A stretch of 64,000 bases of DNA from Serripes groenlandicus (taxonomy: Eukaryota; Mollusca; Bivalvia; Cardiida; Cardiidae): positions 75,126,014-75,190,013 of the forward strand of contig JASEVX010000008.1 of the NCBI GenBank assembly GCA_031761405.1, in the 5' to 3' direction. The number at the start of each line of letters is the position of its first letter. Positions within the stretch are counted from its first letter, which is position 1. Of the stretch, positions 1 through 64,000 are shown piece after piece. Position numbers and translations under genes: made by a program. A model generated the notes under the pieces. The model saw only the letters and a list, made by a program, of their open reading frames with translations, searched no databases and was not told the DNA's origin.

Positions 1-1763
1 GTATTCTATATAATGCAAGGGAAACAATCCATGCAGTCATAGTTTGCAAACATTTCATTTCCCCCTTAGTATCCAAATGTGAATTACCTGGACTGTTTAT
101 TTATGAAATCTGATGCTTCAGCAGATAAAAACCACATATTTACAGCCCCTAATTGGTCACCTTATCATGTTTTCTATCAAGAAAAGACACAGACCAGCCA
201 GAATGTTCACTTTTAGTAGTGAATTAGCCAAGGATAGAGGTTTAAAAGGATTAATAAGTGATTCAAAAGAGAAAACATGTCTGGAATATACAGAAAAAGT
301 TTTGTTAGCAGTAGTAATTCCAGCAAGAAGAAAGCCACCCAATTCAAAAAAGGTGGAAAAGCGTGGAACAAAGCAGCACAGAGGGCACCCTCGACGCCTG
401 TTTTGACAGAATCTCATTCTGCACCATATACTATCACCCGTCTCGACAGTATGGTGGCAATGGATGTGTTGACAGCCTCTGAGTTGTCCTCGTCATCTTA
501 TTCTTCTTCTTCTTCTTCTTTTTCTTCCTCCCCTCTTCCATACACCCTTCGACCAAAACCCGTAACGGAGAAATGCAACGAACTTCAACATATTAACGAG
601 AACATTATAGTGAATATGGGAAAAATGACAGAGTTGATCAACCATGTCCATGGATTTACGTGTGAAAATGCCAGGGCCAAAGCGGAAATTGTAAATAGGA
701 TTGGGCTGTGTGTTTCAGTGAGTGTAAAGTGTAGCACTTGTCGCCTGGATGTAAAACCTCATCAGATGTCACATACAGTGAAAAAGGATTCAGGACATCA
801 TGCAGGTGCACTTAATGAAATGGCAGTGATTCCGGCTGTTAAAACTAAGATGGGGCTAACAGACGTACACACAGTATTGGCATGTTTAGACATTAAAGCG
901 CCCAGCCTCACAGTTCTTCAAAGGAAGTTCAACTCACTCTGTGATAAAATGTCTGACCTAAATGAGAGGCAAATGATAGCAAATCAGCAATACTTAAAAA
1001 AAATAACATCACTGTTACCAGAGAAAACTGCAGCCATTCACACGCAGTTTGATGTTTCGTACTCCAGGCGGCCTCAGGGTGGAAGTGAGAAGGCGGAACA
1101 GAGTTTTGGCGTAATTATAGATCACTCCACCTGTCAAAAACTGCCAGTTGCAGCCGCAATAGCCAATAAGCACTGTAAATTGAGAGACTGTAATCACACG
1201 GGCGCAAAGTGCACAAAAACATACTGCTCCGACAAATCTATTGCCTCAAGTGAACGTTCACTCTTACACGACACTCTTGATAGTGTGAAAGATGCCGGTC
1301 ATATAACCATCAATTCTGTCACAACAGATGCTAGCACACAGCTATCAAAGGCACTTAGAGATTTCAACACAGAAAATCACACAAGAATTTCTCATTATAA
1401 GTGCTTCATACACAGAGTGAGAACATTAGAGAAACATGTCCGAAATCTCACACTGAAAAGCATACCTAGCACATACGACAAACGTGCGTATCGACAGAAA
1501 TTGTCACAGTGCGTGCGAGCCCGAATTAGGATGGAGCTTAGGAATTCCCGGGCATTGAAGAAAAGTGACCATGAATTTACGCGTTCCAGCGCTGCAGCAA
1601 TAAAAATCATAGCATGTTGCTTAGCGGGTAATCACCACAGTTGTCGGGAAAATTCCCTTGTCTGCAAAGGCCATCTTAGAACGTACACTACAACCTCACT
1701 GCCATATGGAGTACACTTAGAACTAAACAGGAATGACCTGGACACAGTTCAAAACGAAATAAA

Positions 1764-3031
1764 CAAGGGCACCGCAAAGCGGATGCATCCCCTCGGCTTT
1801 CCATTTTCACATTGAGTTCTCTTGTGATCTAAATATTTAAGTCCAATTTTTGACTTCGATCTTTGACCTATGACCTTGAATCAATAGGCTTCAAAATATT
1901 GTCACAAACTAACTGTATGCCAAGTTTGGATAAGATCTGTCAAGGAATGGTCAGTGTAGAGTGGTGACAGGGTTGCCACAGCTGAGATATATTGTAAGTT
2001 CAATCAAGTTCAATTTTGGGCATGACCTTTGACCTATGACCTTGAAAACCAATAGGCTTCAAGACATATCATAAACTAACTGTATAATAAGTTTTATTAA
2101 GATCGGTCAATGAATGGTCAGTGTAGAGTTGTGACAAGGCTGCCACAGCTGAAAATATTGTAAGTCCAATTTTGAGTTTGACCTTTGACCTATGACCTTG
2201 AAAATCAATAGGCTTCAAGATATTATCATAAAGTAACTGTATACCAAGTTTGGTTAAAATCTGTCAAGTAATGGTCAGTGTAGAGTGGTGACAAGGTTGC
2301 CACAGATGAAAATAGTGTAAGTGCAATTTTGGGCTTGACCTTTGACCTATGACCTTGAAAATCAATAGGCTTCAAATATTATCATAAACTAACTGTATAA
2401 TAAGTTTTATAAAGATCGGTCAAGGAATGGTCAGTGTAGAGTGGTGACAAGGCTGTCACAGCTGAAAATATTGTAAGTCCAATTTTGAACTTGACCTTTG
2501 ACCTATGACCTTGAAAATCAATAGGCGTCAAGATATTATCATAAAGTAACTTTATACCAAGTTTTGTTAAAATCCGTCAAGTAATGGTCAGTGTAGAGTG
2601 GTGACAAGGTTGCCACAGCTGAAAATATTGCAAGTCCAATTTTGGGCTTGACCTTTGACCTATGACATTAAAAATTAATAGGCTTCAAGATATTATTATA
2701 AAGTAACTTTATACCAAGTTTTGTTTAAATCCGTCAAGTAATGGTCAGTGTAGAGTGGTGACAAGGTTGCCACAGCTGAAAATATTGCAAGTCCAATTTT
2801 GGGCTTGACCTTTGACCTATTACCTTGAAAATCAATAGGCTTCAAGATGTTACCATATACTTACTTTATCTTAAGTTTGGTTAAGATCTGTCAAGAAATG
2901 GTTAGTGTAGAGTGATGACAAGGTTTGTTACGGAAGGACACACATACATACATACATACATACATACATACATACATGCGGACGGTCCCGTTACTATATC
3001 CCTTTCTCTCTTACTTCGTAACCGAGGGGAT
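1764..3031 (+). mobile_element. Pearl/HINE-type element, family 1, inside the copy A transposase
   Basis: The boundaries come from comparison with copy B, which is an uninterrupted version of the same site; at most 2 bp (AA) is repeated at the junctions. The layout is a unique 5' part, about seven tandem core units, a (ACAT)n microsatellite near 2941-2977, and a unique 3' part. Short inverted motifs lie near both ends: CCCCTCGG near 1790 and CCGAGGGG near 3022. This plan is that described for bivalve pearl elements, later grouped with Helentron-associated elements. It has no coding capacity. Confidence 0.8.
1855..2930 (+). repeat. About 7 tandem units of ~156 bp (HINE family 1 core)
   Basis: Each unit carries the phrases TTTGACCTATGACCTTGAAA, AATAGGCTTCAA and AATGGTCAGTGTAGAGTGGT. 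TTTGACCTATGACC recurs near 1862, 2025, 2180, 2338, 2494, 2650 and 2806, so the period is about 155-163 bp. Confidence 0.9.
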
Positions 3032-3388
3032 AATAAAATATTTGATGAGGAAGGTCTGAAAAGTATGTGCAAACTGTTCAATACGAACATGTGTGAGAGC
3101 CTGCATTCTCAAGTTTATAGACTCGCGCCAAAGTCAATCAGTTGGAGTCGCAACTTCCCTGGACTTTGTCATTCTGCAGTGCATTCCGCAACACTGGGAT
3201 CCAGTAAGTCTACCATACAATTAGCAGAAGCTGCCGGCATCAAAGTCAGCCAAAACTCAATGTTGTGTTGTATGTGCAATTACAGTCTAAAGACCGACTA
3301 AGTAAATACCATTCCAAAAGAAAGACAACAGCCGAATTTAAACAGAGAAGATATTATTTGCGAAAACGAAAGTCCTACAGGTCCCTAT

Positions 3389-3988
3389 TTACAAATTCTC
3401 TATACAGTGTGGAAAAAGCAGGCTCATCCAAAGCTCAAGAAAACAACTATGGCCTGTCATCATAAAACAAATTTGAAAATGAAATTTTAACAGCAGTTTC
3501 ATCAGCAGTAACCAGCAATCCAGCATTAACAAAGAACAACAACGAATCAACCCAACATAACAATTCTTTACCGTTTCTCCGCAGAAAATACACCTTCTGA
3601 ATCCTCTATGGCCAGTGCATTCCCCATTAGCCTGACATACTTTTCTGGCATTGTTGACAGAGTTGCTTTCATAGGATAGATGATCAAGATTAATGCACAG
3701 TTTATTATGGCACAAATGAGAGACATGAATGCATGGGCTAAGTTCAATTGGACTCTTCTCAATGAAATATGCTAGGCGATGAACAAGTAATTTCAACCGT
3801 TTACCACCAACAATGACCCGGTGAATACCATAGCCATATTTGTCAGTGGGACCAGTCCAAACTACACATTCACCGTAGGGCGCAGACTTGTCAGACAAAG
3901 CATGTCGTAAAATGTCGACTCTTCCACAAGGAATTGTAGACCGAAAGAAGACACTGGCCATAAGGTATGTGGTAAAAGGCTGAAACAT
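3389..3988 (-). CDS. His-Cys box (I-PpoI-like) endonuclease, copy A
   Basis: A 199-codon frame running opposite to, and just beyond the 3' end of, the transposase. Residues 85-133 match the zinc-bound core of the I-PpoI His-Cys box family: catalytic His91 in VSHLCHN, zinc ligands Cys41, Cys93, Cys98 and His103 for the first site, Asn112 (metal ligand) nine residues after His103, then Cys118, Cys124, His127 and Cys133 for the second site. An upstream ECVVWTG...GYG...VHRLAY stretch fits the family's beta-sheet part. The tail after residue ~140 looks random, and a GTAAAG follows ACG near 3570, so the real end may be there or at a splice site. The inferred activity is site-specific double-strand cleavage. 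No break is visible in the core. Confidence 0.72.
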   Translation of the reverse strand: MFQPFTTYLMASVFFRSTIPCGRVDILRHALSDKSAPYGECVVWTGPTDKYGYGIHRVIVGGKRLKLLVHRLAYFIEKSPIELSPCIHVSHLCHNKLCINLDHLSYESNSVNNARKVCQANGECTGHRGFRRCIFCGETVKNCYVGLIRCCSLLMLDCWLLLMKLLLKFHFQICFMMTGHSCFLELWMSLLFPHCIENL

Positions 3989-4166
3989 CAGAAATTATAC
4001 TAAAAGTCATTCATTTGATACAAAGAACCTGTAATTTCACCCCAAAAATTATAACAAAAGACTGCTTTAAATGCATGAGTTTCCTTAGAAATCTGCACTT
4101 TGTGTGATGTTTGGATTATCTCCCTTGTTCATATGCATTTTTTCATAACAAATAAGAGCCTTAGAG

Positions 4167-5279
4167 CAGAAAAGGCTGTAATTTTTTAAATGAGGGTGTT
4201 TTGGGTGCAAATTCAAGAAAATGTCAAACCACAATGTACCTATAAGGTGGCAATACACAGTAGAAAGTCAATCTTCCCGTAAACGCTCGACCCTCTTCTC
4301 TGTTAATCAAAAATCAACTGGCACAGAATCACTGAAATGAAATAAACCATTTTGTTGCAACAAAGGATGTCAGAATTATTAGAAAATAACAGTAAATCAA
4401 TGTATCAATCTGGATTTTGGAAATTTATAGCACTTTCAAACGACTTGTAAGGTCGCCAAAAAATGCAGAAAAAGACCATTTTTACCCTTAAATCGAAAAA
4501 TCACAACAAAAATTCGCAGGGGTTAGGGTTAAAAATCATCAGCTACTATGGGACCAAAACCTGTATGCAATCTGAGGATGCCTAAGGAAATACCACGTTA
4601 CCAGCTCCTTTGTGCACACTTTTCAACTGAAAAATGGTACCTTTGTTTACATGCAACAGAATGCTCCTAGCTCACAAAGTATAGATTCGCACTTCTGGCC
4701 ATACACAAGTAGACTCAAAGAGGATTTGTTTGTTTGGAGTTTAACGCCGCTTTCAACAGCTTACTCAAAGAGGAAAGGGTCAGATAGCAAAATTCAAACT
4801 CACACTGTATATTAATAAAACACACTAATATAAAATGATTTCAATCATTTTCAGTATGCTGAAGGCACAGAAATTTGTTTTAAACGATTTCAAACCCTTC
4901 ACTAAATTCACACATTTTATCCCAGTTTTTGGCAATTTTTTATCATTATTCCCCAACTGCAAGAAATGGATAAACTGTTCCGGTATGAGTGCAGTATCAC
5001 TTTTGATCACATTTTCTTATACATCTGTGCTCTCAGAGCTGGTATTGCACTGAATGCATGCCATGATTTTAACCTATAAGCTATTTGTTCCAAAATTCTC
5101 CACTGTTCTATCCTTTCAATGTGCATTTTCAGTAGAGTTATTTTCAATATTTTACCCTGAAAGACCTGCTGATGAACAGAAAAAGACATACATAGTCAAC
5201 TAGAATTAAAACAAGCTCACTTTATGTAAAAAAAAATAGCTTTCAGATAATTTCTGAGTCAATTTAATCCTTTCACAAG
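4167..5279. other. Spacer between copies A and B
   Basis: AT-rich, single copy in the window. I see no convincing gene; the open frames here (up to 72 codons) have no recognisable features. Bases near 4732-4760 (TTTGGAGTTTAACGCCGCTT) resemble a 3' tail motif common in molluscan SINEs. The segment may hold the 5' flank or promoter of copy B, or be lost from the far end of B. Confidence 0.5.
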
Positions 5280-5555
5280 GTATTCTATATAATGCAAGGG
5301 AAACAATCCATGCAGTCATAGTTTGCAAACATTTCATTTCCCCCTTAGTATCCAAATGTGAATTACCTGGGCTGTTTATTTATGAAATCTGATGCTTCAG
5401 CAGATAAAAACCACATATTTACAGCCCCTAATTGGTCACCTTATCATGTTTTCTATCAAGAAAAGACACAGACCAGCCAGAATGTTCACTTTTAGTAGTG
5501 AATTAGCCAAGGATAGAGGTTTAAAAGGATTAATAAGTGATTCAAAAGAGAAAAC

Positions 5556-7298
5556 ATGTCTGGAATATACAGAAAAAGTTTTGTTAGCAGTAGTAATTCC
5601 AGCAAGAAGAAAGCCACCCAATTAAAAAAAGGTGCAAACGCGTGGAACAAAGCAGCACAGAGGGCACCCTCGACGCCTGTTTTGACAGAATCTCATTCTG
5701 CACCGTCTACTATCACCCGTCTTGACAGTATGGTGGCAATGGATGTGTTGACAGCCTCTGAGTTGTCCTCGTCATCTTATTCTTCTTTTTCTTCCTCCCC
5801 TCTTCCATACACCCTTCGACCAAAACCCGTAACGGAGAAATGCAACGAACTTCAACATATTAACGAGAACATTATAGTGAATATGGGAAAAATGACAGAG
5901 TTGATCAACCATGTCCATGGATTTACGTGTGAAAATGCCAGGGCCAAAGCGGAAATTGTAAATAGGATTGGGCTGTGTGTTTCAGTGAGTGTAAAGTGTA
6001 GCACTTGTCGCCTGGATGTAAAACCTCATCAGATGTCACATACAGTGAAAAAGGATTCAGGACATCATGCAGGTGCACTTAATGAAATGGCAGTGATTCC
6101 GGCTGTTAAAACTAAATTGGGGCTAACAGACGTACACACAGTATTGGCATGTTTAGACATTAAAGCGCCCAGCCTCACAGTTCTTCAAAGGAAGTTCAAC
6201 TCACTCTGTGATAAAATGTCTGACCTAAATGAGAGGCAAATGATAGCAAATCAGCAATACTTAAAAAAAATAACATCACTGTTACCAGAGAAAACTGCAG
6301 CCATTCACACGCAGTTTGATGTTTCGTACTCCAGGCGGCCTCAGGGTGGAAGTGAGAAGGCGGAACAGAGTTTTGGCGTAATTATAGATCACTCCACCTG
6401 TCAAAAACTGCCAGTTGCAGCCGCAATAGCCAATGAGCACTGTAAATTGAGAGACTGTAATCACACGGGCGCAAAGTGCACAAAAACATACTGCTCCAAC
6501 AAATCTATTGCCTCAAGTGAACGTTCACTCTTACACGACACTCTTGATAGTGTGAAAGATGCCGGTCATATAACCATCAATTCTGTCACAACAGATGCTA
6601 GCACACAGCTATCAAAGGCACTTAGAGATTTCAACACAGAAAATCACACAAGAATTTCTCATTATAAGTGCTTCATACACAGAGTGAGAACATTAGAGAA
6701 ACATGTCCGAAATCTCACACTGAAAAGCATACCTAGCACATACGACAAACGTGCGTATCGACAGAAATTGTCACAGTGCGTGCGAGCCCGAATTAGGATG
6801 GAGCTTAGGAATTCCCGGGCATTGAAGAAAAGTGACCATGAATTTACGCGTTCCAGCGCTGCAGCAATAAAAATCATAGCATGTTGCTTAGCGGGTGATC
6901 ACCACAGTTGTCGGGAAAATTCCCTTGTCTGCAAAGGCCATCTTAGAACGTACACTACAACCTCACTGCCATATGGAGTACACTTAGAACTAAACAGGAA
7001 TGACCTGGACACAGTTCAAAACGAAATAAATAAAATATTTGATGAGGAAGGCCTGAAAAGTATGTGCAAACTGTTCAATACAAACATGTGTGAGAGCCTG
7101 CATTCTCAAGTTTATAGACTCGCGCCAAAGTCAATCAGTTGGAGTCGCAACTTCCCTGTACTTTGTCATTCTGCAGTGCATTCCGCAAAACTGGGATCCA
7201 GTAAATCTACCATACAATTAGCAGAAGCTGCCGGCATCAAAGTCAGCCAAAACTCAATGTTGTGTTGTATGTGCAATTACAGTCTAAAGACCGACTAA
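5556..7298 (+). CDS. MULE-like DDE transposase, copy B (intact 580-residue frame)
   Basis: Single uninterrupted frame. In order: basic N-terminus with a GxxxWNK motif (residues 26-32), a low-complexity serine stretch (70-81), a zinc-knuckle-like cluster (Cys141, Cys148, Cys151), then a putative catalytic core. The core has Asp255 in FDVSYS, Asp347 in VTTDAST, a CxxH pair (Cys372/His375), a GDHHSC...C zinc-like motif (about 447-459), and Glu513 in NMCESLH. D, D, CxxH, HxxC, E is the order seen in MULE-type transposases with the C/H insertion between the second D and the E. The aligned second family (C1-C3) shares NT.......E, RNF and HSAVHS around the glutamate. The predicted role is DNA cleavage and strand transfer of the element. 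After the stop, another frame (7262-7462, rich in Lys/Arg) looks like a lost C-terminus in both copies. The start at 5556 is chosen because the basic N-terminus matches the family 2 start. Confidence 0.78.
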   Translation: MSGIYRKSFVSSSNSSKKKATQLKKGANAWNKAAQRAPSTPVLTESHSAPSTITRLDSMVAMDVLTASELSSSSYSSFSSSPLPYTLRPKPVTEKCNELQHINENIIVNMGKMTELINHVHGFTCENARAKAEIVNRIGLCVSVSVKCSTCRLDVKPHQMSHTVKKDSGHHAGALNEMAVIPAVKTKLGLTDVHTVLACLDIKAPSLTVLQRKFNSLCDKMSDLNERQMIANQQYLKKITSLLPEKTAAIHTQFDVSYSRRPQGGSEKAEQSFGVIIDHSTCQKLPVAAAIANEHCKLRDCNHTGAKCTKTYCSNKSIASSERSLLHDTLDSVKDAGHITINSVTTDASTQLSKALRDFNTENHTRISHYKCFIHRVRTLEKHVRNLTLKSIPSTYDKRAYRQKLSQCVRARIRMELRNSRALKKSDHEFTRSSAAAIKIIACCLAGDHHSCRENSLVCKGHLRTYTTTSLPYGVHLELNRNDLDTVQNEINKIFDEEGLKSMCKLFNTNMCESLHSQVYRLAPKSISWSRNFPVLCHSAVHSAKLGSSKSTIQLAEAAGIKVSQNSMLCCMCNYSLKTD

Positions 7299-7385
7299 GT
7301 AAATACCATTCCAAAAGAAAGACAACAGCCGAATTTAAACAGAGAAGATATTATTTGCGAAAACGAAAGTCCTACAGGTCCCTAT

Positions 7386-7985
7386 TTACAAATTCTCTAT
7401 ACAGTGTGGAAAAAGCAGGCTCATCCACAGCTCAAGAACACAACTATGGCCTGTCATCATAAAACAAATTTTAAAATGAAATTTTAACAGCAGTTTCAGC
7501 AGCAGTAACCAGCAATCCAGCATTAACAAAGAACAACAACGAATCAACCCAACATAACAATTCTTTACCGTTTCTCCGCAGAAAATACACCTTCTGAATC
7601 CTCTATGGCCAGTGCATTCCCCATTAGCCTGACATACTTTTCTGGCATTGTTGACAGAGTTGCTTTCATAGGATAGATGATCAAGATTAATGCACAGTTT
7701 ATTATGGCACAAATGAGAGACATGAATGCATGGGCTAAGTTCAATTGGACTCTTCTCAATGAAATATGCTAGGCGATGAACAAGTAATTTCAACCGTTTA
7801 CCACCAACAATGACCCGGTGAATACCATAGCCATATTTGTCAGTGGGACCAGTCCAAACTACACATTCACCGTAGGGCGCAGACTTGTCAGACAAAGCAT
7901 GTCGTAAAATGTCGACTCTTCCCCAAGGAATTGTAGACCAAAAGAAGACACTGGCCATAAGGTATGTGGTAAAAGGCTGAAACAT
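7386..7985 (-). CDS. His-Cys box (I-PpoI-like) endonuclease, copy B
   Basis: Near-identical to the copy A nuclease (199 codons). It keeps the same catalytic His, Asn and eight zinc ligands, with a few substitutions outside the core (for example FFWSTIPWG instead of FFRSTIPCG near residues 14-22). It lies tail-to-tail with the intact copy B transposase, 88 bp beyond that gene's stop, so this unit has both frames open. Whether both proteins are made cannot be told from sequence; no clear polyadenylation or promoter signal was assigned. Confidence 0.72.
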   Translation of the reverse strand: MFQPFTTYLMASVFFWSTIPWGRVDILRHALSDKSAPYGECVVWTGPTDKYGYGIHRVIVGGKRLKLLVHRLAYFIEKSPIELSPCIHVSHLCHNKLCINLDHLSYESNSVNNARKVCQANGECTGHRGFRRCIFCGETVKNCYVGLIRCCSLLMLDCWLLLLKLLLKFHFKICFMMTGHSCVLELWMSLLFPHCIENL

Positions 7986-8165
7986 CAGAAATTATACAAA
8001 AAGTCATTCATTTGATACAAAGAACCTGTAATTTCACCCCAAAAATCATAACAAAAGACTGCTTTAAATGCATGAGTTTCCTTAGAAATCTGCACTTTGT
8101 GTGATGTTTGGATTATCTCCCTTGTTTATATGCATTTTTTCATAACAAATAAGAGCCTTAGAGCA

Positions 8166-8790
8166 ACACAATCCACTGTTAAATATGTGGGTCATCATAA
8201 ATGAAACAAATATAGATCAAGTCCTGAATTAATAAAATTTAAATCATAAATAGAAATATATGAATTAACTAATTTAAAAAATAAATGATGGAAACCAAAA
8301 ACCAATATTGATAAGATTTGTATCGACTGAGTGTACCAAACACGGCAGACTAAATAATGTAAACAAAGCAATGCATATTAACGAGAGAAGGTAATCTCGT
8401 GACTAGGTAACCATGGCAAAAAAAGAACATTCATTGAGCACGTTCATGTTTTATAAGTGTTACTATGTAACAGTGTATACATTAACCAAGGATGGGATAT
8501 TATAAAACTCTGATTACAGTTACCAAGTGGCTATGAGTAGAGTACGGGCTATGACTGACATAGAGTCTATCTCTGTATACACAAATAGCTATGGGCCACC
8601 ACGACTTTACCGACTCTAAATCTACGAGAGACTCGAAACTCTCTAAACGAGAATCGAGTCGGTAAACTTTGTGTTGATACCCGGCACAAATATAAATATT
8701 ATTGTTGTCTGGGTCTACACTGATCCCTTCTGGCCTGACCGTTCTATTGTTTTGTGATAGACTACTTCTCCCTTATCGTTCATACAAAGC
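8166..8790. other. Junction DNA between families 1 and 2, with a hairpin
   Basis: No gene seen. Bases about 8604-8668 form an inverted repeat with arms TTTACCGACTC and GAGTCGGTAAA and a second, shorter inverted pair inside. It could be the end of a MITE or a stalled foldback element. Confidence 0.5.
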
Positions 8791-9491
8791 ACCAACTTGA
8801 CACAAGGCATCTCGGTGCTAATCAGCGAAAGTACATCAAAGCATCAAACAAGGTTACCACAATCATGCCAGTGAAAATGAAGGCATATCGGCAGTACACA
8901 CAAAACAGGTTTGCATTAGATATGAGCAAACGCTGTCAGGCTGAACTTCATTATATCATCAAGAAGAAATCGAAAAAAATATCCTAGACGACACGCGCGT
9001 CATGATATCCACTATAAAGCAATGATTTGCAGGGAACCATAGTCTGTGCAGGATGAATTCAGCTGTGTGCAAAGGGGAAACGAACAATAACTGGCTTTTC
9101 AACAGTATTTTTCTATCCAGCACATTCAAAATAGACATAAAGAAGGAGGAGAATGAGAAAATCTTAAAGGAGATGATTGAATATCGCCTGGGAGATGAAA
9201 CTGTCCAGCTAACCAGGCTAAATACCAACACACAGAAAGTTGAGGGGACAAATTGAGCCATTAAACGTTCCTTACCCAAAGACAAGACGTTTTCAAGGAA
9301 CTTCCAGTCACGTGCACACTGTGAGTGCCCTACACTCTGTCAATAATGGACACGGAAAATCCTTGCACAAACTTTGTTCTGCTGCCGGATGTGCAATTCC
9401 TTCAGGAAGTGTGCTGACTGTCAGTTCGAGTCGCTCCAAACTAACTCTGAAGAGAAAAAAACATGCGAAAAGTCCATTGAATTCAAATTGA
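8791..9491 (+). pseudogene. MULE-like transposase, family 2, copy C1 (5'-truncated)
   Basis: Begins abruptly at the equivalent of HQLDTRHLGANQRKY, so the N-terminal half, including both putative catalytic Asp residues, is missing. It shares with C2 the same stop where C3 has Cys (AATGATTTGC, near 9022) and the same frame break near AAAAAAATATCCTAG. A further stop (ACAAATTGAGCC, near 9252) is unique to C1. The region with KVEG, which holds the putative catalytic Glu, and the C-terminal CxxC-like part (CCRMCNSF) are still recognisable in shifting frames. Clearly dead. Confidence 0.8.
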
Positions 9492-9574
9492 AGCGTAAGC
9501 TACGAAGACAGCGGCTATTCAAACTGTCAACTCTTTGCAAAGCTGTGTACATCTGCCATCTGGCCAAGTAACCC

Positions 9575-9766
9575 TCATGACACAGACAGGATAACCATCC
9601 CTGTCTGTGTAACCCATCCACTCCAGGCATTCTGACCCTCCCCCCGGGTCCTAGAGTGTTTTTCTATGGCATTCTCCAGCTTTAGCCAAAACTTGTATGG
9701 ATATTCCATTTTATAAACGTTTGATGATGAAGGTCTCAACATTTCGTCTGTATACAAGGAGTACAA
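9575..9766 (-). pseudogene. N-terminal remnant of family 2 endonuclease (C1)
   Basis: The - strand frame carries LKLENAIEKHSRT, the same lead-in found upstream of the C3 nuclease core. The zinc-binding core itself is deleted here: the C3 counterpart bases (about 22055-22485) are replaced by a ~45 bp unrelated stretch. The same deletion is present in C2. Confidence 0.65.
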
Positions 9767-9829
9767 GTGATGAAAATGAGCGAAAAGGGGGAAAAAGTAC
9801 TGAAAACTAAGCCCTGCTTTAAATCAAAT

Positions 9830-11905
9830 TCTGTATTCCGATAAATGGCATTTAAATTTACTTTCAATTTCAGAGAATACAGCATGTTCTGAAAGTGGCT
9901 CTTAATGTGTCAACATAGCTAAAAGCAAACACTTTTTTTATTATAAATCAGTCACAGGTCACATAATTGTCCAATGGGAGACAACTTCAATCCCATATAT
10001 TCATCTGAAATTCCCTGGACAAAATTGTCTTCCCAGCAAGCCAATCCGATTTACTTCCCTTTGACCTAAATCAAATTCTGTTTTATCGATAAACGGCATA
10101 ATTTTTACATTTTATTATATGGCCGTCTATAATTGCAGACTTACAAACAAAATTTCAATCAATTTGGTTGAACGGTTATGGAAAAGTAGCAATTTCCCTT
10201 TACCCTCTGTGCACTGTGCTATTCTGTACACTTATAATATGATGGCCTCCCTTGACCAAAAATAGAATTTTTTAATTCTTAAAAAGGGACTTATAAATCC
10301 AACTTCGAATGGTATTTGTGTTGGTTTGACAATCGCCACAATGCTAACAGAAACAACAACATTGAAAAATATTTACATAGTCGATTTTGAACAGATTTTG
10401 AACAATCGGTTGAATTTTTTTTTCCTTACTGCAAACTAATTTACTCACATCCGTTATAGTTCCATCATTGATGCCGAGACGTTATTAATAATAATTATGT
10501 CAGTGCTACTTTGGTACCGGATTGTTACTAATATTTGAGTTTATCGAGACATTATCTACATAGAGTTAAAATATGTAAATATTATCTTCGTCATGATTGT
10601 GCAGATAATAAATATCATTGCGCGTTCTATATGCCTTGCAAATAACTCTGATGATACTCAAATCTGGAAATTCCAAAAGGTTCTATAAATAGCTCAATAT
10701 TATAAACGCTTTATTGTGTAGTTGTTTAAATATATGAAAGCGTCTAGATGATAAGACTGGTTTACAAAGGTTTAAAGGACACACGATGTCAGTGTGTACA
10801 CACGTTATGTATACACGTCTGCACGTTCTAGAGTCAATTAGCAATCAATGCTGAAAGTGTAGCCTAATTTAGTTTGGAGATCGAGCATTATAATATATGC
10901 CTATATTTTTATAAATTGAACAGTTTGGCAAATACTGAAATTGTGCTTTTTGAGCATGTTTTGTGTTTGTTTTTGCACTCACATTATTCGAAGCAGTTTA
11001 ACAACCTCAGAGACATATAAATACACTTTGTGTATATGTCTCTGACAATCCTCAATCATGCAATGTGAAGGGACTAAATTGAACAGACCTGTTTAATATC
11101 GGACATCATTGAAACAAACACCAAACTAATGGATACTGTTTTCTCTCCTTTCTTGATAATTTAGTCATTTCTAAAGTGTAAAAAATATTTTAATATTAAT
11201 ATGGCCTAGCGACCTGGTGATGAACATGTGATTACCCGAACAATTTAGATTACAAATAGCCATTATAATGAGCTAAAACGGTAGTCTATCGAATACCAAC
11301 TAGATTTTTCATAACTTTGGAATGGCCTAATTTTGAACACATCATGACCAATTTCAGAACGTAACTAAAAAATCACCAAGACAACATTCTGGCAAACTAA
11401 CATTATTCTATTGTCAAAAGATGCAGGGTTGATACATTCTCAAATTTACCCGCACCAGAGTCATCGCAAGCCCTACACCGATATACTGCTTGTTACTTTG
11501 CAGGATTTTCCATACGATCGCCACTACAGTGCCATTGGCGCTTTGATTTTGTTAGTTTTCATTCTGTTTGGGTGTTTTTAACATTTCAAACGCTCTAGTA
11601 GTCATTGAAAACTTAAATTTGCTGATGTTAATTAACATTTAATGACATAGCCCACATTTGCATCAAAGTTTGATTCTTTTTCACATTATTTTATATGTAT
11701 CATACACTGAAAAGTCAGTTTTGGCATAAATCTGTTCCAAATGTTAGCAGCAATGTCTCATAGGTATATACCTTTTCCTACACTGTTGTCTTATCATTTT
11801 ATTATTGTTTTTTTGACAGCTGAGCAGGTCCAGTCCTTGATAAGGGACTCAAATGTGCTAGTCTAATAGGTTTTAGGTGACATATTGACCTCCATGGAAG
11901 GGGCT
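9830..11905 (+). repeat. Flanking repeat of family 2 and C2 upstream DNA
   Basis: Bases 9850-10310 recur at about 18800-19290 and, partly, at 22930-23200 (shared phrase CAGCATGTTCTGAAA, then TGTCAACATAGCTAAAAGCA). A diverged copy is at 23340-23510. Bases from about 11550 to the C2 start recur at 19310-19660. The 1.2 kb piece 10310-11550 is absent from the C3 side, so it is either an insertion here or a deletion there. It has no gene; a 37 bp palindrome around 11009-11046 (CAGAGACATATA...TATATGTCTCTG) is the only structure I see. Confidence 0.75.
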
Positions 11906-12005
11906 CTTTGTGTCTCAGTCTGTAGTAAGCAAGCCTTTAGGCAACACTAAAACAGGATACATTCTTATTTGTTCATATAAATTGAGTTTTTGGAGGTTTT
12001 TCATC

Positions 12006-14193
12006 ATGAAAGGTGACAAGAAGCGGAGAAAATCCATGTTCAAACGTGGAAATAAATGTGGGTCGGGACGTCAAAGTGTTTCTAAAGTGACTCCTAACAG
12101 TGAATATGTAAGACCGACTGCGGAAGAGGCTGAATTAATGGATGTAGACCAAGTTGTTCATGATGCAATGACATCTACGTCAAATTCAACAGACCAGAAG
12201 CCAGACGTCATGTTGTTGCACCCCAGACTCAAACAGCCAGAGTACAAGTGTACTGCAAGCAGAACGACAAGTTATTTTGGGTGAGTACACATTATACAGC
12301 ATAGAAATATACCTTTAAACTGACATTGACTTGATATCTGCAATTTTGAGAGATAAATAAGGAGTTGAAGGTGCACTTAATTCTTCAGTTTACTGTCAAA
12401 GGGAGATAACTCAGTAGACCTTATGCACACAAAGCTAATTCAAGAGGTTTTCAGTTCTGATCACCCATGATATTCCATATAATATACAGACTCATGCAGT
12501 CAAACCCGAAACACAATGAAATTGAATCAATCCATAGGTTAACTTTAAGAGAGAAAACATCCTGGGAAAAGGAGATATTGCTCAATATAATCATTTCCAC
12601 CATTTTCTGCAATAATTTCAAATTATGCCTGCTGCAGAAGTGTTTTCATAGGAGAATAGGTAATGTAAATTAACAAAATGAGGAATCAAGCATGTTTTTA
12701 TACTCAATTTTAGCCAGGAGCATGACTGCTACAAAATATTTCACGTCGCAAAGCTCTTAGAGATGTTTAATATGGTCAATATGGAGCAAAGGTCCAGTTT
12801 TCCAAACTGTCGAGAGAATCTCACATTAGACAATAAAAGTGAAGACAGAAGAGGTCTCGTTTGGAGGGAGAGAATGACATGTTGCACATGTTTATATGTG
12901 TCTAAAATGCACAAGGTTTACACAGAGGTATCTTCCCCAACAAAGAGATGAGGTTGCAAGATGGCTACAGCAAATCTGGGCTTAAATATAGCGTTGACTC
13001 AAAACCCCGATTGGGGGATCTAGTCTCGATCGACTTTTGGCTGGTGGAAATATTGGGTCCCATCACGTCGGGGCGTAACTTGTAAGGAGTAGCAAAGCAA
13101 CTAGTGAAGTCATTGTTGCTGAGAATAAGGCTGACATGTCCAACCGACCGCAGCAGTTGCGAAAAATTAACCGGTGACAAGGTCGGCCAGAAAATGAGAT
13201 TCCTGTGCAGGTAGACGGCGTATATAACAACAACCTTTATTCTGGAGTTGGAAGAACCCAATTTCAGCCCGCAACCCAGTGCATTGTAACAGTGGCGGAA
13301 AATATCACCCCACGTAAGCAGTTGGTGGCAGTCGAGGCAGTCAGTAAATTATGCTCCAAGCATGGTTTTCACACAAAGGAGGATGTAGGGCAGTGTGATA
13401 TTCAGGATGGTAAATGTTTAGCAACTGTCAGTATGGAGACTAATACTTGGGACGAGCAACAATGGGCCGAAACATGCTTCCGCAACCTTAAAAATGATGG
13501 CATGGAGGTGAAATTTGTAACCACAGATGGGGATGGAAAATCGTTTCAGGCGGCACGCCAGCTTCACACGTCTGGATATACAAAAACTATTCCTGTGCAC
13601 CAACTTGACACAAGGCATCTCGGTGCTAATCAGCGAAAGTACATCAAAGCATCAAACAAGGTTACCACAATCATGCCAGTGAAAATGAAGGCATATCGGC
13701 AGTACACACAAAACAGGTTTGCATTAGATATGAGCAAACGCTGTCAGGCTGAACTTCATTATATCATCAAGAAGAAATCGAAAAAAATATCCTAGACGAC
13801 ACGCGCGTCATGATATCCACTATAAAGCAATGATTTGCAGGGAACCATAGTCTGTGCAGGATGAATTCAGCTGTGTGCAAAGGGGAAACGAACAATAACT
13901 GGCTTTTCAACTGTATTTTTCTATCCAGCACATTCAAAATAGACATAAAGAAGGAGGAGAATGAGAAAATCTTAAAGGAGATGATTGAATATTGCCTGGG
14001 AGATGAAACTGTCCAACTAACCAGGCTAAATACCAACACACAGAAAGTTGAGGGGACAAATAGAGCCATTAAACGTTCCTTACCCAAAGACAAGATGTTT
14101 TCCAGGAACTTCCAGTCACGTGCACACTCGAGTCGCTCCAAACTAACTCTGAAGAGAAAAAAACATGCGAAAAGTCCATTGAATTCAAATTGA
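12006..14193 (+). pseudogene. MULE-like transposase, family 2, copy C2 (spliced, decayed)
   Basis: Exon 1 (from ATG 12006, MKGDKKRRKS) ends at 12280 before a canonical GTGAGT. Exon 2 starts at 12714 after a pyrimidine-rich tract and TAG; the junction restores a phase 2 codon and joins frames that match family 1. Exon 2 has the cysteine knuckle (RMTCCTC), the first Asp (VQVDGVYNN), the second Asp (VTTDGDGKS), a DTRH motif where family 1 has CxxH, and the Glu (KVEGTN). Lesions include CGA to TGA near 12949, a frame shift before 13205, a stop near 13794 and one near 13830, and loss of the C-terminus by the deletion shared with C1. Predicted function in its intact ancestor: transposition. It is about 9-10% of the window including flanks. 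Confidence 0.82.
12281..12713 (+). other. Intron of family 2 transposase (C2)
   Basis: 433 bp. Donor GG|GTGAGT, acceptor TTTTAG|CC. The same splice sites bound a 442 bp intron in C3 (20034-20475). No intron is seen in family 1. Confidence 0.75.
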
Positions 14194-14228
14194 AGCGTAA
14201 GCTACGAAGACAGCGGCTATTCAAACCG

Positions 14229-14528
14229 TCAACTCTTTGCAAAGCTGTGTACATCTGCCATCTGGCCAAGTAACCCTCTTGACAAAGACAGGATAACCAT
14301 CCTTGTCTGTGTAACCCATCCACTCCAGGCATTCTGACCCTCCCCCGGGGTCCTAGAGTGTTTTTCTATGGCATTCTCCAGCTTTAGCCAACACTTGTAT
14401 GGATATTCCATTTCATAAACGTTTGATGATGAATGTCTCAAAATTTCGTCTGTATACAAGGAGTACAAGTGATGAAAACTGAAAACTAAGCCCTGTTTTA
14501 GGTCAAAGGGATGTAAATCATTTTCCAT
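14229..14528 (-). pseudogene. N-terminal remnant of family 2 endonuclease (C2)
   Basis: Carries LKLENAIEKHSRT as in C1 and C3 but lacks the His-Cys core because of the deletion shared with C1. Confidence 0.6.
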
Positions 14529-14626
14529 AGGCGACCATTATAGCATTATGGGTTATGGTTCATTACCAGCAAATGAATTAACACATATACCTGTATCAAA
14601 CTAATGTTCATTCTTAGAACTACCAA

Positions 14627-15710
14627 ACAAGAGGGCCATGATGGCCCTGGAATCGCTCACCTGATTTTTTTTTTTACTTTAGCTATATAAGCCCCGACCA
14701 ATCAACATGGCTTAAAGGAATCTGATAGAGGGTCATCCAAGGAACATTTCTACAAAATTATTTGAAAATCATCCTGACACTTTTGGAGGAGAAGATCTTT
14801 TAAGTTTTCACTATTGCCATATAACGCAAAAAAGCCCCGCCCCCCCTGGCGGCCATGTTTTTCGACCAATCAACATGGCTTCAAGGAATCTGATAGAGTC
14901 ACCCAAGGAACATTTCTACAAAATAAGTTCAAAATCTGCCAACCAATTTGGGAGGAGAAGAATTTTGAAGTTTTTTTCGTTTCGTTGCCATGGAAACCAG
15001 AATTCTGCATGGATCCCAATAATTTGAAGGAATTCTGGTGAGGTCATTGAGAGGATGCTTTCTTTGAAGTTTCATCCCAATTAACCCACTGGTTACTGAG
15101 GAGAAGATGTTGAAGATTTTTTAAGTTTTCACTATAACCATAAAAGGCAAAATAGCCCCGCCCCCTGGCGGCCATGTTTATCGACCAATCAACATGGCTT
15201 AAAGGAATCTGATAGAGGGTCACCCAAGGAACATTTCTACAAAATTATTTGAAAATCGGCCTGACATTTTTGGAGGAGAAGATTTTTTAAGTTTGCACTA
15301 TAGCCATATTGGCAAAATAGCCCCCCCCCCCCAACCCTGGGGGCCATGTTTTTCGACCAATCAACATGGCTTGAAGGAATCTGATAGAGGGTCACCCAAG
15401 GATCATTTCTACAAAATAATTTGAAAATCGGCCTGACACTTTGGGAGGAGAAGATTTTGAAGAATTTTGAAGTTTTTTTCATTTCGTTGCCATGGAAAAC
15501 AGAATTCTGCATGGATCCCTAAAATTTTAAGGAATTCTGGTGAGGACATTGCGCGGATGCTTTCTGTGAAGTTTCATCCCAGTTGACCCACCGGTTACAG
15601 AGGAGAAAATGTTGTCGGACGACGGACGACAGACGACGGACGACGGACGACGGACATAGGGCGATCACAATAACTCACCCTGAGCACTTCGTGCACAGGT
15701 GAGCTAAAAA
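14627..15710 (+). mobile_element. HINE family 2, copy P1
   Basis: Starts with ACAAGAGGGCCATGATGGCC and GCTCACCTGA, has tandem core units of ~171 bp (CGACCAATCAACATGGCTT recurs at about 14696, 14868, 15184 and 15355), then a run of GACGGAC repeats near 15616-15658, then a 3' hairpin (CTCACC...GGTGAG) and AGCTAAAAA. GCTCACCTG at the 5' side and CAGGTGAGC at the 3' side are inverted. No coding capacity; the small frames inside are chance. Its left flank is the C2 end. Confidence 0.85.
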
Positions 15711-15967
15711 TAAGGGAGCTTTGATCAGATCTCAAAGTCAACCAAAAACCACCAAAATCATGTTTTTTACCCCCAAAATAGGTCAAACTCAGTATCTTTA
15801 ACATACAATGTGAAGAAGGGTATTAGATGAACAAGTTTTCCAAGTTTCAAAGTATTATGTTTGATAGTTTCCATGTAAGTGAGCTAAACGCAAAACTTAA
15901 CCAACGCCGACGACGATCAAGTGACGACAATAGCTCGTCTTTTTTTCCCAAAAATCAGACAAGCTAA
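15711..15967 (+). mobile_element. 3' fragment of another HINE family
   Basis: Ends in a GCCGACGACG run followed by ATAGCTCGTCTTTTTTT and AAGCTAAAAA, the same kind of 3' end as P1 but with different sequence. No gene. Confidence 0.45.
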
Positions 15968-16224
15968 AAACCAATTGAATAATATGATCAAATAAAAGAA
16001 AGAATATATAAACTGCAAGCTTGTGAGTCTTGTTATCCCTCATTTTCACCTGATGATTTAACTAATGGTCCTCTACTAATGGATAATTCTATTTGATGAA
16101 AACAATTGAATGATATTATCATATAAAAGAATGAATATATAAACCGCAAGCTTGTGAGTTATTTTTTAAGTGATGAATTAGGTATCGATCAGCTACAATA
16201 TACCGAAGGATAATTCTGTTTCAC
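15968..16224 (+). repeat. AT-rich direct repeats between HINE copies
   Basis: A segment with GAATATATAAAC(C/T)GCAAGCTTGTGAGT occurs twice (near 16002 and 16132), and a related piece follows P2 (17487-17635). These may be remains of an older element into which P2 and P3 inserted. Confidence 0.5.
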
Positions 16225-17485
16225 AACAAGAGGGCCATGATGGCCCTGGAATCGCTCACCTGATTTTTTTTTTCACTTTAGCTATATAAGCCCCGCCATC
16301 TGGCGGACATAGTTTCCGACCAATCGACTTGGCTTGAAGGAATCCGATAGAGGGTCACTCTAGGAACATTTCTACAACATTATTTGAAAATCGGCCTGAC
16401 ACTTTTGGAGAAGAAGATTTTTTAAGTTTGCACTATAGCTATATAAGGCAAAATAGCCCCGCCCCCCCTGGCGGCCATAATCTTTGACCAATCAACATGG
16501 CTTAAAGGAATCTGATAGAGGGTCATCCAAGGAACATTTCTACAAAATTATTTGAAAATCAGCCTGACACTTTTGGAGGAGAAGATTTTTTAAGTTTTCA
16601 CTATAGCCGTATAAGGCAAAAAAGCCCTGCCCCCCTGGCGGCCATGTTTTTCGACCAATCAACATGGCTTCAAGGAATCTGATAGAGAGTCACCCAAGGA
16701 ACATTTCTACAAAATAAGTTCAAAATCTGCCAACCAATTTGGGAGGAGAAGAATTTTGAAGCTTTTTTCGTTTCGTTGCCATGGAAACCAGAATTCTGCA
16801 TGGATCCCAATAATTTGAAGGAATTCTGGTGAGGTTATTGAGAGGATGCTTTCTGTGAAGTTTCATCCCAATTGACCCACTGGTTACTGAGGAGAAGATG
16901 TTGAAGATTTTTTAAGTTTTCACTATAACCATAAAAGGCAAAATAGCCCCGCCCCCTGGCGGCCATGTTTTTCAACCAATCAACATGGCTTGAAGGAATC
17001 TGATAGAGGGTCACCCAAGGAACATTTCTACAAAATTATTTGAAAATCGGCCTGACACTTTTGGAGGAAAAGATTTTTTAAGTTTGCACTATAGCCATAT
17101 AAGGCAAAATAGCCCCCTCCCCCCTGGCGGCCATGTTTTTCGACCAATCAACATGGCTTGAAGGAATCTGATAGAGGGTCACCCAAGGATCATTTCTACA
17201 AAATAATTTGAAAATCGGCCTGACACTTTCGGAGGAGAAGATTTTTTACGAATTTTGAAGTTTTTTTCATTTCGTTGCCATGGAAACCAGAATTCTGCAT
17301 GGATCCCAAAAATGTTAAGGAATTCTGGTGAGGACATTGAGAGGATGCTTTCTGTGAAGTTTCATCCCAGTTGACCCACCGGTTACAGAGGAGAAAATGT
17401 TGACGGACGACGGACGACGGACGCCGGACATAGGGCGATCACAATAACTCACCCTGAGCACTTCGTGCACAGGTGAGCTAAAAAA
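16225..17485 (+). mobile_element. HINE family 2, copy P2
   Basis: Same plan as P1: AACAAGAGGGCC start, several ~171 bp cores with a 145 bp variant segment (TTTCGTTGCCATGGAAACCA), a short GACGGAC run (about 17403-17425), hairpin 3' end with the GAGCACTTCGTGCACAGG loop form. Confidence 0.85.
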
Positions 17486-17636
17486 CAATTAAATAATATT
17501 ATCATATAAAATAATGAATATATAAACCGTGAGTCTAGTTTTCCCTCATTTTCAAATGATGAATTAACTATTGGTCAGTTACGATATATCAAAGGATAAT
17601 TCTATTTGATGAAAAACGATTGAATAATATTATCAT

Positions 17637-18725
17637 ACAAGAGGGCCATGATGGCCCTGGAATCGCTCACCTGATTTTTTATTTTCACTTTAGCTATATA
17701 AGCCCCGCCCCATGGCAGCCATAGTTTCCGACCAATCAACTTGGCTTGAAGGAATTTGATAGAGGGTCATCCAAGGAACATTTCTACAAAATTATTTGAA
17801 AATCAGCCTGACACTTTCGGAGGAGAAGATTTTTTAAGTTTTCACTTTGGCCATATAAGGCAAAATAGCCCCGCCCCCTGGCGGCCATGTTTTTCGACCA
17901 ATCAACATGGTTGAAGGAATCTGATAGAGGGTCACCCAAGGAACATTTCTACAAAATAATTTGAAAATCGGCCCGACACTTATGGAGGAGAAGATTTTTT
18001 AAGTTTTCACTATAGCCATAAAAGGCAAAATAGCCCCGCCCCCTGGCGGCCTTGCTTTTTGACCAATCAACATGGCTTGAAGGAATCTGATAGAGGATCA
18101 TCCAAGGAACATTTCTACAAAACTATTTGAAAATCGGCCTGACACTTTTGGAGGGGAAGATTTTTTAAGTTTGCACTATAGCCATATAAGGCAAAATAGC
18201 CCCGCCCCCCCTGGGGGCCATGTTTTTCGACCAATCAACATGGCTTGAAGGAATCTGATAGAAGATCACCCAAGGAACATTTCTACAAAATTATTTGAAA
18301 ATTGGCCTGACACTTTCGGAGGAAAAGATTTTTTAAGTTTTCACTATAGCCATATAAGGTAAAATAGCCCCGCCCCCCCTGGCGGCCATGTTTTTCGACC
18401 AATCAACATGGCTTGAAGGAATCTGATAGAGGGTCATCTAAGGAACATTTCTACAAAATTATTTGAAAATCTGCCAACCAGTTTGGGAGAAGAAGAATTT
18501 TGAAGTTTTTTCGGTTTCGTTGCCATGGAAACCAGAATTTTGCATGGATCCCAAAAATTTGAAGGAATTCTGGTGAGGTCATTGAGAGGATGCTTTCTGT
18601 GAAGTTTCATCCAAATTGACGCACTGGTTACTGAGGAGAAGAAGTTGACGGACGACGGACGACGGACGCCAGACAAAAGGCGATCACAATAACTCACCTT
18701 GAGCAAAGCTCAGGTGAGCTAAAAA
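17637..18725 (+). mobile_element. HINE family 2, copy P3
   Basis: Same family. Its 3' hairpin is of a second form, CTTGAGCAAAGCTCAGG, shared with P4 but not P1/P2. Its right flank (AAGCAAAACAAACTCACATG) resumes the C2-side flank, as judged from the uninterrupted C3 copy at 22855. Confidence 0.85.
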
Positions 18726-19662
18726 GCAAAACAAACTCACATGTTCACCATTTTTTGACAGAGCTAGGTGGTCAAATCAAAGGTGACCCTTATCCCGCAC
18801 TGAAATTTACTTTCAATTTCAGAAAATACAGCATGTTCTGAAAATGGCTCTTAATGTGTCAACATAGCTAAAAGCAAACACTATTTTTATCATAAATCAG
18901 TCACAGGTTATTCAACTTAATAAACAACACTTTCAACTTCCAACAAAATCATTATTGTCCAATGGGAGACAACTTCAATCCCATATATTCATCTGAAATT
19001 CCCTGGACAAAATTGTCTTCCCAGCAAGCCAATCCGATTAACTTCCCTTTGACCTAAATCAAATTCTTTTTTATCGATAAACGGCATAATTTTTACATTT
19101 TAGTATATGGCTGTGTATTGCAGACTTACAAACAAAATTTCAATCAATTTGGTTGAACGGTTATGGAAAAGTAGCAATTTCCCTTTACCCTCTGTGCACT
19201 GTGCTATTCTGTACACTTATAATAGGATGGCCTCCCTTGACCAAAAATAGAATTTTTTAATTCTTAAAAAGGGACTTATAAATCCAACCTCAAATGTTTT
19301 TCGTGTTAGTTTTCATTCTGTTTGGGTGTTTTTAACATTTCAAATGCTCTAGTAGTCATTGAAAACTTAAATTTGCTGATGTTAATTAACATTTAATGAC
19401 ATAGCCCACATTTGCTTCAAATTGTGATTCTTTTTCACATTATTTTATATGTATCATACACTGAAAAGTCAGTTTTGGCATAAATCTGTTCCAAATGTTA
19501 GCAGCAATGTCTCATAGGTATATACCTTTTCCTACACTGTTGTCTTATCATTTTATTATTGTTTTTTTGACAGCTGAGCAGGTCCAGTCCTTGATAGGGA
19601 CTCAAATGTGCTAGTCTAATAGGTTTTAGGTGACATATTGACCTCCATGGAAGGGGCTCTTT
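18726..19662 (+). repeat. Flanking repeat of family 2, upstream of C3
   Basis: Bases to about 19290 repeat 9840-10310, and 19310-19660 repeat 11560-11908. No gene besides these. Confidence 0.8.
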
Positions 19663-19758
19663 GTGTCTCAGTCTGTAGTAAGCAAGCCTTTAGGCAACAC
19701 TAAAACAGGATACATACTTATTTGTTCATATAAATTGAGTTTTTGGAGGTTTTTCATC

Positions 19759-22046
19759 ATGAAAGGTGACAAGAAACGGAGAAAATCCATGTTCAAACGT
19801 GGAAATAAATGTTGGTCGGGACGTCAAAGTGTTTCTAAAGTGACTCCTAATAGTGAATATGTAAGACCGACTGCGGAAGAGGCTGAATTAATGGATGTAG
19901 ACCAAGTTGTTCATGATGCAATGACATCTACGTCAACTTCAACAGACCAGAAGCCAGTCGTCATGTTGTTGCGCCCCAGACTCAAACAGCCAGAGTACAA
20001 GTGTACTGGAAGCAGAAAGACAAGTTATTTTGGGTGAGTACACATTATACAGCATAGAAATATACCTTTAAGCTGACATTGACTTGATATCTGCAATTTT
20101 GAGAGATAAATAAGGAGTTGAAGGTGCACATAATTCTTCAAGTTTACCGTCAAAGGGAGATAACTCAGTAGACCTTATGCACACAAAGCTAATTCAAGAG
20201 ATTTTCAGTTCTGATCTCCCATGATATTCCATATACAGACTCAGTCAAACCCAAAAGACATGAAGGAAATACAATGAAATTGAGTCAATCCATAGGTTAA
20301 CTTTAAGAGAGAAAACATCCTTGGAAAAGGAGATATTGCTCTTGAAATATAATCATTTCCACATTTTTCCGCAATAATTTCAAATTATGCCTGCTGCAGA
20401 AGTGTTTTCATAGGAGAATAGGTCATGTAAATTAACAAAATGAGGAATCAGGCTTGTTTTTATACTCAATTTCAGCCAGGAGCATGACTGCAACAAAATA
20501 TTTCACGTCGCAAAGCTCTTATGTTTAATACATGTATGGTCAATATGGAGCACAGGGCCAGTTTTCCAAACTGTCGAGGGAATCTCACATTCGACAAGAA
20601 AAGTGAAGACCGAAGAGGTCTTGTTTGGAGGGAGAGAATGACATGTTGCACATGTTTATATGTGTCTAAAATGCACAAGGTTTACACTGAGGTATCTTCC
20701 CCAACAAAGAGACGAGGTCGCAAGATGGCTACAGCAAATCTGGGCTTAAATATAGCGTTGACTCAAACCCTGATTGGGGGATCTAGTCTCGATTGACTTT
20801 TGGCTGGTGGAAATATTGGGGGCCCATCACGTCGGGGCGTAACAAACAGTAGCAAAGCAGCTAGTGAAGTCATTGTTGCTGAGAATAAGGCTGACATGTC
20901 CAAAAGACTGCAGCAGTTGCGAAAATTAACCGGTGGCAAGGTCGGCCAGAAAATGAGATTCATGTGCAGGTAGATGTATATAACAACAACCTTTATTCTG
21001 AAGTTGGAAGAACCCCATTTCAGCCCACAACCCAGTGCATTGTAACAGTGGCGGAAAATATCACCCCACGTAAGCAGTTGGTGGCAGTCGAGGCAGTCAG
21101 TAAATTATGCTCCAAGCATGGTTTTCACACAAAGGAGGATGTAGGGCAGTGTGATATTCAGGACGGTAAATGTTCAGCAACTGTCAGTATGGAGACTAAT
21201 ATTGGGGACGAGCAACAATAGGCCGAAACATGCTTCTGCAACCTTAAAATTGATGGCATGGAGGTGAAATTTGTAATCACAGATGGGGATGGAAAATCGT
21301 TTCAGGCGGCACACCAGCTCCACATGTCTGGATATATACAAAAACTATTCCTGTGCACCAACTTGACACAAGGCATCTCGGTGCTAATCAGCGAAAGTAC
21401 ATCAAAGCATCAAACAAGGTTACCACAATCATGCCAGGGAAAACCAAGGCTTATCGGCAGTACACACAAAACAAGTTTGCATTAGCTACGAGTAAACGCT
21501 GTCAGGCTGAACTTCATTATATCATCAAGAAGAAATCAAAAAATATCCTAGACGACACACGCATCATGATATCCACTATAAAGCAATGCTTTGCAGGGAA
21601 CCATAGTCTGTGCAGGATAAATTCAGCTGTGTGCATAGGGGAAACGAACAATAACTGGCTTTTCAACTGTATTTTTCTATCCAGCACATTCAAAATAGAC
21701 ATAATGGAGAACGAGAAAATCTTAATGGAGATGATTGAATATCGCCTGGGAGATGAAACGGTCCAACTAACCAGGCTTAATACCAACACACAGAAAGTTG
21801 AGGGGACAAATAGAGCCATTAAACGTTCCTTACCCAGAGACAAGACGTTTTCCAGGAACTTCCAGTCACGTGCACACAGTGCCCAACACTCTGTCAATAA
21901 TGGACCCTGAAATTCCTTGCGCAAACTTTGTTCTGCTACCGGATGTGCAATTCCTTCAGGAAGTAGTGCTGGCTGTCAGCTCGAGTCGCTCAAAACTTAC
22001 TCTGAAGAGAAAAAAACATGCGAAAAGTACATTGAATTCAAATTGA
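19759..22046 (+). pseudogene. MULE-like transposase, family 2, copy C3 (spliced, decayed)
   Basis: Exon 1 19759-20033, intron 20034-20475, exon 2 from 20476. In exon 2 the knuckle (RMTCCTC), KRRGRKMATANLG and the region with the putative second Asp (ITDGDGKS), the CFAGNHSLC motif and KVEGTN are legible. Stops are at 20794 (TGA where C2 reads CGA), 20972 through a frame shift, 21219 (TAG where C2 reads TGG) and 21907. A run of 185 codons (21353-21910) stays open across the region between Asp2 and beyond Glu, so C3 is the best preserved in that part. C3 lacks the stop near AATGNTTTGC that C1 and C2 share. Confidence 0.82.
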
Positions 22047-22259
22047 AGCGTAAGTTACTGAGACAGCAAACTGTACGAAAAGCATCGTGAGCAAAAAAAT
22101 ATGTGAAAAATCAACTGACAGCATATCTACGAAAAAACAAAATCACCGACTAAGACACAAAATCTGCCACACATTATACAAGTCGGGGCCAACACTGACC
22201 ATGATGAATATGCTCGGAAACAAATAAAGTTGAGGCGAAGAAGAAGTAGTGTACCTACA

Positions 22260-22547
22260 TCAGAAGATGCATGCAGGCTTGTGCCCAAGGCAGGACCCTC
22301 TGGCCACACAATGACGACGCCCAGTGTTAACATAATGGGGTTCAACGGTAATATGACCTTCTTTTATGCATCTCTTATTGTGACAGAGGTGACTGACATC
22401 CATGCAATTTCCATGTGTGTCAACCTCTACCAGCTCGGACCTATGTCTAATCATCAAGATCAACCGCTGAACAAGGGTCTGTGTACATCTGCCATCAGGC
22501 CAAGTAACCCTCTTGACAGGATAACCATCCCTGTCTGTGTAACCCAT
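22260..22547 (-). CDS. His-Cys box (I-PpoI-like) endonuclease, family 2 (C3)
   Basis: A 95-codon frame from ATG 22547. His53 in DVSHLCHN is the catalytic position, Cys55, Cys60, His65 the first zinc site, Asn74 nine residues on, then Cys80, Cys86, His89 and Cys93. Each spacing up to Cys86 equals that in family 1. The frame is open a little further upstream (SECLEW, which supplies the first-site Cys) to a TAG near 22582. A longer lead-in (LENAIEKHSRT, 22460-22696) lies in another frame, so the gene as a whole needs one frame shift to be whole. It is convergent with the C3 transposase. Function inferred: site-specific nuclease. Likely inactive if the shift is real. Confidence 0.68.
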   Translation of the reverse strand: MGYTDRDGYPVKRVTWPDGRCTQTLVQRLILMIRHRSELVEVDTHGNCMDVSHLCHNKRCIKEGHITVEPHYVNTGRRHCVARGSCLGHKPACIF

Positions 22548-22699
22548 CCACTCCAGGCATTCTGACCCTCCCCCGGGGTCCTAGAGTGTTTTTCTATGGC
22601 ATTCTCCAGCTTTAGCCAACACTTGTATGGATATTCCATTTCATAAACGTTTGATGATGAATGTCTCAAAATTTCGTCTGTATACAAGGAGTACAAGTG

Positions 22700-23510
22700 A
22701 TGAACACTGAAAACTGTAAGCCCTGCTTTAAGTCAAAGGGATGTAAATCATTTTCCATAGGCGACCATTATAGCATTATGGGTTATGGTTCATTACCAGC
22801 AAATGAATTAACACATATACCTGTATCAAACTAATGTTCATTCTTAGAACTACTAAAAAAGCAAAACAAACTCACATGTTCACCGTTTTTTGACAGAGCT
22901 AGGAGGTCAAATCAAAGGTGACCCTTATCCCGCACTGAAATTTACTTTCAATTTCAGAAAATACAGCATGTTCTAAAAATGGCTCTTAATGTGTCAACAT
23001 AGCTAAAAGCAAACACTATTTTTATTATAAATCAGTCATATGTTATTCAACTTAATAAACAACACTTTCAACTTCCAACAAAATCATTATTGTCCAATGG
23101 GAGACAACTTCAATTCCATATATTCATCTGAAATTCCCTGGACAAAATTGTCTGCCTAGCAAGCCAATCCGATTTACTTCCCTTTGACCTTTAGGTCAGA
23201 TGGAAGCAATTCATTTTCCATAGGTTTTGGGCTATGGCTCTTTCCCAACAGTAGAACTAACCCAGAAACCTATATTCAATCAAAGTTCATTATCAAAACT
23301 TCCAAAAAGCAACAAACTTTGGCACCAATTTTTTTTTTTTTAGCTATGACGTCAAATCAAAGGTCACCCTATCGTTATGAAAATGGCTCCTAAGCTGTCA
23401 ATAAAGCTAAAAGCAAACAATGTTTTGTTTACAAATCAGTCAGAGGGTATTCAACTTTATTATAAACACTTTCAACTTTCAACAAAATCAGTATTGTCCA
23501 ATGGGAGACC
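22700..23510 (+). repeat. C3 3' flank and repeated flanking DNA
   Basis: 22700-22855 matches 14460-14626 of C2. Bases 22860-23200 repeat 18728-19050. 23200-23510 is a more diverged version of the same unit (TGGCTCCTAAGCTGTCAATAAAGCTAAAAGCA). No gene. Confidence 0.75.
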
Positions 23511-23667
23511 CCAGTCGTGGCACTACGGTCATGGTGGAGTGCCCTTGGGCAAGGCACATTTTCTAGCCTAGTACTGGTTTGTTTACCCAGGAATGATGAA
23601 TAATTAAATTTAATTGCGCGCTAAATGACCTTAGCTGTTGATGCGCCATAAAACAATATACATTCAT
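23511..23667 (+). mobile_element. SINE-like retroposon with 14 bp target duplication
   Basis: Flanked by TCCAATGGGAGACC at 23497-23510 and 23668-23681. The insert contains CCTTGGGCAAGGCAC, a motif of a common molluscan repeat, and ends in a short AT-rich tail. It sits in the repeated flank described above. Confidence 0.75.
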
Positions 23668-23739
23668 TCCAATGGGAGACCACTTCAGTCTTATGCATCG
23701 TCTGAAATCCACTGGACAAAATTGTCAGCCCGGCAAGCC

Positions 23740-23872
23740 GAATCCGGGTGTATTCGGCCCAAAATTTATTCGGCCTGGTCTTTTTCGGGCCAAAATTAAT
23801 TCGGCCTGGTCTTTTTAGGCCCAAAATTTATTCGGCCTGGTCTTTTCGGCCCAAAACGTATTCGGCCTATTT
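23740..23872 (+). repeat. CGGCC minisatellite (~33 bp x 4)
   Basis: Units read TATTCGGCCCAAAATTTATTCGGCCTGGTC with small variation. An inverted, shorter version lies at 38945-38996. The frames crossing it are chance. Confidence 0.8.
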
Positions 23873-24286
23873 TTTTTTAATATATATTTTTTCGAAGTTT
23901 AGATTCGCAAAAGTATTCTTATTGATTATGATTGGGGAAATAATTAAACTTATTATTATTATTATCTCAGTATTGTATTGGGAGTTTACCAATGTGGCGA
24001 TATTTTTTCAGTTGGCTAGTAATGAAATCATAAAAATACTAATGTGAAAACATTATGAACGCGAGTAAGATTGTTATTTTGTTGTTATTAACGATAATAT
24101 TCTCAAACCAACACATAGAGTTCTCAAGAACTGTTTTTTTGAGCAAGGGAGAATAATGAAAAATCATATTTAAAAAAATATAATTAATGTTAATAGGCAA
24201 AGCCTAGGTCGTTTGAAAGCAAGAACAATACTTACGGTAAGCAGTGTCAGTCCACAAACAAGAAAATAATTTGAAAAACATATTGA

Positions 24287-25549
24287 AAACAAGAGGGCCA
24301 TGATGGCCCTGGAATCGCTCACCTGATTTTTTTCTTTTCACTTTAGCTATATAAGCCCCGCCCCCTGGCAGCCATAGTTTCTGACCAATCAACTTGGCTG
24401 GAAGGAATCTGATAGAGGGTCACCCTAGGAACATTTCTACAAAATTATTTGAAAATCGGCCAGACACTTTTGGAGGAGAAGATTTTTTAAGTTTTCACTA
24501 TAGCCATATAATGCAAAATAGCCCTGCCCACTGGCGGCCATGTTTTTTTACCAATCAACATGGCTTGAAGGAATCTGAAAGTGGGTCATCCAAAGAACAT
24601 TTCTACAAAATTATTTGAAAATCGGCCTGACACTTTCGGAAGAAGATTTTTTAAGTTTTCACTATAGCCATATAAGGCAAAATAGCCCCGCCCTCCCTGG
24701 TGGCCATGTTTTTCGACCAATCAACTTGGCTTGAAGGAATCTGATAGAGGGTCATCCAAGGAACATTTCTACAAAATTATTTGAAAATCAGCCTGACACT
24801 TTCGGAGGAGAAGATTTTTTAAGTTTTCACTTTGGCCATATAAGGCAAAATAGCCCCGCCCCCTGGCGATCATGTTTTTCGACCAAACAACATGGCTTGA
24901 AGGAATCTGATAGAGGGTCACCCAAGGAACAGTTCTACAAAATTATTTGAAAATCGGCCTGACACTTATGGAGGAGAAGATTTTTTAAGTTTTCACTATA
25001 GCCATAAAAGGCAAAATAGCCCCGCCCCCTGGCGGCCATGTTTTTCGACCAATCAACATGGCTTGAAGGAATCTGATAGAGGGTCACCCAAGGAACATTT
25101 CTACAAAACTATTTGAAAATCGGCCTGACACTTTCGGAGGAGAAGATTTTTTAAGTTTTCACTATAGCCATATAAGGCAAAATAGCCCCGACCCCCTGGC
25201 GGCCATGTTTTTCGACCAATCAACATGGCTTGAAGGAATCTGATAGAGGGTCATCTAAGGAACATTTCTACAAAATTATTTGAAAATCTGCTAACTAGTT
25301 TGGGAGAAGAACAATTTTGAAGTTTTTTCGGTTTCGTTGCCATGGAAACCAGAATTTTGCATGGATCCCAAAAATTTGAAGGAATTCTGGTGAAGTCATT
25401 GAGAGGATGCTTTCTGTGAAGTTTCATCCAAATTGACCCACTGGTTACTGAGGAGAAGAAGTTGACGGACAACGGACGACGGACGACGGACGCCGGACAA
25501 TAGGCGATCACAACAACTCACCTTGAGCAAAGCTCAGGTGAGCTAAAAA
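24287..25549 (+). mobile_element. HINE family 2, copy P4
   Basis: Full length: AACAAGAGGGCC start, ~171 bp cores, GACGGAC run near 25464-25490, hairpin of the AGCAAAGCT form, AGCTAAAAA end. Inserted outside the C2/C3 units. Confidence 0.85.
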
Positions 25550-25671
25550 CTGAACTTATCATGTAACCAAGTTAAATTAAATTCATTCATAAATGTTATT
25601 GCATTAAATTATACTTGTCTCATAGCAAATGCAAACAGATTCACATTTATAACTAAGAGATTTTGGATTAA

Positions 25672-25760
25672 CAGAAGAGAATAACATATATACATTATGG
25701 ATTAATAGAACAGAATTACATAAACATTATGGATTAATAGAAGAGAATTACATAAACATT
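25672..25760 (+). repeat. About 3 copies of a ~33-bp AT-rich unit
   Basis: GGATTAATAGAA(C/G)AGAATTACATAAACATTA repeats, with a first, diverged copy from 25668. This lies just outside the DIRS element. A related phrase is at 32985-33015. Confidence 0.7.
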
Positions 25761-25870
25761 AAACCCACACAATTGTCCGTTTTAACCCTCTCATCGCGCG
25801 TAGATGAGTTGTATGTCATATGCGAAAATTAAGTTTTTTTAAAGTAAAACATATTTTTATTAGAAAATAC

Positions 25871-26016
25871 TTACCAGTCATTTAATACCTGATATATCAT
25901 CTCTATACACCTTAATTATCAAAAAAAACGCCCACGTTAGCATATCCCTCACGTATCCGTGACATACACGGCCGCCCGGAAGTACAGGCGCGCACGTGAG
26001 CGGGTAGTCACTTTTC
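25871..26016. repeat. DIRS inverted terminal repeat, left copy
   Basis: TTACCAGTCATTTAATACCT...GTCACTTTTC, the reverse complement of 32541-32687 with only a few differences (for example CAAAAAAAA for TAAAAAAAAA). Confidence 0.92.
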
Positions 26017-26066
26017 AGTCACCGTTAAGTATTGGTGACGACGCGGGGTTGGGAGGTGGGACTCTA

Positions 26067-26163
26067 TAAATGACTGGTAAGTATTTTCTAATAAAAATAT
26101 GTTTTACTTTAAAAAACTTCATTTTTATATCAAAAATACATTACCAGTCATTTAATACCTGAT
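26067..26163. repeat. DIRS internal complementary region (ICR)
   Basis: First half (26067-26118) is the complement of the left outer end (25834-25885). Second half (26119-26163) is the complement of the right outer end (32665-32706). The junction AAAAAACTT|CATTTTT is where the two ends would meet in a circle. One A is missing from a homopolymer compared with the left end. Confidence 0.88.
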
Positions 26164-26346
26164 GACTTCGTAGCATAGGACGGGAGGTTCGACCAATACT
26201 TACTGTCGTTCCAGGTACGTAGTAGTATATTATTCCATATTTTTCAGAACAAACATACTTGATTCCAACGGTAGTATAAAGTGATAGTGGAGATTGAATA
26301 CAGTTTCAATCGGTATTCACTTTATTTATGTGTTGGATAATAATAA

Positions 26347-27465
26347 TTAGCGAACAACTCGCTGAGAAGCCACAAGGGGACCCAGAGAGAACAAGTTATC
26401 TGACTGACTAGCCATAGAACGTAAGTAGAAAGACGAAAAGGTAGATTGCGACTTCCATACTGCCGCTTGAAGAATCTCTTCAAGAGGAACATTATTAGAG
26501 AATGCCCAACTTGTAGAGAGAGCTCTAACCTCGTGAGGACGAATCCGCAGAAACGAGAGATCTCGACTAGACAGGTCTTTATAAGCTAATTTTATAGTAA
26601 TAGATATCCAGCGGGAAATAGATGCCGCCGAAATATCTTTACAACCTATAAGAGGAAGAAATAACCTCTTTCTCCGACCCCGAGTCCCTTCAACTCTCTT
26701 AAGATAATGCTTAAGAGACCTAACGGGACAAAGGGTTCTGTCGGAATCAGAAGGACCACAGGTCGCCGAAAGGCTGGGAACTGTGATCGGCGAAGGTGAA
26801 ACCGAAGGTAACTGGTTTTTAGCCAGGAACCCCGGTTGACAGAGTAGAGTGAAAGAGCCATCAGACTCATTGAATCTGATGTGCCCTGTTTCTACTGAAA
26901 GAGCATGTAATTCGCTCCTTCGACGAGCTGTAGCGAAAGCTAAAAGAAAGACAGTTTTATAAGTTAGAAACTTTAAAGACGCCGATACTAGAGGCTCGTA
27001 TGGAGCTCTAGTAAGCGACCAAAGGACGCAAGACAAATCCCATTTTGGAGTTAAACTCCTACAAACGGGTTTCTCTAACTCGAACGAGCGTATAAGTTCC
27101 GAGAAAAACGGATTTGAACCAATACTCTCTCCCCCAATGAACTTAAACGTGTTCGATAACATAGAACGGTAGCCTTTCACCGTACTAATTGCCAGTTGTT
27201 TTTCTTCGAAAAGAAAAAGAAGGAAATCGGCAATCCGAGTTACAGAGGGACACTCCGGATTGATCGACCTTGTACCACACCAATCTGAGAAAACTCTCCA
27301 CTTGGAATCATAAACGATTCTAGTGGATCGTCTTCTTGATTGTGCGATACGAGAGGCAACTTTTTGAGAAAAGTTTCTCTCTCGGACAGAACGCTTGATA
27401 ATGTCCAGGCGTGAAGATGTAGCATTGCCAGGTTGGGATGAAGACGCCGACCTGGTTGCTGAAAC
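26347..27465 (-). CDS. Tyrosine recombinase of the DIRS element
   Basis: Part of a 961-codon frame (opening at 29232 with GTG); the recombinase proper is roughly residues 590-961. Catalytic residues by family pattern: Arg771/772 in TARRRSELHAL, HEVR (His900, Arg903) in IRPHEVRALSTSWAF, and the nucleophile Tyr936 in STFSSFYLR. An N-terminal SAM-like DNA-binding part precedes it (KGYRSMLSNTFKF). It cuts and rejoins DNA to integrate the circular cDNA. The start is uncertain: the upstream frame stays open across the whole RT gene, so I place the start near the end of that overlap, about 225 bp into the RT gene's 3' end. No break seen. Confidence 0.85.
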   Translation of the reverse strand, partial: VSATRSASSSQPGNATSSRLDIIKRSVRERNFSQKVASRIAQSRRRSTRIVYDSKWRVFSDWCGTRSINPECPSVTRIADFLLFLFEEKQLAISTVKGYRSMLSNTFKFIGGESIGSNPFFSELIRSFELEKPVCRSLTPKWDLSCVLWSLTRAPYEPLVSASLKFLTYKTVFLLAFATARRRSELHALSVETGHIRFNESDGSFTLLCQPGFLAKNQLPSVSPSPITVPSLSATCGPSDSDRTLCPVRSLKHYLKRVEGTRGRRKRLFLPLIGCKDISAASISRWISITIKLAYKDLSSRDLSFLRIRPHEVRALSTSWAFSNNVPLEEILQAAVWKSQSTFSSFYLRSMASQSDNLFSLGPLVASQRVVR

Positions 27466-29291
27466 AGTACGTCTTCTCGAATAGGAAGTCGTATTGGATT
27501 TGCCGAGAGACAGGCCAGGAGGTCGCTGAACCACGACCTCTGGGGCCAACAGGGTGCTATCAACAGTATTTTGCACTGTTGCGAGCGAAGAACCTTTTGA
27601 AGTACGATCGGAACAAGTATGAACGGGGGAAACGCATACCCGAACAGGAGGTTCCAATCGAGGGTCAGTGCGTCCACTGCCCAAGCTGCAGGATCGTACA
27701 TCGGGGATACATAAAGTGGCAGCCGATGATTGACTCTGGTGGCGAAAAGATCCACCAGGGGTGTCCCGATCCGCATGAACACTGAGTTCAACACACTCTG
27801 GTTCAATGTCCATTCCGCCGGAAGAATTTTGTTCTGGCGGGATAGACTGTCTGCTAAGACATTTAGACGACCTGGGACGTGTTTTACTAGAAGTACTAAC
27901 GACGTCGCCTGACACCAAAGGAGTAACTTCCAAGTCTCTAAAAAGAGAAGATTGGAGTGCGTTCCTCCTTGCCTGCGAATGTACGACACAACAGTAGTAT
28001 TGTCCGTCGACAACAAAACAGTTTTGTTCGCAACGGAGGCAGCGAACTGATTGAGGGCTAGCAGGACTGCCCTCAGTTCCAAGTTGTTTATGTGAAAACA
28101 CTTCTCCTCCGCTGTCCACATGCCCTGGGCTGTTAGGCCCTGCGGCTCTAAATGAGCTCCCCAACCCGCAGCACTGGCATCTGTAAATAGGTACAGATCC
28201 GGAGGTGGTGTGAGTAAGGGTACCCCTTGTTGATAGATTAACGGATCCAGCCACCACCGAAGGTGGGACTTGAAGAAATCCGTCAGAGCTATCTCCTGAT
28301 CCAGTGAGTCCACAGACGGACGCCACCGGGACAGAAAAAGAAACTGAAGGGGTCGCATGTGGAGCCTTCCTAGAAAGACTAGGTCGGCTGCTGCACTCAG
28401 GGAACCCAGAAGTGACAGCATGGATCGGGCTGTTACCGCAGCCTGTTCCAGTGCGAGACCGATTTTCTGTAAAAGAGAATCGACTCTGTCCGAAGGTACT
28501 TGAATTACCGCTAAGTCGGTGAGAAACGTCATACCCACGAACGTGAACCTCTTTGACGGAATTAATTCCGACTTCTGCGTGTTGGGTATTAAACCCAATC
28601 GCAGAATGGTCCGCCAGGCTAGGGACAGATCGTGAAGTAAAAGTACACGATCCGTCCTGTGGAGAAGCCAATCGTCGAAGTATTGAAGAAGTTCGGGTCC
28701 TTTCCTGCGAAGGAAGGCTCCCACAGCACTGATTATCTTCGTAAACACTCGAGGGGCGGACTTGAGGCCGAAGGGAAGAGCCCTGAATTGGAACACTTCT
28801 CCCTCTATCACAAACCGAAGGTATTTCCTCGAGGAGGACGCGATCGGGATGTGATAATAGGCGTCTGTTAGATCTAGAGAGACCGCCCAGTCGCCTTTCC
28901 GAATTGCTACTCGGATGGAGCGGGTCGACTCCATTTTGAATTTCTCGACCGGAATCAATAGATTTAGCGCAGATAAATCTATAACCGGTCTCCACCTGCC
29001 GTCTTTCTTCGGAACAAGAAAAAGACGGCTGTAGAAACCCCGAGAATTGGGGTTGAGAACCCTCTCTATGGCATTCTTTTTCAGAAGTGATGAAATCACC
29101 TCCGACATGGCCGGATGACGTGATGACATGTCGATCGGCACGCTTGTCAGAGGAGGGGGGGAAATGAAGGGAATCAGATACCCTTCCTGTATCACAGATA
29201 AAATCCAACGATCCTCTGTGATACTTTCCCACTCCTCCGTGAAAAATGACAGGCGGCCCCCGACTGCAATCTCCGACCTTGGGATTGTCAT
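27240..29291 (-). CDS. Reverse transcriptase / RNase H of the DIRS element
   Basis: 683 codons from ATG 29291, starting 16 bp after the gag stop. RT motifs in order: LVPKKDGRWRPVIDLSALN (92-110), LDLTDAYYHIPI (139-150), ALPFGLKSAPRVF (171-183) and YFDDWLL (204-210), the variant of the active-site box typical of DIRS/Ngaro-type RTs. RNase H follows with Asp371 (LFTDASAAGWG), Glu405 (NNLELRAV), Asp430 (STDNTT) and Asp481 (VLADSLSR). It copies the element RNA and degrades the template strand. The C-terminal ~150 residues belong to the region before the recombinase. No stop or shift seen, so this copy is fairly young. Confidence 0.93.
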   Translation of the reverse strand: MTIPRSEIAVGGRLSFFTEEWESITEDRWILSVIQEGYLIPFISPPPLTSVPIDMSSRHPAMSEVISSLLKKNAIERVLNPNSRGFYSRLFLVPKKDGRWRPVIDLSALNLLIPVEKFKMESTRSIRVAIRKGDWAVSLDLTDAYYHIPIASSSRKYLRFVIEGEVFQFRALPFGLKSAPRVFTKIISAVGAFLRRKGPELLQYFDDWLLHRTDRVLLLHDLSLAWRTILRLGLIPNTQKSELIPSKRFTFVGMTFLTDLAVIQVPSDRVDSLLQKIGLALEQAAVTARSMLSLLGSLSAAADLVFLGRLHMRPLQFLFLSRWRPSVDSLDQEIALTDFFKSHLRWWLDPLIYQQGVPLLTPPPDLYLFTDASAAGWGAHLEPQGLTAQGMWTAEEKCFHINNLELRAVLLALNQFAASVANKTVLLSTDNTTVVSYIRRQGGTHSNLLFLETWKLLLWCQATSLVLLVKHVPGRLNVLADSLSRQNKILPAEWTLNQSVLNSVFMRIGTPLVDLFATRVNHRLPLYVSPMYDPAAWAVDALTLDWNLLFGYAFPPFILVPIVLQKVLRSQQCKILLIAPCWPQRSWFSDLLACLSANPIRLPIREDVLFQQPGRRLHPNLAMLHLHAWTLSSVLSERETFLKKLPLVSHNQEDDPLESFMIPSGEFSQIGVVQGRSIRSVPL

Positions 29292-29307
29292 AGAGAGGAG
29301 CGAATCC

Positions 29308-30687
29308 CTAGGGCTGCGGCTTCGGGTTCGTGTTAACTCTAGCAGGCTGCCGATGCTTAGTACCCTGATAAGGGCGCTTCGGTTTAGCCGCTTTTTGACC
29401 CGTGGAAGGGGTTTGTTTAGGCTGAAACGCCTTTACATCCCGTTTTGGCTTCTTTGCTGGGTTGGGTTTCTTAGAACTACCCACATTCGCAGAATACGCT
29501 GAACGTTTCTGGCCCTGCGCAAAAGCCTTAGCTGCGTTCGCCGAAAGGCGTCGAGACTGTTCTGACGCATCAGAAACCGTCACTGCAGCAATCCTTCCAT
29601 CAAAGAGTTGTTTCGACTCCAATGGTGCGGCCCTCAGGCTGTCCTTGCTAGCAGTTAGCAATGAGTTAGGAGCAGCTAGCACTGCGTCCCTCCTCATGGA
29701 CAGTATCTCTGTGGCGGTCTGAAGATTCAGTGCCATGAGATGCCTGTTGCCTGTGTCGAAAGCTTCGAGAATTCTGTTAGCCCCTAGGCTAGAGATATTC
29801 TCCTCTTTTAACAACAAAGACAGAGCGACTGCGAAATGGTTGTCATGAGATGACACCATTACACCCAGTCTTGCTCTGGCCTCCCACTTCTCTAGAGTCT
29901 TAGAAGAGACTTGAACAGAAGCGGGTGCAGTTAACCCCAGTTTAGCTGCATCCCCGTCTAAAGCTGGCACTTTGACAGGGAAGAACTCCTTAGACGTAGA
30001 ATACGCTTTAGGATTGACCCATTCCTTAGAAATGGGTACTGGGACCGACCAGCCTGAAGGTAAAGCCTCTAGAGACCTGGTCGACTGCAATTGGTCTAAC
30101 AACCTGCCCAAGTTGTTAGCTTGAGGAAGTAATTGCACTGGCGTAAAAGCCTGTACATTAAGTTCCTCTAGGCTCGAAAGGTTTTTCCGACGTGGGGGAG
30201 CGTCAACCTTAGGGCATAAAGTATTCGGCACCACCCGAAATACTTCGTCAATAGCCTGCTGAAAAGACCAACGCTCTACAGCTGGCTTCTCATCGGAAGG
30301 AGACCTATTTCCCTCATCATCGTTAGACGAAGATGTAGGGTTGTGTGTACTCCTCTGAGGTTGACCACTCGGTCTTCCAACCGGTAGATCAATGTCCGAC
30401 TCAGACATGGATAATTCAGAATAATCCATGTTCTGCCGAAGATTTTGTGAAGCAGGCCCCCTCTCCGCAGCAGAGGGCGGCCGTACAAAATCTTCTGCCG
30501 GGGCCGAACTAACCGTATGGGACGGTTTCGACCTCTCGTTCACAGAATGACGCAATGTATTCTGATCCCGAGGTTGCCTATAATCGGACTGCCTATCAAG
30601 TAGGTGTCCCACCGAGAGCAGTGAATTCCCATGAGATGGGTAATGCTGATCCCGGTAGGCCGTTGAACTCCTAATGGTTCCATATTA
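29308..30687 (-). CDS. Gag-like protein of the DIRS element, C-terminal part
   Basis: 434-codon frame (from a GTG at 30612; open upstream to a stop at 30685-30687). It has a conserved-looking central domain (AIDEVFRVV...LEKWEARARLGV...) and a basic, Lys/Pro-rich tail (KKPKRDVKAFQPKQ) suited to nucleic-acid binding. It lies directly upstream of RT. The N-terminal portion is in another frame (see next entry), so one frame shift separates them. Confidence 0.72.
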
Positions 30688-32062
30688 TGGACCGGTGGCT
30701 GGTATTGAGGAGCAGCATATTGTCTTGCGACATACACTGTCCCCCCAGGGGAAGAAAAGATTTTTCGTAACCCCCATACCCGATGGAAGACAGAGGAATA
30801 ACCGAACCCGGTGCAATACCAGGGTTAAAATTATTCTGATTCTGTAGTGGAGCAGAGATCGATCGATAATTAGAATCAATTCGGTCTATCACCACAGAAC
30901 CCGTGCCTGGACGCGCCATGTTTACATAGTCGTCTGGCAGTGTAGACGAGGCATTGAAAAATGCCCTACTACTCGGTTGGCCTGTGTTTACATAAGACAC
31001 TGGTGTTTGTGTCGTATTCACAGGCGTGACCGATTGGCCCGTAGCACCATAACGAAATGGGCTACTGACCTGATGCGGCATGTCTCCATGCGCGCGATTT
31101 TGGCCAGTCGTCGAATCAATTAAGATAGTCTGACTGCCAGGATGAATCGGTGCTAAACGATCAACCTTTTGCCTGGCTGGGTCCTTGCAATCGGACCTTT
31201 ACCCTGTCGCATCACAGATACGTGAGCGACTACCTGGTCTAGTCATGGCAACGTGACTGACTGGCCCAGTCCAGTCCAACCCGGACTGACTGGTGACAGG
31301 TCGCGTCATTAACGAATGACTCCTCTCCGGTTGCCCGGTGACCTGACGTGCGTCGGTATTTGGGTTTTGTTGCTCAGCCCAACAAAACCCAGGTTGACTA
31401 TGCATAGGCAGGAGTGAAGCTGCACTATACAAAGTCTCCGGAACACTACGTCCCCCGACGTAGGTAACCGGTACTCTGCAGCTGTCCGAAGACCGCTGTA
31501 GCTCAGAGTATGGTGTCGGATTGGTACAACTCATGCGGTTATCCCGGAAAGCTACCAAAGGCACTCCTTCTTTCGAAGGCCCAGCCCTGACACCAGGCGA
31601 CAGATGGTGAGGTTCAGCGGTTAAATGATCCAGCTGAGCATTTTCCCCGCTGTTTCCGTACGGTTTCTGAAGTTTCCCGACGGAGCAACTCTCACCCAAA
31701 GCTACCATCCGAATTTCCTCAGCGCGCGGAAAAACGGTTGTGTTGAGCGGAGAAGAAGGCTCAGCATTGCCCTTCGACTCGCTCAACACCGTTGCAGAGT
31801 CCGGTTGGGAGAACCCCTCGAACTCTGCCTCACTCGATGAAGATAAAGGCACCCTCTTAGGGGTCTTCTTTATCTTCCTGCTTTTACGAGTCTTACTCCG
31901 CACGACCTTTTTCCAAATGGAAATAGGCCATGTCGAGCAGTACTCGCAAGGTGAAGCCTGTGTGCATTTGGTGCACACAACGCAGGTCGGATGCGAATCC
32001 CATAGGTGCACAGCATGACCACATGGGCTCCGCATCCCTTCACCAGTGATTGACATAGACAT
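30671..32062 (-). pseudogene. Gag-like N-terminal region, with one in-frame stop
   Basis: From ATG 32062 a cysteine/histidine-rich start (PCGHAVHLWDSHPTCVVCTKC, CEYC) precedes a basic stretch and a long polar region. A single TAA at 31199-31201 interrupts the frame; the same frame then continues open to 30671 without another stop. A shift of one reading frame near 30675-30687 would join it to the C-terminal gag part. So the element carries one nonsense and one frame lesion in gag, unless these mark true ORF limits or recoding. Confidence 0.6.
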
Positions 32063-32540
32063 TATTCAAAATACTCACCAAACAGTAAATAATCCGTATA
32101 TAATCCGTTTATAATCCGTTTTTCTATATCCACGCCACGGGAACACCGGTAGCTTGGACACGTATATTGAAATAAATTTTGCTTCAAATTTTTTTCACAA
32201 ATAATGAATAGGACAGTCAATAATTCATACAGCAATAGTTAATGTACTATCGCTAACAGGGTAGGGAAAAAGTATTGAAAACAGCACGACTTCCGCACCC
32301 GAAGACGGTAACTGAAATTAGCGGGTGGGGTAATCCACGTGCTTCTCAGAGTATCGTCCGCTACAAAACAATAAATACAGCAATAAAGTAAATAATTTAC
32401 GGCTGTGACGTTAATGCAGACAAAATATATTTGGACAATTAAATGATTATAAGGCAGGGCCTTATAAAACAAAAGAGTTAATTGGAAAAAGAAATACTAA
32501 TATAAATTTTCTTATCGACTACTCCGGTGAATCCAAAAAT

Positions 32541-32687
32541 GAAAAGTGACTACCCGCTCACATGCGCGCCTGTACTTCCGGGCGGCCGTGTATGTCACGG
32601 ATACGTGAGGGATATGCTAACGTGGGCGTTTTTTTTTTATAATTAAGGTGTATAGAGATGATATATCAGGTATTAAATGACTGGTAA
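32541..32687. repeat. DIRS inverted terminal repeat, right copy
   Basis: Reverse complement of 25871-26016; outer extension continues to about 32707 (TTTTTGATATAAAAA). Confidence 0.92.
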
Positions 32688-33479
32688 TGTATTTTTGATA
32701 TAAAAAGCGCTGGCCAAGATCAGTCCATATATATATATACAGATTGATTTTTATCTGCACTTCGCACTTAATACTTCCTAAAATATACAAGCAATGTAAG
32801 ATGAAAAAATAAAAGTTGGTAGAGTCCGATTTAGAAATACGGCTACGAAAGAGTTAAGTTAACTTCATCATCTATGCTCACAATGTTCTCAAAAGTGTGT
32901 AAGAATTAAAATTTGTAGGGCATTGATATATATTTCCAAATTGTGACAAAATATATTTTAACATTATAAGGGTATTCGTATTTACATAAGAGAATAACAT
33001 ATATATTTAACCCACACATGTGTCCTTAACTTCCTATCTAATCCCTTCACCACGTAAAGGCGATTAGAATATCCCTCGCGACATATGCAGGCCAAGGTTA
33101 ACCTTCATATTTATACAGTCTGATCGAGTTCTGCACTTTGTGCTTGCTGTTTCATATTTTGATGTATGTAGATCTTAGATCAGAATATTTGGAACAAATG
33201 AGTAAAAAATGATATTCATTGTGTAGATCTACGCAGTATCTTTCATTTCTTGAAATATTGTTATAACGACCACTTTCAATGTTTAATTCATGGGACGAAG
33301 TGCGAAATTTTGTATAATAATAAGTACTATGTTCACTCATAGTTAATACATGTGAAAGCTCGAGCCGAAGGCTCGAGCGAAGCACGCCTATAGGTTACAC
33401 GTACGAACACATCATGCGAGAATTCAGTACAATCTTACTGTTTTTCACAAATTAAATCTCAACCCCATAGCACTTTTTT

Positions 33480-34200
33480 TCGGCCATTTTGCTTCCGGTC
33501 TTACTGGACGGACAAATTATCGTAACCTATTCATTTCGTAACCGGTAAAACTCACAAACACGATATTCGTATGTTTTGACAAATCAAAAAATACTTAGAA
33601 CTAGAGAGAAAAATTAAATTAAATTCCTTCTCGATAAAGGAATGAAAACAAGGAATCTGATACGTGTAATTGCACTCGTTTTCTGTTTTAAAATAATATT
33701 TTCTCAACCGGAAGTAAACACATCCAAATGTGACGTCATTGCAACGAAAAGTAACGTCATTGTAAGGCAAGTAATAAATAAATAACAAAAGGAAAACGAC
33801 AGGAATGGTAGGAAAAGATAGTTTGACTCGTCACAAATGGATTTCATTCACTGGAAGGACTTTATGAAGGCTAAGTCGACTATTCTTTTGTACCTGTCAT
33901 CATTATTTCATGGATTTTATATCTTTGCAATATAGAGAAGCAATAAACACTTGAAAATGATTGTAAATATTTCAACGGAAGTTATCGTTCGTTACACTGG
34001 CCTCGGATATTATTTTAACTAAAAAGGACGAACAATTCTGTTTCTGTATCGGCATAGCTTCATTTCAAGGTAAGCTATTTATTATATCAATAATTTGCTT
34101 AAAAATATAACTTCATTTCTAAATTATTTGTTTAGTATCTGTTGGGAACGTTCCACGATGCTTTCGTCACATCGCGTGACGTCACATGGTGAGTATCGTT
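33480..34200. promoter_or_regulatory. Possible promoter-like cluster of ETS and CRE sites
   Basis: CTTCCGG near 33494, CCGGAAG near 33708, TGACGTCA near 33731 and GTGACGTCAC near 34182, with a GTAAGC donor-like site at 34070. No downstream gene is identified, so this is a weak call. Confidence 0.2.
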
Positions 34201-34539
34201 TTTGTCTGTATCTGTCATTTGAAGCCGAAGCCGTCTTGTCAATGTTGACTCCACTCAAGAAAATAGCTAAACTATCATATCTTCGACTGTCTAGTTGTAT
34301 TGACTTTAAGACGTTTATCTATTTATTGCAGTAAATGTAGCAAACAAACAAAACTACAGTCAATTTCAAATTATTTGCCTTCAATTTACATTATTTTTTT
34401 ACATTGTACAGTTTAACAGTTTATGTCTATGACCTAGTCTTTGTCAAAGTATGACCAGAATCAGTTCAGCCTGGTTTTGAGGTATACATAGTAAATGTCT
34501 TAAGCCATATATCCTCCAACCTGAAAGAGAGGAAAACAC

Positions 34540-35070
34540 TTTCATGCCTTCAAATGATGTTATATGTGGACTATCAGTAAAACACATAACTTTTCTTTCA
34601 ATAGGCTCAATTTCTAGTAGTTTCATCTTTTTTTTTATCCAAAGTTTGTTTATTGATCAAACTCAAATGAGTCCATTATGTTTTAAAGGAATGATGTCAT
34701 ATGTGGGCTATCAATAAAACACATTACTTTTCTTTCAACAGGCTGAATTTCTAGTAGATTTATCTTCTTTTTTATCCAAAATGTGTTTATTGATCAAACT
34801 CAAATGAGTCCATTGTTTTAAAGAAATGATGTCATATATATGTGGACTATCAGTAAAACACATTACTTGTCTTTCAACAGGCTGCATTTCTAGTAGATTC
34901 ATCTTTTTTTTAACCAAAATTTGTTTATTGATCAAACTCAAATGAGTCATGATTGTTTAAAAGAAATGATGTCATATGGGGGCTATCAGTAAAACACATT
35001 ACTTTTCTTTCAACAGGCGGAATTTCTAGTAGTTTCATTTGTTTTATCCAAAATGTGTTTATTGATCAGA
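34540..35070 (+). repeat. About 4 tandem copies of a ~138 bp unit
   Basis: Each unit holds ACTTTTCTTTCAACAGGC, ATTTCTAGTAG and TTTATTGATCAAACTCAAAT. Copies begin near 34575, 34715, 34860 and 34995. Confidence 0.8.
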
Positions 35071-36005
35071 TTGGACAAACTTGGTACTAAGAATTTAAAC
35101 ATTATTTTCACTAGGTTATTTTAAATACTCTGCATGTATGTATTCAAACACAATTTAAAAAAGATTCAACATCTATTGACAGCACTATTTTCATACTTGG
35201 GAGCACAACAACCAATGATGTCATAGAACTCTTCAAATTGAAGAGCAAATGCAAAATAAAAGCCTTTTACGGTCACCGATTTAGGTCCATCTATGAAACA
35301 GGGCAATGTACACTAACTATATCAAACTCAAATAAGGTAAAAACAAACTGAGCATTGAAATCTGTAGATAAAGAGGATCAATCTCTTTTTAAATTCAACA
35401 AACACTCAAAATACTTTTTATTCAAATAAATTTTGTATAAACATTTTGTTTGAAAAATAAAGAAAACTTAAATCTGTTTTTCAACAGAAAAAGGCTGTAA
35501 TTAAGGCAGTTCATAATTAATGTCAGTTATATTAGTGACCTCACATAAGTGTTCTGTCCTCTGATATAACTGAAATACCACAGAAATGTATCTGTTTTCT
35601 ATGTAATTTATTGTGAAATCCATTTTTCTGTTTGAAATTGTATAATCTATACAATAGAAATGGTAAAATTCAAATTGGTATACATTCATTGCAACAAAAA
35701 AAATCTTATACTTTATTGGTAATGAAATTACACATATTTTCATGAACTGCTGCTCAAAATAAAAACCTATACTGTAGTTTAATGCTAAAACACCTGGTCT
35801 AACAAGAGTTCTAAGATCAAATCTCAGCAGGTACATGTTTTGAAAGAAGCAACTTAACTTAACAATGTATACATGAATCAATTATGTTGTGGGGAGTTGT
35901 CTTACTTAAACACTTATTACATTTTTATCCAGGCTTCTAGTGAAAATAGTTTACTTCGGTCCCTGTACCCTTTTCAAAAGCTTTTATAATTGAGCAATAA
36001 CAATT

Positions 36006-37147
36006 AAAACAAGAGCGCCAAATGTCACAAAATACGCCGTCCTGTTTTTTTGAGACCAAGTATAGTGGTAATTGGTTGTACGTCAGCCAAACTTAGAGAG
36101 CGGACACTGTTAGTACAGTTTTGGCCATTTCGAGGGACATAATTGTGTAGTGACTAAGATAACGTTGTAAGTTATCAAACGTGACCAAGATATTCTGCCC
36201 ATAAACATATTGTCTAAATTTGGTGATGATCGGATAAAGGCTTTACAAGTTATTTAGCTGACAAGACCAATTTTAGGTAATTTCTATAATTAAAGGGCAA
36301 TAACTCTCTATCGACTAGAGCAATATGGCTAGTTATCAAACTTGTCCAAGATATTACGCCAATACACATTCTGACTAAATTTGGTGATGATTGGACAAAA
36401 GCTCCCAAAGTTATTGAGCTGACAAGACCAATTTTAGATAATTTCTATAATTAAAGAGGGATAACTCTCGATTGACTAAAGCGATATGGCTAGTTATCAA
36501 AATTATCCGAGATATTATGCCAATACACATTCTGACTAAATTTAGTAATGATTGGATAAAGGTTTCTAAAGTTATTGAGCTGACAAGACCAATTTTAGGT
36601 AATTTCTATAATTAAAGGGCGATAACTCTCAATTGACTTAAGCGATATAGCTAGTTATTAAACTTGTCTGAGATATTATGCCAATACACATTCTGACCAA
36701 ATTTAGTAATGATTGGATAAAGGTTTCTAAAGTTATTGAGCTGACAAGACCAATTTTAGGTAATTTCTATAATTAAAGGGCAATAACTCTCAATTGACTT
36801 AATCGATATGGCTAGTTATCGAACTTGTCCGAGATATTATGCCAATACACATTCTGACCAAATTTGGTGATGATTAGGCAAAGGCTCCTAAAGTAATTAA
36901 GCTGACAAGACCAATTTTAGGTAATTTCTATAATTGAATGGCAATAACTCTTGATTGACAAAAGCGATATGGCTAGTTATCAAACTTGTCCGAGATATTA
37001 TCCCAATACACATTCTGACTAAATTTGGTGATGATTGGACAAAGGCTTCTAAAGTTATTGAGCTGACAACATACTGGACGCCGCCCGCCCGTAAGCCGCA
37101 GGTAAAACTATAATACGATCCGTTTTTTCAAAACGGGCGTATAAAAA
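36006..37147 (+). mobile_element. HINE family 3
   Basis: Starts AAACAAGAGCGCCAAATG with AATACGCC, followed by about 5.5 tandem cores of ~160 bp (GAGCTGACAAGACCAATTTT recurs near 36260, 36421, 36580, 36740 and 36904), then GGACGCCGCCCGCCC and a 3' end with GGGCGTATAAAAA. AATACGCC and GGGCGTAT are inverted. No coding capacity. Confidence 0.82.
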
Positions 37148-37900
37148 GGAATGGTTATCAACATTGATAACTCTGAGAATCTGTACATGTTCAAGGTTTG
37201 ATCCAGCTTTGATAACCGTTCTAATATCAAAGTTTTAACGAAATTTATACATCATATTTTTATAATAGAGCAATTTTAACATGATCACTAACAATGTTAA
37301 ATTATTGCAAATTCTTCTGGAAAATCCATTTCTCTGTTTGTACTTTTTATAATTTCTTTATTTGCAATAAAATGTATATTGAATATATTGATCAGATCTT
37401 ATATTATCCATATTTTTTTTCAAACAACATATTTCAGATACATGTATATATATTCAGTAACTGTTGTTGACACTAAGTCTGGTACTTATTAACAAATAAT
37501 CTGATGCTGTTTTCATGTTTTACAAATTAAAAACCAGAAAAGGAGATAGGTGTTCAAAGTGAAAATGTTGTTGAATAGGAACATATTGTTCATTTTGGAT
37601 ATGTTCATTTTGGATCAATTACACCATTCCGACAATGTATTCGGATTAGTCACAGAAATCAAGTAATTTACATCAGACAAGGCCGGCTAAACTTTAACCT
37701 TTCCAACATACATCATTATAAATGGGACTTTTGAAAATATTTGTCAAAAATTACATTTTTCTCAGTCATCTTAAATTGTCTCAAGATTATACATTCAGCC
37801 AGATCATGCAAAGTTAGCCATCTGCCTTGTAAGATTGTTGTGTGGAGTAATGTTAAGCGCAAGTCATTCAATCAACCATGAAAAGAGTCAGTTTTCAATT
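37148..37900. other. AT-rich DNA, nothing recognised
   Basis: No open frame with features, no clear repeat. Confidence 0.4.
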
Positions 37901-38535
37901 ATATGTATTACTAGTTTACAAATAACTGGCATTTGTAAAAATAAATCAGAACATTCTTCAATGCCTTCTAGTGTTGTTTTCCATCAACATCCTTGGAAAT
38001 CTTACAGTCTATTACAATCCTGACCTAATAAAAAATAAAACAGATATATATGTACAAATTAAACTTAAATGCATGCTAAGTTTCGTTTTTTTCAATATGT
38101 TTTTCAAATTCTGTTTTTGTAACTTAAATTTCTACAATTTGCCTATTAATTTGTTTCTTGTTGGGGGACAGACAGTGCTTAATTAATTGTTCTTGCTTTC
38201 ACACGACCTAGGCTTTGCCTATTAACATATTATGTATTACTAGTTTACAAATAACTGGCATTTGTAAAAATAAATCAGAACATTCTTCAATGCCTTCTAG
38301 TGTTGTTTTCCATCAACATCCTTGGAAATCTTACAGTCTGTTACAATCCAAAACAGATATATATGTACAAATTAGACTTATATGCATGCTAAGTTTCGTT
38401 TTTTTCAATATGTTTTTCAAATTCTGTTTGTAACTTTCTACAATTTGCCTATTAATTTGTTTCTTGTTGGGGGACAGACAGTGCTTAATTAATTTGTTCT
38501 TGCTTTCACACGACCTAGGCTTTGCCTATTAACAT
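37900..38535 (+). repeat. Tandem duplication, period ~328 bp (2 copies)
   Basis: TATGTATTACTAGTTTACAA starts both copies (37902 and 38230); both end in CACGACCTAGGCTTTGCCTA and TTAACATATT. An inverted piece of the end (GGCAAAGCCTAGGTCGT) is at 24196-24213. Confidence 0.85.
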
Positions 38536-39663
38536 ATTATTGTTAACCAATATTTAATCATGATAAGTTTTCTATAAACGTACATCGGCACACGACCTTA
38601 TTCTCCGTTCTCTTAGTACATATCGAGGATATGATATTTTAGATGTTTTCTTAAATGGGGTCAACATTTGACAGGATGGCTTTCGGCTTCAAATAACCCA
38701 TGACCGATATCTTATCTATGTCACTGCCGATACAGACAAAACAAATATACAATTTAATTGAATTTACGTTGTTACAAACATACATTTATTTCATGTAATC
38801 AGAATAATTATTTAATCAAAAAAGTTACATAATCAATGATTAACAACCTTCGAACTATCTTAATATTAAAACAAGGTTTAATTTAATACTCTAACAGTTA
38901 TAATGTGTGAACAACTATATCTCTATGATCGGCATACCAACAAATAGTGGGCCGAATAAGACTAGGCCGAATACATTTTGGGCCGAATACACCCGATACC
39001 GGCAAGCCGATCTGAGTTACTTCCCTTTGACCATAAGATGAAAGGGGGGGTTTATTCTTAAAGCAAATAATTTTAATAGAACTATATATTGATCTCTTTA
39101 ATTGATTGTTGTGATGAGTTTGTTTGGAACAACAGACTTGTATCGGTGGAAATATCTCCATAACGGTTAAAACCATTATTGTTTACATTTTTAATTCGTG
39201 GGAAAATCACATTCCAAAGTGATGACGTCATGCGAGCCATTTCCCTCTTAGTGTTTGTGACTACAACACTATTTTTGGTCAAAACCCTTATTATATATCA
39301 TAGATAACATACTTATTTGGTGGCATTCACTCTGTGATTAAAAGCTCTATTCCAGTATACCCAATACGACTGTTATGGAGCTCCACCAACATTGTTTCTG
39401 TATATTTTTACCTTTGAGGCTTTGTTATATTCCCCTGTCTGCAGACAATCTGTAAAATCACAATCTACAGTCTTACAATACCAAGACACCTGCAATCAAT
39501 ATATTGTATGGGGTCAAAGTATATTTATTTACCTACCTGTACAGTTATTTTATTCCTGATGTAATTTTTAATCCATTTATTTACACTTTTTAGATCCATT
39601 ATTTTAAACATCAACGAACACATTTCGTGAACAATCTATTTTTAGACCTATTTCTAGGTATAC
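38536..39663. other. AT-rich DNA with an inverted CGGCC minisatellite
   Basis: 38945-38996 is the inverted counterpart of the 23740-23872 minisatellite and is followed by GGCAAGCCGATCTGAG and CTTCCCTTTGACC, as in the 23 kb copy. No gene. Confidence 0.55.
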
Positions 39664-39863
39664 NNNNNNNNNNNNNNNNNNNNNNNNNNNNNNNNNNNNN
39701 NNNNNNNNNNNNNNNNNNNNNNNNNNNNNNNNNNNNNNNNNNNNNNNNNNNNNNNNNNNNNNNNNNNNNNNNNNNNNNNNNNNNNNNNNNNNNNNNNNNN
39801 NNNNNNNNNNNNNNNNNNNNNNNNNNNNNNNNNNNNNNNNNNNNNNNNNNNNNNNNNNNNNNN
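39664..39863. other. Assembly gap (200 N)
   Basis: Exactly 200 N; a round number, so the true gap length is unknown. The open frames shown across it are artefacts. Confidence 0.99.
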
Positions 39864-40267
39864 GTAATGGCATACATGGTCAGGTTAACCTTCACCGTGA
39901 TATAAATATGAAATACTGCTGATATTGTTCGAATGCAAGTGGCGATAGTTTAATCCGGATAAAGATCCCTGGTCAATCAAACTGTATGCACAGGTTCTCC
40001 AAATGATTCATTGCCCCACATAACATGCCACAAGACCCCGTTTTGGCATGACCAAGCTTTTATGATTTTCTAGACGTGTCTTCGAATTATACAGGAATGA
40101 TGAATATTACTATGTTATAATTGTATTTCGTATACATATGGGAGACCAGTTCGTCTGTATATTTGACTACAGTAATTATTTTGATAGCTTCGTACAAGAG
40201 AGACGTAGATACATCTTCTTCCTTTGTATGAAAGGTTTTGTGTTTTTACGTCGCTTTCAATGGCATT

Positions 40268-40546
40268 TTAAAAATACCACGGCGTTTTCTTGAAAAGTAC
40301 TATTACTACTGCAATCTCATTGAAATCGCCTTCCACACAATCGAGCACTCGGCCATAATTTATGTTCAATATTGTGTCCATAATTAAATCATGCAAAGCG
40401 GCATGTAGCGTTATTCGTTCCTTTGTATTAAAACTAAATATTGGGCTGCTCTGGTCAAAATGATACGAGGGTCGGTTTCCCGTGTCGGAATTAATTGCAG
40501 ATACTCCAGTCTGGAGTTGATTCAAAGAATTATCAAAATTAATCAT
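40268..40546 (-). CDS. Hypothetical 92-residue open frame
   Basis: I do not recognise it. The composition is protein-like (mixed polar start, KERITLHAALHDLIMDTILN, then DFNEIAVVIVLFKK), but there is no domain, signal peptide or paralogue in the window. It could be a single exon of a gene cut by the nearby gap or a chance frame. Confidence 0.25.
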   Translation of the reverse strand: MINFDNSLNQLQTGVSAINSDTGNRPSYHFDQSSPIFSFNTKERITLHAALHDLIMDTILNINYGRVLDCVEGDFNEIAVVIVLFKKTPWYF

Positions 40547-40761
40547 AAGATTTGTCTGAAGTAATTAGTGATAGTCGTTATAAAACAAGATTACTTGCTA
40601 ACACATTGTTGAATAACGTACCAGGGGCGTATATAGTTGGACATTGCGTATCTAATATCACGTGACAAGCGATGGTTGTCTTCCATGAATTCTTCAGGGG
40701 AAAAGGTATTACCATCTGTAAATCAGTTTTAAGTATATAATGGGTAGAAGTTACAACAAAT

Positions 40762-41013
40762 TAGCCGTTCCACGAGGAAAACCAATAGTATGGACACTGC
40801 GTAAAGTATTGACCCGGACCAGCCTTAGCATGCCGCACAGGCTAATCCGAGTAGACTATTTTCGCCTCCTGTGGATTTTCTGTTTCAGGAATCATTACTC
40901 TATACCCCTATACCCCTAAGACGCCCGGATTAGCCTGCGCGGTTTGCGCAGGTTGATCAAGATCGATACATTACGCAGAGTCCACAATGTTGGTTTTCTC
41001 GTGAAACGGCTCA
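40762..41013 (+). mobile_element. MITE, copy 1
   Basis: Inverted ends: GCCGTTCCACGAGGAAAACC at the left and its complement form GTTTTCTCGTGAAACGGC at the right. GC-rich interior with GCCTGCGC / GCGCAGG. Two further copies at 42484 and 43562. Confidence 0.8.
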
Positions 41014-41653
41014 TATGTTCCTCTACATGAACCAGTAGTCTACTTACTATTCTTCTCAGACTGTCAATCAGTGTGTAGAAGACGAATTACGCTAATCAGG
41101 AAGATGTCAATCGCCGGAAAGAATGAATGGCCGTGTCGGGATTTAAACGCACGACCAATCGACATTATCGCGGGTACAGAAGAAAATTTGTTTTGACTTT
41201 GATTTTCTTTTTACCGATGGTTGTAAATGTATTGTAAATTCTATGCTATATCTTATTGAAACTTCTGAATAAACCATTACAGAATTTACATGTAAGTGAA
41301 GGTACCACCTAAATCATGTCAAACACAATCCTGCCTATGACATTTTTCTTCCAGCGAAGATTCATTTGATTTTGGTCATCGCCAAAATGAGCCTTCTAAA
41401 TATAATTAATACTAAAGGCGGTCATAAATATTTTAAAGGCGATCATAGATATTTTATAAAGACGATCATAGATATTTTATAAAGACGATCATAGATATTT
41501 TAAAGGAGATATTTTCTAAAAATGTCTTCAATGATTTGAAAGATTGCTGAACAATTTTACCTCCTTTAAAACTTTCCCACATACAACAAATCTGCAGCAG
41601 ACGACTTTGACTTTGGCAAAAAATGCCAGAAATCTCTATTTATGAAATGAAAG

Positions 41654-41818
41654 TGTAACGAAAACGTTCGGTATACGTTGCATTTGATATGCAAATTTGC
41701 ATCACCGTTTCGAAGTGATGGAGTTTAGGGTTACATATATAAGACAAGTGGACCCCTTCAGGGTTGAGTATACTTTTCGCTGAAGGGATCTTCTGCGTCT
41801 TTAGCACGGCACGTTACA
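41654..41818 (+). repeat. 5' LTR of the TRIM
   Basis: TG...CA ended; contains a TATATAAG box near 41736 and a CCTTCAGGG / GCTGAAGGG hairpin pair. Confidence 0.85.
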
Positions 41819-41922
41819 TCGGTGGCAGCGGTGGGATGAAGACAACTGCCATACCGGAGTTGCTTTACCCATGGGTTTCCCAGGCCAAGACTCGGGACGA
41901 GTCTTCTCGGAGTGGGAAGTAG

Positions 41923-42092
41923 TGTAACGAAAACGTTCGGTATTATATACGTTGCATTTGATATGCAAATTTACATCACCGTTTCGAAGTGATGGAGTTT
42001 AGGGTTACATATATAAGACAAGTGGACCCCTTCAGGGTTGAGTATACTTTTCGCTGAAGGGATCTTCTGCGTCTTTAGCCCGGCACGTTACA
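41923..42092 (+). repeat. 3' LTR of the TRIM
   Basis: Matches the 5' LTR except for a few bases, including TATAT inserted after CGGTAT. Confidence 0.85.
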
Positions 42093-42483
42093 AAAGTATC
42101 TATTATATAACTAGTTATAGTACATACGTACTTGTTATAAAATCCATTTATGTGAAGAGTACATCTGTACTCGCGATAACATTCATTTGGAAGAGTGCTA
42201 ATTTAATTCCGTCTTTTTGTTTCTAAGAAACCATTTACTTCGATCGATTTACGGTAATCATAGTTTATCATTTTGCCTCTCTCGGATTTAATGACGTCAT
42301 ATCCGGTTTATTGTTTGGGAAAACACATGACAATAACGGTTAAACAATGATTTCTTATGATTTATTGAGAGTTAATGAAATTCCAACGGTATATAAGTTA
42401 ATTTGCTTCTACCGTGGCTTATGGTCACTTGGCGACCAAGGCTAGGATATGGAGAGTTTAACAATTATATTTGTACGTATATA

Positions 42484-42747
42484 TGAGCCGTCCCGCGAGA
42501 AAACCAACATTGTGGACACTGCGAAAAGTATCGACCCGGTTCAGCCTAAGCATGCCGCACTAGCAAACCCAGACAGACACTTTTCCTCTCCTGTGGATTT
42601 TCTGTTTCAGGAATCATTACTCCATAGATATATCAGGCTGAGACGGAAAGTGTCGACCCGGATAAGCCTGCGCGGACTGTGCAGGCTGATCTTGGTCGAT
42701 ACATTACGCAGATGCCATAACGTTGGGTTTTTTCGCGGGACGGCTCA
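42484..42747 (+). mobile_element. MITE, copy 2
   Basis: Ends TGAGCCGTCCCGCGAGAAAA and TTTCGCGGGACGGCTCA, 264 bp, homologous to copies 1 and 3. Confidence 0.85.
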
Positions 42748-42844
42748 AATGGTGTTTTACTTTGCTTTCAACACATTTCTAGTTATAATATGGCGTGACC
42801 TAGGTGCAACTGAGGGTAAGCCATTACTACACTTTTAAAGTATT

Positions 42845-42930
42845 TGGTATGACGCAACCGGGGATCTGACCCAGGACCTCCCGCAACCAAAACGGACGCT
42901 CATCCACTAATCCATCAAGGCGGTCACGTT
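42845..42930 (-). mobile_element. tRNA-derived SINE head
   Basis: On the - strand it reads as a tRNA-like segment: an A-box-like GGATTAGTGGATG and a B-box-like GGTCCTGGGTCAGATCCC. A second B-box-like element (GGTTCGATCCCTGGT) lies just beyond (42964-42980). Confidence 0.5.
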
Positions 42931-42999
42931 TTTCAACAAAACTCCATCATGACTGCTGCGCGACCAGGGATCGAACCATAGACGTAAATTACAAATCAG

Positions 43000-43561
43000 A
43001 TCAGGTGCAAGAATAGTGCTGTCATTGCCTTTCTCTAAAGAATGTACCAAAGATTGAAAAAGAAATGTCTTAATTAATGGAGTGGTAAGGAGAAGAGGAC
43101 ATATCTAGTTCTACTATATTGCTCCCATTTTACCCGATACAATAATTTGCATCTGATACAACTAAGGCACAAAGGAGACGATTGAACTTTAAGAATTCCG
43201 CGTGGGTGAACTTTATATCTTCCATTTTATTGGATTTGTTTGGTTTTATTAATATCTCAATACAAGTTATAATATTTTAAGTGTCGTTTGCTTTTGAAAT
43301 ATTAGGGGAGACATGACAAATATTTTATTTCTTGAAATAACCCAGTCTGATTTCAAATCCAAAGTTATAAATGTTATTGAGAAAAACGAGAAATTGTTTT
43401 GTTCAATTCGAGCATATTATATATTTATGATCCTACGTCATGTCACAAAGATGACCTATAAAACACAACACATAAAAAGAACGTCACGATTCCCTCTTCG
43501 TCTTCAATCTATCTGACTAATTGACATTTATGAAAGGTTTTATTGGTACCATAGGATTATT
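43000..43561. other. AT-rich DNA without gene
   Basis: A 67-codon frame (43313-43516) is open but shows no recognisable domain or codon pattern. Confidence 0.4.
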
Positions 43562-43824
43562 TGAGCCGTTCCACGAGAAAACCAACATTATGGCCTCTGC
43601 GTAATGTATCGACCTAATTAAGCCTGCGCAGACCGCACAGGGTACTCCGGGCCGACACATTCCGTCTCCGGGGGATTTATTTATAGAGTAATGATTCCTG
43701 AAACAGAAAATCCACAGGAGGTGAAACAAGTATGTTCGGGTTAGCCTGTGCGGCATGCTTAGGCTGATCCGGGTCGATACTTTACGTAGAGTCCACAATG
43801 TTGGTTTTCTCGCGGGACGGCTCA
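43562..43824 (+). mobile_element. MITE, copy 3
   Basis: Ends TGAGCCGTTCCACGAGAAAA and TTTTCTCGCGGGACGGCTCA, 263 bp. Taking the ends as GAGCC and GGCTC leaves ATTT on both sides. Confidence 0.85.
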
Positions 43825-43924
43825 TTTCATTATAACGACGTCATTGCTTGACAAACAATTTATCCGGAATCGGGAATGACATTCCTATTTAATATTTAAT
43901 ATTCCCGGTAAATCATTCTGTAGT

Positions 43925-45140
43925 CTTTCACCAATGAGCTAACCAGTCTGTGTTGAAACGCAGCCGGTTGCTTGATACGACTGTTGCGTAAAGAACTGAT
44001 GTTAGAAAGCCAGGAAACACACGGGTATGTGAACTGACCGGTAGGGAACTGATGTTAGAAAGCCAGGAAACACGCGGGTATGTCAACTGGCCGGTAAAGA
44101 ACTGATGTTGGAAAGGCAGGAAACACACGGGTATATGAACTGACCGGTAAGGAACTGATGTTAGAAAGCCAGGAAACACGTGGGTATGTCAACTGGCCGG
44201 TAAATAACTGATGTTAGAAAGCCAGGAAACACGTGCGTATGTCAACTGGCTGGTAAAGAACTGGTGTTAGAAAGTCAGGAAACACACGAGTATGTCAACT
44301 GGCTGGTAAAGAACTGATGTTAGAAAGCCAGGAAACACACGGGTATGTAAACTGGCTGGTAAAGAACTGATGTTAGAAAGTCAGGAAACACACGGGTATG
44401 TGAACTGGCTGGTAGATGTTGGAAAGCCAGGAAACACACGGGTATGTAAACTGGCCGGTAAAGAACTGATGTTGGAAAGCCAGTAAACACGCGGGTATGT
44501 GAACTGGCCGGTAAAGAACTGATGTTAGAAAGTCAGGAAAACGTGGGTATATGAATTGGCCGGTAAAGAACTGCTGTTAGAAAGTCAGGAAACACACGGG
44601 TATGTAAACTGGCCGGTAAAGAACTGATGTTGGAAAGCCAGTAAACACACGGGTATGTGAACTGACCGGTAAAGAACTGATGTTAGAAAGCCAGGAAACA
44701 CACGGGTATGTAAACTGGCCGGTAAATAACTGATGTTAGAAAGCCAGTAAACACACGGGTATGTGAACTGGCCGGTAAATAACTGATGTTAGAAAGCCAG
44801 GGAACACACGGGTATGTGAACTGGCCGGTAAATAACTGATGTTAGAAAGCCAGTAAACACACGGGTATGTGAACTGGCCGTTAACAAACTGATGTTAGAA
44901 AGCCAGGAAACACACGAGTATGTGAACTGGCCGTTAGAAAACTGATGTTAGAAAGCCAGGAAACACACGGGTATGTGAACTTGCTGGTAAAGAAATGATG
45001 TTAGAAAGCCAGGAAACACACGGGTATGTGAACTTGCTGGTAAAGAACTGATGTTAGAACGCCAGGAAAAATGCGGGTATGCAAACTGGCCGGTACAAAA
45101 AGCTGAATTATTATTGAAGACGGCGTTTAACCCCCGTCAA
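43925..45140 (+). repeat. Minisatellite, 53 bp x ~21, inside a SINE
   Basis: Unit contains CTGATGTTAGAAAGCCAGGA and CACACGGGTATGTGAACTGG. The array sits between two pieces of a SINE: before it AACCAGTCTGTGTTGAAACG and GGTTGCTTG, after it ATTATTGAAGACGGCGTTTA. A single, unexpanded version of the same unit lies in the next SINE copy (about 45375-45430). Confidence 0.85.
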
Positions 45141-45204
45141 TCGATATATAGTTGATTCTCATTATGTCGGACTTATGTGTACATTTAAAAATAATCGACA
45201 TGAA

Positions 45205-45480
45205 CATAGTCGGTAGCTTAGTCGGTAGCGACGCGGCCTCTCAATCCAGGGGTTGTGAGTTCAAACTCCAGCTCGGCTAAAATGCTTTCCGACGTTTGAC
45301 ACGTGTCAACTCTCTTGAAATAAAGGGTTAACCAGTCTTTGTTGAAACGCAACATGTTGCTTGGAAAGACTGTTGTGGGGAGTACAGATGTAAAAATATA
45401 CAGGAAACACATGGATAGTTGAACTGGCCGCCGACAAACTGAACAATTGTTGAAAATTAAACCCCCGTCAATTAATATCT
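45205..45480 (+). mobile_element. tRNA-like SINE, unexpanded copy
   Basis: A-box-like TAGCTTAGTCGGTAG, B-box-like GTGAGTTCAAACTCC, then the body (GTTGAAACGCAACATGTTGC, one CAGGAAACACA...GAACTGGCCGCC) and the TTAAACCCCCGTCAA tail. The tail plus flank (about 45130-45210 and 45465-45545) is duplicated, so the two SINE copies arose by tandem duplication. Confidence 0.75.
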
Positions 45481-46378
45481 ACAGTCGACTCTCATTATGT
45501 CGAATTCATGTGAGCATTTAAAAAACAATCGACATAAACATAGTTCGATATAGATATAGAAGGTAATCTTCTCGAAACTCATTGGATATGTCTGACAAAA
45601 ATGACAGCTTTATCGAAATAAAAGGTAAATCGAGACTTTCAATGCCAACCTAATGAGCGTACACCAAAGGACTAGATAAGAGGGAATGAACTGGTCTTTC
45701 CCCCACAATATTTCTCCTATTACTCAACCAAATCCTATGTTGTGGTACTCAAACAAAAGACGTCCCACTGAGTGGATTCTTTTGAGTACCCACAACATAG
45801 GGTTTAAATGTCAAATAAGGATTTTAGAACATGAAAAATACCCTTTATCTAGAACCCTGTTACACTGTATTTGATATCATGAAACCTACTTGAACCGTGT
45901 CATCATAGGCTTTCGAATTTCTATTACAGCAAAAAATGCGGAAAATCACACAATACCTCGTTAAAATACTCAAAAGGTATCTCTATATTGTCTATACGCA
46001 ATGATAAAAATGATCGTAATGGTAATTTGGGGACTACACCCTTGCTCGATTCGGGCAATATTTTCCGTAGAAAAACGTCTAAACCGACCTGGACCCAGGT
46101 AGCGACAGGTTCATAAACGATTTTTCTCATGATCCATCATATCAATATTTGCCAACCGACCAATACGCTGGCGGTTTTGATCTTAATGTTCATAACATTT
46201 GGAAATTTGCAGTTGTCCCGACCGCTATGCGCTGACGTCACAGTAATCACGTTCCGCAGCGAATATTTAACACGAAATTAAGCGCTTTTTTATGATATTG
46301 TTCCTGAGCAATGTTTGTTGGGTTTGGCATTTAATCATTTTTCTTCCAAAAAAATATATTATTCATAAAAAATACGGA

Positions 46379-46880
46379 TTCCTTCAAGCCATGGTGATTG
46401 GTCGAAAACTATAGCCCCAGGGGCGGGCTTATTTTGCCTTATATGTCTAAAGTGAAAACTTAAAAAATCTTCTACGCCGAAAGTGTCAGGCAGATTATTT
46501 AAAATAATTGTATAGAAATGTTCTTTGGGTGACCTTCTATAATTCCTTCAAGCCATGTTGATTGGTTGAAAAACATGGCCACCAGGGGGCGGGGTTGTTT
46601 GGATATGTAATCTTTGCCTAATGGCAGTGGAGTGATATTGGTACTCTTGGGCCTTTTGTTTAAATATATTGTTGATTGCAATGCAACCGATAATGTTTTA
46701 CTTCATAGTTGGAACATGAGTCTTATGGCTCAAAACCAGGGGACAGGGCTGTTTTGTCTTATATGTCTAAAGTGAAAATTTAAAGAATCTTCACCGCCGA
46801 AATTATCTAGCGGATTTTCAAATAATTTTGTAGAAGTGTTCCTTGGGTGACTCTTTATCACCAGGGGGTGGGGGATGTTG
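46379..46880 (-). mobile_element. HINE family 2 fragments, inverted
   Basis: Reverse-complement core pieces: CCTTCAAGCCATGTTGATTGG, GGGGCGGG(G/C)TTATTTTGCC, ACTTAAAAAATCTTCT, GGGTGACC. About 1.5 units at 46379-46616 and a partial unit at 46735-46880. Both ends of the element are missing. Confidence 0.7.
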
Positions 46881-49549
46881 GGCGATATTGGCTGTCCTGG
46901 GCCTCTTGTTTAAATATATTGTTGATTGCACTGCAACCGATAATGGTTTACTTCATAGTTCGAACATGAGTCTTATGGCTCAAAACGGAAATATATTCCT
47001 TTAACATACATGTTTTCAATATAAGTATATTACTGTCATACTTCATTTTTACAAAGGAGCTCGTCAGAGCCAATTGATACGGTTGGCGAAGTCCGCAGAC
47101 ACTCAACTAAATCTAGACTAGTCTCAATTGTCAAAGTCTTATTACAATTTAAGCAATTAATTGCTTCAAATATCTCTATATATCGTAGCTCTCCATTACT
47201 GAAAACCATTTCGTGTTCAGAGAGATGTCTTTATAGTTAAACAAGTTATGTAATGTGTCATTGAAAGAACACGTACATTGTATCTGTATATTTTATTATA
47301 TAGCCTTGTCGACTATATCGAACCGCCAATTAGTCCGTGTCTCAAAAGAAGATTTTAAACAAGTTATGTAAAGTATCAATGAAAGAACATGTACACTGTT
47401 TCTGTGGATGTTTCCAGCCTTGTTCACCGCCTATATCATTTAGTCCTTGTCTCAAAAGCAGCTTTTATTATATATTTTACAGATATCAAAGTCCTCGTGA
47501 TAAATGTATACCAAAAGAAAATCAAATTATTAAAAAAGAGATGTTTTATTAAGAACTTACACGGCACGTATGCTTTTGGTCAAGGTGTCCTAATTTCAAA
47601 AATCCCTTCGATTGGTCTATAGCTACAAGACGATTTCAGCGATGCAAAATTTCTTGAATTGTATTAATTTATCTATAAACTTCAGTATATATAATAAAAT
47701 GGATGTGGTTTATTAGTATCGACGTTCGACTGTCATGCCGAAGACCCTGGTTAGAATCCGGGTCGAATCGGTATTTTGGTTGCCTTAGAAATTAATGTAA
47801 TCATTATGTTTTTATTTTTGTCAAATGATTTTATCGTATGAACTATTAAGCACATTTTGACACATCTGTAACCTTCTCATTCAAACTGGTGAGACATCAC
47901 TAAAATAAAAGGCTGCATTTATTTTTCACCTATTTTATGTGAAAGTCTTTTTGAAAAAATGACGTGTCCAGTTGTTTTGAGACAACTGTGGTTGCCATGC
48001 TAGACGGACTCCTAAAATTCGCATTTCTGATTAGTCGAAGATTTTTTTTGTAAAATAATCTATACACATTCCATTTAATTTGTATTCTTTTATAAGTCAG
48101 ACACAACATTGCAGTGCTATTGTTATTTTTATATATTCAAATCATGATAATTTATTTATCAAACAAGGCAGGACAATGAATTCTTTTTCTATTCCGAAAA
48201 AAGGAACTGAACATGTAGATACATATACATGTATGATGTTTTTGCTTTATTGGTTAGTATACGTATACAGCGGCCTTATTTGATATGGCATGAATCAAGG
48301 GGTTTGTTAGCTATTCCACGACCTTTTGACAATAAAGGTATTTGCAATAGAATCCCCATTCTGTAAACACAAAATTGTGCATCCAACACTACTATCATTC
48401 AGAATGTGGAACTTTTAACATTCCAACCCTATTAGTGTATAGCTAAATTGCTAGATGTGCAAGGGTTCAATATTTAGTGGATGAACGTAATTCGGTTCAT
48501 TAATCACAAACAAATGCTAAATACTGTCAATTAGCGGAGATATATTGGTTAAAGATTTAGACACAAACTCAGACAGATGTTTAGGCTCATTAGGCTATTC
48601 ACTATTTTGAATAAACTTATAGCTCACATTTGACTTTGTGTTTTGTGTTATTACACACAACATAAGGACATACCAAAGAGGTATTGTGAAGTGTAATTGA
48701 TTGACATTTTTTCCGGTTAATCCTTCTCCAAATGTTATCCGTTTTAACCAGTTAGACCATTGACGACAGTTCTTTCGGTGCGTTGATTTCCAAAGGTACT
48801 TTCAAAGTAAACAAAGACGGCAATTTCATAAAACTATTTTGACAGAAGTTAAAAAAACCTGCCTACCGTGCTTGGCGTTGTCTGTATAATAGCTTTCATA
48901 CTCGTTACATATCGGACGCTATTGCAACATCATTTTCCTTTCATTATATATACCATATATAACATTTTAAGATTTACACATAAAATATAATTTATGATTT
49001 GTATGTGAACCACGCCCAACTATCACATTTTGAATGACGAAAAATAATATTTAAATGACGTCACATCATATTTTAGTGACGTACCATTACCATATTTGTA
49101 TTGTATTTGACCACCGGTCCATACACACGATATAAATTGCATGTATTCCTATATTCATCAGGCACATATAAATATACATATGGATCTGCCATTTTGCATA
49201 TCAGATAGTAATACATCTAACTATATACGATTATTTTGTAACTAAACGTGGTGCTGTAATATCACAAAGACACGGACACGAATTTTAGGTGTTTTCATAA
49301 ATTTTACAAATTACCAAAGAAGCTATCAACAAGTCGGAATGCAGAAAACGATAAAATCACCAAGCAGTTTTCAGGTTGTACACATGATATAATTGTCCTC
49401 TCTTAGAATAGAGAAAAGCTTTATTCACAATTTATTTAGCACAGCAGAACATTAATGGATGAGTATCATTTGTCATTGATATTAATATGCGCATATCGGA
49501 TGATAAATGGATATTCACATTCTTTGCAAAATAATTCTAAAAGCATGAT

Positions 49550-49715
49550 TCGTCTGTCACCAATGGGTTAACGGTTGTTGTGAAGAAGTAGCCGGTTGCC
49601 TGGAAATACTGTTGTTTGTGTAACTGTTGTCAGGGAGTCAGAAAGCACATGGGTGGGTACTGGCCGCTGCGAGATGACTGACAAATATTCTAACACAATT
49701 GTCGTTTAAAAGTTT
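49550..49715 (+). mobile_element. SINE 3' fragment
   Basis: CACCAATGGGTTAACGG, AGCCGGTTGCCTGGAAA, GTACTGGCCGCTGCGAGATG match the body of the 45 kb and 58 kb SINEs. The tRNA-like head is missing. Confidence 0.6.
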
Positions 49716-52364
49716 TGAAAATATTCAAAACAAGGTTGAACATATTAACTATCTATCTAGAACACAGCACCTGCATTACATCAAGAGGTTGAAGATAATA
49801 ACGTCATATCCAGAGATAAAGCATACTGTCAAAAGGTTAAATATTTAAACACTTCGTACAGAAAACTGTCGTCATTTGAATTTAAACCTTCTATATACCA
49901 CTCCCAAAGCGGATGCATTAACCAATAGGCAATTGGTGTCGGTGTACATGTACAACAGCAAACATGTATGATTATACTAAAGAACATTTTATAATGTTAT
50001 TTTACAGAAAACAAAAGTTTGAACATTGTGTGATCTAGAACTATGAATACATCACTCGTGAATGTTCGTGAGTCAAACTGTAAAAGTAGACTAACTGGGA
50101 AATTCAAACATTTACGTTGGTACCGATACTACCTGTTTCTGAGAGCAGTGAACCGAATGACGGTCAATTCAGATTAACAATATGTGACAGTAACCGTAGC
50201 ATTGAGGCAAACTACATATAACTATATATAGTAAACAGTAGCGTGTGTATAAGTAATGTTGAAGGATATATGTGTCACTTATTTAGAATACCAGTACAAG
50301 GATTACATATAAATGTTTTTGGATACCCAGGTGTCCTGACCTCAATATGAGATATGCATACAAAACGTTTATATTTGTACAAATGCTATAACTGTGTACA
50401 ATTGAAATAAGTAAACACGAACTTTATTGATCATTTTTAGAATCATTCGTAATCGTTTGTTCTCGTTTCATGTTGCCTACACATTGGTGAACACATCTGA
50501 TGAAAGCTACACCCTAGACTTCGTCTTTTATCAATGACAAAACCTTTGCAAATACTTTGGTTGTCGCTTGAATGCAATTTATTCACGTCCTCGTATTCAC
50601 TTTGGAGTTCTAATGAGGAACGTTTTCGTTGAATTGTCTGTGCGCAGTAAATACAAATATACGCTTATGTAAGCACAATGTCGCGTACCTACACATTCGC
50701 GCCTGAAGTCACAATCGTTTTCAAGTCACGTCGAAACTACCGTCATTTTATGAAATGTTCATTATTATTATTGCATGTCAAATGACATGATTTATTTCAA
50801 AATGTATGCATATCGATGGTGGCGATAGTGCTGTTAACAGCAAAGCACGCCTAAAACTTTCAAAGCAATCCACGCTTGCGTAATATTTGTCTATGTTATG
50901 AAATGTACAGTTAAGAACATCATACAATTGACAAATTTTGCCGTCACATTCCAATCCAATAAGATCCTATATGTTCCGCTCTCGTTCTAGTCCGTTCTTA
51001 AAGCGTCCCGTCGCTCAAATCATTCTGATTGATTGTTGCCGTTCCGTTCATTGTGATCGCTTTTTACGCTCACCCTGAACAATTTTGTTTGATCTAAGTC
51101 CGTTCCACGATTTGATTGGCTGAATTTGATATCGTTTCCATTAATATATTTTATTTAACACCAAGCATATAAACATACGATCTTGTGTGAATGCTACATT
51201 GCCTTTTGTTCTCTGTTTTACTTTAGAAAAGGTTGTACCTGATTTTCGGTATATTATCATTATTTTGTTTAGAAATGTAGGCCGTATACAAATGGCCACA
51301 TTACACACACGACATATCAATTAAGGATTCCATCCAGGGAAGTGGAAGTCACTTAAAATATCTCTTAATCCACATTTGATATCATTGATATATTCATTTT
51401 TATGTTGATTTCTTAAACACACTATTGAAATTTGAGAAAGTTTTAAAAATTAAAAACTCACCTTATTCTTACATTGATTTCGATAATGTATTTATTTATT
51501 TTTGTTGATCGGACAAATAATAAATATGATCTCCTTATTGCAAGTTTGACACACTAGTCATTGCTCAACAATGTGACTATGTATCTGTAAGTCTCTAAAC
51601 ATAAGCATAAGTAATCGTGTAGAAAATTATAGACGGTAATACAAATAGACACATTAAACATACGACACACCAATTAAGAATGCGTAATAAATGAAAGGGG
51701 AAGTGACTAACAATCCCTTAATCCACAATTGAAAATTCATCTTAAATGTCAACTTGATTTAAGATCAGAAGAAGTTTATCGTTTAAACAAACTGTAGGAA
51801 TAGGAGAATTGTAGAAAAAAGATTAAACATTTCCTTTAAAGTTGTTCCGATATTGTTGTTATTTCCTTTTTTAATCTTAAAGATACTCAAATTATTAAAT
51901 TATTGCATGTTCGACACACGAGACTTTGATTGACGATACGCCCATATTTAAAACTAATACATTGTAAATGTATCAAAATGAATGATCTACAGGATTGTAA
52001 ATTATATTTTCATTTACAGTATGTATTTGATTATCTATTCCAGGTTCTATGATTGATTTGACCTTTCTATATCATCTACTGATTATTTCCTTCTTTAGAG
52101 TAAAATCAATAAACCTATATCGAATTTCTTAATTATTAGGTCCCAAAATTATTCAATATAATAAAAATCTGTAAAGTGTTGCAGTCGCTCAATATGATCG
52201 AAGCGCTTATATGATTTGATTGTATCAATTATTATGAATGTTTCAATCAGAGCGCTAAATTCCAATCCGCTCTTAAAGCGTTCCATTTTCGTTAGATTCG
52301 TGCTCACGATCCTATCACGATCCAATCAGAATGTCAATGGCATGATGTTTTAACTGTAAATATT

Positions 52365-52649
52365 CCTGGGTCCAATTCCACCAACATTACTTAGTGTTAA
52401 GTAATACGTAAATACTTAAAAGCATATTTCGTCATTTTTGTTTCCCAAATATTGTGTAAGATATGAATGGTGGAATGTATTTAAGTGAATGACTTAGTTG
52501 ATATAAATATATACCTTGCTGACTTACAAAATGTGTTAAGAATTGGAATCTTATGGCATTTTTATTAGGAAAACAAAAATGACGAAATAAGCTTTTAAGT
52601 ATTTAAGTTTTACTTAGCGCTAAGAAAGGTTGGTGGAATTGGTCCCAGG
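52365..52649 (+). mobile_element. MITE with ~82 bp inverted ends
   Basis: Left arm CCTGGGTCCAATTCCACCAA... and right arm, read in reverse complement, CCTGGGACCAATTCCACCAA..., both running through TATTTCGTCATTTTTGTTT. Total 285 bp. No clear target duplication. The stem would fold as a long hairpin. Confidence 0.82.
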
Positions 52650-53162
52650 TCACTAAACAATGGTTAAAAATAGTACGAATTTTGACCACAGTTGTGCTTA
52701 ACTTTAAACGTGAAGAACATTTAGGTATCATATCAGATCCAATATCTACAATTGACTAAGATGTATGTCAAGATCTTCATAGTTTTGTTCATCAGTCGGA
52801 TTTGTTACTTTTTTAGAAGACCTGTCATCCTGTTTTCTACAAAAGAAATTGAATGAACTTCGTTATACGGACATGAGATCTGAGCTGGCATACGTGACAA
52901 ATTAAAATGAAGATACGCCTATGCAGACATTCATTTGGGCCCAAGCTTTCAAGGAACATTGACATGGCGTTGTTACTTGATATACTCTTTCATTACAATT
53001 GTATAAGCATTCGTGGACAATAAGCGCGTATTAATTCGCTTTCTTAAAACTATATTAAAAGTTAAAGGCGTGGATAAGTAGTGCTGATTAACTCTGACAA
53101 CTAATGCGGTAGACACTTTTATATGGGATGTATGATACAAGACAAAAACATTAAGACAGTGG

Positions 53163-53236
53163 GGCTGAGATAAAGCGTCGCCCTCTCGTATGAAATGTTC
53201 TTGGTTCGAATCCCGTCATAATTTGGTTTCATCTTT
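53163..53236 (+). mobile_element. tRNA-like SINE head or tRNA relic
   Basis: A clear B box (GGTTCGAATCCC) near 53203 but a poor A box and no cloverleaf; not called as a functional tRNA. Confidence 0.3.
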
Positions 53237-53807
53237 TTGATTTTCCAAGAAAAATACTTGACTATGGTCAAGTGTGTAGAATCAGACATCGAGCATTATT
53301 GATTTTAGTTATTTGACAATCGATGTCAAATTTAAATGTTTAAACTACACAATGAAATACCCAGCCCTTACACTCCTTGACAAATTAGCCTTGTTTAAGC
53401 TGATCAATATATTTAGTTACAGTCCTTTCACAAATACAATTGTTTACCTCTTTTAAATTTACAAAAAAAAAGTCATACAACTATGTAACAGATTAATGAT
53501 AAATAAAGACCTGCTGATGCGCTTGAGTTCGTAAAATTGATTGGTGGTAATTCGTTTGCTGTACATGTCATAAGTAAAGCGCTTAAGTTATAATGCTAAT
53601 AGTGTAAATTAATCATTAAGTGCACTGGATACATATCTCGTGGATTTTGTTGATACTTATCGAAATCACTATTTATAATATATCGATTGATGTTTCAAGT
53701 ACATTGTACGTAACACTCAAACAATTAAAGGTAACGTGTAACACAGACGCGTTTTTACCTATACTAGTTTGCAGTTTAACTTATTTCTCTATCAAAACGA
53801 TGTCTAC

Positions 53808-53922
53808 CTTCTCTTCAGAAAAAAAACACCAGCTACTTCAAGTACAACGATGATGAACGCCACACCAGACCCAACTCCAATAATCATAAATTGGTAATTT
53901 CCATCGCTTTCGTCTGGACCGC
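53808..53922 (-). CDS. MEGF/scavenger-receptor-like gene, transmembrane exon
   Basis: 115 bp exon: acceptor TTTCGTAG|GCGG, donor AGAAG|GTAGAC. It encodes GGPDESDGNYQF followed by one hydrophobic helix (FMIIGVGSGVAFIIVVLEVAGVFF) and the stop-transfer KRR. It follows the last EGF-type exon in phase 1, so it anchors the extracellular EGF repeats in the membrane. The cytoplasmic exons, which should be further left, were not found. Confidence 0.75.
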
Positions 53923-54403
53923 CTACGAAAGGGAAAGCATATATAACTGATTTAAATTTTTGTCTTTTGATACTGTATTGCTGATTCTTATTCAGCGCAA
54001 CATAAATGGGCATGTACGTTTATTCGAAGTTTTGTATCACGAGGTATGTAAATCACCTGTCTAAAGTAAGAAGTAGATATTATATGTAATTGGCAAAACG
54101 TGAAAGTCTATTGAATTAGTTTAAATCAATATAACATTTGACAATCACTTCAAATCTTCCCAAACGAGTTGTGTCCTCCTAGAAAAGTGCACTTTCTAAA
54201 TCCTCACAATTCTGTTGGTTTAATATATGACTTTTAATAATAAAACTAAATAATTATATTTATTATGTTAATGACAATGTTTAAGACAATACAATACATA
54301 TGCTATTCTCTGTTCGTATTTTGACTGATCATAAGTCTAGCCATAAATACAAAGATATTTCACATAAACGCACTTCTTTATAGTTATAGTATGTAATGCA
54401 TAC

Positions 54404-54547
54404 CGTTCATTTGCTGGCAGTCCACACCAAACAAGCCATCTGCACATAAACCATCTTCACACTCTCCATTAATCGAATCACAGGATTTGCCATCGACACA
54501 GTAGCATTGCTGTCTACAATTCACTCCAAACGTGTAGTTTCCGCATG
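54404..54547 (-). CDS. MEGF-like gene, EGF-type exon (membrane-proximal)
   Basis: 144 bp exon (acceptor ACAG|CATGC, donor AACG|GTATGC), phase 1 at both ends. It encodes one cysteine-rich EGF/laminin-like repeat: CGNYTFGVNC, CYC, CDSINGEC, LCADGLFGVDC. The repeat type (GxYGxxC ... C..GxxG..C) is that of MEGF10/PEAR1/scavenger receptor class F proteins, cell-surface receptors for binding and engulfing particles. The exact orthologue cannot be told from one repeat. Confidence 0.8.
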
Positions 54548-54656
54548 CTGTACATGTAATTTATAGTATATCAGATCAAGGAATGATTAAGGAGCATTAC
54601 AAATAAAATGTTCACAAGAACTACACTAAATCAGAAATTGGTTACAAAATGCCTAC

Positions 54657-54794
54657 CTTGTTTACATGTATCTCCTTGACGACCTGCAGCGCAACCCTTT
54701 GAACACAAACCATTTACGTGGTTGCATGTTTCGTATTTCAAACAGATTCCGCATTGGGTTGAACAATCTTGGCCGTAGGTGCCTGATATACACT
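54657..54794 (-). CDS. MEGF-like gene, EGF-type exon
   Basis: 138 bp exon (acceptor TTTCAG|AGTG, donor CAAG|GTAGGC), phase 1-1. Encodes CISGTYGQDCSTQCGIC, CNHVNGLCSKGC and GRQGDTC, a full EGF-type repeat. It is next to the 54404-54547 exon and separated from the 62.9 kb exon by an 8.1 kb intron. Confidence 0.82.
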
Positions 54795-54904
54795 CTGAAA
54801 CATAGTAGTGTATCATTTCGGAAAGAAGTGTTATATAAGTAATAGGTAAAAAGTCCCGACCCTAAAGTTATGGTATAAACTCCGAAAATCTATTAACATT
54901 GTTA

Positions 54905-55084
54905 TTTACATATACACATGTATATATGATCGGTGCCTTACGAAAACAAACCTTAACGTAATTATTACACGTGTATATATGAATGGTGCCTTACGAAGAC
55001 CAACCTTAACGTAATTATTACACGTGTATATATGATCGGTGCCTTACGAAAACCAACTTTAATGCAATTATTACACGTGTATAT
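54905..55084 (+). repeat. 53 bp satellite array, left remnant
   Basis: About 3.4 units of the same repeat as 59526-62525 (GATCGGTGCCTTACGAAAAC, GTAATTATTACACGTG). It is cut off from the main array by the 4.4 kb element. Confidence 0.9.
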
Positions 55085-56779
55085 CGATGGCTCAGCGCAA
55101 TACTAGGCTAACTCTATTTTCAATTTTTTTACAGGAGAGTGAAAAAACTGTTTACATGTTTTCCCTTTTGATATTTTGTAGGTATTTTTTCTGTTCTATA
55201 TGCTGATAAATGTTTCAAAACTAATGATCATATTCTTTTTAATCTGAAACTCTTTCTTAATAGTTTAAAATCAATTATTTGAGTTAGCAATAGTTTTGCA
55301 CTGAAAATCAATGATTTGTTGAAAAAAACTAAGCGCAAAACTAAAATTAAGTCAAGTTAGACATAGTTTTGCACTGAAAATCAATGATTTGTTGAAAAAA
55401 ACTCAGGGCAAAACTAAACCTAAGTCAAGTTGGACATAGTTTTGCACTTAAAATTAATGAAATGTTGATCTTTTTTTATGTAAAACCTATACTAAGTCAA
55501 GTAAGATATATTTCACCAATTTAATTTTGAAGTTATTTTGAAGTTTAAACAATGCAATAAATATAACATGCTCCATAAAAGTTTTCTTGGACTCTTTCTG
55601 AATTGAAAGCTTTTATTTGCCTATTATCAGTAATGGCTAAATTATGTTTATATTTAATGACAGAGTGGAAAAGGGTGCAGGAAGAGTTAAAATTTCAATC
55701 TTTTGATAAATTTATAACTTTATTTTGCCTATTTAAACGAAATGCTATACATCAAAAAAATATATTAAATCTTTGCTACATAAAACTGCCTTTTCTGGCA
55801 CCCAATACAGTATGCCTTTGAAAGCAGTGTAGGAAGTAATCTGAAATCTTCCTGTACCGTTTGTCACACTGACAGTAAAGGTAACCATTGTTCATTAATT
55901 ACTGATAAGTGGTGACTTGATGCTTCCAAGTTAGTACATTCCAAGAAAATGACTATCGAGCAGGATTACCAATATTTATCTTAAAATGTTTGATAAAATG
56001 GCCCTCAAACTATTTATTCATTGCTCCATAAAACCACATTTCCTCGCATCCAAAAACGCAGGCATTTGGAAGCAATGTAGGAATAGTTGTAGGATAAGAT
56101 TTTAGGCCTTTTGGAACAGTGAAGAAAATTTAAGATCACTCGTAACGAGCAATCTGAACCTTTCCTTCACAGATTTTCAACTCTGTCAGTTAATGTGAAC
56201 ATAATTCACCCATTATTGATAAGTTGTGAATTAATGCTTTCGATTTGGTGAACTGTTCAAGAAAATAACTATGGAGCAAAGAGTCAAATAGTTATGTTGT
56301 TGAACTTATTTATTCACAACATATTTGTGAGCATATCATTGTAACAAAAGTACATTATTACAACAAACAGAAACTGTGGTAGGATTGTTAAAATACATAT
56401 TGGTAACAAAATAGCCTTACAGTACTATGAATTAGTTGGGAATCTCATGAGAAATGACTGCATAGAACGATGTGATGGGAATCAGGGATCACACCCTACC
56501 TACATAAGGAGATGAGCTCTTTGTACTTCTCAAATGTTATCATGGAGTAGTCCTTTTGCAATATATTTAGCTCAATATCTTTCAGAACAGTGTTTGACCT
56601 TCTTAACCACTGAGTCTACTGGACCATTGTTATCATACTAAATTTCTGCTTTATTGGAATTGTTAGATTCTATTTTGACTCTTTCGAAAACCTTGTTCCT
56701 TTCTTAATCCTGATAAAAAATTGAGTATTTGGAAACAGACTTGAAGTAAAAAAAATATGACAAGTTCGTTTCCTAAAGC

Positions 56780-57190
56780 TACAGTCACACGTAAGCCGGA
56801 CTTAACACGGAGCAACACGGTACACCCCGGATCAATAGATATCTTGATCCGGGATGATCCTGGGTGAAATTAAGTCGCAAAACATCGTCACCCCGGACCC
56901 AACACGGCACCTCAATGTATGAACACAGAGCCAACAAGGATCTGACCCAGGTACCCAGGTACCACCACGGCAGCTTCCAGTAGCTAACAAGGTCGCAACA
57001 CAGACCGTCTCTGACTACCCCGAATTAAAGAATCCTCATGGCCGGTCCCGGATGACCAAGGCAATTTTAAAGAGTTTAAAATTGACGGGGTGGTGTCCCT
57101 GACCATGACAGACCATCCAGGAATATCCCGGATCGGCCAAATTTCAGTACGGGCGGTCGGATGGACTGGGGCTTGAGCATGGTTTGGATT
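56780..57190. other. GC-rich island inside the 4.4 kb element
   Basis: Much more G+C than its neighbours, with palindromic CCCGGATC...GATCCGGG pairs (near 56816-56850) and many CCGG/CACGG words. It may be a nested repeat; no frame found. Confidence 0.4.
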
Positions 57191-57599
57191 TTTATGACAT
57201 GCAGTTCTTACAAATTAGTTGTGTATACACTAATTTGACTACTTGCCCTTTCAATACAGGCATGGACAGAATAATTGTCCTTCTGTGTGTGACTCTACAG
57301 TTTGAATAATGATTTGGGCATTTTTAAAGGCTATGTGAACTTTCTGAGGAGAAATATTCAAAGTTTGGAGAAAAAATGTCTTGCAAACCCTAATATTTGT
57401 ACAATTTAATGACAAAATCCACATAAATTAATTAACTCATTTCTGACTAATGGTACTGGACTGTTTATTACTTTCTTCTTCTGTGGAGCAGAATACTTAA
57501 AAAGAAACTGCCTTTATCATATTGCATCTCCTAACTTCCAATTGTTTGGTGTTTAATGCCGCTATCAACAATTTTTCAGTTATATCACATCATTTCCTG

Positions 57600-59000
57600 G
57601 GTAAATTACAAGTACTACTGGTCCATTTATCCTGACACTAACCAGTCAATTGTAATGCTAACCCCATAGCTTCTTCAATAATTTCTGCAGCCAATTGCCC
57701 AAACCCTGATCCATGACTTTCAAATTGTATTTCACTCTGATCAGCTACTAACTTTGCAGTCTTCCATGTTAATGTCTTCAACTATATCTTCATTTTCAAA
57801 ATCAATGCACTGTTGTTATTCACTCTCAACAATAGTTGGAACAATTTCTTCAACTTGGGCATTAGTGTTTTGTCAGTTACTTTACTATTAGATCCTCTTT
57901 CTACTTTATAACAGTAACTGAGCTCCATTTCATTTGGTGAATCTGATTTATCAACTAGATTAAATTTTCCTAATGTCATACACCTTTCTACTCAATTCAG
58001 TTTGCACCTATTGTTTCTATTCTTTTTCTTTTTGGAAGAATACCATTGGATAAACTTGATTCTTAGTAAGTTTCATTCAACATTTTCTTCTCAAATTGTG
58101 AGAACATTTATTCAATACCAGAAGAGATGTGCTCTAAATCTAACCGAGAGTATCAGACTTCAAGATTTTTGAGTTTAGATAATGCGATGTCATCTTCAGA
58201 TGACACAGCTGTAGGAAGTTCATAGTCATTATCAACAGACATTAAACTATGTTCATGGTCATAACCTAAACTACATTGTTGAAGTTATTCTTCAATCCTT
58301 TTGATTTTCTCATCGTTTGTGTCTTTAATTATTTGAATGCCGGTAGCGACGCGGGCTGTCAATCCAGGGGTTGTGAGTTTGAATCCCGGCTCAGCCAACT
58401 TTCTTCCGAGGATTGACAAAAGTCAATGCGACACGCGTCATTCGTCTTCCACCAATGGGCATAGTCTATGTGGAAAAGCAGCCAGTTGCTTGGGAAGATT
58501 GTTGTGTGGAGTACTGGTGTGAGAAAACCAGGAAATGCATGAGTAGGTGAACTGGCCGCCGTGATATAACTGAGAAATTGTTAAAAACCGCGTTAAATCT
58601 CAATCAATCAATCAATTAATTATTTGAAGAATATAGGAATATATACTCCTTCTGATATGTCAGAAAAATTATTTGATTCACTTGTATCAGTACATGACTG
58701 TATTCTACACAATATCTACATGTGTGGCTTCAAATGTTATGAATTCAATTTCTGGTTCACCCAAACTTGATGCAAAACAGGATCAAGTTTTCAAACTTAC
58801 AGTGTGATGTGAACACTACATTTCCATTGGTTTCTACCATACTGTTTGTGTTACTTGAATGAGGTGTTACTAAGCATTTCATTGTTATGAAAAGGATTTG
58901 TTTTATCTTTCTTATGGTTTGATGCAAACTTACATAAGGTTTAACTCTTAAAATTGAACCTGCATTATATTTTAATACTGCTCCACTGATTTGGAAGATC
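57600..59000 (-). pseudogene. Possible decayed gene of the 4.4 kb element
   Basis: On the - strand, protein-like stretches survive in several frames, for example GFGQLAAEIIEEAMGLALQL near 57640-57710, SPNEMELSYCYKVERG near 57920 and ILRVKPYVSLHQTIRKIKQI near 58900. Stops separate them, and a SINE splits the region. I do not recognise the protein; it may be the relic of the element's own gene. Confidence 0.35.
58338..58615 (+). mobile_element. tRNA-like SINE with 13 bp target duplication
   Basis: Flanked by TTAATTATTTGAA (58325-58337 and 58616-58628). Contains B-box-like GTGAGTTTGAATCCC, the AAGCAGCCAGTTGCTTGG body, GAACTGGCCGCCGTGATA and an (ATCA)n tail. This is the cleanest copy of the family also present at 45205, 49550 and 63452. 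Confidence 0.85.
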
Positions 59001-59525
59001 ACTCATAAGTAGATACTCCTCTTTCTGTACACCAGATGAGGCTGTTACTACATTGTAATAAACAGTTTTCCCTTTGATTAATATCTCCTCCAGGGCTTAT
59101 TGTGTCCATTTTGAGGCTTTCTTAATTATAAAGAACATTTTGGTTGCTTTAAAAACACTTTTTTTCTATTTTACATGTTTTAAAATAGGACAAAAGAGAG
59201 AAACATGTATATGATTTATACTATTTCTCAGTGCAAAACTATGTCTAAGTCAAGTTAGTTACAGTTTTGCACTAACATTTTTTTTTAAATTTATGATATT
59301 GTCGGTGCAAAACTATGGCTAACTCTACTTAGCTATAGTTTTGCACTAAAAAAAAGAATGATTTGACTTAGCATATTTTCTTGAAATTCAAATATCCTTG
59401 TTAATACTTAGAATATAATCAAGAACTTTTGAGTGAACCAGGAGAGTTTGATCATTGTTCAAAATTTATAATAAAACCAACTTTGAAAAAATATAGAGTT
59501 AGCATAGTATTGCGCTGAGCCATCG

Positions 59526-62525
59526 ATATATGAGCGGTACTCTACCAAAACCAAATTTAATGTAATTATTACACATGTAGATATGATCGGTGCCTGTCGA
59601 AAACCAACCTTAATGTAATTATTACACATGTAGATATGATCGGTGCCTTACGAAAACCAACCTTAACGTAATTATTACACATGTAGATATGATCGGTGCC
59701 TTACGAAAACCAACGTTAATGTAATTATTACACATGAAGATATGATCGGTGCTCTACCAAAAACCAAATTTAATATAATTAATACACATGTATATATGAT
59801 CGGTGCCTTACGAAAACCAAACTTAATGTAATTATTACACATGTAAATATGATCGGTGCTCTACCAAAAACCAAATTTAATGTAATTATTATACATGTAG
59901 ATATGATCGATGCCTTGCGAAAACCAACCTTAACGTAATTATTACACGTGTATATATGAGCGGTGCTCTACCAAAACCAAATTTAAAGTAATTATTACAC
60001 ATGTAGATATGATCGGTGCCTTACGAAAACCAACCTTAACGTAATAATTACACGTGTATATATGATCGGTGCCTTACGAAAACCAACAATAGCGTAATTA
60101 TTACACATGTAGGTATGATCGGTGCCTTACGAAAACAAACCTTAATGTAATTATCACATAAATATGATCGGTGCTCTACCAAAAACCAAATTTAATGTAA
60201 TTATTACACATGTAGATATGATCGATGCCTTGCGAAAACCAACCTTAACGTAATTATTACACGTGTATATATAAGCGGTGCTCTACCAAAACCAAATTTA
60301 AAGTAATTATTACACATGTAGATATGATCGGTGCCTTACGAAAACCAACCTTAACGTAATAATTACACGTGTATATATGAGCGGTGCTCTACTAAAAACA
60401 AATTTAATATAATGATTACACATGTAGATATGAATGGTGCCTCACATGTAGATGGGATCGGTGCCTCACATGTAGATGGGATCGGTGCCTAAGTAAACCA
60501 ACCTTAACGTAATTATTACACGTGTAGATATGATCGGTGCCTTACGAAAACCAACAATAGCGTAATTATTACACATGTAGGTATGATCGGTGCCTTACGA
60601 AAACAAACCTTAATGTAATTATCACATATGTATGTATGAGCGGTGTTCTACCAAATCCAAATTTAATGTAATTATTACACATGTAGATATGATCGGTGCC
60701 TTACGAAAACCAACCTTAATGTAATTATTACACATGTAGATATGATCGGTGCCTTACAAAAACCAACCTTAATGTAATTATTACACGTGTAGATATGATC
60801 GAAGATCTGCAAAAACCAACATTAGTGTAATTAGTACACATGTCGATATGATCGGTGCCTTACGAAAACCAACAATAGCGTAATTATTACACGTGTAGAT
60901 ATGATCGGTGCCTTACGAAAACCAACAATAGCCTAATTATTACACATGTATATATGATCGGTGCCTTACAAAAACCAACCTTAACGTAATTAATACACGT
61001 GTAGATATGATCGGTGCCTTACGAAAACCAACCTTAACGTAATTATTACACATGTAGATATGATCGGTGCCTTACGAAAACCAACCTTAACGTAAGTATT
61101 ACACATGTAGATATGATCGGTGCCTTACGAAAACCAACCTTAACGTAATTATTACTCATGTAGATATGATCGGTGCCTTACGAAAACCAACCTTAACGTA
61201 ATTATTACACGTGTAGATATGATCGGTGCCTTACGAAAACCAACCTTAACGTAAGTATTTCACATGTAGATATGATCGGTGCCTTACGAAAACCAACAAT
61301 AGCGTAATTATTACACATGTATATATGATCGGTGCTTTACGAAAACCAACCTTAACGTAATTATTACACTTATAATTTTGATTGATGCTCTGTGAAAACC
61401 AACAATAGCGTAATTATTGCACATGTAGATATGATCGGTGCCCTACGAAACCAACTTTAACGTAAGTATTACACATGTATATATGATCGGTGCCTTACGA
61501 AAATCAAACCTTAACGTAATTATTCCACGTATATTTATGATTGATGCTCTGCGAAAACCAACAATAGCGTAATTATTACACATGTAGATATGAGCGGTGT
61601 TCTACGAAAAAACACCTTAGCGTAATTATTACATATGTAGATATGATCGAAGATCTGCAAAAACCAACATTAGCGTAATTAGTACACATGTCGATATGCT
61701 CTGCGAAAACCAACAATAGCGTAATTATCACACATGTAGATATGAACGGTGCCTTATGGAAACCAACCTTAACGTAATTATTAAACGTGTAGATATGAGC
61801 GGTGCCCTACCAAAACCAACCTTAATGTAAATATAACACATGTAGATATGATCGGTGCCTTACGAAAACCAACCTTAATGTAATTATTACACATGTAGAT
61901 ATGATCGGTGCCTTACGAAAACCAACCTTAACGTAAATATAACACATGTATATATGATCGGTGCCTAACGAAAAACCAACCTTAACGTAATTATTACACA
62001 TGTAGATATGAGCGGTGCTCTACGAAAAAACACCTTAGCGTAATTATTGCACATGTAGATATGATCGGTGCCTTACGAAAAACCAACATTAGCGTAATTT
62101 TTAAAATGTAGATATGAGCGATGTTCTTCGAAAACTAGCTTTAACGTAATTATTACACGTGTAGATATGAGCGGTGCTCTTCGAAAACTAGCCTTAACGT
62201 AATTATTACACGTGTAGATATGAGCGGTGCTCTTCGAAAACAAACCTAAGTGTAATTATTACACATGTAGATATGAGCGATGTTCTTCGAAAACTAGCCT
62301 TAACGTAATTATTACACGTGTAGATATGAGCGGTGCTCTTCGAAAACTAGCCTTAACGTAATTATTACACATGTAGATATGAGCGATGCTCTGCGAAAAC
62401 AAACCTAAGTGTAATTATTACACGTGTAGATATGAGCGATGCTGTACGAAAACAAACCTTAGTGTAATTATAACACGTGTAGATATGATCGGTGCTCTTG
62501 AAAAACCAACCTTAGTGTAATCATT
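59526..62525 (+). repeat. 53 bp satellite array, ~55 units
   Basis: Consensus pieces ATTATTACACATGTAGATAT, GATCGGTGCCTTACGAAAAC and CAACCTTAACGTA. Variant units (AGCGGTGCTCTACC, GATCGATGCCTTGCG, AACAATAGCGTAATT, CTCTTCGAAAACTAGCC) recur in blocks; for example, the same three-unit block appears near 59880 and 60190, ~310 bp apart, a higher-order pattern. The array fills most of an intron of the MEGF-like gene. Confidence 0.93.
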
Positions 62526-62936
62526 TTAACTTCGCATGACAAGCTGCATCTGCACATCCATTTATAAGAATGTTGTGTATGACATGCATATTGTAGTCCT
62601 ATATTTCTGCGGGAAAATGTGCATGTATATAATAAATATATAGGTCCAGTAGTCACCATAAGACCTAATGAATACGCATCGAACAATCTAGGGTTAACCG
62701 TATTCCTATAATAAACTATTACTTTGTTCGATTCAGATGACAGAAGTCAGATATATTTATAGACAAAATTTGCATCTGTTTGCATCAACATTTTATTTAG
62801 CGAAACAAAATAGATGTCAACCAGAATCGTGCAATTTAAACCGCAGCATTACACAATGGATAGAGGAAAAGTAACTAACAAGAATATTTTCATTATCATA
62901 CAAATATTTCCGTGACATTCTTAAATATTTTCCTAC
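62526..62936. other. Intron DNA between array and exon
   Basis: AT-rich, no gene or repeat recognised. Confidence 0.5.
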
Positions 62937-63071
62937 CTGTTTCACATAGGTCCCCAAGATAGCCTAGATCACATCTGCCACATGTTCCATCTACTTTGTT
63001 GCAAGGTTGTTTCCCATAGCAATGCCCACAAGCCAATCGACAGTTACTCCCATAGGTACCATTTGCACAGG
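62937..63071 (-). CDS. MEGF-like gene, EGF-type exon (upstream)
   Basis: 135 bp exon (acceptor TTTAG|CCTGTG, donor ACAG|GTAGGA), phase 1-1. Encodes CANGTYGSNC, CGHCYGKQPC, CGRCDLGYLGDLC. It is the most upstream exon I can see; earlier exons, including the signal peptide, lie beyond 64000 or are unrecognised. Same repeat type as the 54 kb exons, so one gene is the simplest reading. Confidence 0.82.
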
Positions 63072-63174
63072 CTAAATCATACAGGAACCATAGTGTATAC
63101 GCATATAACTTATACACTGGCTAAACGATGAGGTTCACTTTTGTCCGGTTCAGCAAAGTTATATATGTTTATAA

Positions 63175-63194
63175 TTAGAGAGAGAGAGAGAGAC
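63175..63194 (+). repeat. (GA)n microsatellite
   Basis: AGAGAGAGAGAGAGAGAGA followed by CAAACATACAGACAGACATA. Confidence 0.85.
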
Positions 63195-63451
63195 AAACAT
63201 ACAGACAGACATACATAAATAAGTGTCGCCTTGAATTACAAAGACAAACCGTCTTTTTGTTAAGATCCACGAAACAGTTTAATTCCGACAATGCAATGTA
63301 TCCTACAACGAGATCTGATATATCTGTATAACAACAAGAACAATTGCTGATATTGTAAGATAAAATGAATTAAAGTTGTGTCAATTTATGAACGACCGAC
63401 GTTACTGTAACAGGTGCACGTATTTTGTGATCAAACTTGAGGTAATTCAAG

Positions 63452-63582
63452 CCACCGTAGCTCAGTCGGTAGCAGCAAGTTGATTTGAAAGTATGAAACG
63501 CATAGGTATGTGAACTGTCCGCCACGATATGACCGAATTATTTCAAAAACGGCTTTAAACACCAATAATTGAATATTGGTAA
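63452..63582 (+). mobile_element. tRNA-like SINE, internally deleted
   Basis: A-box CGTAGCTCAGTCGGTAGC, then a jump into the body end (GTGAACTGTCCGCCACGATA) and tail (TTTAAACACCAATAA). GGTAATTC flanks it on both sides (63440-63447 and 63579-63587 region). Confidence 0.65.
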
Positions 63583-64000
63583 TTCCAGTAAAGTAACAAT
63601 TGGAGTTACGAATACTGAGATAACCTACTCGTGTTGTTGGTTTTGTTTGCTTTAAGAAGTATTTAAGATAAACCAAATTAAAACAGATAGTGTGCATGTT
63701 TATCTTAGATATTTCTATTTTGGTAAAACTCGATTTAATACACATCATATTTAAAAAAGAAAACGTTAATTAAACACATTTCTTAGGCAGCTTTGGAAAG
63801 ACCACTTCTGTGGCATTTAGTATTTTTCATGTATGAAAACTTACTTTTCTTTAATTCATCATTTTTTTAAATGATACGAGAGGGTGAAATCCAGCGAATC
63901 CAATCTGTGCTAGTTGTTAAAACATAATACACTTGGGAATTACGTCTGTCTTAATGTTTTCAACAAAGCGTTGGTTTCGCATATCGCCAAAAGATTCGAC
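63583..64000. other. AT-rich DNA, nothing recognised
   Basis: No exon with splice sites and EGF-type cysteines found here. Confidence 0.4.

Follow-up and report, generated by a model that had tools for sequence, protein, structure and literature searches.

Copies A and B at the left end of the analyzed DNA, a stretch of 64,000 nucleotides from the bivalve Serripes groenlandicus (the window), are very likely tandem copies of a KolobokP DNA transposon, in which a DDD/E transposase frame faces an I-PpoI-like nuclease frame. The pairing of the two genes is real and common to two transposon families in the window. It is tied to a published lineage and should therefore not be counted as a new class of transposon. 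The first-pass annotation of this DNA had considered such a nuclease unusual for a DNA transposon; this novelty is gone, since the pairing of transposase and nuclease is already described as a kind by Kojima and Bao (2022; PMC9587614, main text).

KolobokP, as outlined in the main text of PMC9587614, denotes transposons of the Kolobok superfamily from seven animal phyla, with 228 published families. In most families, a DDD/E transposase gene is followed on the opposite strand by one encoding an I-PpoI-like nuclease, and both are flanked by long terminal direct repeats (LTDRs), the internal region between them being termed INT. These LTDRs measure about 450 or 660 bp and carry inverted ends of up to 18 bp with RR..YY termini. 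Solo LTDRs and multimers of the form (LTDR-INT)n are common, and INT-INT junctions, usually with a loss of 3-4 bp, are taken as traces of excision. A target site duplication of 3-5 bp surrounds the whole insertion, i.e., it is located at the outer ends. The transposases of Kolobok and KolobokP are marked by a CCHC motif after the first D and by a zinc finger after CxxH. Beyond PMC9587614, we found no description under the name KolobokP in the literature.

The first 23 kb of the window consist of two tandem groups of transposon copies (Table 1). In copy B, the transposase frame (580 aa) and the convergent nuclease frame (199 aa) are both open, exactly where the first-pass annotation had placed them, with a distance of 87 bp in between; the same pair is present in the tandem copy A. 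A blastn self-comparison of the window reveals identities of copy B to copy A of 98.6% (block 1-1763) and 98.8% (block 3032-4168). The left limit of copy B is set by the window start and not by biology, and the match to copy A stops at 8165. Copy A is broken by an insertion, within which TRF identified an array with a period of 157 bp at 2006-2925. In the spacer between A and B, a piece of about 47 bp located between two 12-bp direct repeats (actcaaagagga; 4705-4775) resembles a truncated SINE insertion.

Table 1. Location of transposon copies, genes, LTDRs and predicted features in the window; a slash marks a predicted splice boundary.
Feature	Position	Strand	Basis
Copy A; left end cut by window start, broken at about 1764-3031	1..4168	+	blastn
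Insertion (~1.27 kb) inside copy A transposase	1764..3031	+	blastn; contains 157-bp tandem array
Nuclease frame, copy A, 199 aa	3389..3988	-	PF05551 E 2.7e-10
Copy B, internal region as far as matching copy A	5280..8165	+	blastn
Transposase frame, copy B, 580 aa, C-terminally truncated by frameshift	5556..7298	+	PF20700; alignment A1
Remaining transposase C terminus (...EHNYGLSS), stop-to-stop frame, stop included	7205..7462	+	hmmsearch, translation
His-Cys box (His-Me finger) nuclease frame, copy B, 199 aa, uninterrupted	7386..7985	-	PF05551; I-PpoI matches
Predicted 118-bp nuclease intron (G/GTAAAG ... TGATGACAG/G)	7451..7568	-	splice-like sites; tail pattern
His-Cys box proper, residues 41-133, copy B	7587..7865	-	conserved columns in 22 rows
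C0, 3' part of older related element	8789..9815	+	blastn; weak hmmsearch
C0 nuclease remnant	9522-9650	-	profile E 0.0029, weak
Partial LTDR between C0 and C1; intact right inverted end 10048-10067	9848..10067	+	
C1 internal region, older family	10068..14499	+	blastn, hmmsearch
C1 nuclease remnant	14224-14352	-	profile E 0.0042, weak
Middle LTDR, older family, 462 bp in total	14500-14626 plus 18721-19055	+	end-to-end alignment
C2 internal region, older family; transposase decayed	19056..22729	+	
C2 nuclease frame, His-Cys box residues present	22263..22580	-	PF05551 E 1.1e-11
Right LTDR of C2, 461 bp; inverted ends 22730-22749 / 23171-23190	22730..23190	+	

An HMM search, suggested as a check by the first-pass annotation, matched the copy B transposase to the Pfam profile PF20700 ('Mutator-like transposase') at E 7.5e-30. 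Against solved structures, the transposase gave no match at E up to 1. For comparison, an alignment of 14 rows (A1) was built with 13 relatives, which are the matches listed from 7,989 candidates sharing most words. Invariant in all 14 rows are D255, C296, C301, H303, C308, D347, C372, H375, C444, H449, C452, and C459; E513 is kept in all 12 rows that cover its column, with P0025 and P0034 gapped there. The motifs appear in the order D255, CCHC (296-308), D347, CxxH (372-375), zinc finger (444-459), and E513.

The closest relative among the 13 matches listed, P0022 (634 aa), is 98% identical to the window transposase. Its C terminus reads EHNYGLSS, while the window frame has 11 other residues in place of the last 64. 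In both copies, the missing stretch continues in another frame, which in copy B extends to 7462: hmmsearch matched positions 556-623 of the A1 profile in the frame 7205-7462 at E 4.1e-25. As this late frameshift is common to A and B and absent from P0022, the A-B pair probably arose via local duplication of an already altered copy. Thus, the 580-residue protein described by the first-pass annotation does contain D255, D347, CxxH, HxxC, and E513 as claimed, but it is not of full length; judged by its sequence, it is a truncated form retaining D, D and E. The 87-bp gap between the two genes appears as a by-product of the same frameshift.

The nuclease frames of A and B match PF05551 (zf-His_Me_endon) at E 2.7e-10, the profile that had been proposed for checking this protein. 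In the nuclease alignment of 22 rows (A2), C41, H91, C93, C98, H103, and N112 are invariant, and C118, C124, H127, and C133 are present at 90% or more. The claim of a full His-Cys box therefore holds, with eight His/Cys positions plus H91 and N112 either invariant or conserved to at least 90% in the 22 rows. The zinc ligands are presumably grouped as C41, C93, C98, H103 and C118, C124, H127, C133. Between copies A and B, five amino-acid changes are found, two near the N terminus (16, 21) and three in the tail (163, 172, 183), together with one silent codon change; not a single amino-acid change falls within the box (41-133).

Sequence and fold both point to I-PpoI. The profile of the 22-row alignment matches I-PpoI at E 5.1e-7, and all five solved sequences that it matches at E up to 0.001 are of this one molecule. 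For a structure model with a mean pLDDT of 80.6, the top four fold matches in Foldseek are all I-PpoI (E 1.9e-4), with a modest overall superposition (TM 0.35-0.41, rmsd 7.3). In the register given by the profile match, H91 and N112 fall in the catalytic places of I-PpoI; the catalytic roles of His and Asn in I-PpoI-like nucleases are those stated in the main text of PMC9587614.

Downstream of the box, the nuclease homologues differ in their tails. Six of them stop 2-3 residues past the last box Cys, and most of the longer ones continue into Leu- or Cys-rich sequence. A test of these tails included 14 of the 22 rows, with eight rows left out that have fewer than 8 residues after the column of the last Cys. 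In thirteen of the 14 long tails, a Val separated from the last Cys by 4-6 residues precedes a residue whose codon starts with A; these rows are related, P0001 and the window being close relatives, and hence are not independent, and P0003 represents the tail that does not fit. When each tail was shuffled, a mean of 4.6 tails fitted, and 13 was reached in none of 2000 trials. In the window, the Val codon starts GTAAAG at 7568, and TTTTATGATGACAG/G closes a stretch of 118 bp at 7451.

We infer that the nuclease gene probably has a short intron with a conserved 5' splice site, as predicted from this pattern and from the splice-like sites. The predicted spliced nuclease would comprise 148 aa and end at 7421, and the last approximately 60 residues of the 199-aa frame probably derive from the intron. 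With a spliced end at 7421, the nuclease gene would extend 42 bp into the transposase gene; the two thus probably overlap rather than being separated by a gap. In the main text of PMC9587614, no statement on splicing, overlap or frameshift was found. A spliced nuclease message that overlaps the 3' end of the transposase gene is therefore offered here as a prediction that can be tested.

An older, KolobokP-like family is arranged in tandem at 8789-23190 and shows the same gene pair, LTDRs and a multimer layout. Its copies C0, C1 and C2 were located by comparing the profiles of A1 and A2 to all six frames and by DNA self-comparison. Pieces of the transposase are found in these copies, some of them strong (21254-21907, E 6.5e-15), others weak. 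The nuclease of C2 is 41% identical to that of copy B. C0 and C1 retain only the first part of the nuclease: both are without the same 411 bp relative to C2, by which most of the nuclease is removed, and their DNA aligns with C2 at 94.4% and 96.1%. Taken over the window, a nuclease or its remnant is located downstream of, and convergent to, the transposase in all five transposase copies identified there (A, B, C0, C1, and C2). Together with the published pairing (PMC9587614, main text), this supports the earlier proposal that both genes belong to one element.

Each of the two LTDRs of the second family that align end to end (462 and 461 bp) has 20-bp inverted ends that agree at 18 positions. 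These ends are of the type AGGTCAAAGGG...CCCTTTGACCT, with 5'-RR and YY-3' termini. The multimer layout is seen as the A-B tandem and as C1-LTDR-C2-LTDR. Two internal regions meet directly at 9815/9816, right tip to left tip, which yields an INT-INT-like junction without the usual loss of 3-4 bp, as far as the edges can be placed.

The older array is interrupted by further sequences. An insertion of about 1.2 kb is located in the left part of C1 (10328-11546), and a satellite-rich insertion of about 4.1 kb with tandem arrays of 168-172 bp splits the middle LTDR (14627-18720). Arrays related to the latter are found at 24354-25326 and, inverted, near 46377-46860. Directly 3' of the right LTDR, the region 23191-23746 shows diverged LTDR-like sequence (67-85% in pieces), as though the insertion had gone into an older LTDR.

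For copies A and B, no LTDRs were established, and the scans for inverted ends produced no candidate clearly above chance. For the best one, 598 bp in the A-B spacer (4090-4687), 7 or 8 of 100 shuffled sequences scored at least as high in the two scan versions, as did 11 of 20 in a wider scan; the length of this candidate corresponds neither to about 450 bp nor to about 660 bp. An alternative pair of inverted ends (4080-4102 / 4568-4590) was rejected, as it starts with TT, contrary to the RR rule. The outer left ends of both arrays are outside the window or lost.

Searches beyond the window gave a single locus. Among viral and genome contigs searched with A1 and A2, only L001, a Verrucomicrobia MAG contig of 5,782 bp, was found. 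It carries nuclease-like frames in a row at 418-1209, 2263-3036, and 4332-4826 (A2 profile E 1.2e-14, 2.2e-7, and 3.2e-12, respectively), and the transposase search of this contig yielded nothing beyond one match of 22 residues (E 0.052). If anything, L001 speaks against strict pairing and may represent nucleases of this kind occurring apart from a transposase. No further element was found in viral and prokaryotic contigs with the A1 and A2 profiles or in phages with P0022. As these contig searches gave no paired locus, co-occurrence of the two genes outside the window rests on the main text of PMC9587614.

The remainder of the window holds other repetitive elements. Long minus-strand frames at 26347-31081 include one with a reverse transcriptase (27240-29291; PF00078, E 4.8e-18), and their layout suggests a DIRS-like retrotransposon; two other frames scanned there gave no Pfam match at E up to 0.01. 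Tandem arrays with a 53-bp unit are located at 43988-45095 (about 21 units) and at 59528-62525 (about 57 units). ARAGORN identified no tRNA genes in the window.

How such arrays grow has been modeled by Kojima and Bao as nuclease-driven multiplication, for which experimental validation is awaited (PMC9587614, main text). In this model, the transposase would act on the short inverted ends that bound the LTDRs, where it would cut units out and insert them. Dimeric binding is predicted for the nuclease, whose cut would fall on a semi-palindromic site located within or at an LTDR, or in DNA of abutted ends. Repair of the predicted cut, or unequal crossover, would then add further LTDR-internal units. 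Enzymatic activities, cut site and multiplication mechanism are all predictions at this stage.

An open nuclease beside a damaged transposase is observed in A and B, which have the frameshift in common, and in C2, where a full His-Cys box stands next to a decayed transposase. The A/B tandem, with an altered transposase and an open nuclease in both copies, agrees with the published model and proves no cause. Neither is a cause proven by C0 and C1, which were apparently duplicated together with their own nuclease mostly gone. Since these two copies seem to have been duplicated without most of the nuclease, a copy's own nuclease is suggested to be dispensable for array growth, and action in trans would be possible. 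A more far-reaching reading is that the nuclease keeps arrays growing by in-place copying of LTDR-internal units after the transposase has failed, and that its gene is also spliced, its 3' splice site being antisense to the final transposase codons, such that the two genes are interlocked. We regard this combination as rather improbable. Tandem copies whose transposase is damaged while the nuclease frame stays open offer a setting for checking the published multiplication model.

Other origins of the gene pair have to be weighed against membership in KolobokP. A and B might represent a true MULE (MuDR superfamily), a superfamily with target duplications of 8-9 bp, which acquired its nuclease independently of KolobokP. 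PF20700 bears the Mutator name, yet a CCHC motif following the first D and a zinc finger following CxxH mark Kolobok and KolobokP, no other MULE model in Pfam matches the window transposase at E up to 1, and the LTDRs of the second family are of the KolobokP type. Furthermore, C444, H449, C452, and C459, invariant across our 14 rows, form a zinc finger in the interval from the second D to E, where MuDR, P, and hAT lack one (PMC9587614, main text). A MULE origin is consequently very unlikely, and the superfamily label 'MULE-like' of the first-pass annotation is not retained. A different objection starts from the nuclease, which could be a homing element in its own right, either a free-standing gene or a group I intron, inserted beside a Mutator-like transposon, the pair being duplicated thereafter. 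Group I introns in rDNA are indeed where His-Cys box nucleases are most familiar (PMC9587614, main text), the near-identical copies A and B by themselves count as one event, and the nuclease-like frames of L001 have no clear transposase beside them. All this is opposed by the second family, in which the C2 nuclease is 41% identical and the two genes are arranged as in A and B, at corresponding positions, and by the report of this arrangement across seven animal phyla (PMC9587614, main text). In addition, no Rfam family, and so no group I intron or rRNA, was found in 1-25000 at E up to 0.1. An independent homing insertion is hardly credible on these grounds.

While these two accounts contest what the element is, a third is compatible with KolobokP and contests the mechanism only: the A/B tandem would be an ordinary segmental duplication in which host recombination copied an already dead transposon, with the nuclease uninvolved. 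The frameshift common to A and B, their identity of 98.6-98.8%, the abundance of tandem repeats in the window, and the apparent duplication of C0 and C1 with most of the nuclease gone are all in line with it. On the other side, the second family is likewise laid out in tandem, as is common among published KolobokP families, where the target duplications lie outermost (PMC9587614, main text); this does not show the nuclease to be the cause. We assign to this explanation of the A/B tandem a considerable probability, somewhat short of even. The assignment of A and B to KolobokP is left unaffected.

Compared to known systems, the window nuclease has its best solved match, by sequence as well as by fold, in I-PpoI, the homing endonuclease of a Physarum rDNA intron. 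Common to both are the His-Me finger, the eight zinc-binding His/Cys and the catalytic His and Asn; in contrast to I-PpoI, which belongs to a group I intron in rDNA, the window nuclease is encoded in a transposon, and its model superposes only modestly. With MULE/MuDR (PF20700, 'Mutator-like'), the transposase has the C/DxxH motif between the second D and E in common, but it differs by its Kolobok-type zinc fingers, as does the second family by its LTDRs. KolobokE, KolobokD, and KolobokH belong to the same transposase superfamily and likewise encode an accessory nuclease or helicase; their accessory proteins are of different types, namely PD-D/ExK, DEDDh, and RecQ (PMC9587614, main text).

The closest correspondence is to KolobokP. 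The window transposase resembles it in DDD/E, the CCHC motif after the first D, CxxH, and the second zinc finger, and the gene pair in the I-PpoI-like nuclease encoded downstream on the complementary strand and in the tandem copies. The second family adds LTDRs near 450 bp and inverted ends with RR..YY termini; at 20 bp, these ends are slightly longer than the reported maximum of 18 bp. For copies A and B, whose LTDRs were not found, the very likely assignment draws on the gene pair, a trait of most KolobokP families, on the signatures of both proteins, on the tandem layout and on the LTDRs of the second family.
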